Assembly: GCF_028281305.1 (NCBI RefSeq)
Contig: NZ_JANQKD010000023.1
Span: 1-64,000 of the forward strand
DNA: 64,000 nt
Direction of reading: 5' to 3'
Origin: Pelagibius sp.
GTDB lineage: Bacteria; Pseudomonadota; Alphaproteobacteria; Kiloniellales; Kiloniellaceae
Shown here: positions 1 to 64,000 of the stretch, piece after piece
How the letters are laid out: every line of letters starts with the position of its first letter
Numbering within the stretch: position 1 is the first letter of the stretch
The notes under the pieces: generated by a model
Told to the model about the DNA's origin: nothing
Database searches by the model: none
Seen by the model: only the letters and a program-made list of their open reading frames with translations
Position numbers and translations under genes: made by a program

Positions 1-1
1 A

Positions 2-1471
2 GGCGAGCACGACCGGCCCACGCTCTTCCTCTGTTACACGGTGAAGGGCTACGGCCTGCCGCTGGCCGGCCACAAGGACAACCACGCCGGCCTGATGACC
101 CCCGACCAGATGGCGGCCTACCGTAGCGGTTTCGGCGTTCGGGAGGGACAAGAATGGGAGCCCTTCGAAGCGCTGGCCGCCCCGCGCGCAGAGGCGGAGG
201 CCTTTCTCAAGGCTGTGCCCTTCAATGCCAAGGGCCGGCGGCGCTACCAGGCCGCCGTGGTGCCGGTGGCGCCGCTGCCGGCACCGGCGGGGGAGGTGAT
301 GTCGACCCAGGAAGGCTTCGGCAAGATCCTCAACGAGCTGGCGCGGGAGGACTCGCCCTTGGCGCAGCGCATCGTCACCACCTCGCCCGATGTGACGGTG
401 TCGACCAACCTCGGCGGCTGGGTGAACCGCCGCGGCCTCTTCAATCGCACGCCGCTCGGCGACACCTTCCGCGACGAGAAGGTGCCTTCGGCGCAGAAGT
501 GGATCATGAGTCCGCAAGGCCAGCACATCGAACTCGGCATCGCCGAGATGAATCTCTTTCTGCTGCTGGGTGCGCTGGGGCTCTCGCACTCCCTCTTCGG
601 CGAACGGCTGCTGCCCATCGGCACGCTCTACGATCCCTTCATCCAGCGGGGCCTCGATGCGCTGAACTATGCCTGCTACCAGGACGCCCGCTTCCTGCTG
701 GTGGCCACGCCGTCGGGTGTCACCCTGGCGCCGGAGGGCGGCGCGCACCAGTCGGTCGGCACGCCGCTCATCGGTTTGGCGCAGGACGGCCTCGCGGCCT
801 TCGAGCCGGCCTTCGTCGACGAGCTGGCGGCGATCATGACCTGGTCTTTCGACTATATGCAGCGCGACGGCAAAGGGGAGTCCTCGGGTCCCTGGCTGCG
901 CGACGAGAACGGCGGTTCGGTCTACCTACGCCTCTCGACCCGGCCGCTGGAGCAGCCGAAACGCGCCCTCGACGAGGCTCTGGCCCAGGACATCATCAAC
1001 GGCGCCTACTGGCTGCGCCGCCCCGGACCCAACTGCGAAGTGGTGATCGCCTATCAGGGTGCGGTGGCCGGGGAGGCTATTGCGGCAGCCGGACTGATCG
1101 GCGAGGACCGGCGCGATGTCGGCGTGCTGGCGGTGACATCGGCCGATCGCCTCAGCGCCGGCTGGCATGCGGCGGAGCGGGCGCGCCAGGAGGGGCGGCG
1201 GGACGCCCGCTGTCACATCGAGACCTTGCTGGCGCCGCTCGACCGGGACACCGGACTCGTGACCGTCCTGGACGGCCATCCGACGACCCTCTCCTGGCTG
1301 GGCGCCGTCCAGGGCCACCGGGTCCAGGCGCTGGGTGTCGAGCACTTCGGCCAGACCGGCACGGTCGACGACCTCTACGCCCATCATCGCATCGACACCG
1401 CTGCAATCGTCGCCGCCGCCAACGCCGCCTCGGCCGGCCGTCCGATCCGTTACCTCCGCGCCGTGCCTTAG
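2..1471 (+). CDS. Transketolase / pyruvate dehydrogenase E1-like protein (5' end outside window)
   Basis: This is the C-terminal part (about 489 residues) of a thiamine-diphosphate enzyme; the reading frame is open to the window's left edge, so the start is missing. The first residues read FLCYTVKGYGLPLAGHKDNH, the pattern that follows the ThDP-binding region in homodimeric pyruvate dehydrogenase E1 (AceE) and related transketolases. A transketolase pyrimidine-binding domain follows (roughly 290-830), including the acidic ELGIAEMNLF segment, in which the family's catalytic glutamate is expected, and then a C-terminal transketolase domain. Such enzymes move two-carbon units or decarboxylate pyruvate in the cytoplasm. 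The exact substrate cannot be settled without the N-terminal half. The next gene lies about 100 bp downstream on the same strand. Confidence 0.8.
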   Translation, partial: GEHDRPTLFLCYTVKGYGLPLAGHKDNHAGLMTPDQMAAYRSGFGVREGQEWEPFEALAAPRAEAEAFLKAVPFNAKGRRRYQAAVVPVAPLPAPAGEVMSTQEGFGKILNELAREDSPLAQRIVTTSPDVTVSTNLGGWVNRRGLFNRTPLGDTFRDEKVPSAQKWIMSPQGQHIELGIAEMNLFLLLGALGLSHSLFGERLLPIGTLYDPFIQRGLDALNYACYQDARFLLVATPSGVTLAPEGGAHQSVGTPLIGLAQDGLAAFEPAFVDELAAIMTWSFDYMQRDGKGESSGPWLRDENGGSVYLRLSTRPLEQPKRALDEALAQDIINGAYWLRRPGPNCEVVIAYQGAVAGEAIAAAGLIGEDRRDVGVLAVTSADRLSAGWHAAERARQEGRRDARCHIETLLAPLDRDTGLVTVLDGHPTTLSWLGAVQGHRVQALGVEHFGQTGTVDDLYAHHRIDTAAIVAAANAASAGRPIRYLRAVP

Positions 1472-1576
1472 GCTTTGGTTAACCAACGTCTTTAGAAAGC
1501 CGCCCAACAGACGGTTCTGTTTGCCTTTGGCGGGTGCCCTTCCTATCTAACGGACGGGTATAGCGAGAGGTAGAGC

Positions 1577-2359
1577 ATGAATCCCCAAAGTCTTTTGGAG
1601 CAGTTTCTCGGGCCCAATGCGGCCGGTGCCGCGGGTGGGGCGGTCCAGAACGCCAAGGGCAAGCTGGCCAACAGCGGCCTCGGCGGCGTCGCCGGGGGCC
1701 TGGCAGCCGGGGGCCTGCTGGGCGTTCTGATCGGCAACAAGAAAGCACGCAAAAAGGTTGGGAAACTGGCCGGCGGCGTTGTGGGCTATGGCGGCGCGGC
1801 CGCGCTCGGTGCGCTGGCCTACCGCGCCTACCAGAATTGGCAGGACGGCAAGCAGGCGCCCCAGCAGGTGCCGCAACAGTCGCCCGGGGCCGGTCCCGCG
1901 GGACAGGTGACCTATCAGCCGGCGCCGGACGCAGCCGGCTTCCCCAGCGCGCCGCCGCCGGCGGGATCGAAGTTCCATCCCGAAGCCGCACCGGCCAGCG
2001 ACGGAAAGCCTTTCGAACTGGCGCTGGTGATGGCGATGATCGCTGCCGCCAACGCCGACGGTCATATCGATCCGAACGAGCAGAAGTCGATCTTCGAGCG
2101 GGTGGGTGAACTGCCGCTGGATGCCGAGGAAAAGGCCTTCGTCTTCGATGCGCTGGCCGAGCCGCCGAGCCTGCAGGACATCGCCGGTCTGGCCCAGGGT
2201 CCGGAGCAGGCGACCGAGCTCTACCTCGCCTCGCGCCTCGCCATCGATCCAGACCATCCGATGGAGCAGGCCTATCTGGAAGCGCTGGCAAGCCGCCTTT
2301 CGCTGCCGGCGGACCTGGTTGCTCATCTGGAGGGGCAGGTGGCCGGCATCCCCGCCTGA
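1577..2359 (+). CDS. DUF533 / YebE-like inner-membrane protein with TerB-like domain
   Basis: A 260-residue protein. The N-terminal third is rich in Gly and Ala, with a segment around residues 30-55 (GGVAGGLAAGGLLGVLIG) that could enter a membrane, then a basic KKARKK stretch. A low-complexity Gln/Pro linker (about 95-130) leads to a helical C-terminal domain (about 140-260) with the acidic DGHIDPNEQ motif seen in TerB-like folds. This arrangement is typical of DUF533 proteins such as E. coli YebE, whose role is unknown. The ATG at 1577 is preceded by GAGAGG at 1565-1570. A strong hairpin after the stop suggests a single-gene transcript. Confidence 0.75.
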   Translation: MNPQSLLEQFLGPNAAGAAGGAVQNAKGKLANSGLGGVAGGLAAGGLLGVLIGNKKARKKVGKLAGGVVGYGGAAALGALAYRAYQNWQDGKQAPQQVPQQSPGAGPAGQVTYQPAPDAAGFPSAPPPAGSKFHPEAAPASDGKPFELALVMAMIAAANADGHIDPNEQKSIFERVGELPLDAEEKAFVFDALAEPPSLQDIAGLAQGPEQATELYLASRLAIDPDHPMEQAYLEALASRLSLPADLVAHLEGQVAGIPA

Positions 2360-2382
2360 TTCTCCGGTCCAAACCTTAGTGG

Positions 2383-2410
2383 CCCCATAGGCGCAGTGCC
2401 GCCTATGGGG
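2383..2410 (+). terminator. Intrinsic terminator after the DUF533 gene
   Basis: An 11-bp perfect stem (CCCCATAGGCG, 2383-2393, with its complement at 2400-2410), a six-base loop, then TCTTTCGT. It begins 23 bp after the stop codon. The opposite-strand TetR gene ends about 50 bp further on, so it may serve both convergent genes. Confidence 0.75.
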
Positions 2411-2460
2411 TCTTTCGTGTCTGGGGTGCAGGTTTGCCCCTTGGATCGCGGCTGTTGCTG

Positions 2461-3144
2461 CTACTCGCTCCGCCGCCGTTTCCGGCCGTGGCGTTTTGCT
2501 TTCGGCACCTGCTGTTCGATGCCGTCGAGCAAGGTCTGGAGCATGGTCTCGTAGATTCCGCCGGGCCGCTGCTTGTGATAGAGGGGGAGCAGGCGGCTGG
2601 TCACCGGAAAGTCCTCCGCCGGCAGGGCCTGGACCTCGGCCAGATTCTCAGCCGTCGCCGGCTGCAGCAATCCGCCCAACTCCGCAGCGGCGAGCCCCAG
2701 AAGGCTGGCATAGAGGCCGCAGCAGATCTGCGCCAGCTGCGCGTCCTCCAGTCCTGCGTCTTCAAGCGCCTGATAGATCGCCTCGGCATGGCGGTAGTCG
2801 GCCGGGCCGGTGACCCAGAAGCGGTTCAGCAGCGGAAAGGTCTCCGGATAGCGCAGCGCCAGGTCGCGGTACTGCCGGGCGAGATCGGCCAGGCGGTCGC
2901 GCCAGGGCAGCTCCGGGTCGACGGGCCGCAGCTCCGCGTTCAGCAGATCCGCCATCGCCCGTTCGAGCCCGGTCTTGGAGCCGAAGTGGTAGAGCACCGC
3001 CATCGGATCGCAGCCGAGCTTCGCCCCGAGCTTGCGCAGGCTGAAGCCGCGTTCCCCTTCCGCTTCCTGCAAGGCCACAGCGGCGCGGACAATCTCCTCC
3101 ACGGACAGTCCGCGTGGACCGGGGCGCGGATTTTTCTTTGGCAA
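2461..3144 (-). CDS. TetR-family transcriptional regulator
   Basis: A 227-residue repressor-type protein. The N-terminal helix-turn-helix (about residues 12-58) has the TetR pattern, with FSLRKLGAKLGCDPMAVLYHF as the recognition region. The all-helical C-terminal part (about 80-210) resembles the TetR_C ligand-binding domain. It is divergent from an MFS transporter. The 120-bp gap between the two start codons contains two copies of an ATCTCTAC-N3-GTAGAGAT palindrome directly over the transporter's promoter, the usual layout for a drug- or metabolite-responsive exporter under local repression. The basic tail (KAKRHGRKRRRSE) is unusual but not disruptive. The inducer is unknown. Confidence 0.88.
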   Translation of the reverse strand: MPKKNPRPGPRGLSVEEIVRAAVALQEAEGERGFSLRKLGAKLGCDPMAVLYHFGSKTGLERAMADLLNAELRPVDPELPWRDRLADLARQYRDLALRYPETFPLLNRFWVTGPADYRHAEAIYQALEDAGLEDAQLAQICCGLYASLLGLAAAELGGLLQPATAENLAEVQALPAEDFPVTSRLLPLYHKQRPGGIYETMLQTLLDGIEQQVPKAKRHGRKRRRSE

Positions 3145-3157
3145 GGCAACTCCGTTC

Positions 3158-3201
3158 TTGAAATCTCTACACTGTAGAATATATCTCTACAGCGTAGAGA
3201 T
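3158..3201 (+). promoter_or_regulatory. MFS-gene promoter covered by two TetR-type operators
   Basis: TTGAAA (3158-3163) and TATATC (3180-3185), spaced 16 bp, form a plausible promoter for the MFS gene. Site 2 (3183-3201, ATCTCTAC-AGC-GTAGAGAT) is a perfect 19-bp inverted repeat over and just after the -10. Site 1 (3163-3181, ATCTCTAC-ACT-GTAGAATA) is an imperfect copy covering the spacer. The centres are 20 bp apart, so bound dimers would sit on nearly the same helix face. The likely ligand is the divergent TetR protein, which would also repress itself. Confidence 0.75.
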
Positions 3202-3264
3202 CAACGCACTTGCCAAGGGCTGGTCAGTGGCTGTCCCATGATGCTGAACCGGAGGAAGATCGAG

Positions 3265-4536
3265 ATGCCGTCCGTTGCACCGGAGAACCTGTCGCCACGC
3301 CAGCGCGTGCTCAGCCTTGCGGCCGTCATTGCCTCGACCGTGGGCGTCGGCATCTCCTACGGCATCGGCTACCCGATCACGGCGCTGACCTTCGAAAGCT
3401 GGGGCACGCCGAGTTGGTACACCGGGCTGGTCGGCAGTGCGCCCGCCCTTGCCATCCTGCTCTGTCTGCCGTTCTTTCCGAAGTTGGTGGGCGCCCTTGG
3501 AACGATCCGGGCTATGGCGCTGGGTTGTGTGCTGGTCGGCGGCGGCTTCCTGCTGATGCCGGTCTTCCCTTCGCCGGAAGCCTGGCTTGTGCTCCGCGCC
3601 ATCATGGGCGCCGGCATCGCGCTGCCCTGGCTGGTCGGGGAGACCTGGATCAACACGGTTGCCAGCGACAAGACGCGCGGGCGCATGATCGCGCTCTATG
3701 CCATCGTGCTCTTCGCCGGCTTTGCCGCCGGCCCCTTCATCCTGGAGACTATAGGGATCGACGGATGGCTTCCGTTTCTGATCGCGGCGGGTGGAATCCT
3801 CCTGGCCGTGGTGCCCATCATGGCCGCCGCACATCTGGCGCCGCAGATGCCGGAGCATCCGGAGACCGGCGTCTCGGGGGCTTTCCTGCTGGCGCCCATC
3901 GCCATGGTGGCGGGCGTCGTCGGCGGCCTGCTGGAGATGGGGCACTTCGCCTTGCTGCCGGTCTACGCACTGCAGTCCGGCATGTCCGAGACCGAGGCGC
4001 TGCACCTGCTGACGCTTTTTATGGTCGGCGGTATCGCCTTGCAGTTCGTCGTGGGCTGGTTGGCCGACCGCGTGTCGGCGCAACGGGTCCTGATCGGCGC
4101 GGCTCTGGCGTTTGCGGTGCTGGCTGCCAGTCTGCCTCTCATCACTGAGCCCTGGTTGCGCGCGGCGGCGGTGTTCACGCTCGGGGGCCTTGGCATCGGT
4201 TTCTATACCTTGGGGCTGGCCTTCATTGGACAGCGGGTCCGGGTTCACGACTTGGCCGTTGCCAATGCGGCCTTCCTCATCACCTATCAGGTGGGGGCGA
4301 TGGTAGGCCCTTCCGTTGGCGGGATCGCCCTGGACCTCTGGCAACCGCATGGCTTCGTGGCGGCCATGGCCATTGCGGCTCTGCTGGGCGCCGGAGCGAT
4401 GGCCTTGGCGGGGCGCCGTCGCGACAGCGACAGGGCCGGGCGCCGTCGCGGCAGCGACAGGGCCGGGCGTCGTCGCGACAGCGACAGGAATGTCGCTCCT
4501 AAGGACGCCGGCTGCGGCCTTCCCGCGCGAGACTGA
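3265..4536 (+). CDS. MFS transporter
   Basis: A major facilitator superfamily protein of about 423 residues with roughly twelve hydrophobic segments. It has the MFS loop between helices 2 and 3 in weak form, and an equivalent WLADRVSAQRVL segment between helices 8 and 9. I chose ATG 3265 because GGAGGA lies at 3251-3256; an in-frame ATG at 3238 is possible but has no good ribosome site. It probably exports or imports a small molecule across the inner membrane, controlled by the divergent TetR regulator. The last 30 or so residues are odd: an in-frame 27-bp tandem repeat encodes GRRRDSDRA-type units after the last membrane helix, giving a highly charged cytoplasmic tail that looks acquired. 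Confidence 0.85.
   Translation: MPSVAPENLSPRQRVLSLAAVIASTVGVGISYGIGYPITALTFESWGTPSWYTGLVGSAPALAILLCLPFFPKLVGALGTIRAMALGCVLVGGGFLLMPVFPSPEAWLVLRAIMGAGIALPWLVGETWINTVASDKTRGRMIALYAIVLFAGFAAGPFILETIGIDGWLPFLIAAGGILLAVVPIMAAAHLAPQMPEHPETGVSGAFLLAPIAMVAGVVGGLLEMGHFALLPVYALQSGMSETEALHLLTLFMVGGIALQFVVGWLADRVSAQRVLIGAALAFAVLAASLPLITEPWLRAAAVFTLGGLGIGFYTLGLAFIGQRVRVHDLAVANAAFLITYQVGAMVGPSVGGIALDLWQPHGFVAAMAIAALLGAGAMALAGRRRDSDRAGRRRGSDRAGRRRDSDRNVAPKDAGCGLPARD
4411..4497. repeat. Three 27-bp tandem repeats ending in a REP-like hairpin
   Basis: Copies lie at 4411-4437, 4438-4464 and 4465-4491 (last copy diverging), each encoding G-R-R-R-(D/G)-S-D-R-(A/N). The final copy runs into the perfect hairpin AGCGACA-GGAA-TGTCGCT (4480-4497). 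On the minus strand this reads AGGAGCGACATTCCTGTCGC, a look typical of dispersed palindromic (REP-type) elements. It lies inside the 3' end of the MFS gene. Confidence 0.7.
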
Positions 4537-4583
4537 TCCCCTTAAACAGAGCCCCCAGTAGGGTTCTCGGAAGGGAGGTCACC

Positions 4584-5756
4584 ATGAGCAGCTGGCTGCC
4601 GCGGGAGATCGAGGCGCAGCGCGAAGCGCTGCAGCAGGTGCTGTTGCCGATCGCTGAGGCGCGGGGCCTGCCCAATGCGGCTTACACCTCCGAGAGCTTC
4701 GCCGCGGTCGAGTGCGACCAGGTGCTGGCGCGGGGCTGGACCTGCATCGGCGTTGGCCGCTGGGTCCCGCAGCCCGGCGATCTGCGGCCGGTCCGGCTTC
4801 TCGGCCTGCCGCTGCTGATGCTGCGCGATGCGGCGGGCGGTCTGAAGGTCTTCCACAACGTCTGCAGCCACCGCGGGCTGGAGCTGGTCGCGGCGCCGGG
4901 GCGTTCCAAGGGGCTGATCCGCTGCCCCTATCATTCCTGGAGCTACGACCTGGACGGCAACCTCAAGGCCACGCCGTTCGTCGGCGGTCCCGGGACCCGG
5001 GACTGCCCGGGTTTCGACAGGACGCGCCATGGCCTGAAGCCCGTGCGCAGCGCCGTCTGGTGCGATGCGGTCTTCGTCGATCTCTCCGGCGAGGCGGAGG
5101 ATTTCGAGACCTTCATCGCGCCCCTGGCTGAGCGCTGGGGGGCTTTCGACGGGAGCCGCCTGCGCCACGGCGGCGCGGACTCAGCCTTCACCATCGAGGT
5201 TGCCTGCAACTGGAAGCTCGCAGTGGAGAATTACTGCGAGGCCTATCACCTGCCTTGGATTCACCCCAGCCTGAACCAGTACTCGCGCCTGGAAGACCAC
5301 TACAACATCGCGGTTGAAGGCCACATGGCGGGGCAGGGCAGCACCGCCTACCGCCCCACCTTGAGCGACGACGGCCGGGCCTTTCCCGAGCATCCCGACC
5401 TGCCGGAGACCTGGCGCGGTGCGGCGGAGTATCTGGCGCTCTTTCCCAACGTGCTCTTCGGCATTCACGCCGACCATTTCTATACCGTGGTGCTGGAACC
5501 CCTGGGGCCCGACCGCACCCGCGAGCACTTCGAAATCTATTACTTCGGCGAGGCGGCGCTGGGTGACGACCTTGCCGACCTGCGCGCCGCCAACACCCAC
5601 CAGTGGCGCGGCATCTTTGAGGAGGACCGCGGCGTCGTGGAGGGGATGCAGGCCGGGCGCGCCTCGCCGGCCTTCCGCGGCGGGGTCTTCTCGCCGGCGA
5701 TGGACGGCCCGACCCACTGCTTCCACCAGTGGATGGCTGGCCGCTTGCTGACCTGA
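4584..5756 (+). CDS. Rieske [2Fe-2S] aromatic-ring-hydroxylating-type oxygenase, alpha subunit
   Basis: A 390-residue terminal oxygenase. The N-terminal Rieske domain has C94-x-H96 (CSHRG) and C114-x-x-H117 (CPYHSW). The C-terminal catalytic domain has ENYCEAYHLPWIH, with H222 and H227 as likely mononuclear-iron ligands and a carboxylate (E219) in the bridging position. This family includes ring dioxygenases and choline, glycine-betaine and carnitine monooxygenases. The single-gene setting without a beta subunit, and the dimethylglycine-type flavoproteins 12 kb away, make an N-methyl-ammonium substrate possible; that is inference. No reductase gene is adjacent. The SD GGGAGG lies at 4574-4579. 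It acts in the cytoplasm with an electron-transfer partner. Confidence 0.83.
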   Translation: MSSWLPREIEAQREALQQVLLPIAEARGLPNAAYTSESFAAVECDQVLARGWTCIGVGRWVPQPGDLRPVRLLGLPLLMLRDAAGGLKVFHNVCSHRGLELVAAPGRSKGLIRCPYHSWSYDLDGNLKATPFVGGPGTRDCPGFDRTRHGLKPVRSAVWCDAVFVDLSGEAEDFETFIAPLAERWGAFDGSRLRHGGADSAFTIEVACNWKLAVENYCEAYHLPWIHPSLNQYSRLEDHYNIAVEGHMAGQGSTAYRPTLSDDGRAFPEHPDLPETWRGAAEYLALFPNVLFGIHADHFYTVVLEPLGPDRTREHFEIYYFGEAALGDDLADLRAANTHQWRGIFEEDRGVVEGMQAGRASPAFRGGVFSPAMDGPTHCFHQWMAGRLLT

Positions 5757-5849
5757 GCGCAGATCGGGGACCGCCGGAACCTGTGGACAGCTTCCGATGC
5801 GCGGTCGTAAGCTCTCTGTGAGGTTGCAACGACCACAGGAGCTTAACCC

Positions 5850-6539
5850 ATGGCCGCTGCGAAACCGGGCCCTGGAAAGAAACGCGCAGCCGCGGCGAAG
5901 CGGCCGCCGAAGGCTGACGCGACGGATGGAAACCCATCCGAGGAGCAACGCGACGTCCTGCGGGCGCTCATTATCGAAACCGCGCTCGACATTGCCGAGG
6001 ACTGGGGCTGGTATGACATCCGCCTGCATCACGTGGCCGAGCGGCTGAACCTTCCGCTTGCCGCCATCCGCGCCGAGTTTCGCGACGGCGATGCGATCGC
6101 CGACGCCTGGATCGCGCGGGCGGACACGGCGATGCTGGCCGGGCAGGAGGCGGGCTTTGCCGCCTTGCCGGCGGAAGAGCGCCTGCAGATCACGCTGGAA
6201 GCCTGGCTCGATGCTCTTGCCCCGCGCCGCAAGGTGACGGCGGAGATGTTTCTGGGCAAGCTTTGGCCGGTGCATGTGCACCATAACCTGAAGCTCATCA
6301 CCTGGACCTCGCGCACGGTGCAGTGGTGGCGCGAGGCGGCGCTGCTGGACGGCAAGGGCCAGCGCCGCTCGGTCGAGGAAATGGGCATGACCCTGATCTT
6401 CCTCTCAACTCTGGCCTGTTGGTGCCGTGACCGTTCGGAGGGACAGGAGCGCAGCAAATCCTACCTGCGGCGCAGCCTCAAGCGCGCCGACGGGCTGATG
6501 GCCCGGGCGTTCCGGGCCCGGCAGCGGTTTGCGACCTAA
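5850..6539 (+). CDS. TetR/COQ9-like helical protein
   Basis: A 229-residue protein. A basic, low-complexity N-terminus (residues 1-30, Lys/Ala/Pro) precedes a TetR-type helix-turn-helix (about 38-80, with LHHVAERLNLPLAAIRAEF). The C-terminal half, with WTSRTVQWWREA and LIFLSTLACWCRD, resembles the COQ9/TetR_C-like fold, in which a hydrophobic pocket binds lipid or a small ligand. It could be a transcription factor or a ubiquinone-biosynthesis helper; the recognisable DNA-reading helix favours a regulator. It lies just upstream of the phosphonate-type transporter on the same strand, separated by 170 bp holding a Pho-box-like element, so it is probably not in that operon. Confidence 0.55.
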   Translation: MAAAKPGPGKKRAAAAKRPPKADATDGNPSEEQRDVLRALIIETALDIAEDWGWYDIRLHHVAERLNLPLAAIRAEFRDGDAIADAWIARADTAMLAGQEAGFAALPAEERLQITLEAWLDALAPRRKVTAEMFLGKLWPVHVHHNLKLITWTSRTVQWWREAALLDGKGQRRSVEEMGMTLIFLSTLACWCRDRSEGQERSKSYLRRSLKRADGLMARAFRARQRFAT

Positions 6540-6612
6540 GGTGCGCTAGCTCTCGCTGCATCCCGGCGCGCCGCGCGCTGCCTACGCAATCTGCAAAGAA
6601 ATCGAAGTAATA

Positions 6613-6646
6613 CCGTCATCATATCGTCATGGGCTGGCTGTAGAGC
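6613..6646 (+). promoter_or_regulatory. Pho-box-like direct repeat with -10 element upstream of phnC
   Basis: CCGTCAT (6613-6619) and TCGTCAT (6624-6630) are heptamers repeated at exactly 11 bp, matching the alphaproteobacterial PhoB box (CTGTCAT-N4-CTGTCAT). A weak -10 (TAGAGC, 6641-6646) follows 10 bp later, the usual geometry when PhoB replaces a -35. This predicts induction under phosphate limitation. Confidence 0.65.
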
Positions 6647-6691
6647 TTGAGGCGTTCCGTGCGGCGCCGCAGGGCTCAGGGGGGCCTGCCC

Positions 6692-6722
6692 ATGTCTGTG
6701 ATTACCCGATGTCTGTGATTAC
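6692..6722 (+). repeat. Tandem duplication of the phnC start region
   Basis: ATGTCTGTGATTAC occurs at 6692-6705 and again at 6709-6722, a 17-bp shift. Only the second ATG is in frame with phnC. The first opens an eight-codon reading frame that stops at 6716-6718, overlapping the true start. The purine-rich AGGGGGG (6677-6683) is ideally spaced from the first, out-of-frame ATG. Confidence 0.85.
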
Positions 6723-7584
6723 GCTGTCGCGCGTCCGCAAATCCTTCGGCGCAAAGACGGTTCTTCAGGGTGTCGATCTCGATATCGGCGAAGGCGAGAT
6801 GGTTGGTCTCATCGGGGCCTCTGGCTCCGGCAAGTCGACTCTGATCCGCCTGATCTGTGGCCTGGAGCGCATGGACCGCGATACCGACGGCCGCATCGCT
6901 CTGTTCGGCAAGGACACGCAGATCAACGGCCGCTTCAGCGAACACAGTGAAGCCCTGCGCTGCGATGTCGGCGTGATCTTTCAGCAGTTCAATCTGATCA
7001 GCCGCCTGGCGCTGATCACCAACGTGCTGGCCGGGCGGCTGGGCCGGATTCCGCGCTGGCGCGGTTCGCTCGGTCTGTTTCCGCGCCAGGACAAGGTCAA
7101 GGCACTGCAGGCGCTCGAGCGGGTGGGGATGATCGAGCAGGCGCACCAACGTGCCTCCACGCTTTCCGGCGGTCAGCAGCAGCGCGGCGCCATCGCCCGG
7201 GTGCTGACCCAGGAAGCGCGGCTGATCCTCGCGGACGAGCCCATCGCCTCGCTGGATCCCGCCTCTGCAAAGCTGGTGATGTCGACCCTCAGGGAGATCA
7301 ACCGGCAGGACAAGACGACCGTGATCGTCTCCCTGCATCAGATCGACCACGCTTTCGAGCACTGCGACCGCATCATCGCGCTGAAAGGCGGCGAGGTTAT
7401 CCACAACGGCCCGACCGACGACATCACGCCGGCCGATATTGCCGATCTCTACGGTGTTGAGACCGGCAGCCTGGACCTCATCAAGGCGCGGCCGGCCAAG
7501 CCGGCGGCGCCCGCGCCGGGCCGCCCCGGCAATGGACTGGATCATCAGGACGACCTCGCCGCGCGCTCTGCCGCGAGCCTCTGA
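6709..7584 (+). CDS. phnC: Phosphonate/phosphate-type ABC transporter ATP-binding protein
   Basis: A 291-residue ABC ATPase. Walker A is GASGSGKST, the signature is LSGGQQQRGAIARVL, Walker B is LILADEPIASLD, and the H-loop histidine lies in VIVSLHQIDHA. Length and motif context match PhnC. It energises import through the PhnE permease of a PhnD-captured substrate. It is the first gene of a collinear phnC-phnD-phnE set behind a Pho-box-like element. The start is notable: the ribosome-site-proximal ATG is an out-of-frame duplicate, so phnC may be translated by reinitiation from an eight-codon upstream frame. The C-terminus carries a Pro/Ala-rich extension (RPAKPAAPAPGRPG). Confidence 0.9.
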   Translation: MSVITLSRVRKSFGAKTVLQGVDLDIGEGEMVGLIGASGSGKSTLIRLICGLERMDRDTDGRIALFGKDTQINGRFSEHSEALRCDVGVIFQQFNLISRLALITNVLAGRLGRIPRWRGSLGLFPRQDKVKALQALERVGMIEQAHQRASTLSGGQQQRGAIARVLTQEARLILADEPIASLDPASAKLVMSTLREINRQDKTTVIVSLHQIDHAFEHCDRIIALKGGEVIHNGPTDDITPADIADLYGVETGSLDLIKARPAKPAAPAPGRPGNGLDHQDDLAARSAASL

Positions 7585-7628
7585 GATTCGCCTACCAAGC
7601 CTTCTTTGCATCTGACTGACAGGAGTAA

Positions 7629-8636
7629 ATGATGCTCAAGACCCTTACCGCATCCGCCGCCGGCATCGCGACGGCGTTTGCTCTCGGCGCCACCGCCGCC
7701 AAGGCCGAAATGCCGGAGCAGCTCAACTTCGGTATCATCTCCACGGAGTCTGCCACGGTCCTGGAGGCATCCTTCACGCCCTTCCTGGAGGACATGGAGG
7801 AGTCGCTGGGCGTGACGGTGAAGCCCTTCTTCGCCTCTGACTACGCCGGCGTCATCGAAGGCATGCGCTTCGGCAAGGTGGACGTTGCCTGGTTCGGCAA
7901 CAAGTCGGCCATCGAAGCCGTCGACCGTGCCGGTGGCGAGGTCTTCGCCCAGACCATCAAGGACGACGGTTCGCGCGGCTATCACTCGCTGCTGATCACC
8001 CACAAGGATTCCAAGCTGAATTCGCTGGAAGACGTGCTGGCCTGCGACCAGACCCTCAGCTTCGGCAACGGCGATCCGAACTCCACCTCCGGCTTCGCGA
8101 TCCCCGGCTACTACGTCTGGGCGCTGAACAACAAGGAGCCGGAAGACTGCTTCGCGCGGGTGACCAACTCCAACCACGAAGGCAACGCCATGGCGGTGGC
8201 CAGCGGCAAGGTCGACGTGGCGACCAACAATACCGAATCCATCTACGCCCGCCTTGCCAAGACCAACCCGGAGGCTGCTTCCAACATCAAGGAGATCTGG
8301 CGTTCGCCGATCATCCCCTCCGACCCCATGGTCTGGCGCAAGGAGCTGTCCGCCGAAGTGAAGCAGAAGATGTACTTCTTCTTCATGCAGTACGGCCGCT
8401 TCGGCGACCTCGACAAGGTCAAGCGTGAGCGCGAAGTGCTGGCCAATCTCTCCGACGGCTGGGGCCCCTTCCTGGCGTCCTCCAACGCCCAGCTTCTGGA
8501 CGTGCGCCAGATCGAGGCCTTCAAGGACAAGATCAAGGCCCAGAACGCCGGTGACGAAGAGGGCGTGAAGGCCGCCGAGGCCAAGCTTGCCGAGTTGCAG
8601 GCTTATTCCGGGATCGTCGGCCAGGCCGGCTACTGA
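7629..8636 (+). CDS. phnD: Phosphonate-type ABC transporter periplasmic substrate-binding protein
   Basis: A 335-residue protein with a cleavable signal peptide ending near ATAAKA-EMPEQ. The mature part has the PhnD family pattern: NFGIISTES near the start, FFASDYAGVIEGMRFGKVDVAWFGNKSAIEA-like content in lobe 1, and FGNGDPNSTSGFAIPGY for the ligand cleft. It binds the transported compound in the periplasm and delivers it to PhnE. AGGAG (7621-7625) precedes two adjacent ATG codons. A strong hairpin after the stop may hold back 3' decay and favour high expression relative to phnE, as is common for binding-protein genes. PhnD homologues bind phosphonates, phosphite or phosphate, so the true ligand is open. 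Confidence 0.9.
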   Translation: MMLKTLTASAAGIATAFALGATAAKAEMPEQLNFGIISTESATVLEASFTPFLEDMEESLGVTVKPFFASDYAGVIEGMRFGKVDVAWFGNKSAIEAVDRAGGEVFAQTIKDDGSRGYHSLLITHKDSKLNSLEDVLACDQTLSFGNGDPNSTSGFAIPGYYVWALNNKEPEDCFARVTNSNHEGNAMAVASGKVDVATNNTESIYARLAKTNPEAASNIKEIWRSPIIPSDPMVWRKELSAEVKQKMYFFFMQYGRFGDLDKVKREREVLANLSDGWGPFLASSNAQLLDVRQIEAFKDKIKAQNAGDEEGVKAAEAKLAELQAYSGIVGQAGY

Positions 8637-8649
8637 TCCTCTCGTCCCG

Positions 8650-8687
8650 GGCGGCGGGGGCGGAAACCTTCCTCAGCCCCCGCCGCC
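8650..8687 (+). other. Intercistronic hairpin between phnD and phnE
   Basis: A perfect 12-bp GC stem (GGCGGCGGGGGC, 8650-8661, with 8676-8687) and a 14-nt loop, starting 14 bp after the phnD stop. There is no U-tract, so a stabilising or attenuating element within the operon is likelier than a full terminator. Confidence 0.65.
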
Positions 8688-8742
8688 TGTGGGCGCCATC
8701 GACTTCTTTTCAAGCAGAACCAGCCGTTAGGGGCGCCCGCCC

Positions 8743-9579
8743 ATGTCACTCGCCAGCGCCAGTCCCGCCGCCAAGTCCCTTGAGATCTCTCCCGAAGTGC
8801 GCGAAGCCCTGCGGCCGCGCTGGAGCGGCTTTCTCAACAAGGGCGTGATTGCGCTGGTCATCGCCGTGTTGCTGGGGGTCTCCTATTATCCGGCGGAGGT
8901 TGACCGCTGGACCTACCTGATCACCGACGCAGACAACATGGCGGTCTTCATCGGCGACTTTCTCAGGCCCGATTTCACGGACCTCGAACTCTTCGTGCTG
9001 AAGATGGTTGAGACCGTGCAGATCGCCATCTGGGGCACGTTCCTCTCCATCGTCGTCGGCGTGCCCTGCGGCCTCTTGTCGTCCAACAACATCGCGCCGG
9101 TGTGGATCGTTCAGCCGATGCGCCGGCTGATGGATGCTGCCCGCGCCATCAACGAGCTGGTCTTCGCAATCCTCTTCGTCGCCGCCGTCGGCCTCGGCCC
9201 CTTTGCCGGGGTGATGGCGCTGTTCGTCCATAACCTGGGCGTGATCTCAAAGCTCTTCTCCGAGGCGGTGGAGGCGATCGATCCGCGCCCGGTGGAGGGC
9301 ATCCGCGCCACCGGTGCCAGCCGCCTGCAGCAGGTGATCTACGGCGTCATCCCCCAGGTGCTGCCGCTGTGGAGCAGTTTCTCCCTCTACCGCTTCGAGA
9401 CCCTGGTGCGCTCCGCCACGGTGCTCGGCATCGTCGGCGCCGGCGGCATCGGCTTCACGTTCTATGAGTCCTTCCGCGCCTTCCAGTACGACCGCGCCGC
9501 CGCCGTCATCATCGTGGTCGTCGTGGTGGTCTCGATCATCGACATCCTCTCCTCACAACTCCGCAAGCGCCTGATCTGA
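8743..9579 (+). CDS. phnE: Phosphonate-type ABC transporter permease
   Basis: A 278-residue inner-membrane permease with about six hydrophobic helices and the binding-protein-dependent transport EAA-type loop (EAVEAIDPRPVEGIRATGASRLQQVIYGVIPQ) that docks onto PhnC. The GxVGAGGIGFTFYES segment is typical of PhnE. It completes the phnCDE importer. Unlike some bacteria, only one permease gene is present. The 106-bp phnD-phnE gap carries a strong hairpin. Confidence 0.9.
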   Translation: MSLASASPAAKSLEISPEVREALRPRWSGFLNKGVIALVIAVLLGVSYYPAEVDRWTYLITDADNMAVFIGDFLRPDFTDLELFVLKMVETVQIAIWGTFLSIVVGVPCGLLSSNNIAPVWIVQPMRRLMDAARAINELVFAILFVAAVGLGPFAGVMALFVHNLGVISKLFSEAVEAIDPRPVEGIRATGASRLQQVIYGVIPQVLPLWSSFSLYRFETLVRSATVLGIVGAGGIGFTFYESFRAFQYDRAAAVIIVVVVVVSIIDILSSQLRKRLI

Positions 9580-9692
9580 CGCCATCGTTACAGCTTGCGC
9601 CTTGCCAAGGCGCGGGGATCGGCTGAGACTTGCACCCAAGAACACCGCGCCGGGTCGCTTCCCGGTGCGAACAACCGGGGCGAGGAAACGCG

Positions 9693-10580
9693 ATGATCAA
9701 ATGCGGCGTGGTCGGGCTGGGCGACATGGGCAGCGGCTTGGCGAAGAACCTCATTGCCAAGGGGCTTCAAACGGCGGGCTTCGATCTCTCGGAGCAGCGC
9801 ATGAACGCCTTTACCGAGATGGGCGGGCAGGCGGCGCAGGGTCCCGCCGATGTCGGCCGCCAGGTCGATGTGGTCTTCGTCATGGTGATGACCGGCGATC
9901 AGGCCAAGGCCGTGATCCTGGGGGATGGGCTTGCATCCACCTTGCAGCCCGGTTCCGTGGTGATCCTCAGCGCCACGATCCGCGCAGCCGAGGCGCGGGA
10001 GATCGCCGACGGCTTGGCGGGCAGCGGGATCGACCTGATCGATTCCCCGGTCAGCGGCGGCTTTCCCGGTGCCCAGGGCGGCACGCTGACCATGATGGCC
10101 GCCGGCTCCGACGCGGCGATGGAGAAGGCCCGCCCGGCCATGGAGGCGGTGAGCAAGACCATCCATAAGGTGGGTACGGAGCCCGGCATGGGCCAGACCG
10201 TCAAGGCCTGCCTGCAGTCGCTCATCGGCGGGGTGTTCTCGGCCACCTTCGAGGCGGCGGTCCTGGCGGCGAAGGCTGGCGTCCCCGGCCAGGTGCTCTA
10301 TGACGTGGTCTCCACCTCCAGCGGCGGCAGCATCGCCGCCAACACGGCGCTGGAGAAAATCATCGACCGGCAGTTCGTCGGCACCGGCAGCCAGATCAGC
10401 ACCATGCACAAGGACCTGACCATCAGCCTTGATCTGGCGCGGGAACTGGGCGTGCCGCTGTTCACCGCCACCGCGGCCATGCAGCTCTTCCAGGCCGGCA
10501 AGACCAAGTACCCGGAAGGCGACAACTGGATCGTCACCCGCGTGCTGGAGGAGATCGTCGGCGCCGAACTGAAGCGCTAG
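9693..10580 (+). CDS. 3-hydroxyisobutyrate-dehydrogenase-family NAD(P)-dependent oxidoreductase
   Basis: A 295-residue beta-hydroxyacid dehydrogenase. The N-terminal Rossmann motif is GVVGLGDMGSGLAKNL. The family substrate-binding motif appears as DSPVSGGFPGAQGGTLTMM (about 112-130), and the catalytic lysine is expected in GMGQTVKACLQSL (here K at about 169). I chose ATG 9693 because it is preceded by GAGGAA and places the glycine motif at the true N-terminus. It oxidises a 3-hydroxy acid such as a tartronate, threonate or hydroxyisobutyrate. Lying 113 bp after phnE and before a TIM-barrel isomerase, it probably acts on the imported compound or its breakdown product. The substrate is unknown. 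Confidence 0.8.
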   Translation: MIKCGVVGLGDMGSGLAKNLIAKGLQTAGFDLSEQRMNAFTEMGGQAAQGPADVGRQVDVVFVMVMTGDQAKAVILGDGLASTLQPGSVVILSATIRAAEAREIADGLAGSGIDLIDSPVSGGFPGAQGGTLTMMAAGSDAAMEKARPAMEAVSKTIHKVGTEPGMGQTVKACLQSLIGGVFSATFEAAVLAAKAGVPGQVLYDVVSTSSGGSIAANTALEKIIDRQFVGTGSQISTMHKDLTISLDLARELGVPLFTATAAMQLFQAGKTKYPEGDNWIVTRVLEEIVGAELKR

Positions 10581-10615
10581 GGCCTGTAGCACAAACGATA
10601 AGGTCGAAGCAGAAG

Positions 10616-10724
10616 CCCTTCGAGACGGCCCCCGGATGCGATTGAAAGGGGGCCTCCTCAGGGTGAGGCAAGGTAGTGCGGGGATTGACCTCATGCTGAG
10701 GAGCGAAGCGTCTCGAAGCACGAG
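10616..10724. repeat. Dispersed alphaproteobacterial palindromic element
   Basis: The arms CTTCGAGACG (10618-10627) and CGTCTCGAAG (10709-10718) are perfect complements, and the inner CTCCTCAGGGTGAGG matches CCTCATGCTGAGGAG with a few changes. The left arm has an extra hairpin, GGCCCCC (10627-10633) pairing with GGGGGCC (10648-10654). This TTCGAGACG...CTCAGGRTGAGG pattern is a widespread intergenic repeat in Alphaproteobacteria. It fills most of the gap between two genes. Confidence 0.75.
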
Positions 10725-10784
10725 GTCAATCATCGATCCGGCAGCTTACGCGGCCTACCTGAAGAAATGGGAGGGCGAGACTTC

Positions 10785-11660
10785 ATGAAACTGGGCGTCA
10801 TCACCGACGGGATCAGCCGCGACTTCGAACACGCGCTCACCGTCATGGACGAATTCGGCCTGGACTACGCCGAACTGCAGTTCGTCTGGGACAAGGAGGT
10901 GGGGGATCTCGACACGGCGGAACGGACACGCGTCTGCGACCTCTTGGAACGCCACGACAAGAAGGTCTCCAACATCTGCCATCACGTCTTTGCCGGGATG
11001 CCGATGACGACCAGGCCCGGCGAGCCGCTGCACGTGAAGCACATGGACAGGCTGAAGCGCTGCATCGAGATCGCGCGGCAGGTGGGCTCGCCCAGGGTGC
11101 GCATCCTCTCCGGCAAGAAGGAGATGATCCTCTGGGGCCTGCACGGCGCCGAGCAGTGGAACGTCGCCAAGGGCGCCTGGGACGCGCTGTTGCCGCTGAT
11201 CGCCCCGGCAATTGAGCTTGCCCGGGCGGAGGACGCGCAGTTGGTCGTCGAGACCGGCAACGGCACCATGGTGAACTCCTGCTGGACCGGCAGGCGTCTG
11301 ATCGACGATCTGGGGGCCCAGGACGTGCTGACCGTGCTCTGGGACCCGGCGAACAACTGCTGGGCCCACGAGGATGCCTGGCCGGAGGGCTACGAGACCC
11401 TGGGCAGCGCCGCGCCGGGCGGCTATCTCGGCCACATGCACGTGAAGGACGTCCACGCAGACACGCCCAAGGCAACGCTGGAAGTGCGCCCGTTCGGCGA
11501 AGGCCAGCTCGCCGCTCAGTGGGAGCCCCTGGCCGGTGCCCTGAAACGCGACGGTTACGACGGCGTGATTTCCTACGAAAGTGTCTATCATCCCGGCGAC
11601 GGCGACTTCGAGGCGGGGTTTCGCGGCTCCGTCGCGCGTTTCAAAGAGATCTTTCAATAG
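10785..11660 (+). CDS. Sugar-phosphate isomerase/epimerase-type TIM-barrel protein
   Basis: A 291-residue xylose-isomerase-like TIM barrel (AP endonuclease 2 superfamily). The fold is suggested by the N-terminal KLGVITDGIS strand, the acidic VVETGNGTM (about 153-161), WDPANNCW (about 190-197), HMHVKDVH (about 219-226) and the C-terminal VISYESVYHPGDGDFE. The Glu, Asp, His and Glu in these strands are typical divalent-metal ligands. GGGAGG at 10769-10774 supports ATG 10785. It probably isomerises or epimerises a sugar or hydroxy acid together with the preceding dehydrogenase; pairs of these two families occur in acid-sugar catabolic operons. A dispersed repeat separates them, so cotranscription is uncertain. 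Confidence 0.75.
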   Translation: MKLGVITDGISRDFEHALTVMDEFGLDYAELQFVWDKEVGDLDTAERTRVCDLLERHDKKVSNICHHVFAGMPMTTRPGEPLHVKHMDRLKRCIEIARQVGSPRVRILSGKKEMILWGLHGAEQWNVAKGAWDALLPLIAPAIELARAEDAQLVVETGNGTMVNSCWTGRRLIDDLGAQDVLTVLWDPANNCWAHEDAWPEGYETLGSAAPGGYLGHMHVKDVHADTPKATLEVRPFGEGQLAAQWEPLAGALKRDGYDGVISYESVYHPGDGDFEAGFRGSVARFKEIFQ

Positions 11661-11738
11661 AGGACAAGCGCGCAGTGAACCGCCGGCGCATCGCGCCCGA
11701 CTTCCTTTCAGGTGCAACACGGGAGTCCTGCGCAGTCG

Positions 11739-12311
11739 ATGATCGCGCTATTGAAACGGCAGCTTGAAGTCTGGCGCTGGGTGGGGGAGATGGAGTTGGA
11801 TCTTTCCCGCCTGCCGATAACCCTGCGCCAGGCGCCGGCACCGTTGAACGCGATGCTCTTGGCCGTGCTGGGGCTTGCCGGCATCGTGACCGCTGTCGTT
11901 GCCGGCGCAGTGCTGGGCACCTCCGGCCAGCTTCATTCGACGGCGGTTCAGCTTCTGACATTGCCACCGCTCGGCGGCGGCATCGGCCTGCTGTACGTCG
12001 CCGTGTTATCCCATAGATCAAGGCGTGACCTCGCCTTTGCATCAGACGGCGTGACGGTCCGGGGCCGATGGCTTCGCCGGACGGAGAACTGGTATGCGCC
12101 CTACAGCGCCTTCGACGGCGTGGAAGCCAGGGCGGAGCGGGTGCTGCGCGGGCACTTCTACCGCATCTTCCAAGTCATCGAACTGCGCCACCCGGAACCA
12201 GAGAAATCGATCCCGCTGTTCGTCTGTGCCGCCGATAGCGGCCCCGGCGAAACGGTTCTCCGGCAGAAGGCGAGAGATTACGCGCAAGCTATTGGTATTT
12301 CTGTGCTTTAG
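11739..12311 (+). CDS. Hypothetical membrane protein with two TM helices
   Basis: A protein of about 190 residues that I do not recognise. Two hydrophobic segments (about residues 33-55 and 66-90) form a membrane hairpin, followed by a soluble domain with beta-rich pattern (DLAFASDGVTVRGRWLRRTENWYAPYSAFDGVEA), as in small PH-like domains attached to membrane anchors. It begins 78 bp after the isomerase gene. GTG 11712 is an alternative start nine codons earlier, but ATG 11739 has GGGAG upstream at 11721-11725. No functional motif is visible. Confidence 0.6.
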   Translation: MIALLKRQLEVWRWVGEMELDLSRLPITLRQAPAPLNAMLLAVLGLAGIVTAVVAGAVLGTSGQLHSTAVQLLTLPPLGGGIGLLYVAVLSHRSRRDLAFASDGVTVRGRWLRRTENWYAPYSAFDGVEARAERVLRGHFYRIFQVIELRHPEPEKSIPLFVCAADSGPGETVLRQKARDYAQAIGISVL

Positions 12312-12332
12312 GGTCGTGTTTCAGACAGAGCT

Positions 12333-12695
12333 TTAGGCCCCTTCGACCGCCACCTTATCCCTGTAGAAGGCGAGGTGGTTCTTCACCCCGGCCACCATGA
12401 GCAGGGGATCGGGGTAGAACCAGGCCGCCCGTTCAAGCAGCTGGCCGTCCACCGCGATGTCGTGGTAGGCGGCCTCGCCCTTGATCGGGCAGAAGCTGTG
12501 ATGGTCGCAGGGGCGCAGCACGGTTTGGTCCACGTCCTCCAGCGGAAAGTAGATCACCGGCGCGTAGGTCTTGCGCGGTGACACCTCTTCCAGGATGAGC
12601 GCACGGCTGCTCCGCGCGACAACCGTATCGCCGACCCTGGCGACGTAGTGCTCCTGTGCCGCAGTGACGGTGGCGCGGTGGGCTGGCTCGGACAT
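12333..12695 (-). CDS. DUF427 domain protein
   Basis: A 120-residue single-domain protein. The family pattern is clear: APVIYFPLEDVDQTVL (about 44-60), CDHHSFCPIKGEAAYHDI (about 63-80) and AAWFYPDP (about 89-96). DUF427 proteins are small beta-rich cytoplasmic proteins of unknown biochemical role. It is convergent with the membrane-protein gene. AGGAG lies a few bases upstream of the ATG. The PAS-domain gene 32 bp upstream on the same strand could be cotranscribed. Confidence 0.85.
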   Translation of the reverse strand: MSEPAHRATVTAAQEHYVARVGDTVVARSSRALILEEVSPRKTYAPVIYFPLEDVDQTVLRPCDHHSFCPIKGEAAYHDIAVDGQLLERAAWFYPDPLLMVAGVKNHLAFYRDKVAVEGA

Positions 12696-12727
12696 AAGGG
12701 ATCTCCTGATTTGGGCCGGAGCACGCT

Positions 12728-13258
12728 CTAGCTGCGTGGGCTCTCCGGGAGATGTTCGCGCTTCAGCTCGATGATCTCGAAGGTCTTGCCGGCCTGCACG
12801 ATGGGCTGAGGCGGACCCTGCTTTCCATGGTCGAAAACCTGGCTGACCAGGATAAAGGCGATGTCCTCAGACTCCGCGTCGCGGCGAAACGGCAGCATCA
12901 GGCGGCGGGTGTCGAGGGCGCGCCCTTTGTCCCACTGAAAGCGGCTCTGGGAAAAAATCGGGCCGCGGCGGGCAATGCACTCGTCGAAGAGCCCGCGGAT
13001 AAAGCCGTGGTACTCGCCCTCCATGATCTCGTCCAGGCGCTGACCGGTGAAGTCGCCGCCCCAGGCCTCCACCATGTCGGTGCCCACCAGGCGGAAACAG
13101 AGCGCGTCGTCTTCGATCCGCTCCACCAGCACCAGCGTGGAGAGCGCGCGTGGAAAGGCAACGGGGTCGAAGGCCGCGCGCGGCGGCACGGCGCCGAGGG
13201 CCGCCTGTTCGCGGCACCAGGCGTCGTAGATCTCTTGCTGCCGTGGGTCCAGGGTCAC
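12728..13258 (-). CDS. PAS_5-type domain protein
   Basis: A 176-residue protein starting with GTG. It fits the PAS_5 family of alphaproteobacterial single-domain proteins: an N-terminal helix (QQEIYDAWCRE), FPRALSTLVLVERIEDDALCFRLVGTDMVEAWGGDFTGQ in the core, and a later strand carrying FILVSQVF. Such proteins have no effector domain and their partners are unknown. It probably forms a unit with the downstream DUF427 gene. It could sense a small ligand or redox state; nothing in the sequence decides which. Confidence 0.7.
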   Translation of the reverse strand: MTLDPRQQEIYDAWCREQAALGAVPPRAAFDPVAFPRALSTLVLVERIEDDALCFRLVGTDMVEAWGGDFTGQRLDEIMEGEYHGFIRGLFDECIARRGPIFSQSRFQWDKGRALDTRRLMLPFRRDAESEDIAFILVSQVFDHGKQGPPQPIVQAGKTFEIIELKREHLPESPRS

Positions 13259-13365
13259 GGGCTTAGGGTCTCAAGCGCGGCTGCCAGCCAGCATAAGGCC
13301 GATTCACCGGCTGCGCCAAGCCGCGCGCCGGGCGGGGCGTCCGCCAGGTTGTTTTCATTCTCTCT

Positions 13366-14799
13366 TTAGAGGGGCAGCGTGTAGCCGGTCTTCACCGTCG
13401 TGTAGAACTCGGCGGCGTAGCGGCCTTGCTCGCGCGAGCCGTAGCTCGATCCTTTTCGCCCGCCGAAGGGGACGTGGTAGTCAACGCCCGCCGTCGGCAG
13501 GTTCACCATTACCATGCCGGCCTGGGCGTGCCGCTTGAAGTGGCTGGCGTGCTTCAGGCTGGCGGTGCAGATCCCCGATGACAGGCCGAAGGCCGTGTCG
13601 TTGGCCACATGGAGGGCCTGGTCGTAGTCGTCGACGGCGATGACCGAGGCGATGGGGCCAAAGATTTCCTCCTGGTTGATGCGCATGGCGTTGTCGGTCT
13701 CGGTGAAGAGGGCAGGCTGCAGATAGAAGCCCTGGGTCGCGCGGTTCAGGCGCTCGCCGCCCCAGGCGAGCTTGGCGCCCTCATCGCGGCCGATGTCGAG
13801 ATACTTGAGATCCTGGTCGAGCTGGGACTGGTCGACCACCGGGCCCATCTGGGTTCCTTCCAGCAGGGCGTTGTCCACCTTCAGCGCCTGCATCTTCTCC
13901 ACCAGGGCATCGACGAAGGCATTGTGGATGCCCTTCTGCACCACCAGGCGCGAGGAGGCCGTGCAGCGCTGGCCGGTCGAGAAGAAGGCACCGTTGAGGG
14001 CGCAGTCCACCGCCGTGCCGAGGTCGGCATCGTCCAGCACCACCAGGGGGTTCTTGCCGCCCATTTCCAACTGCACCTTGGCGAGGCGGGCGGCGCAGTT
14101 CGCGGCGATGCGCTTTCCGGTCTCCACCGAGCCGGTGAAGGAGATGGCGGCGACGTCCGGATGGTTCACCAGGGCCTCGCCGACCACCGAGCCCTTGCCC
14201 ATGACGAGGTTGAAGACGCCTTCCGGCACGCCGGCGCGCTGGATGATCTCGGCCAGCGCATGGGCGGAGCCGGGGGCGATCTCCGCCGGCTTGATGACCA
14301 CACAATTGCCGTAGGCCAGCGCCGGGGCGATCTTCCAGGCCGGGATGGCGATGGGGAAGTTCCAGGGCGTGATGAGGCCGACGACACCCAGTGGCTCGCG
14401 GGTGATCTCCACGTCGATGCCCGGGCGCACCGAGGCGATCTTCTCGCCGCTCTGGCGCACCACCTCGCCGGCGAAGAAGTCGAAAATCTGGCCCGCGCGC
14501 ATCACCTCGCCGATGCCCTCGGGCTTGGTCTTGCCCTCCTCGCGGGCCAGCAGTTCGCCCAGCTCTTCCTTGCGGGCCATGATCTCGGCGGCCACCGCGG
14601 CCAGCATGCCGGCGCGGGCCTGAATGGAGCCGGTCGACCAGGCCGGGAAGGCGGCCTTGGCGGCGGCGACGGCGTCGTTCACCTGGCCGGCATCGGCGCG
14701 GGCATAGCTGTCGATCACGTCGTCCAGGTCGGAGGGGTTGATGTTGTCGACAGCGTCCGGGCCTTGGACCCAGGACCCGGCGATCAGGTTGTTCTGCAC
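13366..14799 (-). CDS. Aldehyde dehydrogenase, probably alpha-ketoglutarate semialdehyde dehydrogenase
   Basis: A 477-residue NAD(P)-dependent aldehyde dehydrogenase. It has the oxyanion Asn in TPWNFP (N147), the nucleotide motif FTGS (221-224), the general base E245 (LEMGGKN) and catalytic C279 (TGQRCT). The C-terminal PFGGRKGSSYGSREQG is typical of the KGSADH subgroup, which oxidises 2-oxoglutarate semialdehyde to 2-oxoglutarate. It starts at GTG 14799 with AGGAG eight bases upstream. It follows, on the same strand, an FAH-family dehydratase like that of the Weimberg xylose route, whose product is this enzyme's substrate. The pairing strengthens the call. Confidence 0.85.
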   Translation of the reverse strand: MQNNLIAGSWVQGPDAVDNINPSDLDDVIDSYARADAGQVNDAVAAAKAAFPAWSTGSIQARAGMLAAVAAEIMARKEELGELLAREEGKTKPEGIGEVMRAGQIFDFFAGEVVRQSGEKIASVRPGIDVEITREPLGVVGLITPWNFPIAIPAWKIAPALAYGNCVVIKPAEIAPGSAHALAEIIQRAGVPEGVFNLVMGKGSVVGEALVNHPDVAAISFTGSVETGKRIAANCAARLAKVQLEMGGKNPLVVLDDADLGTAVDCALNGAFFSTGQRCTASSRLVVQKGIHNAFVDALVEKMQALKVDNALLEGTQMGPVVDQSQLDQDLKYLDIGRDEGAKLAWGGERLNRATQGFYLQPALFTETDNAMRINQEEIFGPIASVIAVDDYDQALHVANDTAFGLSSGICTASLKHASHFKRHAQAGMVMVNLPTAGVDYHVPFGGRKGSSYGSREQGRYAAEFYTTVKTGYTLPL

Positions 14800-14873
14800 G
14801 ATGCGATCTCCTGAAAGGAAAGAGTTGCCAGAAAATGATGGTTTTCAGAGCCGTATGGGCAATGACTCTGACG

Positions 14874-16061
14874 TCAGGTTAACAGTCCGCGCTGGGCCAG
14901 GTTGCACATCAGCGCCAGGCTGCCGAAGGTCCAGGGGGCGATCTTGTCGCAGTGGTTCACCCGGTTCACCAGCGCTCCCAGTTCCTTGGAGCGGATGGTG
15001 ACGATGTCGCCCGGCTTGTGGGTGAAGCCCTCGCCGGGCACCTCCCGGTCCTGAACCGGCGCGAACATGGTGCCGAGAAAGAGCACAAGCCCGTCAGGGT
15101 ATTGGTGGTCGGCGTTGAAAGCCTGTCGCACCAGCTCCTCGGGGCTGCGGCTGATGGCGGAGAGCGGATAGGTGTCGGCGATGGTGAAGCCGTCCTCGCC
15201 GGTCACCTCCACCTCGATGGCGGTCCGGGCGAGGGCGGCCATATCGAAGCTCTCGTCCAGCAGACGGATGAAAGGCCCCAGCGCGCAGGAGGCGTTGTTG
15301 TCCTTGGCGCGGCCCAGCAGCAGGGCGGAACGTCCCTCTACGTCGCGCAGGTTTACGTCGTTGCCGAGCGTCGCACCGACGATCTCTCCCCGCCCGTTCA
15401 CCACCACGGCCGCCTCGGGCTCCGGATTGTTCCAGACGGAGGTGGCGAGGATGCCGATCTCGGCGCCGGCCCCGACGGCGGACATGGGTTGCGACTTGGT
15501 GAAGATCTCCGCGTCCGGGCCGATGCCGACCTCCAGATACTGGGACCATTGGCCGCGTTCGATGAGGCTCTCCTTCAGCCTCGCGGCCTCAGGCGAACCC
15601 GGCTTCAGGCTGGCGAGCTGGGTGCCGATCTCCGCAGCCAGGCTCTCGCGGATAGCCTCGGCCTGGGCGGGGTCGCCCTTGGCCTGCTCCTCGATCACCC
15701 GCTCCAGCATCGAGTCGACGAAGGTCACGCCGCTGGCGCGCAGGGCCTGCAGGTCGCAGGGGGCGAGGAAATAGGCGACCCCCTCCCGCCGCGCATCCCA
15801 GGCGGAGTTCGACAGGATGGCTTCAAGCTCGCCGATGGCCGTCAGCTTGCCGCCGTGAAGCGCCGCGCGGATGCGTTCGGTCAACTCCTCCAGGTCGAGC
15901 AGCGCCGAGACGGTGGGCGCGAGCGCAGAGAGGTCGTGCACCACGTCATCCGCCAGCACCACCGGGCTCGGTCCGGCGGGCGTACCGGGCAGCCAGGCCC
16001 GCCCGATCAGCAGGCCTGAAGTCTTGTCGTCGGGCAGGATGAAGTCGGCGGAAAGGTCCAT
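14874..16061 (-). CDS. FAH-family 2-keto-3-deoxy-pentonate dehydratase (XylX-like)
   Basis: A 395-residue protein with a C-terminal fumarylacetoacetate-hydrolase fold. Diagnostic stretches are YLEVGIGPDAEIFTK, STWNNPEPE-like (here SVWNNPEPEA) with metal-ligand glutamates, GNDVNLRDVEGRSALLLGRAKDNNASCA, and HQYPDGLVLFLGTMFAP. The length and these motifs match Caulobacter XylX, which converts 2-keto-3-deoxy-xylonate to 2-oxoglutarate semialdehyde. The downstream aldehyde dehydrogenase supplies the next step. The upstream steps (sugar dehydrogenase, lactonase, pentonate dehydratase) are not in this window. An arabinonate-derived substrate is equally possible. Confidence 0.75.
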   Translation of the reverse strand: MDLSADFILPDDKTSGLLIGRAWLPGTPAGPSPVVLADDVVHDLSALAPTVSALLDLEELTERIRAALHGGKLTAIGELEAILSNSAWDARREGVAYFLAPCDLQALRASGVTFVDSMLERVIEEQAKGDPAQAEAIRESLAAEIGTQLASLKPGSPEAARLKESLIERGQWSQYLEVGIGPDAEIFTKSQPMSAVGAGAEIGILATSVWNNPEPEAAVVVNGRGEIVGATLGNDVNLRDVEGRSALLLGRAKDNNASCALGPFIRLLDESFDMAALARTAIEVEVTGEDGFTIADTYPLSAISRSPEELVRQAFNADHQYPDGLVLFLGTMFAPVQDREVPGEGFTHKPGDIVTIRSKELGALVNRVNHCDKIAPWTFGSLALMCNLAQRGLLT

Positions 16062-16207
16062 CGGGCAGGTCTCGCTGAAGGCATCTTTGGAACCGGCGCT
16101 CTTGAAGCGGGGCGCCGTGAGGAGACCGGCACTTTAGAGCCTTCGCCGGGCAGTTTGAACCTTTGTCCTGCGGCGGCGATATCACGGCGTCGGCTCGGCG
16201 CAGTTCG

Positions 16208-16232
16208 ATGAAAAAATCTCTGGAATTTTCAT
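16208..16232. promoter_or_regulatory. Inverted repeat in the divergent XRE / FAH intergenic region
   Basis: ATGAAAA (16208-16214) and TTTTCAT (16226-16232) are complementary arms 11 bp apart in an AT-rich patch of an otherwise GC-rich region. It lies between two divergent genes and about 85 bp before the XRE-cupin start. It could be the regulator's operator. Related imperfect TCTCAAT-GGGCC direct repeats lie at 16262-16290. Confidence 0.35.
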
Positions 16233-16316
16233 GACGGGAAAGGCAGGCTCAAGTTCCAGGGTCTCAATGGGGCCAGGATCTCAATCGGGCCCGCGTTTCA
16301 ATCCGGAGTAGGCAGG

Positions 16317-16934
16317 ATGAGCCAAGGCAACGGCCAGCAGAACGTCATGGAGGCGCAGGACGCAGAAAGTCTGACCGGTGCGCTTGCCTCCGGCGTCGGT
16401 CGGGATCTGCGGGCCTTGCGCAAGTCCCGCGGGTTGACGCTGTCCGATCTTGCAGCCGAGGTCGGCCGTTCGGTCGGCTACCTCAGCCAGGTGGAGCGGG
16501 GACTCTCGGAGCTTTCCATCAGCGACCTGCGGCGGCTTGCCGGCGCGCTGGGCGCGCCGCTGTCGTGGTTTTTCGTGCACGAGGGCGTGCCGCCGGAGGA
16601 GCGCGGTATCGTCGTGCGGTCCAGTGCCCGGCGTCCGCTGGGACTGGCAGCCGACGGCCTGACGGAAGAGCTGCTGTCGCCGGACCTGGGCGGCGCCTTC
16701 GAAGTGATCCGCAGTCTTTTCGAGCCCGGCGCCGAGCTGAAAGAGCCGGCTCTGCGCGATACGGAGGAGACGGGCTACGTCGTCTCCGGCGCGCTGGACC
16801 TCTGGATCGGTGGGCGGCAGTTCCGCCTGAAGGCCGGAGACAGCTTTCGCATCGAACGCGAAGCCTTTCGCTGGCGCAACCCCGGGCGGGTGCGCGCCGA
16901 GGTGATCTGGGTGATCGCGCCGCCAATCTATTGA
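16317..16934 (+). CDS. XRE-family regulator with C-terminal cupin domain
   Basis: A 205-residue protein with an N-terminal HTH (about 27-82: LRALRKSRGLTLSDLAAEVG and the VGYLSQVERG recognition helix) and a C-terminal cupin (about 125-200, including GYVVSGALDLWIGG and LKAGDSFRIEREAFRWRNPG). This PuuR-like architecture lets a metabolite bound in the cupin control DNA binding. It lies 37 bp upstream of two dimethylglycine-dehydrogenase-like genes on the same strand and is almost certainly their local regulator. An ATGAAAA/TTTTCAT inverted repeat about 85 bp upstream is a candidate operator. Confidence 0.88.
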   Translation: MSQGNGQQNVMEAQDAESLTGALASGVGRDLRALRKSRGLTLSDLAAEVGRSVGYLSQVERGLSELSISDLRRLAGALGAPLSWFFVHEGVPPEERGIVVRSSARRPLGLAADGLTEELLSPDLGGAFEVIRSLFEPGAELKEPALRDTEETGYVVSGALDLWIGGRQFRLKAGDSFRIEREAFRWRNPGRVRAEVIWVIAPPIY

Positions 16935-16971
16935 GCCGCCTCAGAAACGGCCGTCCGAAGGGGAGAAAGTC

Positions 16972-19401
16972 ATGTCAGATCTGCCCAGCCATGCCAGGGT
17001 CGTCATCATCGGCGGCGGCGCCGTCGGCGCCTCGACGCTCTATCACCTGGCCAAGATGGGCTGCAGCGATGCGGTGCTGCTGGAAAAGAACGAGCTGACC
17101 TCCGGCTCCACCTGGCATGCGGCCGGCAACTGCCCGACTTTCTCGGGCAGCTGGAACATGATGAAGCTGCAACGATACTCGGCGGAGCTCTTCGGGCGTC
17201 TGGCCGACGACGTCGATTACCCCATGAACTACCACCGCACCGGCTCCATCCGCATCGCCCAGTCCGATGCCCGCATGGCGGAGTTCCGCCACGTCGCTTC
17301 CATGGCCGGCTACCAGGGCATGGAATACGAGGTGCTGGGCGTGAACGAGGTGAAGGACCGCTACCCCTTCCTGGAACTGCACGACCTGAAGGGCGGGCTC
17401 TGGGACCCCATGGACGGCGACATCGACCCGGCGCAGTTGACCCAGGCCTATGCCAAGGGCGCCCGCGACCTGGGCGCAAAGGTGGTCCGCTTCTGCGCCG
17501 TGACCGGGCTGTCGCAGCTGCCGTCGGGCGAGTGGAAGGTGGAGAGCGATAAGGGCACCATCATCGCCGAAAAGGTGGTGAACGCCGCCGGCTACCGCGC
17601 CGCGGAGATCGGCCGCATGGTGGGCCGCGACGTGCCCACGGTGGCGATGTCGCACCAGTATCTGGTGACCGAGGAGATTCCGGAGCTGGCGGCCCTCGAC
17701 CACAAGGTCCCGCTGCTGCGCGACCCGGACGACAGCTACTACCTGCGCCAGGAAGGCAAGGGTCTGATCTTGGGTCCCTACGAGTGGCAGGCGACGCCCC
17801 ACTGGCTGGACGGCATGCCCGACGACTTTTCCTTCCAGCTCTACCCGGACGACCTCGACCGGCTGGAGTGGTACATCGAGCAGGCCTGCGCGCGCGTGCC
17901 GATGCTCGCCAGCGGCGGCGTGCAGCGGGTGATCAACGGGCCGATCCCCTACACGCCGGACGGCAACCCGCTGGTCGGCCCGGCGCCGGGCCTCACCAAC
18001 TTCTACGAGGCCTGCGTCTTCTCCTTCGGGATCGCCCAGTCCGGCGGCGCCGGCAAGACCATGGCGGAGTGGATCGTCGAGGGCGAGCCGGAGTGGGACC
18101 TCTGGGTCATCGATCCGCGCCGCTACACCGACTTCGCCACCAAGCGTTACGTGGTCGACAAGGCGGTCGAGTTCTACCAGCACGAATACGCCATGCACTT
18201 CCCGCACGAGGAACGCCCCGCCGGCCGTCCGGCCAAGGTCTCGCCGCTGTATGAGCGGCTCAAAGCAAAGGGCGCGGTCTTCGGCGCCCGCGGCGGCTGG
18301 GAGCGGGCGGTCTGGTTCGCGGAAGCCGGCGCGCAGCCCGAAGCCGATCTGACGCTGGTGCGGGAGGGCAACTGGTATCCCGCCGTTGCCGCCGAGAGCA
18401 GGGCGGTGGCCGAGGCCGTCGGCATTCTCGACCTGCCGGGCTTCGCGCGCTTCGAAGTGAAGGGGCCGGGCACGGCGGACTGGCTCGACAGCCTCGTGGC
18501 CGGGGCCCTGCCCAAAGTCGGGCGCATCTCCCTCGGCTACTTCTGCTCACCGCGGGGCGGGGTGGTCACCGAGATGACCCTGACCCGCCTGGGCGAGGAT
18601 CACTTCTGGCTGATCTCCGCGGCGGCGGGGGAGTGGCACGACGAGGATTGGCTGAGGAGCCACCGCCCGGCCGATGCCGCCTTTACCCTGGAGAACATCA
18701 CCAACCGCTGGAGCACCCTGGTGCTGGCGGGCCCGAAGGCGCGGGAGGTGCTGGGGCCGGTGACGGAGAGCGATCTTTCCAACGGGGCCTTTCCCTGGCT
18801 CTCCGTGCAGCCCATCGAGGTTGCCCAAGCACGGGGCTTTGCCATCCGCGTGAACTACGTCGGCGAACTGGGCTGGGAACTGCACCTGCCCATCGAGACC
18901 GTGGCGCCGGTCTACGACCTGCTGTGGCAGGCGGGCGAAGCCCACGGCATTCGCGACTTCGGCATGTATGCCATGGACTCCCTGCGCCTGGAAAAGGGCT
19001 ACATGGCCTGGAAGCAGGACCTCGCCAGCGAGTACTCGCCGCTGATGGGCGCCCTCGACCGCTTCGTGAAGCTGGACAAGGCGCAGTTCGTCGGCCGCGA
19101 AGCGCTGCTGAAGGAAAAGCAGGCCGGCCCCCGCGAGCGCTTTGTGCCGCTGCTCGTCGAGGCAAAGGACGCCGACGCGCCGTTCTGCGCCACGGTCTGG
19201 AAGGGCGAGCGCCGGGTCGGCCTCGTCACCTCGGGCGGCTACGGCCACCGCATCGAGAAATCCATCGCCCTGGCCTATGTGCAGACGGACCTCGCCAAGG
19301 AGGGTGAGGCCCTGGAGGTGGAGATCTACGGCGAGCGCTGCCCGGCGCGGGTCGGGGTGTCGCCGCTCTTCGATCCCAAGAACGAACGCCTGCGGGCCTG
19401 A
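16972..19401 (+). CDS. Dimethylglycine/sarcosine dehydrogenase-like flavoprotein with GcvT domain (copy 1)
   Basis: An 809-residue protein. The N-terminal FAD-dependent D-amino-acid-oxidase-type domain (about 1-380) has the dinucleotide motif VVIIGGGAVGASTLYHLAKMG and TWHAAGN with H49. In mammalian dimethylglycine dehydrogenase the equivalent TWHAAG histidine holds FAD covalently. A linker domain leads to GcvT-type folate-binding domains (about 430-809, with NYVGELGWELHLP and LRLEKGYMAWKQDL). Such enzymes demethylate N-methyl glycines and pass the one-carbon unit to tetrahydrofolate. GGGGAGAAAG gives a good ribosome site. It is followed 22 bp later by a clear paralogue; the two differ in the residues after the histidine motif, so substrates may differ. 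Confidence 0.82.
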   Translation: MSDLPSHARVVIIGGGAVGASTLYHLAKMGCSDAVLLEKNELTSGSTWHAAGNCPTFSGSWNMMKLQRYSAELFGRLADDVDYPMNYHRTGSIRIAQSDARMAEFRHVASMAGYQGMEYEVLGVNEVKDRYPFLELHDLKGGLWDPMDGDIDPAQLTQAYAKGARDLGAKVVRFCAVTGLSQLPSGEWKVESDKGTIIAEKVVNAAGYRAAEIGRMVGRDVPTVAMSHQYLVTEEIPELAALDHKVPLLRDPDDSYYLRQEGKGLILGPYEWQATPHWLDGMPDDFSFQLYPDDLDRLEWYIEQACARVPMLASGGVQRVINGPIPYTPDGNPLVGPAPGLTNFYEACVFSFGIAQSGGAGKTMAEWIVEGEPEWDLWVIDPRRYTDFATKRYVVDKAVEFYQHEYAMHFPHEERPAGRPAKVSPLYERLKAKGAVFGARGGWERAVWFAEAGAQPEADLTLVREGNWYPAVAAESRAVAEAVGILDLPGFARFEVKGPGTADWLDSLVAGALPKVGRISLGYFCSPRGGVVTEMTLTRLGEDHFWLISAAAGEWHDEDWLRSHRPADAAFTLENITNRWSTLVLAGPKAREVLGPVTESDLSNGAFPWLSVQPIEVAQARGFAIRVNYVGELGWELHLPIETVAPVYDLLWQAGEAHGIRDFGMYAMDSLRLEKGYMAWKQDLASEYSPLMGALDRFVKLDKAQFVGREALLKEKQAGPRERFVPLLVEAKDADAPFCATVWKGERRVGLVTSGGYGHRIEKSIALAYVQTDLAKEGEALEVEIYGERCPARVGVSPLFDPKNERLRA

Positions 19402-19423
19402 CCAAGAAAACGGGAGAGGGACC

Positions 19424-21895
19424 ATGAGCGAGCTTCCAACGAAGGCCCGCGCGGTCATCATCGGCGGCGGCGTCATCGGCTGTTCCGTCGCCTATCACCT
19501 GGCCAAGCTCGGCTGGCAGGACGTGGTGCTGCTGGAGCGCAAGCAGCTCACCTGCGGCACCACCTGGCATGCCGCCGGGCTGATCGGCCAGCTCCGCGCC
19601 ACCCTCAACATGACCCAGCTCGCCAAGTATTCGGCCGAGCTCTACGGCACCCTGGAGGCGGAGACCGGGGTCGCCACCGGCTTCAAGCAGAACGGCTCCC
19701 TTTCCGTCGCCCTCACCGGGGAGCGCCTGGAGGAGCTGAAACGCGGCGCCTCCATGGCCAAGACCTTCGGGCTGGAGGTCGAGGTCCTGACGCCGGAGGA
19801 GGTGAATGCGGCCTATCCGCTGCTGTCGCTGGAGGGGGTCACCGGCGGCGTCTTTCTGCCCAAGGACGGCCAGGCGGACCCGGCCAACATCGCCCTCGCG
19901 CTGGCCAAGGGCGCGCGGCAGAAGGGCGTGAAGGTCTTCGAGCAGACCAAGGTGACCGCCATCGAACAGGCGGGCGGGCGCGTCACCGGCGTGGTCACCG
20001 ACAAGGGCCGCATCGAGGCGGAGGTGGTGGTGAACTGCGCCGGCATGTGGGGGCGCGAGGTTGGCCGGCTGGCCGGCGTCGACGTACCGCTGCAGGCCTG
20101 CGAGCACTTCTACATCGTCACGGAAAACATCCCCGACCTGCCGCGCGACCTGCCGGTGCTGCGCATTCCCGACGAGTGCGCCTATTACAAGGAGGATGCC
20201 GGCAAGATCCTGCTCGGCGCCTTCGAGCCGTTGGCCAAGCCCTGGGGCATGGAGGGCATCGCCGAGGACTTCTGCTTCGACCAACTGCCGGAGGACTTCG
20301 ACCACTTCGCGCCGATCCTGGAAGACGCCGTCGCGCGCATGCCGATCCTGGAGACCGCGGGCATCCACACCTTCTTCAACGGGCCGGAGAGCTTCACCCC
20401 GGACGACCGCTATCTGCTGGGCGAGGCGCCGGAACTGCAGGGTTTCTTCGTCGCCGCCGGCTTCAACTCCATCGGCATCCAGTCCGCCGGCGGGGCGGGC
20501 AAGGCGCTGGCGGAGTGGATGGACGCAGGCGAGCCGCCCTTCGACCTCTGGGACGTCGACATCCGCCGCATGCAGCCCTTCCAGAACAACCGCACCTACC
20601 TCTACGAGCGCGCGAAGGAGAGCCTTGGCCTGCTTTATGCCGACCACTTTCCCTACCGCCAGTTCGCCACCGCGCGGGGTCTGCGCCACAGCCCGCTGCA
20701 CGAGCGCCTGGCCGAGCGCGGCGCCTGCTTCGGCGAGGTGGCGGGCTGGGAGCGGGCCAACTGGTTCCTGCCGCCGGACGCCAGAGCCGCCGGCGAGACG
20801 GCGGACTACCGCTACTCCTGGAAGCGGCAGAACTGGTTCGACTACGCCGCGCAGGAGCACCGCGCGGTGCGGGAGGGCGTGGGCCTCTTCGACATGTCCT
20901 CCTTCGCGAAGATCCGGGTCGAGGGCCGCGATGCCGAGGCGGTGCTGCAGCGGGTCTGCGCCAACGATGTGGCGGTGCCGGTCGGCAAGATCGTCTACAC
21001 CCAGTGGCTGAACGGGCGCGGCGGCATCGAAGCGGACCTAACCGTTACCCGCCTGTCGGAGACCGCTTTCCTGGTCATCACCGGTGCCGCCGTCGGGCGC
21101 CGTGACCTCACCTGGCTGAAGCGCCACATCCCCGAGGACGCCCACTGCATCGCCACCGAGGTGACGGCAGCCGAAGCCGTGCTCTGCGTCATGGGGCCGA
21201 AGGCACGCGACCTGCTGCAACCGCTTACCGCCACCGACCTTTCCAACGCGGCCTTTCCCTTCGCGACGATGCAGGAGATCGAGATCGGTGCCGCCCTGGC
21301 CCGCGCCCACCGCATCACCTACGTCGGCGAGCTGGGCTGGGAGCTCTATGTCTCCGTCGACATGGCGCGCCATGTCTTCGATACCATCATGGCGGCGGGG
21401 GACCCTCAGGGGCTGCGGCTCTGCGGCATGCACGTGCTGGACTCCTGCCGCATGGAAAAGGCCTTCCGCCACTTCGGCCACGACATCTCCGACGAGGACC
21501 ACGTGCTGGAGGCGGGCCTCGGCTTCGCCGTGAAGCCGGACAAGCCGGCCTCGCGCTTCGGCGACTTCCTGGGCCGCGAGGCGGTGCTGCGCAAGAAGCA
21601 GCTCGGCCTCTCCAAGCGCCTGCTGCAGTTCAAGCTGGAGGACCCGGAACCGCTGCTCTATCACAACGAGCCGATCTGGCGCGACGGCCGCATCGCCGGC
21701 TACCTGACCTCAGGCAACTACGGCCACCACCTGGGGGCCGCCATCGGCCTCGGCTACGTCGCCTGCGAGACGACCGAAAAGCCGGACGACGTGCTGGGCT
21801 CGCGCTACGAGATCGAGGTCGCCGGCGAACGCGTCCCGGCCCTCGCCAGCCTCAAGCCGCTCTACGACCCCAAGAGCGAGCGGGTGAGAGGGTAA
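19424..21895 (+). CDS. Dimethylglycine/sarcosine dehydrogenase-like flavoprotein with GcvT domain (copy 2)
   Basis: An 823-residue protein with the same order as its upstream neighbour: the FAD motif AVIIGGGVIGCSVAYHLAKLG, TWHAAGLIGQLR with H49 in the position of the covalent flavin histidine, then GcvT domains (about 440-823, with ITYVGELGWELYVS and CRMEKAFRHFGHDI). TWHAAGL matches mammalian dimethylglycine dehydrogenase more closely than copy 1 does. I chose ATG 19424, behind GGGAGAGGG, rather than a longer frame overlapping copy 1. Together the pair could remove methyl groups stepwise (for example dimethylglycine to sarcosine to glycine), feeding folate and glycine pools. Confidence 0.84.
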   Translation: MSELPTKARAVIIGGGVIGCSVAYHLAKLGWQDVVLLERKQLTCGTTWHAAGLIGQLRATLNMTQLAKYSAELYGTLEAETGVATGFKQNGSLSVALTGERLEELKRGASMAKTFGLEVEVLTPEEVNAAYPLLSLEGVTGGVFLPKDGQADPANIALALAKGARQKGVKVFEQTKVTAIEQAGGRVTGVVTDKGRIEAEVVVNCAGMWGREVGRLAGVDVPLQACEHFYIVTENIPDLPRDLPVLRIPDECAYYKEDAGKILLGAFEPLAKPWGMEGIAEDFCFDQLPEDFDHFAPILEDAVARMPILETAGIHTFFNGPESFTPDDRYLLGEAPELQGFFVAAGFNSIGIQSAGGAGKALAEWMDAGEPPFDLWDVDIRRMQPFQNNRTYLYERAKESLGLLYADHFPYRQFATARGLRHSPLHERLAERGACFGEVAGWERANWFLPPDARAAGETADYRYSWKRQNWFDYAAQEHRAVREGVGLFDMSSFAKIRVEGRDAEAVLQRVCANDVAVPVGKIVYTQWLNGRGGIEADLTVTRLSETAFLVITGAAVGRRDLTWLKRHIPEDAHCIATEVTAAEAVLCVMGPKARDLLQPLTATDLSNAAFPFATMQEIEIGAALARAHRITYVGELGWELYVSVDMARHVFDTIMAAGDPQGLRLCGMHVLDSCRMEKAFRHFGHDISDEDHVLEAGLGFAVKPDKPASRFGDFLGREAVLRKKQLGLSKRLLQFKLEDPEPLLYHNEPIWRDGRIAGYLTSGNYGHHLGAAIGLGYVACETTEKPDDVLGSRYEIEVAGERVPALASLKPLYDPKSERVRG

Positions 21896-21958
21896 TGGCG
21901 ACGCTCGGAGAGCTGTCCGCCTCTCCCGCACCCATTTGGGTTCGAGCGCTATGGATGT

Positions 21959-22621
21959 CTAGCTGCTGGGCAGAGTAGGCGGATCAAGCGGCGGCAGGCG
22001 GCGCAGGCTGCGGCATTCCGCGATGTTGCCCTCGACCCAGGTTCGCAGACTCTCCGGGTTCCCCAAGTGCGCAATCGCCTGGTTGCAGAACCTTTTCAGG
22101 CTCATGTACGCCTTGGTTTCGCCTTCCTCATTGGCGACGTAGCTCAAGAGTTTTTCGGCTTGATCGCATTGCCCATTCAAAGCCGCCAGCATGCCGAGGT
22201 GCACGTCCGGCCATCCACCCGGCCGCGTGAACTGCTTGTGGTTCTCGAGAAGGCCTTCGTAGGCTTCTCTCAGCGTTCCGGTTCGGGCGCGGTAATAGTT
22301 TACGGCTTCGGTGGCTGCATCCGCCAGGACCTCGAAATCCCTTTGGAACTGTGCTTCGTCGCCATCGAACTCGGCCCAGCCAGGTTCGCGTTTACCCCAA
22401 TCGAAGGACCAATGTTCTTTTGGGTACCAGAACCACGCAACTGCGACGTTCAAGCTGGACATCTTTGAGAAGCCCGACGGCTGAAACTCGATAAGGATGC
22501 CGTGCCAGCGGCGGTCGTCGTACCAGACGCGGGACCGGCCCTTCTGCTGGATTCCGAGGGGCCGCAGCTTCGCCCGGGCGACGGCATTGATGATCTTGCT
22601 GTGGGGCGACGCCGCGCTCAT
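21959..22621 (-). CDS. DUF4304-like hypothetical protein
   Basis: A protein of about 220 residues. The N-terminal half (LRPLGIQQKGRSRVWYDDRRW, then IEFQPSGFSKMSSLNVAVAWFWYP) resembles DUF4304, a cytoplasmic domain of unknown role; the C-terminal half is helical and may be a simple repeat-like scaffold. I chose the ATG at 22621 because AGAGGA lies just upstream; a longer frame to 22708 adds a basic tail without a ribosome site. It is convergent with the flavoprotein operon. GC content is somewhat lower than in its neighbours, so acquisition by transfer is possible. Confidence 0.5.
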   Translation of the reverse strand: MSAASPHSKIINAVARAKLRPLGIQQKGRSRVWYDDRRWHGILIEFQPSGFSKMSSLNVAVAWFWYPKEHWSFDWGKREPGWAEFDGDEAQFQRDFEVLADAATEAVNYYRARTGTLREAYEGLLENHKQFTRPGGWPDVHLGMLAALNGQCDQAEKLLSYVANEEGETKAYMSLKRFCNQAIAHLGNPESLRTWVEGNIAECRSLRRLPPLDPPTLPSS

Positions 22622-22759
22622 GCGGATCCTCTGACTCCGGTCGGCCTCAAGAAGGGCACAATAAGGATCACGGGCTGCGGCGCGCCACCGTGCCTCTCTG
22701 CTGTGCAAGGCTCTGGCGTCACGGCACAGACTCCGGAGTGTGCTTGCTTCGGGTTATGG

Positions 22760-23575
22760 CTAAAACCTCCACCCGAGCTGCACCACCATGCCGTCGTCCT
22801 CGGGCCTGACGCCCAGGGCCAGGCGATCTTCTGTGGCGGGGGCGAGGAAAGCCTCGGTGGCGAAGACGGCGAGGAAGTTGCCGAGTGCCATGCCGGCCAG
22901 GACGTCGGCCGGGTGGTGCTCGCCGGCCTCCAGCCGCGCCCAGGAGGTGGTGAGGACCAGCCCGGCCAGCGCCACGTCGCTGCCGATCTCTGCGGTGCGG
23001 GAGAGGTCGTAGTACGTCAGCGTATCGCTGGTGAGCCGCGCGGCGGCGGCGGTCATGCTGACATGGCCGGAGGGGAATGACTCGTCGTCCTGGTCCAGCG
23101 GGCGTTCGCGGTCGGTCACGGCCTTCAGGCCGTCGGTCGCGCCGCGGGTGGCGAGCAGTGTTCCGGCGCCGACGGCAAAGCCCTTGGCCTTGCTTTCCAG
23201 CCAGGCGCCCTCGGGCGCGGGGGCGGCCAGGCCGGCGGCACCGTAGAGCACGTAGCTGCCGATGCGCAGCCCGTCGCTCACGTCGTCGGCGGTGTCGCGG
23301 GAGCCGAACAGCGGCCGCTCCTCGTTGGCCCAGTCGGCGACGTCCTCGTCGGCGCCGCCGATCTGCAGCGCCGCGGCACCGGCGGCGGGCAGCCAGGTGA
23401 AGGGATCGGTCGCCGCCGTGAGGGCGGCCTCGCCGAGCCGCTCCCAGCCCGGCAGCGCCCGCGCGTCCGCGCCCCAGAGGCCGCGCTCCGGTGAACCCGC
23501 GCAGGCCGGCAGCCAGAGCAGCGCCAGCCCCAGAGCTAAAGATCGCCAAGCCGCCGTCATAGTCCGCCGCCCCAT
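22760..23575 (-). CDS. PAP2-family phosphatase lipoprotein
   Basis: A protein of about 271 residues. A signal peptide ends in a lipobox (LWLPAC-AG), so it is probably lipid-anchored in the cell envelope. The phosphatidic-acid-phosphatase signature is complete: KAVTDRERP, SFPSGHVSM and SWARLEAGEHHPADVLAG, giving the catalytic His, Arg and Asp set. It would remove phosphate from lipid or other phosphoesters on the periplasmic side. Several in-frame starts are possible (up to 23629); 23575 gives a normal lipoprotein signal length. It has no operon partners. Confidence 0.8.
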   Translation of the reverse strand: MGRRTMTAAWRSLALGLALLWLPACAGSPERGLWGADARALPGWERLGEAALTAATDPFTWLPAAGAAALQIGGADEDVADWANEERPLFGSRDTADDVSDGLRIGSYVLYGAAGLAAPAPEGAWLESKAKGFAVGAGTLLATRGATDGLKAVTDRERPLDQDDESFPSGHVSMTAAAARLTSDTLTYYDLSRTAEIGSDVALAGLVLTTSWARLEAGEHHPADVLAGMALGNFLAVFATEAFLAPATEDRLALGVRPEDDGMVVQLGWRF

Positions 23576-23852
23576 TGTGGAACCCGTCCGTTGACATCTC
23601 TCCATCCGGGACCTCAAAGCGCTCCGCACCCCACCCGCGGATCGCCGGTCGCTCCCGACAGCCCAGCACTTCTCAGTCTAGGGCCTTTGGCGGCCCGGCG
23701 ACAGGTTTTCCGGCGCGCGCCTGGATCTTCACCTTCAGGCCCCGTGCAAGGCCACTCCGCGCTGTGCTAGGCTTTGCGGCAAAGCGGCGCCAAGGCGAGG
23801 GCCGGGCGGCCGGCTTCGCGCCGAGGCCGAGGCGACGATCGGGAGGTAAGTC

Positions 23853-24347
23853 ATGGGGATGGAGGTGCGGCGTCTGACGGAGGACGACGCCGAGAGCTAT
23901 CGGGAGATCCGGCTGGAGGCGCTGGAGCATCATCCGGAGGCCTTTCAGGCGACCTACGAGAGCGTGGCGGACCTGCCGCTGGATGCCTACCGCCAGCGCC
24001 TGCGCCGCTATGCGCTGTTCGGCGGTTTTCTCGACGGCACGCTCTGCGGCTTCGTCGGCTTCTTTGCGCTGAAGAACACGAAGATCAAGCACAAGGGCCT
24101 GATGTGGGGCATGTACGTGAAGGAAAGCGCGCGCGGCAGCGGGCTGGCCGGGAAGATGGTGGAGGCGGTGGTCGACCACGCCCGCGACGAGGTGGAGCAA
24201 CTGCTCTGCTCCGTCATCGCCGACAACGAACGCGCCAGCCGCTTCTACGAGAAGATGGGCTTCGAACTCTACGGCACCGAACGTCGCGCTCTCAAGATCG
24301 GTGAGCGCTACTACGACGAAGAATTCCGGGTGAAGTTTCTGGGGTAG
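23853..24347 (+). CDS. GNAT-family N-acetyltransferase
   Basis: A 164-residue acetyltransferase. Motif A appears as LMWGMYVKESARGSGLAGKMVEAVVDHA (about 83-110), with the acetyl-CoA pyrophosphate loop RGSGLAG, and motif B as VIADNERASRFYEKMGFELYGTE. It is close in style to broadly annotated cytoplasmic acetyltransferases whose substrate cannot be told from sequence. GGGAGG lies just before the ATG. It stands alone between a convergent LysR gene and the PAP2 gene. Confidence 0.85.
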   Translation: MGMEVRRLTEDDAESYREIRLEALEHHPEAFQATYESVADLPLDAYRQRLRRYALFGGFLDGTLCGFVGFFALKNTKIKHKGLMWGMYVKESARGSGLAGKMVEAVVDHARDEVEQLLCSVIADNERASRFYEKMGFELYGTERRALKIGERYYDEEFRVKFLG

Positions 24348-24435
24348 ATGTGAGGCAAGCGCGTCGATCCGTGGACTCTACTGTCTGACTGAGCCGGGCG
24401 GGGCGAGTTCGGCGACGCGGTCTGTACCCGCCGAT

Positions 24436-25386
24436 TCAACGATTCCCTGAACGACCTGCCGAGGTCGCTTGGCCGCCGCGAGCAGCACAGGTCTTGATGT
24501 GGTCGATCAGGGCTCTGGTCTTGGCCGGGACGTAGGAGCGCGAGGGATAGAGGATCCAGGCCGCGGTGTCGAACGACTTCGCGGCGGCCTGCCAGTCAGG
24601 CAGAAGGTCGATGAGGCTGCCGTCGGCAAGATCCTGCGCGATCGTCCAGTCAGCGAGGAGCGCGGGACCCAGCCCGTCGAGCGCTGCGCGGCGGACCGCA
24701 AGCGCGTTTGAGATCATCAATGAAGCCCGGACGGGAACCTCGACGGTGTCACGGCTGCCTCTGCGGAACCTCCAGTACGACCGGAAGCCCGGCAGCGTGA
24801 AACAGACGCACCGCCTTTCCGAGAGGTCCTTTGGGTCCGACAGTGGGCCGGAGGCGTCGAGGTAGTCGGGGCTTGCCACGACACGGTATCGCGTCGCCAT
24901 CAGCTTGGTCACGACGGCGGCTTCGTCCACGCTCGGACTCAGGCGAATCCCAAGGTCGATGCTCTCCCGCACCAGATCAACCACCGCATCGTCGAGCATC
25001 AGTTCCAGGGTGAGATCCGGGTAGCGCTGTTGGAACGCCGGAAGGCGCGGCAGCAGCCAGCGCTCGCCGAAGGCCACCGACGTGGAAACGCGGAGTATGC
25101 CCGCCGGAGCACCGACCACATCGGCGGCCGCGAGGCGAGCTTCCTCCAGTTGCGCCAGAAGACCGGCGGCGCGATCGAAGAAGACCTGTCCCGCTTCGGT
25201 CGGCGAGAGCCGGCGCGTCGTGCGCTCGAAGAGGCGAAACCCCAGGGTCCGCTCCAACGCCGAGATCTGGCGGGAGACCGACGAGCGGTCCAGACCATGT
25301 TCGCGAGCTGCCGCCGAGAGCGAGCCGCGCCGCACGGCGGAGAGGAAGAGGTGAAGCGACAGCAGAGGGACATTGCGCAGATTCAT
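24436..25386 (-). CDS. LysR-family transcriptional regulator
   Basis: A 316-residue LysR regulator. The HTH lies at about residues 4-62 (LHLFLSAVRRGSLSAAAREHGLDRSSVSRQISALERTLG and LFERTTRRLSPTEAG). A type-2 periplasmic-binding fold (about 88-300) includes RVSTSVAFGERWLLPRLPAF and the IDLGIRLSPS strand, the style of the CrgA/DmlR subgroup. I chose the ATG at 25386, which starts the HTH cleanly; an upstream ATG at 25434 is possible. It is divergent from the DUF1499 gene, with a 122-bp shared control region. Confidence 0.88.
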   Translation of the reverse strand: MNLRNVPLLSLHLFLSAVRRGSLSAAAREHGLDRSSVSRQISALERTLGFRLFERTTRRLSPTEAGQVFFDRAAGLLAQLEEARLAAADVVGAPAGILRVSTSVAFGERWLLPRLPAFQQRYPDLTLELMLDDAVVDLVRESIDLGIRLSPSVDEAAVVTKLMATRYRVVASPDYLDASGPLSDPKDLSERRCVCFTLPGFRSYWRFRRGSRDTVEVPVRASLMISNALAVRRAALDGLGPALLADWTIAQDLADGSLIDLLPDWQAAAKSFDTAAWILYPSRSYVPAKTRALIDHIKTCAARGGQATSAGRSGNR

Positions 25387-25508
25387 TGTTGCACAAATTG
25401 CACCGCAGTGGGGCACATGTCGACCTTCCGACACACGGAGGCGACCCTATATCTCGAGCAATTGCCTCCGATTGATTCTGCAACGACCGATGCCTTCGAG
25501 GTTATCTC

Positions 25509-26264
25509 ATGAGCCGTTTCCCCTTAATCCTCGCTGTCTTTGCTTCCGTTTCGGGAGCCGCGGCCGTTTTCCTCACCCTCTCGCCGGGGCCGCTCTACGC
25601 GTCCGGCACTCTGGACCTGATGCCGGCCTTCTCGCTGCTGCTGGACGCCGCACCGGTAGCGGCAGTCGCAGCATTTGCGTTAGGCTTCGCCGGCATCATC
25701 TCCGGGGTTCTTCTGAAAGCGTGGCGGAGCGCCGCTCTTGCCGTCGTGGCGGCCGTGGTCGGAGGTGCGGTCTGGCTCGCCGTGGACGATTTCAAGAGCC
25801 GCGCCGCGGCAAATCCGCTGCACGACGTCACCACGAATGTCGACACGCCTCCGGCCTTCCTGGCCATCGCGCCACGCCGCTACGAGGAGGGGAGCGCGGC
25901 GGCCCGTGCTGCCTATCCGCACCCTGCCTGGCGGGAAACCCACGAGGCGATCTACCAGGACCTTGAGACGCTGGTGCTGCCGCTTGCCGTGGGCGAGGCG
26001 GCAAGCCGCGCCGGAGAGATTGCCGAAGATCTCGGTTGGTCGATTGAGGCAAGCAGTGTGGCGGAGGACTTTGGGCGCTTCGAGGCGGTCGACAGGACCG
26101 GCTGGTTCGGCTTTGCGGACGACATCGTCGTCACGATAGCAGCGCAGGAAGAGGCCTCTTCAGCGATCGACGTGAGATCCGTCAGCCGGATCGGCATCGG
26201 CGACGTCGGCAAGAACGCCGAGCGGATACGCACGTTCCTGCGCCGCCTTCGGGAGACGCCTTAG
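25509..26264 (+). CDS. DUF1499 membrane-anchored protein
   Basis: A 251-residue protein. Two or three N-terminal hydrophobic helices (about 5-27, 45-68, 72-92) precede a DUF1499 domain (about 100-250) with the typical NPLHDVTTNVDTPPAF start and the FADDIVVTIA and DVRSVSRIGIGDVGKNAERI strands. The function of DUF1499 is unknown. The soluble domain probably sits on one membrane face. It is divergent from the LysR gene, which may control it. Confidence 0.85.
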   Translation: MSRFPLILAVFASVSGAAAVFLTLSPGPLYASGTLDLMPAFSLLLDAAPVAAVAAFALGFAGIISGVLLKAWRSAALAVVAAVVGGAVWLAVDDFKSRAAANPLHDVTTNVDTPPAFLAIAPRRYEEGSAAARAAYPHPAWRETHEAIYQDLETLVLPLAVGEAASRAGEIAEDLGWSIEASSVAEDFGRFEAVDRTGWFGFADDIVVTIAAQEEASSAIDVRSVSRIGIGDVGKNAERIRTFLRRLRETP

Positions 26265-26317
26265 TTGCGAAGCGGTTACGCGGCAGGTTCCAGCCGGCTG
26301 CGGGCAGCTGCCATGCC

Positions 26318-26719
26318 TCACGGGCAGCCGAAGTTATCGCTGAGCGTGCCCATCACGGCCTTGCCGGCGCTGAGGTCCTTGCGGGCGCTGTAGTCCTGGT
26401 GGATCCAGCGCATGTAGGCCCAGCGGATTTCGTCGGCGGTGTTGCGGGGCGGCGGGCAGATGGTGGTGTCGCCGGTCTCGGCGAGGGCGTGGACGAAGCC
26501 CATCATGTACTGCTCGCATTCCAGCTCGGCGACGAAGCCATCGCGGGAATCGTTGTCGGCGACGGTGCAGGCGCTCAGGAGGTCGTGGGCGCTGTAGGCC
26601 TGCGCGGCGGCCGGGCCGGCCGGAATGCCGACCGTCGCTGCGACCGCGGCAAGGCCGATGATCGCGGTGGCGAGGATGACTGGCCGGAGGGTGACTGGCC
26701 GGAGAGTGACTGGGCGCAT
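26318..26719 (-). CDS. Secreted Rap1a/Tai-like protein
   Basis: A 133-residue protein. The signal peptide (residues 1 to about 40, cut near AAAQA) begins with a direct repeat, MRPVTLRPVTLRPVIL, encoded by 15-bp tandem DNA repeats. The mature domain has the Rap1a/Tai pattern: DLLSACTVADND, CEQYMMGFVHAL, ICPPP, and AVMGTLSDNFGCP, with paired cysteines. In enterobacteria such proteins give immunity to type VI secreted amidases. No effector gene is adjacent, so this one may have another periplasmic role. GGGAGG precedes the ATG. The 12-haem cytochrome ends 140 bp upstream on the same strand, with a hairpin between. Confidence 0.65.
   Translation of the reverse strand: MRPVTLRPVTLRPVILATAIIGLAAVAATVGIPAGPAAAQAYSAHDLLSACTVADNDSRDGFVAELECEQYMMGFVHALAETGDTTICPPPRNTADEIRWAYMRWIHQDYSARKDLSAGKAVMGTLSDNFGCP
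26677..26716. repeat. 15-bp tandem repeat in the Rap1a-like signal peptide
   Basis: TGACTGGCCGGAGRG occurs at 26677-26691 and 26692-26706, with a partial third copy (TGACTGGGCG) after it. On the coding strand it gives R-P-V-T-L units that lengthen the basic start of the signal peptide. Confidence 0.75.
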
Positions 26720-26784
26720 GAAAACCTCCCGAAAACTCTGATCTGACTCGGTGACCCCGCTAGGGGGTCCGGGGATGAGGCGCC

Positions 26785-26806
26785 GCGGGCGGCCGGGGCC
26801 GCCCGC
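26785..26806 (-). terminator. Hairpin downstream of the 12-haem cytochrome gene
   Basis: GCGGGCGGCC (26785-26794) pairs perfectly with GGCCGCCCGC (26797-26806), 56 bp after the cytochrome stop codon on the minus strand. A second hairpin, GACCCC/GGGGTC (26753-26769), follows. Neither has a long U-tract, so termination efficiency is uncertain. Confidence 0.5.
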
Positions 26807-26861
26807 TTTGCCCGCCTGGTATCTGTGTCCGTCCGGTCGTGTGACGCGGCCGGTCTGGTCG

Positions 26862-29219
26862 TCAGTTGCCGTCGCTCTTTTCCTTGGCGAGGGCGTGGAT
26901 GGCCTGGTTCATCACCGCCTGGTGCTCGGCGTTGTTGACGAACTTCGGCGAGTTCACCTGCGACCAGAGATCCTCGTTCACCATGTTCTGGTGGCAGCCC
27001 ATGCAGAGGCCGGTGCGCTCCATCTTCTCGCGCATGGCCTGGGGCAGGGGCCCGGTCAGCGGCCAGTGGGAGCCGACGGTGACCAACTGCTCGCCCTCGC
27101 GCGTCACGATCTGGCTGAGGTCGTGGTCGAGGCTGGGGATCGGCTGCGACTGGAGCTGGGTCTGGCGCGGGATGATCTGGCCCTGCGCGGTCTCCAGGTC
27201 CACGGTGAAGCCGTCCTCGTAGCCCTTCATGAAGCGCCCGCCGGAGATGCCGTAACCCAGCGCCTTGGGGTTGTCGTGGCAGCTCTCGCAGGTGCGCGCC
27301 TGGCGCCCGGCGGTGTGCGGCTGCACGGCGGCATGGTCCAGGCCCTTGGTGCCGCCGGCATCCGGCGTCATCCAGGTCTCGTTCTGGACGATGGTGTTGC
27401 CGTCCTTGTCGATGACCGTGGTGATCACCTGGCAGCCGGGCATGAGAGGCGAGACGCGGCCTTCGCCGTTGATGCCCAGGGTCGGCTCTTCCCAGCGCAG
27501 GTAGGAGCGGGTCTCCGAAACCTTGCCGGCGGAGGTCAGGCCGTTGGTGCCGAGCGGTGCGTCGGCGGTGAGGCCATCCTCGCCCCGCGCGTTGGCGTTG
27601 TTGATCCAGTCGATGTCGGTCTTGCCTTCCGAGTAGTCGACGGTGACGTGGCAGCCGTAGCACTGCGGCGCCCAGTCGGCGTGGCAGGCGTAGCACTCCA
27701 TCGATTCCATGTGCTGGCCGACGGCGCCCATGGCGACCTCGGCGCTCTGGCTCTTCCAGGTTCCGTCCAGGGCGATCTGCTTCAGCACCGGCACCTCGAA
27801 GTCGAGGCCGGAGGCGGAGTGCATGATCACCTTGTCGCCGCGCTTCACCACGTTGCCGTAGGGATTGCCGCGGGCGGTCAGCAGGTAGCCGTCCTCGGCG
27901 TCATAGACCTCGGCGAAGTACTGCTCCGGCGTGATGTCGTCGGCCAGGCCGCGCGGCGTGTCGCCGATGTCCTGGGCGTGCTCCTCGCCGTGACCCAGCG
28001 GCAGCTCCCAGGGGAACTTGGAGACCGTGCCGTGGCAGTCCTCGCACTCGATCTCGACCTGGGCCAGGGTGGTGCCCGGCAGGTTGCCGTCGCCGTGCAT
28101 GTCGATGGTGGTGTGGCAGTCCTGGCAGAGCATGCCGCCTTCCGGATTGCCCGGGCGCGACTGCACCTGGTGGTGCAGGTCGTCCTTGATGAAGAGGTAG
28201 TTCTTGGTGTGCAGCTTGGGCTGCTTGCCGCCGGTGGCGGTGTAGGGCGAGCCGTAGGGGAACTCCATGATGCCCTGGTAGCTCACGCCGATGCGCTTGC
28301 CGCGGTTGTGGCAGGAGTTGCAGGTCTCCGTTGGGATGCCGGAGTAGGTGAGGTCGCCGATCTGCACCTTGGACTTGCGCGAGCCCTGCATGCGGTGCAG
28401 CAGCAGCTTGCCCGGCTGGTCCTTGGCGATGGTCGGGTCGCCGCCCTCGTAGAAGCCATCGTTGGAATAGGGCACGTGGCAGGACGAACAGCCGGCGCCG
28501 CGGAAGTCGCCGCGCTTCTCGCGCCCGTTCACGCCGACGTGGCAGCGCTGGCACTGCTGACGCGAGTACGTGATGCCGGCCATGTTGGGGTTCTCGGCGA
28601 TGAGGTTCACGTCAACCGCCGGGACCTGCTTCATCTCAGACGGCATCTGATCGGGATGGGCCGCGACATAGGCGGTCATGTATTCGATGTAGGCCTCGGT
28701 GCCGACGGCGGGCTCCGGCCCGTCCTCGTCGACAAGGTCGTAGTTGCCCCAGACCACCTTGTGGTCGCTCTGCAGGCCCCAGGACCAGAGATTGCCCTGC
28801 AGCTTGCCCGCTTCGGTATTCATGAGGGACTTGGACAGCCGGCTGGCGTAGCCGTCGTGGCACTGGCCGCAGGCCTTGTCGGCGACGGTGATGGCGCCGG
28901 GGTCGGGATAGAAGACGTGCGGGCCGCCGGCCTCGACGAGGTCGCTGGGGCTGCCCTGGTGTGCCGCTTCCGCCGTGGTGGCGCCCGGCGTGCCGCCGTG
29001 GCAGATCACGCAGCCGGCGGGGTCGTTGAAATCGGCGCCCATGGCCTCGATCTGCTCGATCATCGGACCGTCGGTGAACTTCTCGATGCCGTCGTGGCAG
29101 GCGAGGCAGCCCTTCTCGGCGGCAAGCTGCGCATCCACGGATGTCTGGGCGGCAGCGCCGGTCGCGAAGGCCGCGGTTCCGAAGCAGAGCGTCACAAAGG
29201 CGAAAAGGGCCGATCTCAT
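26862..29219 (-). CDS. Secreted dodecahaem c-type cytochrome of unrecognised type
   Basis: A protein of about 785 residues with a signal peptide (MRSALFAFVTLCFGTAAFATGAA, cut near AAAQT) and twelve CxxCH haem motifs: CLACH, CVICH, CGQCH, CQRCH, CSSCH, CNSCH, CQDCH, CEDCH, CYACH, CYGCH, CESCH and CMGCH. There are no CxxCK or other atypical motifs and no membrane helix after the signal, so it is probably a soluble periplasmic protein. Many free histidines could be distal ligands. It does not match the pattern I know for NrfA, octahaem tetrathionate/hydroxylamine enzymes or MtrA. It is divergent from an FNR-type regulator, a CcmF-CcmH fusion and a CcmI-like gene, which probably serve its maturation. 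I chose the ATG at 29219, with GGGAG upstream. Confidence 0.85.
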   Translation of the reverse strand: MRSALFAFVTLCFGTAAFATGAAAQTSVDAQLAAEKGCLACHDGIEKFTDGPMIEQIEAMGADFNDPAGCVICHGGTPGATTAEAAHQGSPSDLVEAGGPHVFYPDPGAITVADKACGQCHDGYASRLSKSLMNTEAGKLQGNLWSWGLQSDHKVVWGNYDLVDEDGPEPAVGTEAYIEYMTAYVAAHPDQMPSEMKQVPAVDVNLIAENPNMAGITYSRQQCQRCHVGVNGREKRGDFRGAGCSSCHVPYSNDGFYEGGDPTIAKDQPGKLLLHRMQGSRKSKVQIGDLTYSGIPTETCNSCHNRGKRIGVSYQGIMEFPYGSPYTATGGKQPKLHTKNYLFIKDDLHHQVQSRPGNPEGGMLCQDCHTTIDMHGDGNLPGTTLAQVEIECEDCHGTVSKFPWELPLGHGEEHAQDIGDTPRGLADDITPEQYFAEVYDAEDGYLLTARGNPYGNVVKRGDKVIMHSASGLDFEVPVLKQIALDGTWKSQSAEVAMGAVGQHMESMECYACHADWAPQCYGCHVTVDYSEGKTDIDWINNANARGEDGLTADAPLGTNGLTSAGKVSETRSYLRWEEPTLGINGEGRVSPLMPGCQVITTVIDKDGNTIVQNETWMTPDAGGTKGLDHAAVQPHTAGRQARTCESCHDNPKALGYGISGGRFMKGYEDGFTVDLETAQGQIIPRQTQLQSQPIPSLDHDLSQIVTREGEQLVTVGSHWPLTGPLPQAMREKMERTGLCMGCHQNMVNEDLWSQVNSPKFVNNAEHQAVMNQAIHALAKEKSDGN

Positions 29220-29424
29220 CGTCGTCTCCCGTAAGAGGGCTGCCCGCCCGATCAAGCGGGCAAACGAGCGCCGCGGAGTCCTTCCGGCAGCGTCGTGACC
29301 GAAGGCTAGGAGGATTCGGAAACCGTCGCCCTGACCTTTGTCAGAAATCCCTAATGCCTATGCGGTTTTTTTGCCGGCCGCGGATTTGCCCCGAACAACC
29401 GTGGTTCGGGACAACGGCTGGTTG

Positions 29425-29465
29425 TTGATCCACCTCAATGCTTGTGTGAAATCGAGTCCTAGACT
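29425..29465 (+). promoter_or_regulatory. FNR-like box and -10 element upstream of the fnr-ccm operon
   Basis: TTGATCCACCTCAA (29425-29438) differs from the FNR consensus TTGAT-N4-ATCAA at one base. TAGACT (29460-29465) is a plausible -10, which would place the box near -41.5, the class II activation position. The box is in the 299-bp region between the divergent cytochrome gene and the regulator. The adjacent regulator has the E-x-x-S-R reading motif that recognises TTGAT. Confidence 0.7.
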
Positions 29466-29518
29466 TCCGCCTAAGAGCCGAGGGGCCGGCTCGACGTCTG
29501 CAGGAGCGGGGGAACGCG

Positions 29519-30361
29519 ATGGATTGCTGTCTCTGGGGTGACAGTTATCAGGAGACCGATCCGGGGGCAGGGGGGCCGGGACCGGGCGTCCCTGACGGGC
29601 CCGGCGAGAGGAACGGCTGCAAGGTTGCCGAACCCTTTCGCGGCTGCATCAACGGGGTCTGCGCCCAGTTGGGCGCGGGACCGCCGGTGCCGCGGCTGCG
29701 CAGTATGGCGCGCGGCGAGCGCCTGGAGACCGGCAGCGGCGTGAAGCTCTGGACGGTGCTGGGCGGCACGGTCGCGCTCTGCACGGCCCTTGCCGACGGG
29801 CGCCGCCAGATCGTTTGCCTCGCCACCCAGGGCGACCGCTTCTGCCCGCCCGATGAAGACGAGAGCCTGGATTTCTGGATAGAGGCGCTGGCGCCCAGCC
29901 ATCTCTGCGAGCTCGATCTCTCCGGTCACGCCGGCACCATCGCCGGCAATGCCAGCCTGAGCGCGGCGCTGTTCCGCGCGGCGCGCGACCAGGCGCGCTG
30001 CATCTATGCCCATCTCGTGACCCTCGGTCGGCTCGATGGCATGGAGCGGGTCTGCCTCTTTCTCGCCGACATGGCCTGGCGCGTTGGTGAGCACACGGCC
30101 CAGGGCTGGCGCGTCCGCCTGCCTTTGGCCCGCGAAGACATCGCGGACTACCTGGGCCTCAATGCCGAGACCGTCAGCCGCATCTTCAGCCGCGTGAAAA
30201 AGGCCCGCCTGGCCGATTTCCACTCGCCCACGGAATACGTCGTCCGCGATCTCGCCGGGCTGCAGAACCGCGCGCCGATCCTGGCACCCCACAGCGCCGA
30301 AAAGAGCGCCGCACAAAATGCGTCCGAGGCGGCGCTTCAGCCGATGGAGGTTCACCGCTAA
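29519..30361 (+). CDS. FNR-type (Crp/Fnr family) transcriptional regulator
   Basis: A 280-residue regulator with a cyclic-nucleotide-type sensor fold (about 55-150) and a Crp-type HTH (about 190-240) whose recognition helix reads LGLNAETVSRIFSR. E217, S220 and R221 are the residues that read TTGAT half-sites in FNR. Cysteines at 3, 4, 34, 43 and 48 plus one at 88, 100 or 109 could bind an oxygen-sensitive [4Fe-4S] cluster, though the spacing (GCINGVC) is not the classic FNR one; the first 30 residues are Gly/Pro-rich and atypical. Its stop overlaps the next start (TAATG), so it is cotranscribed and coupled with ccmF-ccmH. An FNR-like box 87 bp upstream suggests autoregulation. Confidence 0.85.
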   Translation: MDCCLWGDSYQETDPGAGGPGPGVPDGPGERNGCKVAEPFRGCINGVCAQLGAGPPVPRLRSMARGERLETGSGVKLWTVLGGTVALCTALADGRRQIVCLATQGDRFCPPDEDESLDFWIEALAPSHLCELDLSGHAGTIAGNASLSAALFRAARDQARCIYAHLVTLGRLDGMERVCLFLADMAWRVGEHTAQGWRVRLPLAREDIADYLGLNAETVSRIFSRVKKARLADFHSPTEYVVRDLAGLQNRAPILAPHSAEKSAAQNASEAALQPMEVHR

Positions 30362-32778
30362 TGCCCGACATCGTCGTCGAGTTCGGCCACTTTGCCCTCT
30401 GTCTCGCCCTCGCTGTCGCGGTGCTTCAGTGCGTTGTGCCCTTGGCGGGCCTGCGCAACGACTCGCTGAGCGCTCTGCGCTTTGCCGATGCCGGTGCCCT
30501 GGTCCAGTTTCTCGCGACCGCCGTGGCCATGGCGGCCCTCACCTATGCCTACGTGGTCTCGGACTTTTCCGTCGCCACGGTGGCGATGAACTCTCACTCC
30601 GCCAAGCCGATGCTCTATAAGGTGACCGGCGTCTGGGCCAACCACGAAGGCTCTATGCTGCTCTGGGTGCTGATGCTGGCGCTGTTCGGTGCGCTGATCT
30701 CGGTCTTCGGGCGTTCGGTGCCGACGCCCATGCGGGCCACCGTGCTGGCGGTGCAGGCGGCCGTCGGCGTGGGCTTCCTCGCCTACATCCTCTTCACCTC
30801 CAATCCCTTCGAGCGCCTGGCGCTGCCGCCGCTGGACGGGCAGGGCATGAACCCGCTGCTGCAGGATCCGGGCGTCGCCTTTCACCCGCCGATGCTCTAC
30901 CTCGGCTACGTCGGCTTCTCGACCGCCTTTTCCTTCGCCGTCGCCGCGCTGATCCGCGGGCGTGTCGATCCGGCCTGGGCACGCTGGATGCGGCCCTGGG
31001 TGCTGATCGCCTGGGCGGGGCTCACCCTCGGCATCGCCCTGGGAAGCTGGTGGGCCTACTACGAGCTCGGCTGGGGCGGCTTCTGGTTCTGGGACCCGGT
31101 GGAGAATGCCAGCTTCATGCCCTGGCTGCTGGCCACTGCGCTGCTGCACTCGGCCATCGTCGTCGAGAAGCGCGAAGCGCTGCAGAAGTGGACCATTCTG
31201 CTGGCCATCCTCACCTTCGCCCTCAGCCTGATCGGGACCTTCCTGGTCCGTTCCGGCATTCTCTCGTCCGTCCACTCCTTCGCCACCGATCCGGAGCGCG
31301 GCGTCTTCATCCTGGGGCTGCTGGCCCTCTTCATCGGCGGCGCCTTGGCGCTCTTCGCCTGGCGGGCACCGATGCTGAAAGACGGCGGCTACTTCGCGCC
31401 GGTGTCCCGCGAAGGCGCGCTGCTGCTGAACAACGTGCTGCTGGCCGCCGCGACGGGCGTGGTCTTCATCGGCACCCTCTATCCGCTGTTCCTGGAGCTG
31501 ATGACCGGCGAAAAGATCACCGTCGGCGCGCCTTACTTCAACCAGACCTTCCTGCCGATCTTCGGGGTCACCGCGGCGGTTGCGGCTGTGGGGCCGTTCC
31601 TGAGCTGGAAGCGCGCCGACCTGAAGGGAGTGCTGCAGCGTCTTCGTTTTGCTCTTGTGGCGGCGCTTGTCATGGCCGTGGCGCTGGCGATGGCCGGCTG
31701 GCGCGAACCGTTGGGCCTGCTGGGCCTCGCGCTGGCGGCGTGGCTGGCCAGCGCCACCGTGGCTGACCTCCTGGTCCGCATCGGCCTGCCCAAGGTGAGC
31801 CCCGGCGTCGCGCTGCGGCGTCTGGTCGGTCTTCCCACCTCGGCCTGGGGTCTGGTACTGGGGCACCTGGGCGTCGCTGTCGCCGTTGCCGGGGTTGCCG
31901 CCATCTCCGTCTGGCAGAGCGAGTCGATCCAAGTGCAGCAGCCCGGCGACCTGCAGCAGGTCGCCGGCTACGAGTTCAGCCTGCTGGATGTCGGTGCCGG
32001 GCGTGGGCCCAACTATCAAACGTCCATCGCGACGGTGAAGGTGACCCGCGACGGGGAGACCGTGGCGCTGCTGTTTCCGGAGCGGCGCTGGTATCCGGTC
32101 GAGCGGCAGCCGACCACCGAGGCCGGCATCGTGACCCTTTGGCACGGCGATCTCTACGCCGTGCTGGGCGATCCGGACGGCGCCGGGGGCTGGGTGACGC
32201 GCTACTACTACAACCCCGGTGTCGCCTGGATGTGGGCGGGCGCCCTGCTGATGGCTCTGGGGGCGCTGGTCTCGGTCAGCGACCGCCGCCTGCGGGTCGG
32301 CGTGCCGCGCCGTGCCCTGCGCCCGGCCGTGACCGCGGTTCTCGCGCTTATGCTGGTGGCGAGTGCCGCGCCTGCGGTGGCCATCGAGCCCGGCGAAATG
32401 TTCGACGATCCCGCCAAGGAGGCGCGCGCCCAGAGCATCGGCAAGCAACTGCGCTGTCTGGTTTGCCAGAACCAGTCGATCTTCGACTCCAACGCCGGGC
32501 TTGCCGGCGACCTGCGCGCCGTGGTGCGCGAGCGCATCCGGGCCGGCGACGACGATCAGGCCGTGTTGGATTACGTCGTGGCACGTTATGGCGACTACGT
32601 CCTGCTGCGCCCGCCATTCAAGACCCATACGCTGGTGCTCTGGGGCGCGCCCTTGGTGCTGCTCCTGCTGGCGGTCTTGGCGGCGCGGTCCTACACCCGG
32701 CGGCGCCGGCGGCCCGACGGCCTCACAGCGGAGGAACGGACTGCAGCCCGCAAGCTGTTGCAGGGAGATGCGTCATGA
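30361..32778 (+). CDS. CcmF-CcmH fusion: cytochrome c haem lyase subunits
   Basis: An 805-residue protein. Residues 1 to about 655 are a CcmF/NrfE-type multi-helix membrane protein with the WWD haem-handling motif (GWGGFWFWDPVENASFMPW, about 237-255) and periplasmic histidines. From about 660 a second hydrophobic segment and LRCLVCQNQ (about 697-705) give a complete CcmH/NrfF thiol-disulfide domain with its own C-terminal anchor. Normally these are separate genes, often with ccmG between; no ccmG or ccmE is here. CcmF and CcmH with CcmI attach haem to apocytochrome CxxCH cysteines. Flanking genes (FNR regulator, CcmI-like, divergent 12-haem cytochrome) suggest a dedicated NrfEFG-like lyase. 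The start overlaps the regulator stop; the stop overlaps the next ATG. Confidence 0.9.
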   Translation: MPDIVVEFGHFALCLALAVAVLQCVVPLAGLRNDSLSALRFADAGALVQFLATAVAMAALTYAYVVSDFSVATVAMNSHSAKPMLYKVTGVWANHEGSMLLWVLMLALFGALISVFGRSVPTPMRATVLAVQAAVGVGFLAYILFTSNPFERLALPPLDGQGMNPLLQDPGVAFHPPMLYLGYVGFSTAFSFAVAALIRGRVDPAWARWMRPWVLIAWAGLTLGIALGSWWAYYELGWGGFWFWDPVENASFMPWLLATALLHSAIVVEKREALQKWTILLAILTFALSLIGTFLVRSGILSSVHSFATDPERGVFILGLLALFIGGALALFAWRAPMLKDGGYFAPVSREGALLLNNVLLAAATGVVFIGTLYPLFLELMTGEKITVGAPYFNQTFLPIFGVTAAVAAVGPFLSWKRADLKGVLQRLRFALVAALVMAVALAMAGWREPLGLLGLALAAWLASATVADLLVRIGLPKVSPGVALRRLVGLPTSAWGLVLGHLGVAVAVAGVAAISVWQSESIQVQQPGDLQQVAGYEFSLLDVGAGRGPNYQTSIATVKVTRDGETVALLFPERRWYPVERQPTTEAGIVTLWHGDLYAVLGDPDGAGGWVTRYYYNPGVAWMWAGALLMALGALVSVSDRRLRVGVPRRALRPAVTAVLALMLVASAAPAVAIEPGEMFDDPAKEARAQSIGKQLRCLVCQNQSIFDSNAGLAGDLRAVVRERIRAGDDDQAVLDYVVARYGDYVLLRPPFKTHTLVLWGAPLVLLLLAVLAARSYTRRRRRPDGLTAEERTAARKLLQGDAS

Positions 32779-34214
32779 CGCTCTGGATTGCCATTGCCAT
32801 CGCCGTTGCTTTGACGGCTCTCTGGTTGACGCGGCCCTTCCTCCATCGCGCCCAGTCGGAGTCCAACGAGGCGGAGCACGCCATTTCGATCTATCGCGAT
32901 CAGCGCGAGGAGGTGCAGCGCGACGCCGAGAGCGGCCTGATCACGGCGGCGGAGCGCGATGCCGCCGAACAGGAGATCGAGAGTCGTGCGCTTCGCGCCG
33001 CGCGTCTCTTGGACACCGGAATTTCCGTCACCCGGCGCGCGCCGCTCACGGCAGCCGGGCTGGGCCTGCTGGCCTGCGCCGGCGCTGTCGGTCTCTATGC
33101 CTCTATGGGCGCACCGGATGCCGTCGACCAGCCCTTGGCGGAGCGCCGGACGGCAATCCTGGAACGGCAGGCAGCCTCGGGCGACCTGGAAAGCCAGGCC
33201 ATGCTGATGATCGAGCGCGGCGAAACCGAGCCCGAGAGCTTTGAGAAGTGGTGGACCCTGGCGCGCTCCCACGCGGCGGTCGGCGACTATGCCTCCGCCG
33301 CCGATGCTTATCGCCGCGCAGCGGAGCTGTCGGACGACGATCCCGCCGTGCTCTCCGCCTATGCCGAGGCGCTGACGCTGGCCAACGGCAACAAGGTCCC
33401 GCTGGCGGCCAAGCTGATCTTCTCCCAGGCGGTGCAGAGCGGTAACGATCCGCGTGCCCGCTATTACCTGGCCTTGGCCAAGGCTCAATCCCAGGATTTC
33501 GAAGGGGCGCTCGCCGACTGGGTGCAGCTGCTCGGCGAGTCTCAGGCCGGAGCACCCTGGGTGCCGCTGGTGCGCCGCGACATCGTCAATATGACGCGCT
33601 TCCTCAAGCGCGACCTGGCAGCGGTGTTGCCGGACGCCACCGAGGCGGAGCTGGCCCGGGCTGCGCTACCGGTGCAGCAGCCGGTGCAGACGGCATCCGC
33701 AAGCGATCCGGCCCAGGAGAGCGCGCGGCTGGCGGCTGCCCTGGAGGCCGACCCGAAGGACTGGCAGGGCTGGATCCGTCTGGCCCGCCTGCGGGCCGGG
33801 GCCGGATCGGCTGAGGAGGCCGGGGCGGCATTGACGGCAGCCCGGGAGCACTTTGCCGGCGCGCCTTTCGTGCTGGGGAAAATCGACGAGGTCGCCGCAG
33901 AACTCGGCCTTGCCCAGCGGCAGGTCGCGCGCGGCCCCAGCGACGAGGACGTCGCCGCGGCGGCCAGCCTGAGCGAGGAAGAGCGTGATCAGATGGTGCG
34001 TGGCATGGTGGATGGCCTGGCGGCGCGGCTGGAAGGCCGGCCCGATGACCTGGAGGGCTGGCTGATGCTCATCCGCTCCTACGCTGTGCTGCAGGAGGCC
34101 GAGGCCGCCCAGCAGGCGGTACGCGATGCCAGCCGGGCGTTTGAAGCCGATGCCGCCAAGCGCCGGCAGATCGCCCAGACCGCCGACAGCCTGGGGATCC
34201 CGCCAGTCCAGTAA
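32775..34214 (+). CDS. ccmI: CcmI/NrfG-like cytochrome c biogenesis protein with TPR domains
   Basis: A 479-residue protein. An N-terminal membrane helix (about 2-20), the conserved EHAISIYRDQREEVQRDAESGLIT stretch of CcmI and a second helix (about 92-112) precede a periplasmic region with tetratricopeptide-like helices (about 150-260 and 300-470). CcmI holds the apocytochrome C-terminus and passes it to the CcmF-CcmH lyase. ATGA overlap with the ccmF-ccmH gene indicates translational coupling. Together with its neighbours it resembles NrfEFG, a lyase set specialised for one cytochrome. A general Ccm system is presumably elsewhere in the genome. Confidence 0.85.
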   Translation: MTLWIAIAIAVALTALWLTRPFLHRAQSESNEAEHAISIYRDQREEVQRDAESGLITAAERDAAEQEIESRALRAARLLDTGISVTRRAPLTAAGLGLLACAGAVGLYASMGAPDAVDQPLAERRTAILERQAASGDLESQAMLMIERGETEPESFEKWWTLARSHAAVGDYASAADAYRRAAELSDDDPAVLSAYAEALTLANGNKVPLAAKLIFSQAVQSGNDPRARYYLALAKAQSQDFEGALADWVQLLGESQAGAPWVPLVRRDIVNMTRFLKRDLAAVLPDATEAELARAALPVQQPVQTASASDPAQESARLAAALEADPKDWQGWIRLARLRAGAGSAEEAGAALTAAREHFAGAPFVLGKIDEVAAELGLAQRQVARGPSDEDVAAAASLSEEERDQMVRGMVDGLAARLEGRPDDLEGWLMLIRSYAVLQEAEAAQQAVRDASRAFEADAAKRRQIAQTADSLGIPPVQ

Positions 34215-34238
34215 GCGGCCGTAGGCCAAGGCCGGAAG

Positions 34239-34329
34239 GCCGGACGGCAAGAGCTTTCCCACGGGTGAGGGTTCCGGAGGAAAAGCTGAGACTCTCAGGT
34301 AGGGTGGCGGCTAAGCTGGCGTCAGCCAG
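34239..34329 (+). promoter_or_regulatory. Glycine-riboswitch-like leader
   Basis: CCGGAGGAAAA (34274-34284) followed by ACTCTCAGGTA (34291-34301) resembles the conserved core of the glycine aptamer (CCGAAGGAGCAA ... ACTCTCAGGTA), with AAGAGC upstream (34249-34254) in place of GGAGAGC. A CTGGC-GTCA-GCCAG hairpin (34316-34329) follows. It lies 50-140 bp before a class V aminotransferase gene, of a family that includes glyoxylate aminotransferases which produce glycine. The fit is partial and only one aptamer is visible. Confidence 0.45.
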
Positions 34330-34376
34330 ACCCCCCAAGGGTCCGTAACCCCAAAGTCTGCCGCCAGGAGAGAGCA

Positions 34377-35522
34377 ATGTCCGGCCTGCTGAAGAACGTC
34401 GATCCCGACGGACTTCTCGAATACTCCGTGGTCTTCACCGACCGTGCCCTCAACCACATGTCCCAGTCCTTCCAGGGCGTGATGCGCGACATCTCCGACA
34501 CCCTGAAGCGGGTCTACAAGGCCGAGGCGGTGGCGGTGGTGCCCGGCGGCGGCACCTATGCCATGGAGGCGGTGGCCCGCCAGTTCGCCGGCGGCAAGAA
34601 GTGCCTGGTCATTCGCAACGGCTGGTTTAGCTACCGTTGGACTCAGATTTTCGAAGCCGGTGACATCCCCGATGAGGCCATCGTGCTGAAGGCCCGCCAG
34701 ACGGCACCCGGTCATCAGGCGCCCTTCGCCCCGGTGCCTATCGAGGAGGCGGTGGCGGTTATCGAGGCGGAAAGGCCCGATGTGGTCTTCGCACCGCATG
34801 TGGAGACCTCTGCCGGCATGATCCTGCCGGAGGGCTATATGAAGGCCCTGGCGGAGGCGGTGCACGGCGTTGGCGGGCTCTTCGTTCTGGACTGCATTGC
34901 TTCGGGCACGATCTGGGTCGACATGGCCGCGACCGGTGTCGATGTCCTGATCTCGGCGCCGCAGAAGGGCTGGAGCGCCTCGCCCTGCAGCGGCCTGGTC
35001 ATGATGAGCAAGGCGGCGCGGGAGCGCATCGAGGGGACGACCAGCTCCAGCTTCGCCTGCGACCTGAAAAAGTGGCTGGAGATCATGGAAGCCTACGAGA
35101 AGGGCGGCCATGCCTACCACGCCACCATGCCCACTGATGCGCTTGCCGGTTTCCGCGACGCCATGCGGGAGACCGAACTGACCGGCTTCGACGCTGCATG
35201 TGAGGCCCAGCAGGAGCTGGGCACGCGCGTGCGCAAGCTGCTGGCCGACGCCGGCTTCAGGAGCGTGGCTGCGGAAGGCTTCGGCGCCCCCGGCGTCGTG
35301 GTCTGCTATACCGACGATGCGGACATCAAGAGCGGCAAGAAATTCGCGGCTCAGGGCCTGCAGATCGCCGCCGGCGTGCCCCTGATGTGCGACGAGCCGG
35401 CGGACTTCCAGACCTTCCGCATCGGCCTCTTCGGTCTCGACAAGCTGGCCGATGTCGGGCGCACGGTCGCCAACCTGAAAACGGCCCTCGACAAAGTGGT
35501 GGGGACCGCAAATCTGCGGTGA
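34377..35522 (+). CDS. Class V aminotransferase (alanine/serine-glyoxylate type)
   Basis: A 381-residue PLP enzyme of fold type I. The PLP-phosphate loop is VPGGGTYAMEAV (about 56-67), the ring-stacking and Asp region is FVLDCIASGT (about 168-177), and the Schiff-base lysine lies in SAPQKGWSASP (about 199-209). Many relatives transfer the amino group of alanine or serine to glyoxylate, giving glycine, or act on related small amines. A glycine-riboswitch-like leader precedes the gene, which would suit control by glycine level. The start ATG follows AGGAGAG. The substrate is not certain. Confidence 0.8.
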   Translation: MSGLLKNVDPDGLLEYSVVFTDRALNHMSQSFQGVMRDISDTLKRVYKAEAVAVVPGGGTYAMEAVARQFAGGKKCLVIRNGWFSYRWTQIFEAGDIPDEAIVLKARQTAPGHQAPFAPVPIEEAVAVIEAERPDVVFAPHVETSAGMILPEGYMKALAEAVHGVGGLFVLDCIASGTIWVDMAATGVDVLISAPQKGWSASPCSGLVMMSKAARERIEGTTSSSFACDLKKWLEIMEAYEKGGHAYHATMPTDALAGFRDAMRETELTGFDAACEAQQELGTRVRKLLADAGFRSVAAEGFGAPGVVVCYTDDADIKSGKKFAAQGLQIAAGVPLMCDEPADFQTFRIGLFGLDKLADVGRTVANLKTALDKVVGTANLR

Positions 35523-35528
35523 TGGTCT

Positions 35529-36077
35529 GTGCCCGTGACCGCCATTGCCTGCTTGGCCTGGGGCTCGCTGTTCTGGTCGCCGCGCAGTCTGCCGATGCAA
35601 TCGCCGTGGCATGAAGACGGCCCGCTGATCCCGGTTGAGTTCGCCCGCAAGTCCAAGCGCAACTACATCTCTCTGGTCATTGAGCCGGCCGCTCGGCCCG
35701 TGCCGACTCTTTGGTGCTTCATGGCGGTGCAGTCCATGGAGGCGGCGTGCGAAGCTCTTGGGGAGAGAGAGGGGACCAGCGACCCCGCACACGTCGGCCG
35801 TTGGGTCGCTGGCCAGGAGGAGCCGGACCTGATCGCCGGCCTCGCGGGCTGGGCAGACGCCCGGTCCCTGGACGGTGTCGTCTGGACGGCCCTGCCGCCG
35901 AAGTTCGACAGCGCCCGGACCCCCGCGGCAGATGAGGTCCTGGCCTTTCTCGCCGGCCTCGAGGGAGCCGAGCGGGCGTTCGCCGAGCGCTATGTGCGCA
36001 GGACGCATCCGCAAATCAGAACCCCTTACCGCGCGCGCATCGAAGACGCGCTCGGCTGGCATCCCGAGGACTCCTAG
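35529..36077 (+). CDS. Hypothetical protein, gamma-glutamylcyclotransferase-like N-terminus
   Basis: A 182-residue protein starting with GTG six bases after the aminotransferase stop, so probably in the same transcript. CLAWGSLFWSPR near the start resembles the YGSL loop of GGCT-fold enzymes, and PVEFARKSKRNYISLVIEP and VPTLWCFMAV continue a beta-rich core. The usual catalytic Glu is not obvious, so enzymatic activity is unproven. No signal peptide is evident despite the hydrophobic start. Its role next to an aminotransferase is unknown. Confidence 0.55.
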   Translation: MPVTAIACLAWGSLFWSPRSLPMQSPWHEDGPLIPVEFARKSKRNYISLVIEPAARPVPTLWCFMAVQSMEAACEALGEREGTSDPAHVGRWVAGQEEPDLIAGLAGWADARSLDGVVWTALPPKFDSARTPAADEVLAFLAGLEGAERAFAERYVRRTHPQIRTPYRARIEDALGWHPEDS

Positions 36078-36251
36078 GCCGGCACACGGTCAAAGGCGGG
36101 TATAGTGCCGGGCAGTGCCGGGCAGTGACGGCGGACGGGGTCGAGCAATCCTGTTCCGGATCGCCTTTAGGTTCGTTGAGGCGGGTTTTCCCCTGTGACA
36201 TTCTTGTGCTGTCGGGCCGTAGCCTTTGGGCAAGGTCCGGTAGGCAAGGAA

Positions 36252-38873
36252 ATGAAGGGGGGCCGCATTTCATTGCTGAACCGGGGTCATTTTCGCGCGG
36301 GTCCGGGATCCGTGCTGCGGCGCTGTGCGCCTGGCTTTGCAGGGCTGCTTCTGCTGGCGGCCTGTGCCGCGCCGTACTTTCCGGCGCCCCAGCCCTCTGC
36401 GGGGTTCACCAACTTCGAAACCGAGCCGCTGCGGCCGATCGCTCTGTCCGGCGACGGTAGTCATCTCTATGCGCTCAACACCCCCGATGACCGGTTGGAG
36501 GTCTTCGCGGCCAGTCCCGGCGGCCTGAAGCCGGTGGGCGAGGCGCGCCTGGGTCTGCGCCCGATCGCACTGACGCTGCGCAACGCGCGCGAGCTCTGGG
36601 TGACGAATCATCTTTCCGACAGTGTCTCCGTCGTCGATGTCAGCGACCCGGCGGCGCCCCGGGTTATCCGCAGCCTGGATGTCGGCGACGAACCCCGCGG
36701 CATCGTGGCGGCGGGACCCGAGCGGCGCTGGGTGGTCGTCGCCGCGGCGAAGCGGGGCGACAGTCTGCGGCCGGGAACCGGCCGCGCCCATCTCTGGGTC
36801 TTTGACGCGGAAGCGCCCGAACGTGCGCCGCAGGTGCTGACCCTGTTCGGTGCGAAGCCCCGCGCCCTCGCGGTCTCGCCGGACGGCCTTTCGGTCTACG
36901 CTGGCATCTTCCATTCCGGCAACAGGACCGCCAGTGTCGGCGGCATCGAGGCTGCCTCCATCGGCCGGGCCCCCCTCTACAGCTTCGACAATCCGCCGCC
37001 GCCCGAGGGCCCGCCGAAGGCCGGCGCCATTGTGCGCCAGGTGAACGATACCTGGCTGGACGCAGAGGGGCGCGACTGGTCGCGTCTGGTGCCCTTTGAT
37101 CTGCCCGATTACGACGTCTTCCGCATCGACCTCTCCGGCGACCGGCCGAGGGTTGCCGAGGCCATCAGCGGTGTCGGCACCGTGCTCTTCGACATCGCCG
37201 TGCGCCCGCGCGACGGCGAAGGGGGTGACGCAGCACGCCAGGAGGTCTGGGTCTCCAACAGCGAGGCGGCCAACCTGACGGTCCATGAGCCGCGTCTCCG
37301 GGGCCGCTTCGCCGAGAACCGCATCACCCGCCTGCGGCGCGGCGCCGAAGGCTGGGAGGTCCTGCCGCAGGATCTGAACCCCCGCGTCGACCCAGCGCAC
37401 ACGCCGGCGCCTTCCGCGCTGCGGGCCCGCAGCCTTGCCCAGCCGCTGCAGATCGTCTTCGAACCATCGGGGGAGAAGGCCTACGTGGCAGCCTTCGGGT
37501 CGCGCAAGGTCGCCGTGCTCTCGCCCGACGCCGAGGTGCTGGACCGCATCGACGTCGGCTTCGGTCCGGCCGGGCTGGCCTACGACGCAGCAAGGCAGAG
37601 GCTTTACGTCTTCAACCGACTGGATACCTCGATCTCCGTCGTCGACACGCAGGGCGGCAAGGTCGTCGCCACTGTTCCATTGAAGCACGACCCGACGCCT
37701 GCAGTGATCAAGGCCGGGCGCCCGCTGCTCTACGACGCTGCGGCGACCTCCGGCCAGGGCACTCTGTCCTGCGCCTCCTGCCATGTCTTCGCCGACTTCG
37801 ACGGACTTGCCTGGGATCTCGGCAATCCCGAGGGCGAACTGGTGGCTATGCCGGAGGTGCTGGAGCACGGCCTCTTCGTTCCGCAGCAGGAGTTCCATCC
37901 CCTGAAAGGTCCCATGACGACCCAGAGCCTGCGCGGCATCGCCGACACCGGGCCGCTGCATTGGCGCGGCGACCGCTTCGGGCGCGACAGCGATCAGCCG
38001 GGCAGCAATTTGGCGAGCTTCATGGACTTCGATCGGGCCTTTGTCGACCTGATGGGGATGAAGCAGGCGCCCGGCAAGGCCGAGATGGAAGCCTTTGCCC
38101 GCTTCGTTCACACGATCCGCTATCCACCCAACCCAAATGAGGCGCCGGACCGCAGCTACAATTCGCGGCAGCAAGCGGGCTTTCGCATTTTCAATGACGG
38201 TATCGACATCGACCGCGGTCTCCTGAGTTGCCGCGACTGCCACGCGGCGCCGCTGGGCACCAACGGCCTGATCAACTTCGAAGGGATCGATGCCGGGATC
38301 GACATGAAGACGGCGCACCTGCGCAACGTCTATCAGAAGGTCGGGCGCTTCAACCGGCCCGGCCCCCAGGTCTCCGGCTTCGGCCTTGTGCACGATGGCA
38401 GCATCGACACCATCATCAACTTCCTGAAGCTGGACGTCTTTCACATTCCCGGCAAGACGGAGGAGGAGCGCGACAGTCTGCGCGCCGACTTGAACGCCTT
38501 CGTCATGGCCTTCAACACCGGCATAGCGCCGGCGGTCGGCCTGCAGACCACGGTCAGCGGGACGGCGGATGACGGGCAGAGGGCGCGGATCGACCTGATG
38601 GCCGAGCGGGCCGCCGCCGGAGACTGCGATCTGATCGCCTGGGCGCGCGCGGCGGGGCGCGAGAGGGGATGGCTCTGGGGTGCGGAGGGTTTTCTGCCGG
38701 ACCGCGCGGGCGAGGCACCTTGGCGGCGGGACGACTTGCTGGCGCATGCGGCCGGAGCGCCGGTGACCTTCGCCTGCGTGCCCCCGGGCGACGGCTGGCG
38801 CAGCGCGTTGGACCGGGATCTCGACGGACGGCTTGATGGCGATGAGCCCGGCCTAAGGACCTCCCTGCAATGA
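36252..38873 (+). CDS. Beta-propeller / di-haem cytochrome c peroxidase-like lipoprotein
   Basis: A protein of about 873 residues. A signal peptide with lipobox LLLLAAC-AAP suggests an outer- or inner-membrane lipoprotein. Residues about 50-490 hold YVTN-type beta-propeller repeats (RPIALTLRNARELWVTNHLSDSVSVVDVSD and FNRLDTSISVVDTQGGKVV are clear blades). The C-terminal part has two c-haem sites, CASCH (C507) and CRDCH (C660), in a MauG/cytochrome c peroxidase-like setting (TQSLRGIADTGPLHWRGDR, TAHLRNVYQ). Such fusions are redox enzymes of the envelope with unknown substrates. I chose ATG 36252, preceded by AAGGAA. The last codons overlap the next gene (ATGA), so the two are coupled. Confidence 0.82.
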   Translation: MKGGRISLLNRGHFRAGPGSVLRRCAPGFAGLLLLAACAAPYFPAPQPSAGFTNFETEPLRPIALSGDGSHLYALNTPDDRLEVFAASPGGLKPVGEARLGLRPIALTLRNARELWVTNHLSDSVSVVDVSDPAAPRVIRSLDVGDEPRGIVAAGPERRWVVVAAAKRGDSLRPGTGRAHLWVFDAEAPERAPQVLTLFGAKPRALAVSPDGLSVYAGIFHSGNRTASVGGIEAASIGRAPLYSFDNPPPPEGPPKAGAIVRQVNDTWLDAEGRDWSRLVPFDLPDYDVFRIDLSGDRPRVAEAISGVGTVLFDIAVRPRDGEGGDAARQEVWVSNSEAANLTVHEPRLRGRFAENRITRLRRGAEGWEVLPQDLNPRVDPAHTPAPSALRARSLAQPLQIVFEPSGEKAYVAAFGSRKVAVLSPDAEVLDRIDVGFGPAGLAYDAARQRLYVFNRLDTSISVVDTQGGKVVATVPLKHDPTPAVIKAGRPLLYDAAATSGQGTLSCASCHVFADFDGLAWDLGNPEGELVAMPEVLEHGLFVPQQEFHPLKGPMTTQSLRGIADTGPLHWRGDRFGRDSDQPGSNLASFMDFDRAFVDLMGMKQAPGKAEMEAFARFVHTIRYPPNPNEAPDRSYNSRQQAGFRIFNDGIDIDRGLLSCRDCHAAPLGTNGLINFEGIDAGIDMKTAHLRNVYQKVGRFNRPGPQVSGFGLVHDGSIDTIINFLKLDVFHIPGKTEEERDSLRADLNAFVMAFNTGIAPAVGLQTTVSGTADDGQRARIDLMAERAAAGDCDLIAWARAAGRERGWLWGAEGFLPDRAGEAPWRRDDLLAHAAGAPVTFACVPPGDGWRSALDRDLDGRLDGDEPGLRTSLQ

Positions 38874-40099
38874 CACGCTCAAGGAGGAACCCCCCGCGTA
38901 TTGCCCGGCCACGCTGCGCCCTTGCGCTTCTGCTGCCGCTCCTCGTTCTGCTCGGGGCCTGTGCCACGCTGCCGGATACCCTGCCCGCGAGCGGCGTTTT
39001 GGGAGGGCAGCAGTTCTCCGTCGGCGTCGACTCCGAGGAAGCGGCCTATCTGATGGAGCACTATCTGGCCGGTGCCCGCCTGCGCCCCGAGTTCGACCGG
39101 CGTATCGATGCTCTCTACGCCGGGCGCGGCGGGAAGGGGCTGCCGGACCGGGATGCCCTGAACCGCATCGCCGATGCCTTCTCCGTCGACTTCGCGGCCA
39201 TTTATTTTGCGGACCTGATCAACCGGGTGCCGGCAAATCAACTGCTGCGCCGATCCTACGAGGTGCATCTGGCGCGGGCCCTGAAGGGCTATGCCGTTGA
39301 GGAGGGACGGACGCTGCTGCCCCAGGCCGCGGACTATCAACTCGTGTTCGTTCCGGCCTATCACTACGAGAGTCACAAGAACACCGGCGCGGATCTGTCT
39401 GACCCGCGTCTTGCGCTCAGCAGTGCCGGGCTGTCGCCGCAACTGGTCAGGACCGACGAGATCGGCTCCATCGACACCAACGCGCTGGTCGTTGCCGACT
39501 ACCTGCGCCGCAACACCTCCCCCGACAGCAAGGTGATCGTGGTCAGCGCCAGCAAGTCGAGCCCGGAGGTGGCGCTGGCGCTCTCCGCGCTCGAACCGGA
39601 GTATGCCGGGCGCATCAAGGCCTGGATCAACATCGTCGGGACCCTGCAGGGATCGCCGCTGGCGGACGAGGTCCTGGGCGATGGCCCGCTCTCCAAGTAT
39701 CGCGCCTTCGTTGACGATCCCGGCATGCATTCCATGCTGACGAAGCGGCGCCGTGCGGCATTCAAGCGGATCCGGACGGATGAGGATCTGCTGATCGTCA
39801 ACTACATCGGTATCCCGGTGACCGGCACCATCTCCGACGCGGTGCGCGATACATACATCATCCTGAGGCCCTATGGGCCGAACGACGGCCTTAATCTGCT
39901 GGCCGATCTGATCGCGCCTGAAAGCGTGACGCTCGCCGACTTCGGACGCGACCACTACATGGTGGACGAGACCCTGCGTCAACGCACCATCGCTCTCGTC
40001 AACACCACGATCCAATGGCTGGAAAGCTGCAAGCATCGGCGTGGAGGCGGCTGGCCCACGCTGGCCAGTGTGACGGATTGCAGCCTGGCGGAGCGATAG
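38870..40099 (+). CDS. Lipoprotein with alpha/beta-hydrolase-like fold, function unknown
   Basis: A 409-residue protein with a signal peptide and lipobox LLVLLGAC-ATL. The C-terminal two thirds follow an alpha/beta-hydrolase rhythm: LVFVPAYHYESH near the oxyanion position, VIVVSASKSSPEVALAL where the nucleophile elbow would be, and FGRDHYMVDE near a possible catalytic His. The elbow reads S-A-S-K-S rather than G-x-S-x-G, so catalysis is doubtful. The start codon overlaps the peroxidase-like gene's stop, so a shared envelope function is likely. I do not recognise a named family. Confidence 0.6.
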   Translation: MTRSRRNPPRIARPRCALALLLPLLVLLGACATLPDTLPASGVLGGQQFSVGVDSEEAAYLMEHYLAGARLRPEFDRRIDALYAGRGGKGLPDRDALNRIADAFSVDFAAIYFADLINRVPANQLLRRSYEVHLARALKGYAVEEGRTLLPQAADYQLVFVPAYHYESHKNTGADLSDPRLALSSAGLSPQLVRTDEIGSIDTNALVVADYLRRNTSPDSKVIVVSASKSSPEVALALSALEPEYAGRIKAWINIVGTLQGSPLADEVLGDGPLSKYRAFVDDPGMHSMLTKRRRAAFKRIRTDEDLLIVNYIGIPVTGTISDAVRDTYIILRPYGPNDGLNLLADLIAPESVTLADFGRDHYMVDETLRQRTIALVNTTIQWLESCKHRRGGGWPTLASVTDCSLAER

Positions 40100-40134
40100 A
40101 CATGGACTAGCCGGACGCGTCGGGGGAGGGGCGC

Positions 40135-41178
40135 ATGGGAGATGATCTTGAAAGGAAAGCGGTAAGGCAGACACGTGCAGGAGACCGGCAGCTGCGGCTG
40201 CTGGTGTCGCTGATCATGATGCTTGCGGCGGGCGCCTGTGTCGCCAGACCGGCGATGGTCGAGGTCGTCGCCTTCGAGAGTCGAAGCTACGGCTTCGTCG
40301 ATCAACTGCTGGCAGGGAAGCCCGGTGAACCACAGCAGGCCGAGGCGGTACTGGTCCTGCCGGAGGACGGGAACTTCAAAGCGCCTTATCCGGCCTTGGT
40401 CCTGCTTCATACCTCCAACGGCCAGGGCTCGCAGGACTGGCTCTATGCGCAGCGCCTGCGGGAAGAAGGGGTGGCGGTTCTGGCCATCGACAGCTTCTCG
40501 CCGCGCGACGTCGATCACACGGTGCGTGACCAGACCCTGGTGAGCACCGCGTCGATGCTCGCCGACGCCTATGCCGGGCTTCGATTCCTGCTGCGCGATC
40601 CCCGTATCGACCCGCGGCTTGTCGGCGTTATAGGCTTCTCGAAAGGCGGTATCGCCGCGCTCTATGCGGGCTATGAGTCGATCCGAGAAAAACTGGCCAT
40701 GGCGGAGGCGCGCTTCGCCTTGCACATCGCCTACTATCCCTGGTGCGGCCTGCGGCTGCGCCGGCCCGTCACGACCGGCGCGCCGATCCTCATTCAGTCC
40801 GGTGCGCTGGACGACCTGGTGCCGCCGGAGCGTTGCGCCGAGTTGGCGGCCGCGACACGCGGGCCGGAGGGACCGAGCAACATGACTCTCGTGGTCCACC
40901 CGGGGGCGCGGCACGCTTTCGATCATCCTCTTCTGGAGCTGTTCGGCAAGGTGGACATCACCGCGCCCTCGCCAGCCTTCTGCGAGTTGGAGCAACAGGA
41001 AGACGGGGGCTTTGTGGAAACCCGCAGCGGGCGGGAGATCGATGCGGTAAACCTTGCTGCTGTGCTGGCCGGTTGCAGCCGCAGCGGACACGCAGGCGGC
41101 AACGAGGCGGCGGCGGAGCAGGCCTACCGCAACACGCTTGCCTTTCTGGGAGCCGCTGGCTTCCTGAAGCGCCGCTGA
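40135..41178 (+). CDS. Dienelactone-hydrolase-family protein, membrane-anchored
   Basis: A 347-residue protein. A hydrophobic N-terminal segment (about 21-37, ending in GAC-VA) could be a signal anchor or lipobox. The hydrolase domain has LVLLHTSNGQGSQDW (oxyanion region), GVIGFSKGGIAALYAG (nucleophile S in G-F-S-K-G), IQSGALDDLVPPE (acid) and HPGARHAFD (catalytic His), the DLH order. It is 35 bp after the previous lipoprotein and on the same strand, so it probably completes a three-gene envelope cluster with the peroxidase-like protein. A strong terminator lies after its stop. The substrate is unknown. Confidence 0.75.
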   Translation: MGDDLERKAVRQTRAGDRQLRLLVSLIMMLAAGACVARPAMVEVVAFESRSYGFVDQLLAGKPGEPQQAEAVLVLPEDGNFKAPYPALVLLHTSNGQGSQDWLYAQRLREEGVAVLAIDSFSPRDVDHTVRDQTLVSTASMLADAYAGLRFLLRDPRIDPRLVGVIGFSKGGIAALYAGYESIREKLAMAEARFALHIAYYPWCGLRLRRPVTTGAPILIQSGALDDLVPPERCAELAAATRGPEGPSNMTLVVHPGARHAFDHPLLELFGKVDITAPSPAFCELEQQEDGGFVETRSGREIDAVNLAAVLAGCSRSGHAGGNEAAAEQAYRNTLAFLGAAGFLKRR

Positions 41179-41202
41179 CGGCGCGCCGCAGTCCGCAGCA
41201 TA

Positions 41203-41264
41203 GAGCGGATCATGTTTAGACGGAAACACCTTGGTGTTTGCGTATTAACATGTGAATTCGCTCT
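41203..41264. repeat. Imperfect 62-bp palindromic element
   Basis: GAGCGGATCATGTT...AAACACC (41203-41230) pairs imperfectly with GGTGTTTGCG...ATGTGAATTCGCTC (41234-41264). AGAGCGGATCATGTTTAGA-like sequences recur between genes in related Alphaproteobacteria, so this is probably a dispersed repeat. It lies between two convergent genes. Confidence 0.55.
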
Positions 41265-41276
41265 GCAGCTAAGAGT

Positions 41277-41340
41277 TAGAGCAGCTTCACCGGTTTGGAT
41301 GGATCGCTTTTGCGAATCCATCCAAACCGGACCTGCTCTA
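41277..41340. terminator. Bidirectional hairpin between convergent genes
   Basis: The outer arms TAGAGCAG (41277-41284) and CTGCTCTA (41333-41340) and the inner 14-bp arms CCGGTTTGGATGGA (41290-41303) and TCCATCCAAACCGG (41317-41330) form a long stem. It closes the hydrolase transcript and reaches into the GntR stop codon (41338-41340), serving both directions. Confidence 0.7.
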
Positions 41341-42069
41341 GGCCAGGGAAATTCCGTAGGCGGTCTCTTCGGTGTGGCAGAGTGAGATCCGCCACTCCAC
41401 CGGGTTGCCGTCCAGGGCGAGCGCCACGCGATCCACCTCCAGCAAGGGCGTGCCGGGCTCCAGACCCAGGTGTCGCTGGGCATCCGGCGTCGCCGTGACG
41501 GCGCGCAGGCGTTCAACGGCCTTGGTGACCGTCACGTTGTAGTGGTGCGCGAAGAGGGTATAGAGGGTGTTCGGCAGGTCCCGCCGCTCGGCAAGGTCAG
41601 GGAACAGCCGCCGGGGCAGGACAATCCGCTCCAGGATCGCGGCCTTCCCGTCGATTGTTCGGACGCGGGTGATGCGGAAGACGGCTTCCTCACCACGAAG
41701 CTGGAGCCGCTGAGCCTCGTCCTTGCGTGCAGCGCCCAGGCTGCGGCGCAGGACGCGGCTCTCCGGCACCACAGGTTCGCCGTCGCGCCCGATCATCTTG
41801 AAGAAATGAAAGAGCGCGTGCTCCTGGTCGTGTTCGGCGACGAAGGTGCCGCGCCCCTGGCGCCGCACCAAGAGGCTGCCGGCCGTCATCTCGTCCAGGG
41901 CCTTGCGGACCGTGCCCTGGCTGACGTTCAGCTCCGCCGCCAGCTGGAACTCGCTGGGCAGGAGGTCGCCCGGACGCCAGTAGCCACCGACGAGACGCTC
42001 CATGAGCAGGTCCTTGACCTGCTGATAGAGCGGACGGAGGCCGGGAAGTGGCTGTGATTGCTCGGCCAA
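41338..42069 (-). CDS. GntR-family regulator with UTRA domain (sulfolactate operon)
   Basis: A protein of about 243 residues. The N-terminal winged HTH (about 14-80) has LYQQVKDLLMERLVGGYWRPGDLLPSEFQLAAELNVSQGTVRKAL. The C-terminal UTRA ligand domain (about 95-240) ends in VEWRISLCHTEE. HutC/FadR-type GntR proteins bind palindromes of GT-N-AC type; TGTCTTATATAAGACA lies in the divergent control region. The frame is open to 42228, but that would put the operator inside the gene. I therefore prefer TTG 42069, just before the conserved domain, behind AGGGAC. It is divergent from suyA-suyB-comC and probably represses it until the substrate or product binds. Confidence 0.82.
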   Translation of the reverse strand: MAEQSQPLPGLRPLYQQVKDLLMERLVGGYWRPGDLLPSEFQLAAELNVSQGTVRKALDEMTAGSLLVRRQGRGTFVAEHDQEHALFHFFKMIGRDGEPVVPESRVLRRSLGAARKDEAQRLQLRGEEAVFRITRVRTIDGKAAILERIVLPRRLFPDLAERRDLPNTLYTLFAHHYNVTVTKAVERLRAVTATPDAQRHLGLEPGTPLLEVDRVALALDGNPVEWRISLCHTEETAYGISLA

Positions 42070-42179
42070 ATCGAAGTCCCTAATTCTGAAGGCCCAAATC
42101 TGAGGGGGCCGGGCGGGCGCGAAGCCTGCCTGCACTGCAGGCCGGCCTACACGCCGCTTTGATCTGCAAAAGAAATTCC

Positions 42180-42207
42180 TTGTCTTATATAAGACATAAC
42201 ATATAAA
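42180..42207 (+). promoter_or_regulatory. suyA promoter with GntR operator
   Basis: TGTCTTATATAAGACA (42181-42196) is a perfect 16-bp palindrome. TTGTCT (42180-42185) and TATAAA (42202-42207), spaced 16 bp, form a good promoter toward suyA, with the palindrome over the -35 and spacer. Binding by the divergent GntR regulator would block polymerase. Confidence 0.75.
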
Positions 42208-42312
42208 TTTAAAACGCTGAACAAACAAGCGCCCGGGCCTTGCTTAAACGGCCCGCCGGACCGCTTCATTTGTCATGCTTCAAGACGAACAAGTAAGGGA
42301 GATCATCCGAAA

Positions 42313-42600
42313 ATGTCGGCGCCAGACTTTATTGTGCACGATGCCGAGGACACGGTCGGAGTCATCGTGAAAGAGGGCATCGCCGCGAACACCACACTTT
42401 CCGGCTGGGTGATGGCCGACGACTCGCGCGTCGAGATCGCCTGCATTGATCCGATCCCGCTCGGCCACAAGATTGCGCTTGGGGACATTGCAGAGGGCGA
42501 TACCATCCTGAAGTACGGCAACGATATCGGTAAGGCCGTCGCAGCCATCGCCAAGGGCGGGCACGTCCATACCCAGAACGTCAAGACGAAGAGGTGGTGA
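42313..42600 (+). CDS. suyA: (2R)-3-sulfolactate sulfo-lyase, small subunit
   Basis: A 95-residue SAF-domain protein (the UxaA N-terminal type). [48 protein letters not shown] and the end [12 protein letters not shown] are characteristic of the small subunit of split altronate-dehydratase-like enzymes. Together with the next gene it fits SuyAB, which cleaves (R)-sulfolactate to pyruvate and sulfite. Split UxaA-like enzymes also dehydrate sugar acids; the comC-type gene downstream favours sulfolactate. AGGGAG precedes the ATG, and the promoter is covered by a GntR-type palindrome. Confidence 0.75.
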
Positions 42601-42601
42601 G

Positions 42602-43771
42602 ATGACCGCACAGAAGATTCACGGCTATCGCCGGGAGAACGGCCGCGTTGGCGTTCGCAACCATGTTGTCATCCTGCCGCTCGACGACCTCTCCAATGCC
42701 GCCTGCGAGAAGGTGGCGAACAACATCGATGGCTGCTTGGCTTTGCCGCACCACTATGGCCGGCTGCAGTTCGGCGAGGATTTGGAGTTGCACTTCCGCA
42801 CCCTGATCGGCACCGGGAGCAACCCCAACGTCGCCGCGGTGATTGTGATCGGGATCGAGCCGGGCTGGACCGGACGCGTGGTCGAGGGGATCGCCAAGAC
42901 CGGCAAGCGGGTCGAGGGCTTTGCCATCGAAGGCCACGGCGAGATCAAGGTTGTGGCTGATGCTTCGCGCAAGGCCAAGGAGTTTTCCCAGTGGGCCAGC
43001 GAGTTGCAGCGCGAACCCTGCGATCTGAAAGAGCTCTGGGTCTCGACCAAGTGCGGCGAGTCAGACACCACTTCGGGCCTTGCCTCCAATCCGACCGTGG
43101 GGAATTTCATCGACAAGTTCGATGAGATCGGCGCCACCACCTGTTTCGGCGAGACTTCGGAACTGACGGGGGCCGAGCAGGTCTGTGCGACCCGCGCCGC
43201 GACGCCGGAGGTCGCACAGAAGTTCCTCGACACTTGGCAGGCCTACATGGACGAGGTCATCGAGCCGCATAAGACGAGCGACCTCTCCGACAGCCAGCCG
43301 ACGAAGGGCAACATCGCCGGGGGCCTGACCACCATTGAAGAGAAGGCCTTCGGCAACCTGCAGAAGATCGGCAGGAAAACCAAGTTCGTCGACGTGCTGC
43401 AGCCCGCCGAGCAGCCTGCCAAGGGGCCGGGGCTCTACTTCATGGACACCAGCTCAGCGGCCGCGGAATGCGTGACCCTGCAGGCGGCAGCGGGCTTTGT
43501 CGTTCACCTCTTTCCGACCGGCCAGGGCAACATCATCGGCAACCCCATCGAGCCGGTGATCAAACTGACGGCGAACCCGAAGACCGCCCGCGAAATGGGC
43601 GAGCACGTCGATCTCGACGTCTCCGGCATTCTGCGCGGTGAGATGAACATGGACGAGGCCGGCGATGCACTGATCGACATCACGGTTCGGACCTGCAACG
43701 GGCGCCTGACGGCGGCGGAAGCGCTGAAGCACCGTGAGTTCGTCATGACCAAGCTCTACCGCAGTGCCTGA
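42602..43771 (+). CDS. suyB: (2R)-3-sulfolactate sulfo-lyase, large subunit
   Basis: A 389-residue protein of the UxaA C-terminal family. It has the opening [25 protein letters not shown], the cysteines C159 ([17 protein letters not shown]) and C189 (TTCFGETSE), and a third near TRTCNG (about 374), which could bind an iron cluster as in altronate dehydratase. Its length matches SuyB of sulfolactate degraders. It starts two bases after the suyA stop, so the two are coupled. The reaction would release sulfite and pyruvate in the cytoplasm; no sulfite dehydrogenase or exporter is in the window. Confidence 0.75.
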
Positions 43772-44774
43772 CGGCGCGGCGGTGGAGCGGCTGACGCTGG
43801 CCGAGGCGCGCGACCTGGTGGTCGGCGCCTTGGTGGCGTCCGGCACGGCGGAGGACAATGCTGCTTCTGTCGCTGCCGCGCTGGTGGCTGCGGAGGCCGA
43901 TGGACAGAAGGGACACGGTCTCTCACGTGTGGCTTCCTATGCGGCTCAGGCCCGCAGCGGCAAGGTTCGCGGCAAGGCATCGCCTCAGATGGAGCGGCTC
44001 TCTCCCTCTGCGGTCCGCATCGATGCCGGCGCCGGGTTTGCGTTCCCGGCCATGGACCTTGCCTGCAAGGCGTTGATTCCCATGGCGCGCGGTCAGGTGG
44101 TGGCCCTGGCGGCGATTCACAACTCCCACCATTTCGGGCAGGGCGGCTACCACGTCGAACGGTTGGCAGAGGAAGGGCTGGTCGGACTGCTGCTCGGCAA
44201 CTCGCCGCAGGCCATCGCCCCCTGGGGCGGCAACCGGGGACTTTTTGGAACCAATCCCATCGCCATGGCCGCCCCGCGCCGCAGCGGCGCACCGCTGGTG
44301 ATCGACCTGTCCCTCGCGAAGGTGGCCCGTGGCAAAGTCATGGCCGCTGCCAAAGCGGGTGAGGAGATCCCCGAGGGCTGGGCCTTGGATGGCGATGGCA
44401 ATCCGACCCGCGATCCGCAGGCCGCCTTAAGCGGCACCATGGTGCCCATGGGCGAGGCGAAGGGTGCGGCGCTGGCGATGATGGTGGAGGTGCTTTCCGC
44501 CACACTGGTCGGTGCCAACCACGGCTTCGAAGCTTCCTCCTTCTTCACCGCAGACGGCCCGGCGCCGGCCGTCGGCCAGTTGCTGATCGCGATCGATCCC
44601 GTTCCGCTTTCCGGCGGTGGCTTCACGGATCGGCTGGAAGTCCTGATTGAAGCGCTGGAGGATCAGCCCGGTACGCGTCTGCCGGGAACGCGTCGCTTGG
44701 TCGCCCGTGCTGCCGCGGCCAGCGATGGCCTGTCCGTGTCTTCTTCAATACTGACGGAAATCAAGGCTCTATAG
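43764..44774 (+). CDS. comC: Malate/lactate-dehydrogenase-2 family oxidoreductase, probably sulfolactate dehydrogenase
   Basis: A 336-residue NAD(P)-dependent enzyme of the Ldh_2/ComC family. It has the conserved start [17 protein letters not shown] with [11 protein letters not shown] (family catalytic-region His), [22 protein letters not shown], and [12 protein letters not shown] with the downstream [12 protein letters not shown]. It begins at GTG 43764, overlapping the suyB stop by 8 bp. In sulfolactate degraders ComC interconverts (R)-sulfolactate and sulfopyruvate, allowing (S)-sulfolactate to be converted to the (R) form that SuyAB cleaves. The matching (S)-specific enzyme (slcC) and a transporter are not visible here. 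Confidence 0.75.
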
Positions 44775-45036
44775 AGTTAACGAGAAAGCTGGCTCTTCGG
44801 ATCACCGGCGACCCGGATGCGTCATCACCTGGTGTAATCGATTTGTTGATTGGTGCCCGGTGCGCCGTGCTATCCTATGAGTTGTTAGTTGGGTCAGCCG
44901 GGGGTGCGGGGCAGAGCATGGACCAAGTCGGACCGCAGAGGTGGCGGCGCGCCGATTTGCAGCCGTTAATGTCGTATGCGGGGAGCGATGCTCGGGCGTG
45001 GCCGCGTGCCGGTTTGGCTCCCTCTCGTCGAGACCG

Positions 45037-47142
45037 ATGCCAGCGGCCGTGACGCTCCGCCGTTGGACCCTCCGCGCGGCCTTCTGGGTGGGGCTTGCGG
45101 CCGTGGTCCTCTTGCGGTTCGCCGACCCGAGTCCCTTTCCGACGCTCCGCTACGCGTTCTTCGATGTCGCCCAATCCGTCTTCGCCGGCGCTGCCGAACC
45201 GCAGCGCCTGCCGCTTGCGGTCGTGGACATCGATGAGCGCAGTCTGGCACAGCAAGGGCAGTGGCCCTGGCCGCGCGACATTGTGGCGGACCTGGTCGGC
45301 CGCATTGCCGCCAGCAAGCCTTTGGTCCTGGGGATCGATATCATCTTCGCCGAGCCTGACCGGCTTTCGCCGGAAAGCCTGCTGAAGCGCTTCCCCTTGG
45401 ATGCGCCCTTGCGGGAGAGCCTTTCAGCTCTGCCGTCGAATGACGCCATTCTGGCCGCCAAGCTGAGCATGCTACCGACAGTGCTGGCGGTTGCGGCCAT
45501 CGATGACGGCGAAGCGCCCGGTGGGCAGACCGTTATGCAGGCCCCGATCAAGTTGCGTCTCGGACAGCAGAGCGTTTCCGAGCTGCGGCGCTACCCCGGT
45601 CTGCTGCGCAATCTTCCGGTCCTGGAGGAAGCCAGCAGCGGTGTCGGGGTAGCCAGCCTTGAGCTTTCGGGCGACGGCGTGGTCCGAAAGATGCCGGCGG
45701 TCATGCTGGTCGGCGATGCCGTGCTGCCGAGCTTTGCCTTGGAGGTGTTGCGCATTGCCCGCGGTGGCGAGGCCGTCTCGGTGGAAATCAACGGACCGGG
45801 TGTTGCTGCGGTCTCATTAGCCGATACGGAGATCCCCACGACCTACTCGGGCCATGTCTGGCTTCGCGACAGACCGGCCGACAGCCTGCTGCGCGTGTCG
45901 GCGGCAGACCTTATGTCGGACGCCGTACCGTTGGCGAACCTTCAGGGCCATATTGTTCTGCTTGGCTCGACTGGCGTCGGACTTGGGCGAGAGTTCGTCA
46001 CCCCCAGCGGGAGCCTGCGCTCCGACGTGGATGTGCAAGCTCTTTTCCTCGAGAACCTGTTGACGGAAAGCTTTCTCGTCAGACCTCAGGCGGCCGCCCT
46101 TTGGGAGGCATTGTTGGCTCTTGCCGTGTTGTCTCTGGTCGTTCTGGCTGTGCCGCGGCTGCCGGGCTACACCAGTCTGCCTGCCATGCTCGGGCTGTTG
46201 GGTCTGCTCTTCGCCGGCAGCCTGTTTGCGATGCAGAGCAACGGCCTGCTCTTCGATCCCACCTACACGGCGGTTGTCGGATCCATCGCCTATCTCGTCG
46301 TTCTCGGGCGCGGCCTTGCAGAGGCACAGCAGCAGCGCAGGCGCAGCGCAGAGGAGCGCGAGATGGCGCTTATCCTGGCCGAGGCCGGCAACCGGTCCAA
46401 GACCAGTTTTCTTGCCAACATGAGCCACGAGTTGCGGACGCCGCTCAACGCCATCCTGGGGTTCTCTGAGATGATGAAGCGCGAGATCCTCGGCCCGATC
46501 TCGCCGCCGAAGTACCGCGACTATGTTGAGGACATCCACCACATGGGCAGCCACCTGCTGTCGCTGGTCAATGACATCCTGGAGATGTCCAAGGTCGAGG
46601 CGGGTGAAAGCCATCTCTCGGAATCGGAGTTTCCCCTCCAGGACGTTCTGGCGGACTGCGTGCGGACCGTCCAGTCGGCCTATCGCGACAGCGGGATCGC
46701 CGTTTCCTTCGACAGGGAAACCGTCCCGCGCAGGCTTTGGGCGGACAAGCGGATGTTCACGCAGATGGTTCTCAATCTTGTCTCCAACGCGGTCAAGTAC
46801 ACGCCGAAAGGCGGTGAGGTCCGGCTCACCGGAAGCGTCGATGAGAGAGGGGACTTTCGCCTCTCGATCTCCGACACAGGGATCGGTATGTCGGACAAGG
46901 AGGTCTCCGAGGCCTTCGTTCCCTTTCGGCGTATCGACCACGCCCTCGCTTCGAATTTGGAGGGGATTGGCCTTGGCCTGCCCTTGACCAAGGCAATGAT
47001 CGAAATGCACGGCGGCAGGCTGGAACTGACCAGCATTACCGACCGCGGAACAACGGCGATTCTGGTGTTCCCAGCATCGCGCCTGCGCAATCTAACGGAT
47101 CGAAAGGGCGAGGAGGCCACACGCTTTGAAGAATCCGCATAG
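45037..47142 (+). CDS. CHASE2-domain sensor histidine kinase
   Basis: A protein of about 701 residues. A first membrane helix (about 10-28) is followed by a large extracytoplasmic CHASE2 domain (about 35-340; LAVVDIDERSLAQQGQWPWPRD is its signature), then three membrane helices (about 350-440). The cytoplasmic part has an H-box, MSHELRTPLNAILGFSEM (His464), an N-box (MVLNLVSNAVKYTP) and G-boxes (SDTGIGMS, GIGLGLPL), so it is a complete kinase. No response regulator is adjacent. It overlaps the FecR-domain gene by 17 bp and heads an operon with it and an OmpA-like lipoprotein. The ligand is unknown. The start could be a GTG at 44941. Confidence 0.85.
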   Translation: MPAAVTLRRWTLRAAFWVGLAAVVLLRFADPSPFPTLRYAFFDVAQSVFAGAAEPQRLPLAVVDIDERSLAQQGQWPWPRDIVADLVGRIAASKPLVLGIDIIFAEPDRLSPESLLKRFPLDAPLRESLSALPSNDAILAAKLSMLPTVLAVAAIDDGEAPGGQTVMQAPIKLRLGQQSVSELRRYPGLLRNLPVLEEASSGVGVASLELSGDGVVRKMPAVMLVGDAVLPSFALEVLRIARGGEAVSVEINGPGVAAVSLADTEIPTTYSGHVWLRDRPADSLLRVSAADLMSDAVPLANLQGHIVLLGSTGVGLGREFVTPSGSLRSDVDVQALFLENLLTESFLVRPQAAALWEALLALAVLSLVVLAVPRLPGYTSLPAMLGLLGLLFAGSLFAMQSNGLLFDPTYTAVVGSIAYLVVLGRGLAEAQQQRRRSAEEREMALILAEAGNRSKTSFLANMSHELRTPLNAILGFSEMMKREILGPISPPKYRDYVEDIHHMGSHLLSLVNDILEMSKVEAGESHLSESEFPLQDVLADCVRTVQSAYRDSGIAVSFDRETVPRRLWADKRMFTQMVLNLVSNAVKYTPKGGEVRLTGSVDERGDFRLSISDTGIGMSDKEVSEAFVPFRRIDHALASNLEGIGLGLPLTKAMIEMHGGRLELTSITDRGTTAILVFPASRLRNLTDRKGEEATRFEESA

Positions 47143-47608
47143 AGCCAAGTCTGCAATCGCGGGCCTGAGTCTGGGCTTGGGCCTAGCCGTCGCCGCTTTG
47201 ACGGGCTGGGTTACGCCCGCCGCGGCACAGCAGCAGGAGGTCGCTTTGGTGAAGGTGGTGGACGGAGAAGCCTTTGCGCAGCGCGCCGAGCAGCGTGCTC
47301 AGCTCGGCGTCGGCGAGGCGATCTATGCCATGGATGTGATTGAGACCGCCCAGGGCTCCGTTGGCCTGACCTTCAAGGACGGCACGCGCATTTCCATCGG
47401 CCCGAACTCCCGGGTCCAGTTCACGGAGTTCGTCTTCGTCCCGGCCGAAGGACGGCTTTCCTTCATCGTCGAGCTTTTCCGCGGCACGATGCAGTACATA
47501 TCCGGGGTGATCGCAAAGCTGTCGCCCGATGCCGTGAAAGTGAAGACACCGGTGGCTACGGTTGCCGTACGCGGCACCCGCTTTCTGGCCGAAGTGGCGG
47601 GAGACTGA
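47126..47608 (+). CDS. FecR-domain periplasmic protein
   Basis: A 160-residue protein with a signal peptide (cut near TPAAA-QQQEV) and a FecR-type domain: VGEAIYAMDVIETAQGSVGLTFKDGTRISIGPNSRVQFTEF, then KVKTPVATVAVRGTRF. Stand-alone FecR domains are beta-rich envelope modules. The TTG start (47126) lies inside the kinase gene behind GGAGG, so translation is coupled. Kinases with CHASE2 domains often accompany FecR proteins, so this may present or modulate the kinase signal in the periplasm. Confidence 0.82.
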   Translation: MKNPHRAKSAIAGLSLGLGLAVAALTGWVTPAAAQQQEVALVKVVDGEAFAQRAEQRAQLGVGEAIYAMDVIETAQGSVGLTFKDGTRISIGPNSRVQFTEFVFVPAEGRLSFIVELFRGTMQYISGVIAKLSPDAVKVKTPVATVAVRGTRFLAEVAGD

Positions 47609-47612
47609 TCGG

Positions 47613-48206
47613 ATGCTGCGCAAAATCTTGTCAGTGGTCTTGATGCTGGGTTTGACCGCCTGCGCCGGGGGCAACCGTTTCGTTTTGCTGGAAGACGAGG
47701 ACGGCAGCGTCGGTGCGATCACAGTGGAGAACACAGCCGGCGCACAGACCCTCGAAAGCCCCGGGGTCGCGATCAAGGTCGCCGGTGCCGGAACCGCGCC
47801 CGGCCGACCTCAGGAGATCAGCCAGCAGGAAATCGACGAAACCTGGGGCACGACCATCGGTGCCAGCCCGCGTAAGCCGCGGACGTTCATTCTCTACTTC
47901 ATCATCGGCTCCGACCGGCTGACGGAGGAGTCCCGGGCGCAGCTGCCGGAGATCCTCGACTCGATAAAGGAATTTCCCGCCGCCGAAGTCTCGGTCGTCG
48001 GGCATACCGACCGCATCGGCGGAGAGCGGCGCAATGCTCAGCTTGCCTTGCAGCGCGCCGAGGCAATCCGGCGGTTGCTCATCGCCGAGGGCCTGGAGCC
48101 GGAGTTGATCGAGGTCGACTCCCACGGTGAGAGCAATCCGCTGATCGAAACCGCAGATGAGGTCGCAGAGCCCCGCAACCGGCGTGTCGAGGTCACCGTG
48201 CAATAG
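47613..48206 (+). CDS. OmpA-family peptidoglycan-binding lipoprotein
   Basis: A protein of about 197 residues. Lipobox LGLTAC-AGG is followed by a linker and a C-terminal OmpA domain (about 90-197; ILYFIIGSDRLTEESRAQLPEI, VSVVGHTDRIGGERRNAQLALQRAEAIRRLL, EPRNRRVEVTV). The TD..GG..N..LS-type binding motif appears as HTDRIGGERRNAQLA, so it probably grips peptidoglycan from a lipid anchor. Third gene of the CHASE2-FecR operon. Together these suggest an envelope-state sensor. ATG 47613 follows GGGAGAC. Confidence 0.85.
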   Translation: MLRKILSVVLMLGLTACAGGNRFVLLEDEDGSVGAITVENTAGAQTLESPGVAIKVAGAGTAPGRPQEISQQEIDETWGTTIGASPRKPRTFILYFIIGSDRLTEESRAQLPEILDSIKEFPAAEVSVVGHTDRIGGERRNAQLALQRAEAIRRLLIAEGLEPELIEVDSHGESNPLIETADEVAEPRNRRVEVTVQ

Positions 48207-48354
48207 GCTTGCGGTGGCTCGCCGCCGCCGGAGCGGGGCGGAAGCTGCCAGTTCAGCGCGCACTCCCCGTCTTCGTCTTTGCCAGGATGAACCTGTCCCG
48301 CCTGCGCGCCGACGGACCTCTTGATGGCGTGCGGCGCAGCCATGCCCGGAAGCC

Positions 48355-48399
48355 CCCAGAAGACCCAGAAGACCCAGAAGACCCAGAAGACCCAGAAGA
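48355..48399. repeat. Five perfect 9-bp tandem repeats
   Basis: CCCAGAAGA is repeated five times without change (48355-48399) in the gap between the OmpA-like gene and a small membrane protein gene. It ends 36 bp before the latter's ATG. Perfect short repeats change copy number readily, so leader length may vary between strains. Confidence 0.9.
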
Positions 48400-48435
48400 C
48401 AGCGCCGTTTCGACGTGTAGGAGAGTGTCTTTAGT

Positions 48436-48981
48436 ATGCAACGGCTCGTCGGCCTTTCCTACCTTGCCTATGCCGTCGGGTTTTTCGGTCTCCTGGCTGC
48501 CTGGACTCTGTTTCTAAGTCACTGGCTGATACACCTATCTGTGCAGGCGGGCCGGCTGTCGGTGCCCTGGCAGGGTGTCGCTGACGCGATCGCGCGCAAT
48601 GCGGAGGTCGCCGTCGCCCTCCCGGCCGCCGGGGCGCTCCTGGGCCTGATCCTCGCTGTGCTGCCGCAGTCCAACCCGACGCCGCTGGCGCAGAGCCATC
48701 GCGGCTATCAACGACGTCTCGCGCCCTTTGCCGGGCTCAGCGCGCTACTGGTCTTGCTGGCGGACGGTCGGATGGGCAGCCACGACGTGGATCTCGGCAG
48801 CCTCGCGTCGCTGGGAGTCTCCATTGGGCTTTTGGTTTTCGCCTGGCGGCGCTACCACCGCGGCGTTCCGGTTTCCGCTCCTCCCGGTTGGCGATTGGCA
48901 CTCGCCGCGGTCCTGCTTATCGCTGTTGCCGGCGCCGTGGTGCTGTGGCTGCTGCGCGATGGGATGACCCGGCTGTTCTGA
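48436..48981 (+). CDS. Hypothetical five-helix membrane protein
   Basis: A 181-residue protein with about five hydrophobic segments (around 8-30, 58-76, 92-108, 118-136, 150-172). No named family is recognised. Short charged loops, and no catalytic-looking polar residues within the helices. A perfect tandem repeat lies in the leader, upstream of the ATG. It may be transcribed with the following lysozyme-like gene, but a 150-bp gap separates them. Confidence 0.55.
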   Translation: MQRLVGLSYLAYAVGFFGLLAAWTLFLSHWLIHLSVQAGRLSVPWQGVADAIARNAEVAVALPAAGALLGLILAVLPQSNPTPLAQSHRGYQRRLAPFAGLSALLVLLADGRMGSHDVDLGSLASLGVSIGLLVFAWRRYHRGVPVSAPPGWRLALAAVLLIAVAGAVVLWLLRDGMTRLF

Positions 48982-49131
48982 TGCACTCCAGCGATGCCTC
49001 CCCTCGAGGGTGGCACTTCCTTTGCGCCCTGGGCACCTCCGCTGCGCCCTTACATCGTTCCAATGGTTGATTGACGCGGCTTGTCCGTGGGCCGAGGTTC
49101 TTTGCGGCAGGTCGTGGAAGGGAGATGATGT

Positions 49132-49938
49132 ATGGCAATCGTTCCGCGCCCGGTGCCGGGCTCCTATGATGAAGCCCTGTTCGACTTCATCGCCGAGAGT
49201 GAGGGTTTCGTCCCGCGGGTCTACAGCGATCATCGTGGTATCCCGACACTCGGCCTCGGCTACGCGCTCTTCGTCGACGCACCCGGCTGGCCCGACCGCG
49301 ACGGTCTGGACGCCGACCTTGGCGCCATCGGCGTGAGCTTGACGGACCCGGACCGAAGGATGCTGGACAGGCTGCGCCGGGCGCTGGCCGGCGGTGCGCC
49401 GGCGGAAGCAAAGACGCTGATTCCGCCGTTTTCCTTTGGCGAGGATCCCGGGCAGCGCAACGCGCTGAGCTTCCTGATTTCACGGGAGCAGGGCCGCCGC
49501 CTCTTCGAGCGTATCCGCCCGACATATGAGCAGGTACTGCAGCGGCGTCTTGGCGACGCCCTTATGCAGACGCTCACGGGCTCGCGGGAACTGATGGTGC
49601 TGTTCTCGCTCTGCTACAACAGCCCGGCTCTTATTGGCCCCGGACTGAGCGCAGCCTTGCGCGAGGGCAGGCGGGAGGAGGCCTGGTATGAAATCCGCTT
49701 CGGGTCGAACCGCGAGCGGCACAAAGGCCTTCAGAACCGGCGTGACAAGGAAGCCGAGGTCTTCGGCGTTTTGAACGCGCAGCCCTCGACCGAGGAACGG
49801 CAGGCGTTGAGCGCATTGATCAACGAGCGCCGGGACCGCATGACCCGCTATCTGGCAGACGTCGGCCTGGGGAGCGTCGAGATCGAGTCGGTGCTTGCCG
49901 GCCTTGAGGCGGAGGGCGGTGACATCCGTCTGGCGTGA
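49132..49938 (+). CDS. Lysozyme-fold protein (GH24-like)
   Basis: A 268-residue protein with no clear signal peptide. The N-terminal region SEGFVPRVYSDHRGIPTLGLGY has the exact E-x8-D-x5-T spacing of phage T4-type lysozyme (E24, D33, T39). SLCYNSPALIGPGLSAAL further on fits the fold's C-terminal lobe. Chromosomal relatives without a holin or other phage genes may act on peptidoglycan or be inactive structural proteins. There are no prophage neighbours here: the next genes are tRNA-Gln and ppx. It may be a domesticated endolysin. GGGAG precedes the ATG. Confidence 0.75.
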   Translation: MAIVPRPVPGSYDEALFDFIAESEGFVPRVYSDHRGIPTLGLGYALFVDAPGWPDRDGLDADLGAIGVSLTDPDRRMLDRLRRALAGGAPAEAKTLIPPFSFGEDPGQRNALSFLISREQGRRLFERIRPTYEQVLQRRLGDALMQTLTGSRELMVLFSLCYNSPALIGPGLSAALREGRREEAWYEIRFGSNRERHKGLQNRRDKEAEVFGVLNAQPSTEERQALSALINERRDRMTRYLADVGLGSVEIESVLAGLEAEGGDIRLA

Positions 49939-50013
49939 GCCCGGTTATGGGAGGCCTGCCATTTAGGGCCCGTCGTTTGGGCCGGATACTTCGCCTGAGA
50001 GGCATGGGCGCTT

Positions 50014-50087
50014 TGGCTGGGGGACCTGGATTCGAACCAGGGCTGCTCGGGTCAGAGCCGAGAGTTCTACCGCTAAACTATCCCCCA
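50014..50087 (-). tRNA. tRNA-Gln (anticodon CTG)
   Basis: On the minus strand the acceptor stem TGGGGGA (50087-50081) pairs with TCCCCCA (50024-50018), then G and an encoded CCA (50016-50014). The anticodon stem CTCGG/CCGAG flanks the loop CTCTGAC, giving anticodon CTG, which reads CAG. The T-arm CCTGG-TTCGAAT-CCAGG is canonical. No other tRNA is adjacent. Nothing resembling an integrase lies nearby. Confidence 0.93.
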
Positions 50088-50340
50088 ACAGAGGTGGTTT
50101 GCCTTGGCTCTAACCAAGAGGCCCGGACAAGCGTCAGGGCCGCAAACCCTCGTTTGCGCGCGAAGGCACTACATAGTCCCATCAAGGGGGGCTTTTCAAC
50201 TGATTTCCGTAGCTTTTTTGCGGTCTGGTCGACCCAACCCGAGGGTCGGGACTGGTGCAAACCCTCGGCTTCACGCTATGATCAGAAGTTAACGGCTGAC
50301 GGCAAAAGTTCGGCCGGAAAGAACAGGAGCAGTGTTTTAG

Positions 50341-51537
50341 GTGGCAGCCTTCGGAAACGGGCAGCGCCGGCCGGGTCGGGCCAAGCGCAAAGGGGCTTCC
50401 GCGCGCCGTAACGGGTCGGCGCGGCCCAACGGCGTCTATGCGGCCCTGGATCTGGGCACCAACAATTGCCGCCTGCTGGTCGCCCGCCCGCAGCAGGATG
50501 GCTTTCGGGTGGTCGACGCATTTTCGCGGATCGTGCGTTTGGGCGAGGGGCTCTCGGCTTCCGGAAGGCTCTCGGACGAGGCGATGGCGCGCACCCTCGA
50601 TGCGCTGAAGGTCTGCGCTTCCAAGATCCGCCGCCGCGGCGCCACCCAGGTCCGTGCCGTTGCCACCGAGGCCTGCCGTCGGGCCCGCAACTGCGAGGCC
50701 TTCCTCGCCAGGGTCAGAAGCGAGACCGGGATCGAGCTTGAAATCATCTCTCAGGACGAAGAGGCGAAGCTGGCGATCTACGGCTGTGCCCCGCTGATCG
50801 ATCCCCAGGTGCCCGACATTCTTCTCTTCGACATTGGTGGCGGCAGTACCGAGGTGTGCTGGCTGAAGGCGGCCCAGCCAATTGGAAGAGGGTCAAGTCG
50901 AAGAGGATCAGATGGAGCAGGGCCGAACGGCGCAGGGCCGAACGGGTCGGGGCCAAACGGGTCGGGGCCAAACGAGCTGGAGCCGCACCGGCTGACCGGC
51001 GAAGACCTCTCACTCTATGCCTGGTCGTCGATTCCGATCGGTGTGATCTCCATGGCCGAACGGTTCGGCGGTGGCGACCTTACCCCCTCCGACTACGATG
51101 CCATGGTAGGGGTCATGCGGGAGGCCATGTCCGGCTTTACCGAACTTCACGACCTCGGCGCGAGTATCGCCGGCGGCGAGGTACAGATGCTGGGAACCTC
51201 CGGCACCGTGACCACGCTGGTCGGTGTGCATTTTGATCTGCCGCGCTACGACCGCTCCTTTGTCGACGGCAGCTACCTGGACATGGAGACGGTGCACCGG
51301 ATCTGCCGGCGCATTGCGGCGATGAGCTATGGCGAGCGCGCCGGTCACGCCTGCATCGGCGCCGAACGTGCGGACCTTGTGGTGGCCGGCTGCGCCATCC
51401 TGACTGCACTCTGCAGCTTCTGGCCGGCTGAGCGGCTGCGGGTGGCCGACCGCGGATTGAGGGAAGGGATGCTCTACACCATGATGCATGGCCGCGATCG
51501 CCGCTCTGGTCGGTCCTTTCCTCTGTCGCGGGCGTAG
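50341..51537 (+). CDS. Ppx/GppA-family phosphatase with repeat-bearing linker
   Basis: A 398-residue actin-fold phosphatase. Phosphate-1 is YAALDLGTNNCRLLV (about 33-47), the connecting strand carries VRAVATEACRRARN, and the second phosphate loop is LLFDIGGGSTEVCW (about 161-174). Members remove phosphate from polyphosphate or pppGpp. The length is near the shorter alphaproteobacterial form. Residues about 183-218 hold an insertion with four G-(A/S)-G-P-N units from 15-bp DNA repeats, probably a flexible loop. The basic N-terminus is unusual. It is followed 3 bp later by rlmE, so the two form an operon, a pairing frequent in Alphaproteobacteria. Confidence 0.88.
   Translation: MAAFGNGQRRPGRAKRKGASARRNGSARPNGVYAALDLGTNNCRLLVARPQQDGFRVVDAFSRIVRLGEGLSASGRLSDEAMARTLDALKVCASKIRRRGATQVRAVATEACRRARNCEAFLARVRSETGIELEIISQDEEAKLAIYGCAPLIDPQVPDILLFDIGGGSTEVCWLKAAQPIGRGSSRRGSDGAGPNGAGPNGSGPNGSGPNELEPHRLTGEDLSLYAWSSIPIGVISMAERFGGGDLTPSDYDAMVGVMREAMSGFTELHDLGASIAGGEVQMLGTSGTVTTLVGVHFDLPRYDRSFVDGSYLDMETVHRICRRIAAMSYGERAGHACIGAERADLVVAGCAILTALCSFWPAERLRVADRGLREGMLYTMMHGRDRRSGRSFPLSRA
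50914..50973. repeat. Four 15-bp tandem repeats in the Ppx/GppA gene
   Basis: Units at 50914-50928, 50929-50943, 50944-50958 and 50959-50973 each encode Gly-(Ala/Ser)-Gly-Pro-Asn. The last two are identical. They fall in a surface insertion after the second phosphate-binding loop. Confidence 0.85.
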
Positions 51538-51540
51538 GGT

Positions 51541-52311
51541 ATGGCGCGCCATTCTGGTGGGCGCTCTGGCGGACGTGGCCAGGGCGGGCGAGCGGGCGCC
51601 GGCAGGGGAGGCTCCGGCCCCAGGGACAGCGGGCGCGGTCTTTCCGGTCGCAACCTGAAGGTTCGCGTGAAGACGGCCAAGCGGCGCTCGGCCTCGTCCG
51701 CGCGCTGGCTCGAACGGCAGTTGAACGATCCCTACGTCGCCGAGGCCCGCAAGCGCGGCTACCGTTCCCGGGCCGCTTTCAAGCTGACCCAGTTGGATGA
51801 CCGCTTTCGCTTTCTGAAGAGCGGGGCCAGGATTGTCGATCTTGGCTGCGCGCCGGGCGGCTGGCTACAGGTGGCGGCGGAGCGCTGCGGACCGTCCGCC
51901 CACATCGTCGGCATCGATCTGCTGGAGGTGGAGGCGGTCGCCGGCGCCGACTTGCTGCTGGGGGACTTTCTCGACGATGACGCGCCTGAGCGCCTGAAAG
52001 CCGCGCTCGGCGGGCCGGCCGATGTCGTCCTGTCCGACATGGCGGCCTCGTCCACGGGGCACGCCAAGACCGACCACTTGAAGGTCATGGCCTTGGTCGA
52101 GGCGGCCCATTTCTTTGCGCAGGAGGTTTTGGCCCCCGGCGGAACCTTTGTCGCCAAGGTTCTCCAGGGCGGCACCGAGCGGGACCTGCTGGCCCAATTG
52201 AAACGCGACTTCGAGAAGGTCCACCATGTGAAGCCGGCGGCCAGCCGTGCGGATTCCTCCGAGATGTATCTGGTGGCAACCGGCTTTCGCGCCGTCTCCG
52301 CAACCGACTAG
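51541..52311 (+). CDS. rlmE: 23S rRNA (uridine-2552-2'-O)-methyltransferase
   Basis: A 256-residue FtsJ/RrmJ-type enzyme. It has a glycine/arginine-rich N-terminal extension (1-40), then the catalytic domain: [15 protein letters not shown] with K79, the SAM motif [33 protein letters not shown] with the catalytic Asp, and [12 protein letters not shown] with the second Lys, forming the K-D-K-E tetrad with the Glu in DSSEMYLVA. It methylates the A-loop of the large ribosomal subunit. Downstream of ppx in the same operon; a strong hairpin follows. Confidence 0.93.
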
Positions 52312-52347
52312 AGCGTTTTTGACTTGCGTCGAGCCGGTTCCGGCCCT

Positions 52348-52412
52348 CTCCCCCTCCCGGCCACCCCCAGTACTCCAGGGGCCAGTATCCTATGGGTGGC
52401 CGGGAGGGGGAG
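52348..52412. terminator. Long hairpin between rlmE and the host-attachment gene
   Basis: A perfect 19-bp stem (CTCCCCCTCCCGGCCACCC, 52348-52366, with 52394-52412) and a 27-nt loop. The loop itself repeats CCAGTAYYCC twice. It lies between convergent genes and has no U-tract. The length and perfection suggest a mobile palindromic element reused as a terminator. Confidence 0.65.
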
Positions 52413-52442
52413 CGGGCTGGTTCCGTCAACCCAGGACAGTAT

Positions 52443-52892
52443 CTAGAGCGCGATCACCTTTTCCAGGTGCTCCGGAAGCTCGGCATCGGCCAGGGGCGTC
52501 AGATCCTTGGCCAGTTCGGCATGGACCTTCGCGGCGGTTTCCTTGCTGAGAGCGCGGCGCAAGTCCCCCAGGGTCTTGGCCGGGGCGACCAGGACCAGCC
52601 GGTCGTAGCTCCGCGCCGCGGCCGCCGCGTTCAGCCGTTCCGCCAGCTTGGCGGCAAAGCGCTGCTTTTCCTGGCGATGGGCGTCGCTCGGCGGCTCCAT
52701 GGCGTGCCGGCCGGGGCCGAGACGGTCGTGGGTGCGGCCGGGCCGGTCCGCATTGATCTCCCGCGTCGGGCGATGGCTGTGGTGTCTTTCCTCCTCGGGA
52801 AGGGGGAAGAGGCCCTTCCCGGGGCCGTCGTTCTCCAGGATTCGGGCGCGCGCCCCGTCGGCGACGACAATCCAGCTGCGTACGGGCTTCAT
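52443..52892 (-). CDS. Host-attachment / bacterial eRF1-like family protein
   Basis: A 149-residue protein. SWIVVADGARARILEN at the start, the charged middle (RPTREINADRPGRTHDR) and AARSYDRLVLVAPAKTLGDLRRALSKETAAKVHAELAKDLTPL match the family named after Agrobacterium AtsE-like host-attachment proteins, related to archaeal/eukaryotic release-factor domain folds. The role may be in translation or ribosome rescue rather than attachment. It is divergent from guaB, with a 17-bp palindrome in the shared region. Confidence 0.85.
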   Translation of the reverse strand: MKPVRSWIVVADGARARILENDGPGKGLFPLPEEERHHSHRPTREINADRPGRTHDRLGPGRHAMEPPSDAHRQEKQRFAAKLAERLNAAAAARSYDRLVLVAPAKTLGDLRRALSKETAAKVHAELAKDLTPLADAELPEHLEKVIAL

Positions 52893-52894
52893 GA

Positions 52895-54580
<1,686 letters not shown>

Positions 54581-54686
54581 CCGCGAGCGTTCTGCACCTC
54601 TGCCCAGCACGCGAAGCCGGATTGCGTCTTGAAGCCCCGAGGTGCCTTGAGACCCCGGAACGCCTTAAAGCCTTGGCGGGGGCGCG

Positions 54687-55994
54687 GTGAAGCCCGGCGC
54701 CCGCCTCCAGGCTGCAATCGAGGCCCTCGAGGCGATCGAGGCCGCGGGCCGGCCTGCCGACCAGGTGATCGCCGACTATCTTCGCAAGCGGCGCTACATC
54801 GGGTCGAAGGACCGCCGTGCCGTGTCTTCGCTGATCTACAGCGTTTTGCGTCACCGTGCCCGGCTCGGCTGGTGGTTGGGCCGTGTCGGCCAGACAGAGG
54901 CCGCGCCGCGCCTTCGGGTGCTGGCTGACGTCGTGCTGCGGGCAGCGGAGACAGTCGAGACCCTCGACCGACTCTGTGGGGCCGAGCCCTACGGTCCGGC
55001 AGCACTCGCTGATTGCGAGCGCGACTTGCTGCGGACCCTTGAAGGCAGGGATCTGGATTCGCCGGAGCAGCCGGCGGGGGTGCGTCTCGAGATCCCGGAG
55101 TGGCTGCTGCCGGCCTTGGAGCGGGCTTTCGGATCGGACCTGGAAGCCGAGCTGGCAGCCCTGGGCACCCAGGCATCGACGGACCTGCGGTGCAACAGCC
55201 TCAAGGCGGACCGGGCGGCGGCGCGGGCGGCCCTGGCTTCCGAGGGGATCGAGACGGAACCGACGCCGCTCTCGCCGCTCGGTCTGCGGCTGTTCGGGCG
55301 CCGTGCGGTGCAGGCTAGCCGGGCGTTTCGGGACGGCTTGATCGAAGTCCAGGACGAAGGTTCCCAGGTCGCAGCGCTGCTCTGCGATGTCGCCCCGGGC
55401 ATGGCCGTCGCGGACCTTTGCGCCGGGGCCGGTGGCAAGACCCTGGCCCTGGCCGCCGCCATGGCGGGGCAGGGGCGGCTGCTGGCCAGCGACCCGGACC
55501 CGCGGCGCCTGGAGCGCGCGGGCGCACGGCTGCAGCGTGCGGGTGCCGACTTCGTGGAGTGCCGGGTCCTGGCCGGGGCAGAGGCGGGCAGCGATCTCCA
55601 TCAGGCTTTCGACCGCGTTCTGGTCGATGCCCCCTGCTCGGGCAGCGGGGCCTGGCGGCGCCAGCCCGATGCCCGATGGCGCTTGACCGCAGCGGAGCTC
55701 TCAGGCTATCGCGCAAGCCAGCGCGACATCCTGTCGAAGGCTGCATCCCTGGTTCGCCCGGGCGGGCGCCTGATCTATGTGACCTGCTCCCTCTTGCGCG
55801 AGGAGAACGAAGACCAGACGGAGGCCTTTTTGGCGGCGCACGAGCGCTTTGCACCCCATCCGGTCGGTGAACTCTGGACGCATCACCTGAACGGTCTCTG
55901 CCCGGCGAAAGGGAACTGCCTGACACTCACGCCGGCCGTCAACGGCACCGACGGTTTCTTCGTTGCCGTCTTCGACAGGCGCGCAGAACCATGA
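54687..55994 (+). CDS. rsmB: 16S rRNA m5C methyltransferase, RsmB type
   Basis: A 435-residue protein starting with GTG. An N-terminal NusB-like RNA-binding domain (about 1-140; ADQVIADYLRKRRYIGSKDRR) precedes the methyltransferase: DLCAGAGGKTLALAAAM binds SAM, VLVDAPCSGSGAWRRQPD carries one active cysteine and VTCSLLREENEDQ the other. It methylates cytosine 967 of 16S rRNA in E. coli. It lies between guaB and guaA on the same strand. RsmB-versus-RsmF assignment rests on the NusB-like start. Confidence 0.88.
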   Translation: MKPGARLQAAIEALEAIEAAGRPADQVIADYLRKRRYIGSKDRRAVSSLIYSVLRHRARLGWWLGRVGQTEAAPRLRVLADVVLRAAETVETLDRLCGAEPYGPAALADCERDLLRTLEGRDLDSPEQPAGVRLEIPEWLLPALERAFGSDLEAELAALGTQASTDLRCNSLKADRAAARAALASEGIETEPTPLSPLGLRLFGRRAVQASRAFRDGLIEVQDEGSQVAALLCDVAPGMAVADLCAGAGGKTLALAAAMAGQGRLLASDPDPRRLERAGARLQRAGADFVECRVLAGAEAGSDLHQAFDRVLVDAPCSGSGAWRRQPDARWRLTAAELSGYRASQRDILSKAASLVRPGGRLIYVTCSLLREENEDQTEAFLAAHERFAPHPVGELWTHHLNGLCPAKGNCLTLTPAVNGTDGFFVAVFDRRAEP

Positions 55995-56007
55995 CCGAAG
56001 CAGAACC

Positions 56008-56550
56008 ATGACCGATGACGTCGTTTTACGCCCAGCCCTGATCCGCGATGCCGATGGCATTGCCCGGGTCCACGTGGAGACCTGGCAGAGCACCTATGCG
56101 GGACTGGTTCCGGCCGACTATCTGGCGCGCATGACGGTGGCGCGGTCCTCGGCCCAGTGGCATCGCGCCGCCGCCAATGCCACCAAGGGCAACGATCTTG
56201 TCGTGGCCGAGATCGACGAGGAGATCGTCGGCTTCGTCACCTTCGGGCCGTCGCGCAGCAAGGGCCTGCCGTTCAGCGGCGAGGTCTTCGCACTCTACGT
56301 CACCGTCGACTGGCAGAGCCAGGGCCTGGGGCGGCGCCTTCTCGCGACCGCCTTTCACGGCCTCGAGGGGGAAGGCCATCGCGGCGCCCATGTCTGGGTG
56401 CTGGCCGAAAACCCCTCGCGCTTTTTCTACGAGGCCATGGGCGGGCAGCGCGCCGGCGAGCGCGTCGAGGAGTTCGCCGGCGTCGGCCTGCAGGAACTGG
56501 CCTACGGCTGGCCCGACCTGGAAACCTGGACGGCGCAGACTAAGGCATGA
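56008..56550 (+). CDS. GNAT-family N-acetyltransferase
   Basis: A 180-residue acetyltransferase. The start ALIRDADGIARVHVETWQSTYAGLVP is typical of one GNAT subgroup, followed by VFALYVTVDWQSQGLGRRLL (acetyl-CoA loop QSQGLG) and VLAENPSRFFYEAMGGQRAGER. The substrate is unknown. ATG 56008 starts 14 bp after the rsmB stop, so it is probably cotranscribed with rsmB and guaA. An earlier in-frame start inside rsmB is less likely. Confidence 0.85.
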   Translation: MTDDVVLRPALIRDADGIARVHVETWQSTYAGLVPADYLARMTVARSSAQWHRAAANATKGNDLVVAEIDEEIVGFVTFGPSRSKGLPFSGEVFALYVTVDWQSQGLGRRLLATAFHGLEGEGHRGAHVWVLAENPSRFFYEAMGGQRAGERVEEFAGVGLQELAYGWPDLETWTAQTKA

Positions 56551-56644
56551 GCGGGCCAAAGCATGCTCGCCGTGATATGACAGACCCCGCATCGCCGCCG
56601 CAGGACGACCGGGCGCCCACTCCCAAGACCGATGGACCTTCCCT

Positions 56645-58192
56645 ATGACCGACCGCATTCTCATTCTCGACTTTGGCTCCCAGGTCACCCAGCTCATCGC
56701 CCGGCGTGTCCGCGAAAGCGGTGTCTACTGCGAGATCTTTCCCTTCAATACCGACCCCGCGAAGATTGCCGACTTCGCGCCGAAAGGCGTGATCCTCTCC
56801 GGCGGCCCGGCCTCGGTCACCGGCAGCGACACGCCGCGCGCGCCCCAAGCGGTCTTCGACCTGGGCGTGCCGATCCTCGGCATCTGTTACGGGCAGCAGA
56901 CGCTCTGTGCCCAGCTGGGCGGTGAAGTCGAGGGCTCCGACCATCAGGAGTTCGGCAAGGCCTTCGTCGAGATGCAGGAGAGCTGCACCCTGACCGAGGG
57001 CGTCTGGGCGCCGGGCGAGAAGCACCAGGTCTGGATGAGCCACGGCGACCGGGTGGTGCGCCTGCCGGAGGGCTTCAAGGTCTATGGCACGTCCGAAGGC
57101 GCACCCTATGCGGTGGTGGCGGACGAGGCGCGCCGCATCTATGCCGTGCAGTTCCATCCGGAGGTGGTGCATACGCCCGACGGGGCGAGGCTGCTCGCCA
57201 ACTTCACCCACAAGGTTGCCGGCTGCGGCGGCGACTGGACCATGGCGGCCTTCCGCCAGCAGGCCATCGAGGCGATCCGCAATCAGGTGGGTGACGGCCG
57301 CGTCGTCTGCGGCCTCTCGGGCGGCGTCGACTCCTCCGTGGCGGCGGTGCTGATTCACGAGGCGATCGGCGACCAGCTCACCTGCATCTTCGTCGATCAC
57401 GGCCTCTTACGCCTGAACGAGGCGGAGGAGGTCGTGAGGGTCTTTCATGACCACTACAACATCCCCCTGGTGCACCGCGACGCCAGCGCCGTTTTCCTCG
57501 GTAAGCTGGAGGGGGTCGCCGACCCGGAGCAGAAGCGCAAGATCATCGGCTCCACCTTCATCGACGTTTTCGAGGAAGAGGCGCATGAGATGGGCGGCGC
57601 CGAGTTCCTCGCCCAGGGCACGCTCTATCCCGATGTCATCGAATCGGTCTCCTTCACCGGCGGGCCCAGCGTGACCATCAAGTCGCACCACAACGTGGGC
57701 GGCCTGCCGGAGCGCATGAACATGAAGCTGGTGGAGCCGCTGCGCGAGCTCTTCAAGGACGAGGTGCGTGCCTTGGGGCGGGAACTGGGCCTGCCGGAGC
57801 GCCTGGTCGGCCGTCACCCCTTTCCCGGACCGGGCCTGGCGATCCGCATTCCCGGGCCGGTCACCCGCGAGCAGGCGGACATCCTGCGCAAGGCCGATGC
57901 GGTCTATCTGGACGCCATCCGCAAGGCCGGGCTCTACGACGCCATCTGGCAGGCCTTCGCCGTGCTGCTGCCGGTCAAGACCGTCGGCGTGATGGGCGAC
58001 GCCCGCTCCTACGACTACGTCTGCGCGCTGCGCGCCGTCACCTCCACCGACGGCATGACCGCGGAGAGCTATCCCTTCGATCACGAGTTCCTGGCAGCGG
58101 TCGCCACCCGCCTGATCAACGAGGTGCGCGGCATCAACCGGGTGGTCTACGACGTGACCTCGAAACCGCCGGGGACGATTGAGTGGGAGTAG
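56645..58192 (+). CDS. guaA: GMP synthase (glutamine-hydrolysing)
   Basis: A 515-residue two-domain enzyme. The glutamine amidotransferase domain (1 to about 195) has GICYGQQTL with the nucleophile Cys and [10 protein letters not shown] with His and Glu. The ATP-pyrophosphatase domain starts [15 protein letters not shown] (P-loop), followed by the dimerisation domain ending [18 protein letters not shown]. It converts XMP to GMP. It follows guaB by two genes on the same strand and forms the purine branch with it. Confidence 0.97.
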
Positions 58193-58204
58193 GGGGACCC
58201 CGGC

Positions 58205-58570
58205 TTAGGCGTGGCCGACCTGGAGGCAGCGCTGGGGCAGCAGGGCGGCCATGATGCTGGCCACCTTCTCCGGGTCGTCATGGAAGCAGATGCCCAGGGT
58301 CTCGCCGCGGCGCCACACCACGGTGCCGCCGAAGTGCACCGCGCCGGCGAGGACCAGCGTCACGGCACTGCCGACCGGCACGTCGCCGGCGGTCCAGACC
58401 TTGACGCCGTTCAGGGAGGCATCGAGGACGGTTCCCTCGAAGGCGCCCCGGCGGGTCAGCAGCCGGGCGCTCAAGACCGTGGTGGCGCGGATGAAACGCC
58501 GCCGCTCGGACCCATCGGACCCTTCGTCGGGGGCCTGGTCGATCTCTGTAATCTCCGAATCCCGCGCCAT
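58205..58570 (-). CDS. PilZ-domain protein
   Basis: A protein of about 121 residues. The c-di-GMP-binding signature is present: RRRFIR (about 23-28) and DASLNGVKV (about 50-58), the R-x3-R and D-x-S-x-x-G parts of PilZ. There is no other domain, so it would act by binding a partner when c-di-GMP is high. I chose the ATG at 58570 behind GAGAGG; a GTG three codons earlier is possible. It is convergent with guaA, the two stops being 12 bp apart. Confidence 0.85.
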   Translation of the reverse strand: MARDSEITEIDQAPDEGSDGSERRRFIRATTVLSARLLTRRGAFEGTVLDASLNGVKVWTAGDVPVGSAVTLVLAGAVHFGGTVVWRRGETLGICFHDDPEKVASIMAALLPQRCLQVGHA

Positions 58571-58938
58571 GGTCTGCACCTCTCCTCAGCGGCCCGACTT
58601 CTCCCAACCCGACCCGCAAGAGGGGGCAGCGCCTGCGCCGATCTGCACGCGCGTCGATACCGGTCCTCAGGGTCGGGGTGGGCCAGCGGCAGTTGGGGGA
58701 GTCCGCCGCTGGCCCGATCGAGACAGATACTCTTCCTCAAGCCGATTGGGGAAAGCTCAGGAATTGTCTCATGGTCCCACGAAGAGATTGCCCGCAGCTT
58801 AAAGGTTTAGGTTAAGAATTCTATCGATGCGATAGCGGGCAAATACGCTTCCGGCGTATCTAATCAGTATTTTATGAAGTATCTCGGGGAAATGACTTGA
58901 GGATTGGACACACCGCGATCACGCGGTGTGAGTGTGCC
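58571..58938. other. Gene-free stretch with small hairpins
   Basis: This 368-bp interval has no convincing gene. The half nearest the PilZ gene is GC-rich. The rest is AT-richer and holds three short hairpins: CTATCG-ATG-CGATAG (58821-58835), ATACGC-TTCCG-GCGTAT (58843-58859) and CACACCGCG-ATCA-CGCGGTGTG (58909-58930). It probably contains the PilZ promoter and the terminator of the DUF2794 gene. A small RNA cannot be excluded. Confidence 0.5.
58909..58930 (-). terminator. Hairpin after the DUF2794 gene
   Basis: A perfect 9-bp stem with a four-base loop starts 8 bp after the DUF2794 stop codon (minus strand). The following bases are not U-rich, so it is a weak intrinsic terminator or an end-protecting stem. 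Confidence 0.5.
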
Positions 58939-59295
58939 TTAGGAGACGACCTTCAGGTGATTTCTGAAGACTTTAAGAGCGTCCGACAAGGTCTTGGCCC
59001 GCTTCAGTTTTTCGCGGCCGGAGAAGACCACGAATTCCGGGCTGCGGCTGCTGCCCTGCTTGGCGATGGAGAACAGCGGCGCATCATGGGTGTGCCGGAA
59101 CACCGAGAAGATGGCGGTGCCGCCGATCTGGTCGATGGCGTAGTCGCGCCAGTTCCCATTGGCGACGTTGCGGCTGTAGAGCGACAACAATTGATTGAGT
59201 TCGGAGCGGCTGAAGAATACGCGCCTGGGCGCTTTGCGGTGTTCGCTGAAGCGGTACAGCTGGCTCATGGACGCGGACAATCTCCCAGGCGTCAT
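58939..59295 (-). CDS. DUF2794 protein
   Basis: A 118-residue protein, mostly known from Alphaproteobacteria. The pattern VFFSRSELNQLLSLYSRNVANGNWRDYAIDQIGGTAIFSVFRHT and SIAKQGSSRSPEFVVFS is characteristic of DUF2794. Its role is unknown. A second ATG nine codons in (59268) could be the true start. It is a useful taxonomic marker here. The leader region shows no obvious operon partner. Confidence 0.88.
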   Translation of the reverse strand: MTPGRLSASMSQLYRFSEHRKAPRRVFFSRSELNQLLSLYSRNVANGNWRDYAIDQIGGTAIFSVFRHTHDAPLFSIAKQGSSRSPEFVVFSGREKLKRAKTLSDALKVFRNHLKVVS

Positions 59296-59444
59296 AGTCC
59301 CTAAGGCTTTTAGTGTTCCCGAATTTTCAGCCGCCGTCCAGAGAGGACATTTGTGCGGTGCGGCATGACGGCAGGTTTCCGCCTGAGGTGCCTAAAGCCA
59401 GGGCCGGCAGGGCTGCGGCTGGGGTGCCGTCGGGGGATCCGCGA

Positions 59445-59810
59445 TCAGCGGACCCGGGCCTGGGTGCTGGCGAGACTGTCGGCCTCGCGGAAGCAGTTGA
59501 TGGCGCCTAGCGTCCGATAGCAGTAGATGTTGGCCTGCTGGGCTGCGGCGGCCGCTTCGGCGGCGCGGCGCTCCTCCTCGGTGACGAAGCGCTGGCAGTA
59601 GGGCTCGCCGTCGGCCGCATAGAGGACCGAGCAGTCCTGGTCGAAGGCCCAGGTGGCCATATGATCCCCGAGCGTCTTGTCGGTGTGCACGAAGGTCACG
59701 AGGCTGGCGCCGGCCAGCATGGCCTGGGAGGCGGGATCGCAGGCGCCCAGGCTGAGCCCCAGTACAGGGACGGCGGTGCGCAGAAGGGCGGACAGGCGAC
59801 GGCGTCTCAT
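59445..59810 (-). CDS. Hypothetical lipoprotein
   Basis: A 121-residue protein with signal peptide and lipobox VLGLSLGAC-DPA. The mature part has cysteines in QDCSVLY, EPYCQRF, NIYCYRT and AINCFREAD and an Ala/Glu-rich helix between. Cys-Tyr-(K/R)-T-L and C-(Y/F)-R patterns recur in small alphaproteobacterial lipoproteins of unknown role. The ATG start is consistent with the signal. It stands alone, convergent to nothing close. Confidence 0.65.
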   Translation of the reverse strand: MRRRRLSALLRTAVPVLGLSLGACDPASQAMLAGASLVTFVHTDKTLGDHMATWAFDQDCSVLYAADGEPYCQRFVTEEERRAAEAAAAAQQANIYCYRTLGAINCFREADSLASTQARVR

Positions 59811-60001
59811 ACCTTGATCCTCTCGGGCCTGGGGTTTTCCGCGACCTGCATCCTGCAGATCCGGGCCAGCCTAGGGCCAAACCCCCAGCCGTCAGTTTGT
59901 CCTGCCGCCTTGAAAAAAATGTTAACGTGCGCCGCTTGTCAGAAGCTGTCATACCAACCACCTAAGCTTCTGAATTAAAAGACTCTTGTGGAGGACAAAA
60001 G

Positions 60002-60553
60002 ATGGCGGCGGTGCCACCGATTTGCGACTTTGGATGGAAGGCGGTCGACTTCTCCCTGCAGGGGATCGACGGACGGACCTACAACCTGGCCGACGTGGCG
60101 GGCCCCAAGGGGACCGTGATCGTTTTCATGTGCAACCACTGCCCCTACGTGCGCTCCGTCGCCGGGCGTCTGGCCGAAGAGGCCCGGGCCCTTCAGGCGA
60201 TCGGGATCGGCTTTGCCGGGATCAACGCGAATGACGCCTCCGCCTATCCAGAGGACTCCTTTGAAAACATGAAGGAATTCGCCAGGGAACACGGCTTCGG
60301 CTTCCCCTACCTGGTGGATCCGACGCAGGAAACGGCGCGGGCCTACGATGCGATCTGTACCCCGGATTTCTTCGGCTTCAATGCCGACTGGGAACTGCAA
60401 TACCGCGGACGCCTGGACGAATCCCGGACCACGCTGGTGCCCGACGCCCGGCGGGAGCTCTTCGAGGCCATGCAGGCGGTGGCCGAAACCGGGCGCGGAC
60501 CGGAAGAGCAGGTCGCCTCAATGGGCTGCAGCATCAAATGGAAGGCGGCCTGA
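60002..60553 (+). CDS. Thioredoxin-fold peroxiredoxin-like protein
   Basis: A 183-residue cytoplasmic protein without a signal peptide. DFSLQGIDGRTYNLADVAGPKGTVIVFMCNHCPYVRSV shows a thioredoxin-type CxxC (CNHC), matching the subgroup of AhpC/TSA-like thioredoxin proteins with MCNHCPYV. YLVDPTQETARAYDA and a cis-Pro-like TPDFFGF complete the fold. It probably reduces disulfides or peroxides. GGAGGAC precedes the ATG. A hairpin, CAGAAGCT/AGCTTCTG (59940-59972), lies in the leader. Genes either side are unrelated. Confidence 0.85.
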   Translation: MAAVPPICDFGWKAVDFSLQGIDGRTYNLADVAGPKGTVIVFMCNHCPYVRSVAGRLAEEARALQAIGIGFAGINANDASAYPEDSFENMKEFAREHGFGFPYLVDPTQETARAYDAICTPDFFGFNADWELQYRGRLDESRTTLVPDARRELFEAMQAVAETGRGPEEQVASMGCSIKWKAA

Positions 60554-60687
60554 TCCGCCGAATCTGATCCGGGCGGGCTCGCTTGGCTGCGGGACGGGCG
60601 CGGCCTGGTAGCACGAATAGAAGGTTGATGACGGCCCCCCGGGGCATTATCAAACGGGGCGCGGTCGTGTTGCAGAACGATGACCCG

Positions 60688-60765
60688 CTGGGATGAATCC
60701 CTGGGATAGCTCCCTGGGATAGCTCCCTGGGATAGCTCCCTGGGATAGATCCCTGGGATGACCTC
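60688..60765. repeat. Six 13-bp tandem repeats upstream of the YfgM-like gene
   Basis: CTGGGATAGCTCC occurs three times exactly (60701-60739), flanked by variants at 60688-60700, 60740-60752 and 60753-60765. The array ends 73 bp before the next gene's start. Copy number may vary between strains; each unit contains GGGAT...TCC, a weak palindrome. Confidence 0.88.
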
Positions 60766-60838
60766 CGGACTCGTGAATGAGAACCCCATGCGGGGCAGTC
60801 TTGAGGCCGGTCGGGGAGAGAGCGTCGAGGAGTCTTGA

Positions 60839-61483
60839 GTGTCCGACATCTTTAAGGAAGTCGAAGAGGACCTGCGCCGCGATAAGGCGGCCGACTGGTG
60901 GAAGCGCTACAGCCTTTACATCTATCTGGTCGCCGCGGTCGTGGTTCTGGGTACTGCCGGCTATCAGGGCTGGCGGGCCTACGACGAGAAACTGCGCGGC
61001 GAGCAGTCGGATTCCTATTCCGCAGCCCTGGCGCTGATCGAGGACGGCAACGAGGCCTCGGGCCGACAGGCCCTCCGGGCGCTGAGCGATCCCAGCGGCA
61101 GTGGCTATGCGCTTCTGGCCGCTCTGACGGAGGCGCACCTGGCCGCCGAAGCGGGGGACCTGGCTACAGCGCAGGACATCTGGAACCAACTTGCGCAGAA
61201 CGGCTCCGCGCCCCAGGCTGTCAGCGGCCTCGGCGCGCTCAACGCCGTGATGCGCGATCTGGATGACGGCGACCCGGCCGACCTGCGCGGCCGTCTACAG
61301 CCGTTGGCCGCTGCCGGCGCGCCCTACCGCTTCACCGCTCTGGAACTCCTGGCCGCGGTGGCCCTGAAGGAGGGGAATGAGCAGGAAGCGCGTGAAATCC
61401 TGACCGAGATTACCGACGATCCCGAAGCCCCCGCCAGCAGCCGAACCCGTGCCGCCCAGTTGCTTGCCGCACTGCCTGGATGA
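60839..61483 (+). CDS. YfgM-like TPR ancillary translocon protein
   Basis: A 214-residue protein starting with GTG. A cytoplasmic start (FKEVEEDLRRDKAADWWKRY) precedes one membrane helix (about 25-45, YSLYIYLVAAVVVLGTAGYQG), then a periplasmic helical TPR-like domain. E. coli YfgM has this build and binds the SecYEG translocon and periplasmic chaperones. The gene is followed by bamB and der, the same order as in many Proteobacteria. The stop overlaps the bamB start (ATGA). A six-copy tandem repeat lies in the leader. Confidence 0.82.
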   Translation: MSDIFKEVEEDLRRDKAADWWKRYSLYIYLVAAVVVLGTAGYQGWRAYDEKLRGEQSDSYSAALALIEDGNEASGRQALRALSDPSGSGYALLAALTEAHLAAEAGDLATAQDIWNQLAQNGSAPQAVSGLGALNAVMRDLDDGDPADLRGRLQPLAAAGAPYRFTALELLAAVALKEGNEQEAREILTEITDDPEAPASSRTRAAQLLAALPG

Positions 61484-62838
61484 TCCCGCTGATGTCTTTT
61501 CCCCGCCTGCGCGCACGCGCGCTGCCGACCCTTCTGTTCGGTCCGCTGGCCCTGGTGCTGAGCGGCTGCAGCTTCGATGATTTCTTCGGTGCGCCGGAAG
61601 ATCCGCCGCTGCCGGGTGACCGGATCGCTATTCTGGCCATCGAACGCGGCCTGCGCCCGGACCCCAGCATCGCCGATGTGGCGGTGCGCCTGCCGGAGCC
61701 CTATGTGAATACCGACTGGGCGCAGCCCGGCGGGTCGGCGGCCCATGCCATGTATCACCTGTCGCTGAGCGCCAATCCGCGGCGCATCTGGAGCGCGGAT
61801 ATCGGCGAGGGATCCGGCGATGTGGCGCAGGTTTTGGCCCAGCCCCTGGTGGTCGGCGATCTGGTGTACACCATGGATGCGCGCTCCGTCGTCTCCGCCT
61901 TTTCCGCCAGTAACGGCAGCCGCGTGTGGCGCGTCGACCTGGAGGACGATGACGAGGATGACGGCTTCTTCGGGGGCGGGATTGCCTATCAGGACGGCAA
62001 GGTCTTCGTCGCGACCGGGTTCGCCAAGCTCTTCGCGCTGAATGCGCGCAGTGGCGAGATGCTGTGGGAGCACAAAGCGCCCGCCCCGATGCGCAGTGGG
62101 CCTGCGGTGAACGACGGCCGCGTCTTCGCCGTCACCTTCGACAACCAGATGATCGTGGTCGACGCCGACAGCGGCGACCGGCTGTGGAACCATGTCGGCG
62201 TGCAGGAAACGGCGGGCCTGCTGGGTTCCGCCAGCCCGGCCGCTGCCGGGAACCTGGTGGTGGTGCCGTACTCCTCCGGCGAGATCCTGGCCATGCTGGC
62301 CGACAGCGGCCGCGTCGTCTGGTCGGAGAACCTGAGTGCGATCCGGCGCATCGATCCGTTGGCCGACATCGCGCAGATCCGCGGCCTCCCGGTCATCGAC
62401 CGCGACATGGTTCTGGCGGTCAGCCATGCCGGGCGCATGCTGGCCATCGACACGCGCCAGGGGGTGCGGGTCTGGCAGGCCGATCTCGGCGGTATCGAGA
62501 TGCCCTGGCCGGCCGGTGACGTGATCTACGTCCTGACCAAGGATTCCCAGCTTGTCTGCCTGCAGCGCCGGGACGGCCGGATCCGCTGGGTTCAGCCTTT
62601 GCCGCGCTTCGAAGATCCCGACGACCAGGACGATCCGATCCGCTGGACCGGGCCGGTGCTCGCCGGGGACCGTCTGGTTGTGGCCGGCTCTCACGGTCAG
62701 GTGCTGTCTGTCTCGCCTTATGACGGCAAGCCGCTGGGGTTCTTCGATGTGGGCAGCGGTGTCGCGGTGTCTCCCGTGGTGGCGAACAACAGCCTCTACG
62801 TTGTGACCCACTCGGGCACGCTGGTGGCGTTGCGCTAG
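61480..62838 (+). CDS. bamB: Outer-membrane assembly lipoprotein BamB
   Basis: A 452-residue lipoprotein. Signal peptide and lipobox (LALVLSGC-SFD) precede a PQQ-type beta-propeller with repeated A-x-G-x-x-x-W blades, for example VSAFSASNGSRVWRVDL, FALNARSGEMLWEHKA and VDADSGDRLWNH. BamB supports the BAM complex that inserts outer-membrane proteins. It overlaps the upstream YfgM-like gene by 4 bp (ATGA) and precedes der. An in-frame ATG at 61492 is another possible start. Confidence 0.9.
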   Translation: MIPLMSFPRLRARALPTLLFGPLALVLSGCSFDDFFGAPEDPPLPGDRIAILAIERGLRPDPSIADVAVRLPEPYVNTDWAQPGGSAAHAMYHLSLSANPRRIWSADIGEGSGDVAQVLAQPLVVGDLVYTMDARSVVSAFSASNGSRVWRVDLEDDDEDDGFFGGGIAYQDGKVFVATGFAKLFALNARSGEMLWEHKAPAPMRSGPAVNDGRVFAVTFDNQMIVVDADSGDRLWNHVGVQETAGLLGSASPAAAGNLVVVPYSSGEILAMLADSGRVVWSENLSAIRRIDPLADIAQIRGLPVIDRDMVLAVSHAGRMLAIDTRQGVRVWQADLGGIEMPWPAGDVIYVLTKDSQLVCLQRRDGRIRWVQPLPRFEDPDDQDDPIRWTGPVLAGDRLVVAGSHGQVLSVSPYDGKPLGFFDVGSGVAVSPVVANNSLYVVTHSGTLVALR

Positions 62839-62901
62839 AGTGCGCCCCGGCGCGCGCATCCGGCGCCCGCCTTCAGCGCTTGCCAAGTTCAGGCCAGGAC
62901 C

Positions 62902-64000
62902 ATGACCATCACAGTCGCCATCCTGGGTCGTCCGAACGTCGGAAAATCGACCCTCTTCAACCGGCTGGTCGGGCAGAAGCTCGCGCTGGTGGACGACACG
63001 CCGGGGGTCACCCGCGATCGGCGCGAGGGGGAGGCGAACCTCTTCGGATTTTCCTTTCGCGTCATCGATACCGCCGGCCTCGAAGAGCGTTTCGACGACA
63101 GCCTGGAAGGGCGGATGCGCAGCCAGACGGAGCGCGCGCTGGAAGACGCCGACATGGCCCTGCTGGTGATCGATGCGCGCGCCGGGCTGACGCCCCTCGA
63201 CGAACACTTTGCCAACTGGCTGCGGCGCAGCAACCGGCCGGTGGCGCTGATCGCCAACAAGTGCGAGGGGCGGGAGGCCGAGACCGGGCTGGCGGAAACC
63301 TACGCGCTGGGCCTGGGCGATCCCGTACCGATCTCCGCCGAGCATGGCCTCGGCATGAGCGATCTCTTCCATACCATCCGCTCCGCCCTGCCGGAGGCTG
63401 TGGACGCGGAAGCGCTGGAAGAAGGCGAGGAGGGAGATCAGGCCGGGGGGCCGCTGCAGCTTGCCATTGTCGGCCGGCCCAATGTGGGCAAGTCGACGCT
63501 GGTGAACCGCCTGCTGGGGGAGGACCGTCTGCTCACCGGTCCTGAAGCCGGTATCACCCGGGACTCCATCGCCGTTGACTGGGTTTTTGAGGACCGTCCG
63601 GTGCGCCTCGTCGACACCGCCGGGCTGCGCCGCAAGGCCCGGGTCACCGAGAAGATCGAGAAGCTCTCCACCGCCGACACCCTGCGCGCGATCCGCTTCG
63701 CCCAGGTCGTCGTGCTGCTGCTGGATGTGGACGAGGGGCTGGAGAAGCAGGACCTCACCATCGCCCGCATGGTGGTGGACGAAGGACGGGCCCTGGTCAT
63801 CGGCGTCAACAAGTGGGACGCCTGCCGCGATCGCGAGGCCGCGCTGAAGGGCATCCGCGACCGGCTGGAACGCTCCCTGCCGCAGACCCGCGGTATTCCG
63901 CTGGTGACGCTCTCCGCGAAGCAGGGGCAGAACGTCGACCGTCTGATGCGCGCTGTCTTCGCCGCCTACGACGTCTGGAACCGCCGGGTAGCGACCGCCG
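62902..64000 (+). CDS. der: GTPase Der (3' end outside window)
   Basis: The first 366 residues or so of the tandem-GTPase Der (EngA). The first G domain has [26 protein letters not shown] and NKCE; the second has [25 protein letters not shown] and NKWD. The acidic linker ([14 protein letters not shown]) is normal. The frame runs open to the window edge and lacks the end of the second domain and the KH-like C-terminal domain. Der helps assemble the 50S subunit. It follows bamB by 63 bp. Confidence 0.96.

Follow-up and report, generated by a model that had tools for sequence, protein, structure and literature searches.

An FNR-type regulator and a second CcmF-CcmH/CcmI set divergent from a dodecahaem cytochrome in Pelagibius sp.

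An atypical haem motif is the reason usually given for the existence of a dedicated haem lyase. NrfA, a pentahaem cytochrome with a CxxCK site, and the octahaem SirA of Shewanella, with a CX12NKGCH site, both have atypical haem sites and known dedicated lyases, and the sulfite reductase of Wolinella contains a CX15CH site (PMC6976685). With SirEFG for SirA and CcsA1 for the Wolinella enzyme, a dedicated lyase and chaperone work for one terminal reductase alongside the general Ccm system. The locus described here lies in a stretch of 64,000 nucleotides from Pelagibius sp., the whole of which is called the window. Like NrfEFG beside NrfA in Escherichia coli, it has a second CcmF/CcmH/CcmI-type set beside one multihaem cytochrome; unlike Nrf, it has twelve haems, CxxCH sites only, a fused CcmF-CcmH and a CcmI-type protein instead of NrfG, and the long-spacer haem site of SirA and the Wolinella sulfite reductase is lacking. 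Another described system is the Geobacter extHIJKLMNOPQS cluster, which includes the porin ExtI and the cytochrome ExtM, the latter carrying twelve haems as the window cytochrome does (PMC5877670).

Gene content of the locus and its relatives

The gene of an exported cytochrome that contains twelve CxxCH motifs (26862–29219, minus strand) is divergent from the coupled genes of an FNR-type regulator, a CcmF-CcmH fusion and CcmI (29519–34214, plus strand). The families of the latter three were assigned by Pfam and NCBIfam models. The features are the following.

26318..26719, minus strand: small secreted Rap1a-type protein (PF18602, E=1.1e-12), 142 nt downstream of the cytochrome
26862..29219, minus strand: exported dodecahaem cytochrome c, 785 amino acids from the ATG at 29219, 12 CxxCH motifs (79-sequence alignment)
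27432..27434, minus strand: codon of Cys596, the sole conserved cysteine outside the haem motifs and a candidate haem ligand
27648..27662, minus strand: haem motif 10, CYGCH, residues 520–524 (motif count on the alignment)
29425..29438, plus strand: FNR-type box TTGATCCACCTCAA in the divergent promoter region, one mismatch to TTGATNNNNATCAA
29519..30361, plus strand: Crp/FNR-family regulator (PF13545), cysteines in four FNR-type alignment columns
30361..32778, plus strand: CcmF-CcmH fusion (PF16327, PF01578, PF03918, TIGR00353)
32775..34214, plus strand: CcmI-type apocytochrome chaperone with a TPR domain (TIGR03142, 66.8 bits with a cut-off of 29.3; PF23914)

The stop of the regulator and the start of CcmF share the sequence TAATG, and CcmF-CcmH and CcmI share ATGA. 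Together with the motif count and the family models, these overlapping start and stop codons bear out the arrangement proposed by a sequence-only reading of the DNA, in which neither the Rap1a-type gene nor the FNR-type box was noticed. The longest reading frame of the cytochrome extends from 26862 to 29255 (minus strand) with a TTG at 29255 as alternative start; the ATG at 29219 is preferred because of the homologues and a GGGAGA ribosome site, and the resulting 785 amino acids protein carries a signal peptide as judged by eye. A reading frame of 827 amino acids antisense to the cytochrome (26751–29234) was rejected as a GC-rich shadow.

A search with the cytochrome profile gave relatives in no fewer than 528 stretches across the genome collection. 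Some of the 80 examined come from symbionts whose hosts are worms, nematodes or a clam, many are from Rhodobacterales, and a Photobacterium is also among them; a characterised close member of the family was not found. For comparison of neighbourhoods, with genes called by a coding-score caller, a set of 88 loci was used from which the duplicates L110 and L118 and the cytochrome-free L109 had been removed and in which L116 and L117, which derive from a single genome, were both kept. The Rap1a-type gene, whose product has four cysteines present in every one of 33 aligned sequences, lies downstream of the cytochrome in 38 of these loci (82 of the 88 have at least 600 bp downstream), and TPR and PsbP-like proteins are recurrent neighbours in other lineages. 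With a TorC-like pentahaem protein in a few loci, the earlier statement that the cytochrome has no partner subunit has to be withdrawn. DAO/GCV_T-type genes (cluster c8) are also found near some loci; their presence seemed suggestive, but such genes are common.

The dodecahaem cytochrome

Structure searches found no solved structure close to the cytochrome, and no characterised family matching it closely was found either. The best-placed relation is to ExtM: the equivalog model NF040943 aligns with residues 213–669, about half of the protein, with E=7.6e-71 and 239.2 bits compared to a cut-off of 800, a cut-off passed by none of 398 genomes of the phylum. By this homology the cytochrome is a distant relative of Geobacter ExtM, so that the description of it as unrecognised stands for close families and falls for distant ones. 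The two proteins differ in size (785 residues versus 68.3 kDa) and in their neighbours, and the window locus differs from the ext cluster by its FNR-type regulator and private lyase. In six of the 88 loci a gene of the porin cluster is found no more than 6 kb from the cytochrome, one member being a Porin_5 by Pfam. This gene, reminiscent of ExtI, the shared twelve haems and the ExtM match itself would fit a cytochrome which, in the manner of ExtM, takes part together with an outer membrane porin in a selenite/tellurite or extracellular electron route. We consider such a role quite unlikely, as the score is far under the ExtM cut-off, 82 of the 88 loci (some of them incomplete) have no porin-cluster member within 6 kb, and neither ext-like partners nor a porin were seen beside the window's copy. 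Visual inspection of the gene list of the window and of the recurrent neighbour clusters, together with scans of selected neighbours, recognised none of ExtH, I, J, KL, N, O, P, Q and S.

All twelve haem sites of the window cytochrome are CxxCH, with neither a CxxCK nor a long-spacer site. The Nrf catalytic-subunit model gave no match in the family-model search, and low scores were obtained with the NrfB-type (25.5 bits, cut-off 184), NrfH-type (14.8 bits, cut-off 134.2) and octahaem tetrathionate reductase models (TIGR04315, 13.5 bits, cut-off 375), in agreement with the sequence-only reading that the pattern is neither that of NrfA nor that of octahaem cytochromes. A CX4CH variant at haem 3, present in 30 of the 79 aligned sequences (31 deviate from CX2CH there), was considered as a reason for the lyase and rejected: the window itself has CxxCH there, and the variant requires seven changes on the tree and is present both with and without the block. 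At the thresholds chosen, 14 alignment columns separate block from non-block cytochromes, none of them in a haem motif.

Apart from the cysteines of the twelve CxxCH motifs, the alignment has a single conserved cysteine position, Cys596. It is kept in 78 of 79 sequences, and the single exception also lacks haem motif 10; this argument for ligation thus combines conservation with one sequence on a very long branch. A search for wider relatives bearing on the pairing yielded 1 of 12 in the family of G226 and 1 of 400 in the phylum of G723, both already in the set. Cys596 may be an axial haem ligand, perhaps of haem 10. A possible His/Cys active-site haem would be the only point in common with the Cys-ligated cytochromes TsdA and SoxA, no sequence relation being apparent.

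Outside the motifs the alignment contains 11 near-invariant histidines which, together with Cys596, suffice to coordinate twelve haems. The Pfam matches are to cytochrome c7/c3 and MtrC-type haem modules, and no catalytic partner was seen in the block. All this would suit a non-catalytic carrier or capacitor in the periplasm that hands electrons from quinol on to other reductases or to an outer membrane route. We judge a pure carrier to be possible but on balance improbable, since neither the conserved non-haem cysteine nor the beta-rich stretch that separates haems 10 and 11 would be expected in a simple wire. Another point against it is that a model search found a homologous stretch in ExtN, which is listed as potentially catalytic in a cable-bacteria study, where ExtM appears in neither of the two lists (PMC11976967).

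A second set of CcmF, CcmH and CcmI

In the fusion protein CcmF occupies about residues 1–645 and CcmH, with the motif LRCLVCQN, about residues 663–800. The CcmI-type protein passes the cut-off of the CcmI model and scores 19.4 bits with the NrfG model, the cut-off of which is 306. By Pfam a complete ordinary set is found on contig C67 of the same genome. It consists of CcmB, CcmC, CcmE, CcmF, CcmH and CcmI, with an ABC ATPase at the CcmA position and a redoxin at the CcmG position, so the genome does hold CcmF, CcmH and CcmI besides those of the block. A PF01578 search yielded no CcmC on the window's contig, and CcmA, B, D, E and G were not seen in the gene list of the window by eye, Pfam scans covering the block and some neighbours. 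An ABC ATPase (6799–7584) and a redoxin (60002–60553) in the window are distant from the block and are not shown to be Ccm proteins.

The CcmFs adjacent to the cytochrome, 26 in number, form one clade (99/97) in a tree with 31 others, from which five duplicate rows (L042, L001, L109, L148, and L131) and the short L036 were left out. The clade remains single (97) when five more copies from the same genomes are added. The ordinary CcmFs of these genomes lie outside it, and none of the CcmFs fetched from other places in the genomes falls inside. The ccm genes of L109 and L090 were identified by Pfam. In L090, L094, and L097 CcmF belongs to a fuller ccm operon by the cytochrome, and these were preassigned as general in the first tree and treated as a separate group in the second; the CcmF fragments of G013 are absent from both.

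Regulator, CcmF and CcmI are divergent from the cytochrome in 23 of the 88 loci, spanning three named orders, and in 22 of the 53 loci with at least 5.5 kb upstream. The four-gene block is thus conserved as a unit. In another order, that of G089, the cytochrome is absent from most genomes and present in 2 of 292, and the same two contain the two best matches to the private CcmF (996 and 968 bits, 69–70% identity); no remaining CcmF match exceeds 59% identity among the matches listed. As the two genomes belong to a common genus they represent one event. That the cytochrome and the ccm genes are unrelated and adjoin by chance, a reading to which we would give hardly any credence and in favour of which nothing was found, is already refuted by the conservation in three orders. 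The single CcmF clade and the absence of the whole stretch from one same-genus genome likewise speak against it. Plasmid carriers were restricted to 13 Sphingobium/Sphingopyxis records, 21% being covered in each.

Many relatives of the cytochrome have no CcmFHI adjoining it, and L032 and L054, which are inside the block-bearing clade, have no adjacent CcmFHI and one CcmF each. Judged from this gene content, the private lyase is not required for the cytochrome and looks like an add-on rather than a chemical necessity. The proposed analogy to Nrf therefore holds for the second CcmF/H/I set by the cytochrome and fails for its rationale, which is inapplicable to ordinary CxxCH sites. Ordinary sites and the occurrence of the cytochrome without the block in other lineages are also what one would expect if the extra set were a general ligation booster for all c-type cytochromes in anoxia, linked to the cytochrome by a shared FNR promoter. 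In Shewanella CcmI has been suggested to serve both lyases (PMC6976685), and in L090, where cytochrome, Rap1a-type helper and regulator are located within the ccm operon, an FNR-type box with one mismatch lies ahead of the ABC ATPase gene in the ccmA place; both observations point the same way. We nevertheless find a general booster rather doubtful, because it should also occur alone, whereas every clade-level match listed for the 292 genomes is accompanied by the cytochrome, and the private clade took in no CcmF from elsewhere in its genomes.

Regulation and a possible role in respiration

The regulator stays below the cut-offs of the FixK and FnrL models. Cysteines are found in all four FNR-type columns in 28 of 32 regulator rows, including, with atypical spacing, that of the window, and are lost in L029 and L030. 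The box at 29425–29438 is the sole match with at most one mismatch in 64 kb with 0.39 expected; at least one such box arises in 30 of 100 shuffles, so the single box could be due to chance. Across the loci such a box precedes the cytochrome in 19 of 32 with and 18 of 53 without the regulator, pooled 37 of 85, compared to 25 of 495 other genes, counts that include near-copies (window, L042, L110, and L117 have one common site, L042 and L110 being one genome). The enrichment holds also in lineages without the block. Oxygen regulation as proposed earlier is hence favoured by the cysteines and the enrichment, and weakened by the two regulators without cysteines and the possibly fortuitous box of the window.

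We favour, with a confidence slightly above even, an FNR-controlled module for anaerobic respiration with a private lyase, a reading supported by the divergent block, the private CcmF clade, the co-occurrence and the box enrichment. When oxygen falls the regulator, probably via an iron-sulfur cluster, would act on the shared promoter region and switch on both arms of the locus, the cytochrome and its Rap1a-type helper on one side and CcmF-CcmH with CcmI on the other. Haem and reductant would be supplied by the ordinary CcmABC-E and CcmG from elsewhere in the genome, and the private CcmF/H/I would perform the final ligation of the twelve haems, this lineage-specific lyase adding ligation capacity or specificity when the haem-rich cytochrome is made. 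The periplasmic cytochrome would probably be fed by quinol through bc1 or a TorC/NapC-type quinol dehydrogenase. Neighbours in keeping with the module are a pentahaem protein of the TorC cluster, found no more than 6 kb away in 6 of the 88 loci (an HMM identified one member), bc1 genes adjoining the cytochrome in L112, and COX1, NrfD-like and ActD genes in L100, the bc1 and ActD genes being named by Pfam. The bc1, TorC and ActD neighbours belong to other lineages, none being beside the window's copy. Electrons would then run along the haems to the acceptor. We lean slightly towards a terminal reductase that would act on a small oxyanion or on a sulfur compound, its active site perhaps near haem 10, where Cys596 could serve as an axial ligand. 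More tentatively, and with a probability we put low, these proteins might constitute a new family of FNR-controlled periplasmic dodecahaem terminal reductases for a sulfur compound or other oxyanion. Its active-site haem, perhaps haem 10, would be ligated by Cys596, and assembly kits would be lineage-specific: one clade of Alphaproteobacteria would have acquired the private CcmF/H/I, and elsewhere the kit would be a TPR lipoprotein with a PsbP-like protein.

The recurring combination of cytochrome, FNR-type regulator and private lyase hints at an overlooked anaerobic lifestyle and, if the cytochrome is a terminal reductase, at an overlooked anaerobic respiration. If the lyase is indeed private, we know of no earlier one retained for a cytochrome that lacks any atypical haem site, and as all twelve sites are CxxCH the usual explanation fails for this one, making it a test of why bacteria keep dedicated haem lyases. 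Both the respiration and the purpose of the lyase are directly testable, since named strains of Tropicimonas (for example T. isoalkanivorans DSM 19548), Aliiruegeria (for example A. lutimaris DSM 25294), Shimia abyssi, and Aliiroseovarius carry the block.

Genes of the block and their surroundings

The sequence-only reading had described a secreted protein with twelve CxxCH motifs divergent from a coupled set of FNR-type regulator, CcmF-CcmH fusion and CcmI, and the gene coordinates and overlaps agree with it.

Genes of the block in the window
26862-29219, minus strand: dodecahaem cytochrome, 785 residues, 12 CxxCH motifs, signal peptide (by eye)
29519-30361, divergent from the cytochrome: Crp/FNR-family regulator
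30361-32778, divergent from the cytochrome: CcmF-CcmH fusion
32775-34214, divergent from the cytochrome: CcmI
26318-26719, 142 nt 3' of the cytochrome: small secreted Rap1a-family protein, 4 cysteines

The overlaps between the regulator and CcmFH genes (TAATG) and between the CcmFH and CcmI genes (ATGA) suggest translational coupling of the three. The cytochrome reading frame, ending at 26862 on the minus strand, could start as early as a TTG at 29255; aligned relatives and a GGGAGA site ahead support the ATG at 29219. An 827-amino-acid frame antisense to it (26751-29234) is a GC-rich shadow of the kind which misleads simple gene calling. The cytochrome had been regarded as lacking a partner, which overlooked the downstream Rap1a-family gene; the four cysteines of this protein are invariant across 33 aligned sequences.

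In G001, a genome of the same genus without the cytochrome, 367 bp lie between a PAP2 gene and an aminotransferase gene (11913-12280 of its locus L182). In the window the PAP2 gene (22760-23560) is separated from the aminotransferase gene (34377) by 10.8 kb (23560-34377), containing the block together with GNAT, LysR and DUF1499 genes. In four other genomes of the genus without the cytochrome the aminotransferase was matched in all, and PAP2 was not found in the stretches compared. Two tandem DAO + GCV_T genes of the dimethylglycine/sarcosine dehydrogenase type (16972-21895) are also found in G001, adjoining the island site. The large protein encoded at 36195-38873 has two CxxCH motifs and a YVTN-type beta-propeller; it bears a weak likeness to hydrazine synthase beta-type propellers (40.7 bits vs a cut-off of 560) and has no Pfam match at E<=1e-4.

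The dodecahaem cytochrome

The claim of an unrecognised family stands insofar as the top curated relative, Geobacter ExtM, scores below its cut-off (239 vs 800 bits), but a distant relationship to ExtM exists (E 7.6e-71, residues 213-669), and residues 507-686 match ExtN as well. ExtM carries 12 haems in 68.3 kDa, and its cluster is tied to selenite and tellurite reduction via the porin ExtI, according to an excerpt of PMC5877670. No solved structure related by sequence or fold was found; the structure model has a pLDDT of 81 and a pTM of 0.81.

Of the twelve motifs, eleven are each kept in at least 78 of the 79 aligned sequences. The remaining one, motif 1, is absent in 7, probably due to start choice. 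Motif 3 is spaced CX4CH in 30 and otherwise mostly CX2CH, the spacing having changed 7 times on the tree. Besides the motif residues, 11 histidines are near-invariant, each present in 78 or 79 sequences, and a single cysteine, Cys596, is conserved in 78 of 79. The one sequence without it, L115, lacks motifs 10 and 12 as well and forms a very long branch in the cytochrome tree. The eleven histidines and Cys596 are twelve possible distal haem ligands, and conserved methionines and lysines are candidates too. If Cys596 is a ligand, His/Cys haem ligation would resemble the Cys/His ligation in thiosulfate dehydrogenase active sites (excerpt of PMC9562282).

Two relatives have respiratory neighbours: in L112 genes for Rieske protein, cytochrome b and cytochrome c1 are followed by the cytochrome and a TorC-like gene, and in L100 the cytochrome is followed by COX1, QrcA-like pentahaem, NrfD-like and ActD genes, as in alternative complex III. 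These bc1-type and alternative-complex-III-type neighbours support a respiratory, quinol-fed role, for the window by analogy only.

A second CcmF beside an ordinary ccm set

That the block does not hold the genome's sole CcmF, CcmH and CcmI was borne out by contig C67 of the same genome, which carries a second CcmF and a CcmC in the order ABC ATPase (in the place of ccmA), ccmB, ccmC, ccmE, ccmF, redoxin (in the place of ccmG), ccmH, ccmI; ccmD was not among the called genes of this operon. At least two CcmF_C matches occur in 26 of 31 genomes searched, including contig-end fragments in G006 and G013. A single match is found in L079 (block-bearing, 2.8 Mb), in L032, L049 and L054 (cytochrome without CcmFHI), and in L090, where a full ccm operon (1902-13153) has the cytochrome, Rap1a-type gene and regulator between its ccmC and ccmE genes.

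In a tree of 57 CcmFs a branch (99/97) divides the 26 block-type copies from 31 others, among which those of L090, L094 and L097, beside the cytochrome in fuller ccm operons, were counted. When these three were set as a separate group and five further copies were added, taken from the genomes in the tree and 55.6-56.7% identical to the window's, a branch still separated the 26 from all the rest (SH-aLRT 97). The window's CcmF is 57% identical to its ordinary counterpart and about 70% to block copies from other orders. The order of G089 is presumably Rhodobacterales, because the G089 cytochrome groups with that of Shimia abyssi. All its 292 genomes have a CcmF match and 2 have the cytochrome; these two give the two best CcmF matches (996 bits with 70% identity and 968 bits with 69%) and belong to the same genus, hence to one evolutionary event, and the remainder reach <=59% among the matches listed. 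In the cytochrome tree (SH-aLRT only) all 23 block cytochromes fall inside one clade of 25, the other two being L032 and L054 with one CcmF each. The lyase was therefore apparently recruited a single time, and a genome can lack it and still keep the cytochrome.

Distribution, proposed oxygen control and possible role of the lyase

Some cytochrome match was found in 17 of 398 genomes sampled from the phylum, over most of the length in 6 (own included); the cytochrome occurs in 4 of 23 family and 3 of 8 genus genomes, own included. Scanning named genomes gave at least 528 relatives among at least 593 candidate stretches, of which the best 80 relatives were examined. Of 88 cytochrome loci, two being pieces of one genome, 30 have the regulator divergent on the upstream side (81 loci extend >=800 bp in that direction). 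The whole set of regulator, CcmF and CcmI diverges from the cytochrome in 23 of 88, or 22 of the 53 with >=5.5 kb upstream, so the four-gene block is indeed kept together in other genomes; among named hosts, the full block is found in Rhodobacterales, Rhodospirillales and one Stappiaceae. Downstream, a Rap1a-type gene is present in 38 loci (82 have >=600 bp) and a TPR protein takes its place in 35, the two together in none of the 88. In 28 of the 35 another protein follows, with weak PsbP/Mog1-fold likeness (model pLDDT 91; best Foldseek E 1e-4, TM about 0.4-0.5). A TorC-cluster pentahaem and a porin-cluster gene, each with one member named by HMM, lie <=6 kb away in 6 of 88 loci each. The bins that contain L056, L093, L094, L097, L100 and L104 are labelled Dehalococcoidia, Thermaceae, Anaerolineae and Flavobacteriales; misbinning may account for some of these relatives, but in L094 and L097 the CcmF diverges strongly, as one from another phylum should.

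Cysteine occupies all four FNR-type columns in 28 of 32 regulator rows, including the window's, whose cysteine spacing is unusual; the cysteines are gone in L029 and L030 and partly missing in L058 and L111. With <=1 mismatch, TTGATNNNNATCAA matches once in the 64 kb, at 29425-29438 between the divergent genes. As 0.39 matches are expected by chance and 30 of 100 shuffles contain at least one, it is the position of this putative box, not the count, that is informative. Such boxes precede the cytochrome in 19 of the 32 regulator-bearing loci and in 18 of the 53 that lack the regulator (near-copies counted), compared with 25 of 495 other genes in these stretches. Since they also occur without the regulator, anaerobic control seems wider, perhaps older, than the lyase block. 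One-mismatch boxes were also seen ahead of the first gene of the L090 ccm operon and at an octahaem gene 4.6 kb from the cytochrome in L083 (1-1246), weakly like hydrazine dehydrogenase (72.6 bits vs a cut-off of 900), and perfect ones, in both L069 and L073, at a hemerythrin-cluster gene (cluster c11) near the cytochrome.

Judged by titles and starts of abstracts, the matches listed do not describe the block, either in literature on dodecahaem cytochromes, ExtM and dedicated lyases or in that on Rhodobacterales multihaem proteins, which included few subscription journals. According to an excerpt of PMC6976685, the dedicated lyases NrfEFG and SirEFG serve cytochromes with atypical haem sites, and CcmI was suggested to act with both lyases in Shewanella. 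The proposed likeness to Nrf holds in that a second CcmF, CcmH and CcmI stand beside the cytochrome, but not in the target, as the window's cytochrome has no atypical haem site. Nor does any haem-motif column separate block from non-block cytochromes. These two observations favour an oxygen-controlled lyase that would provide capacity or specificity over one answering a chemical need.
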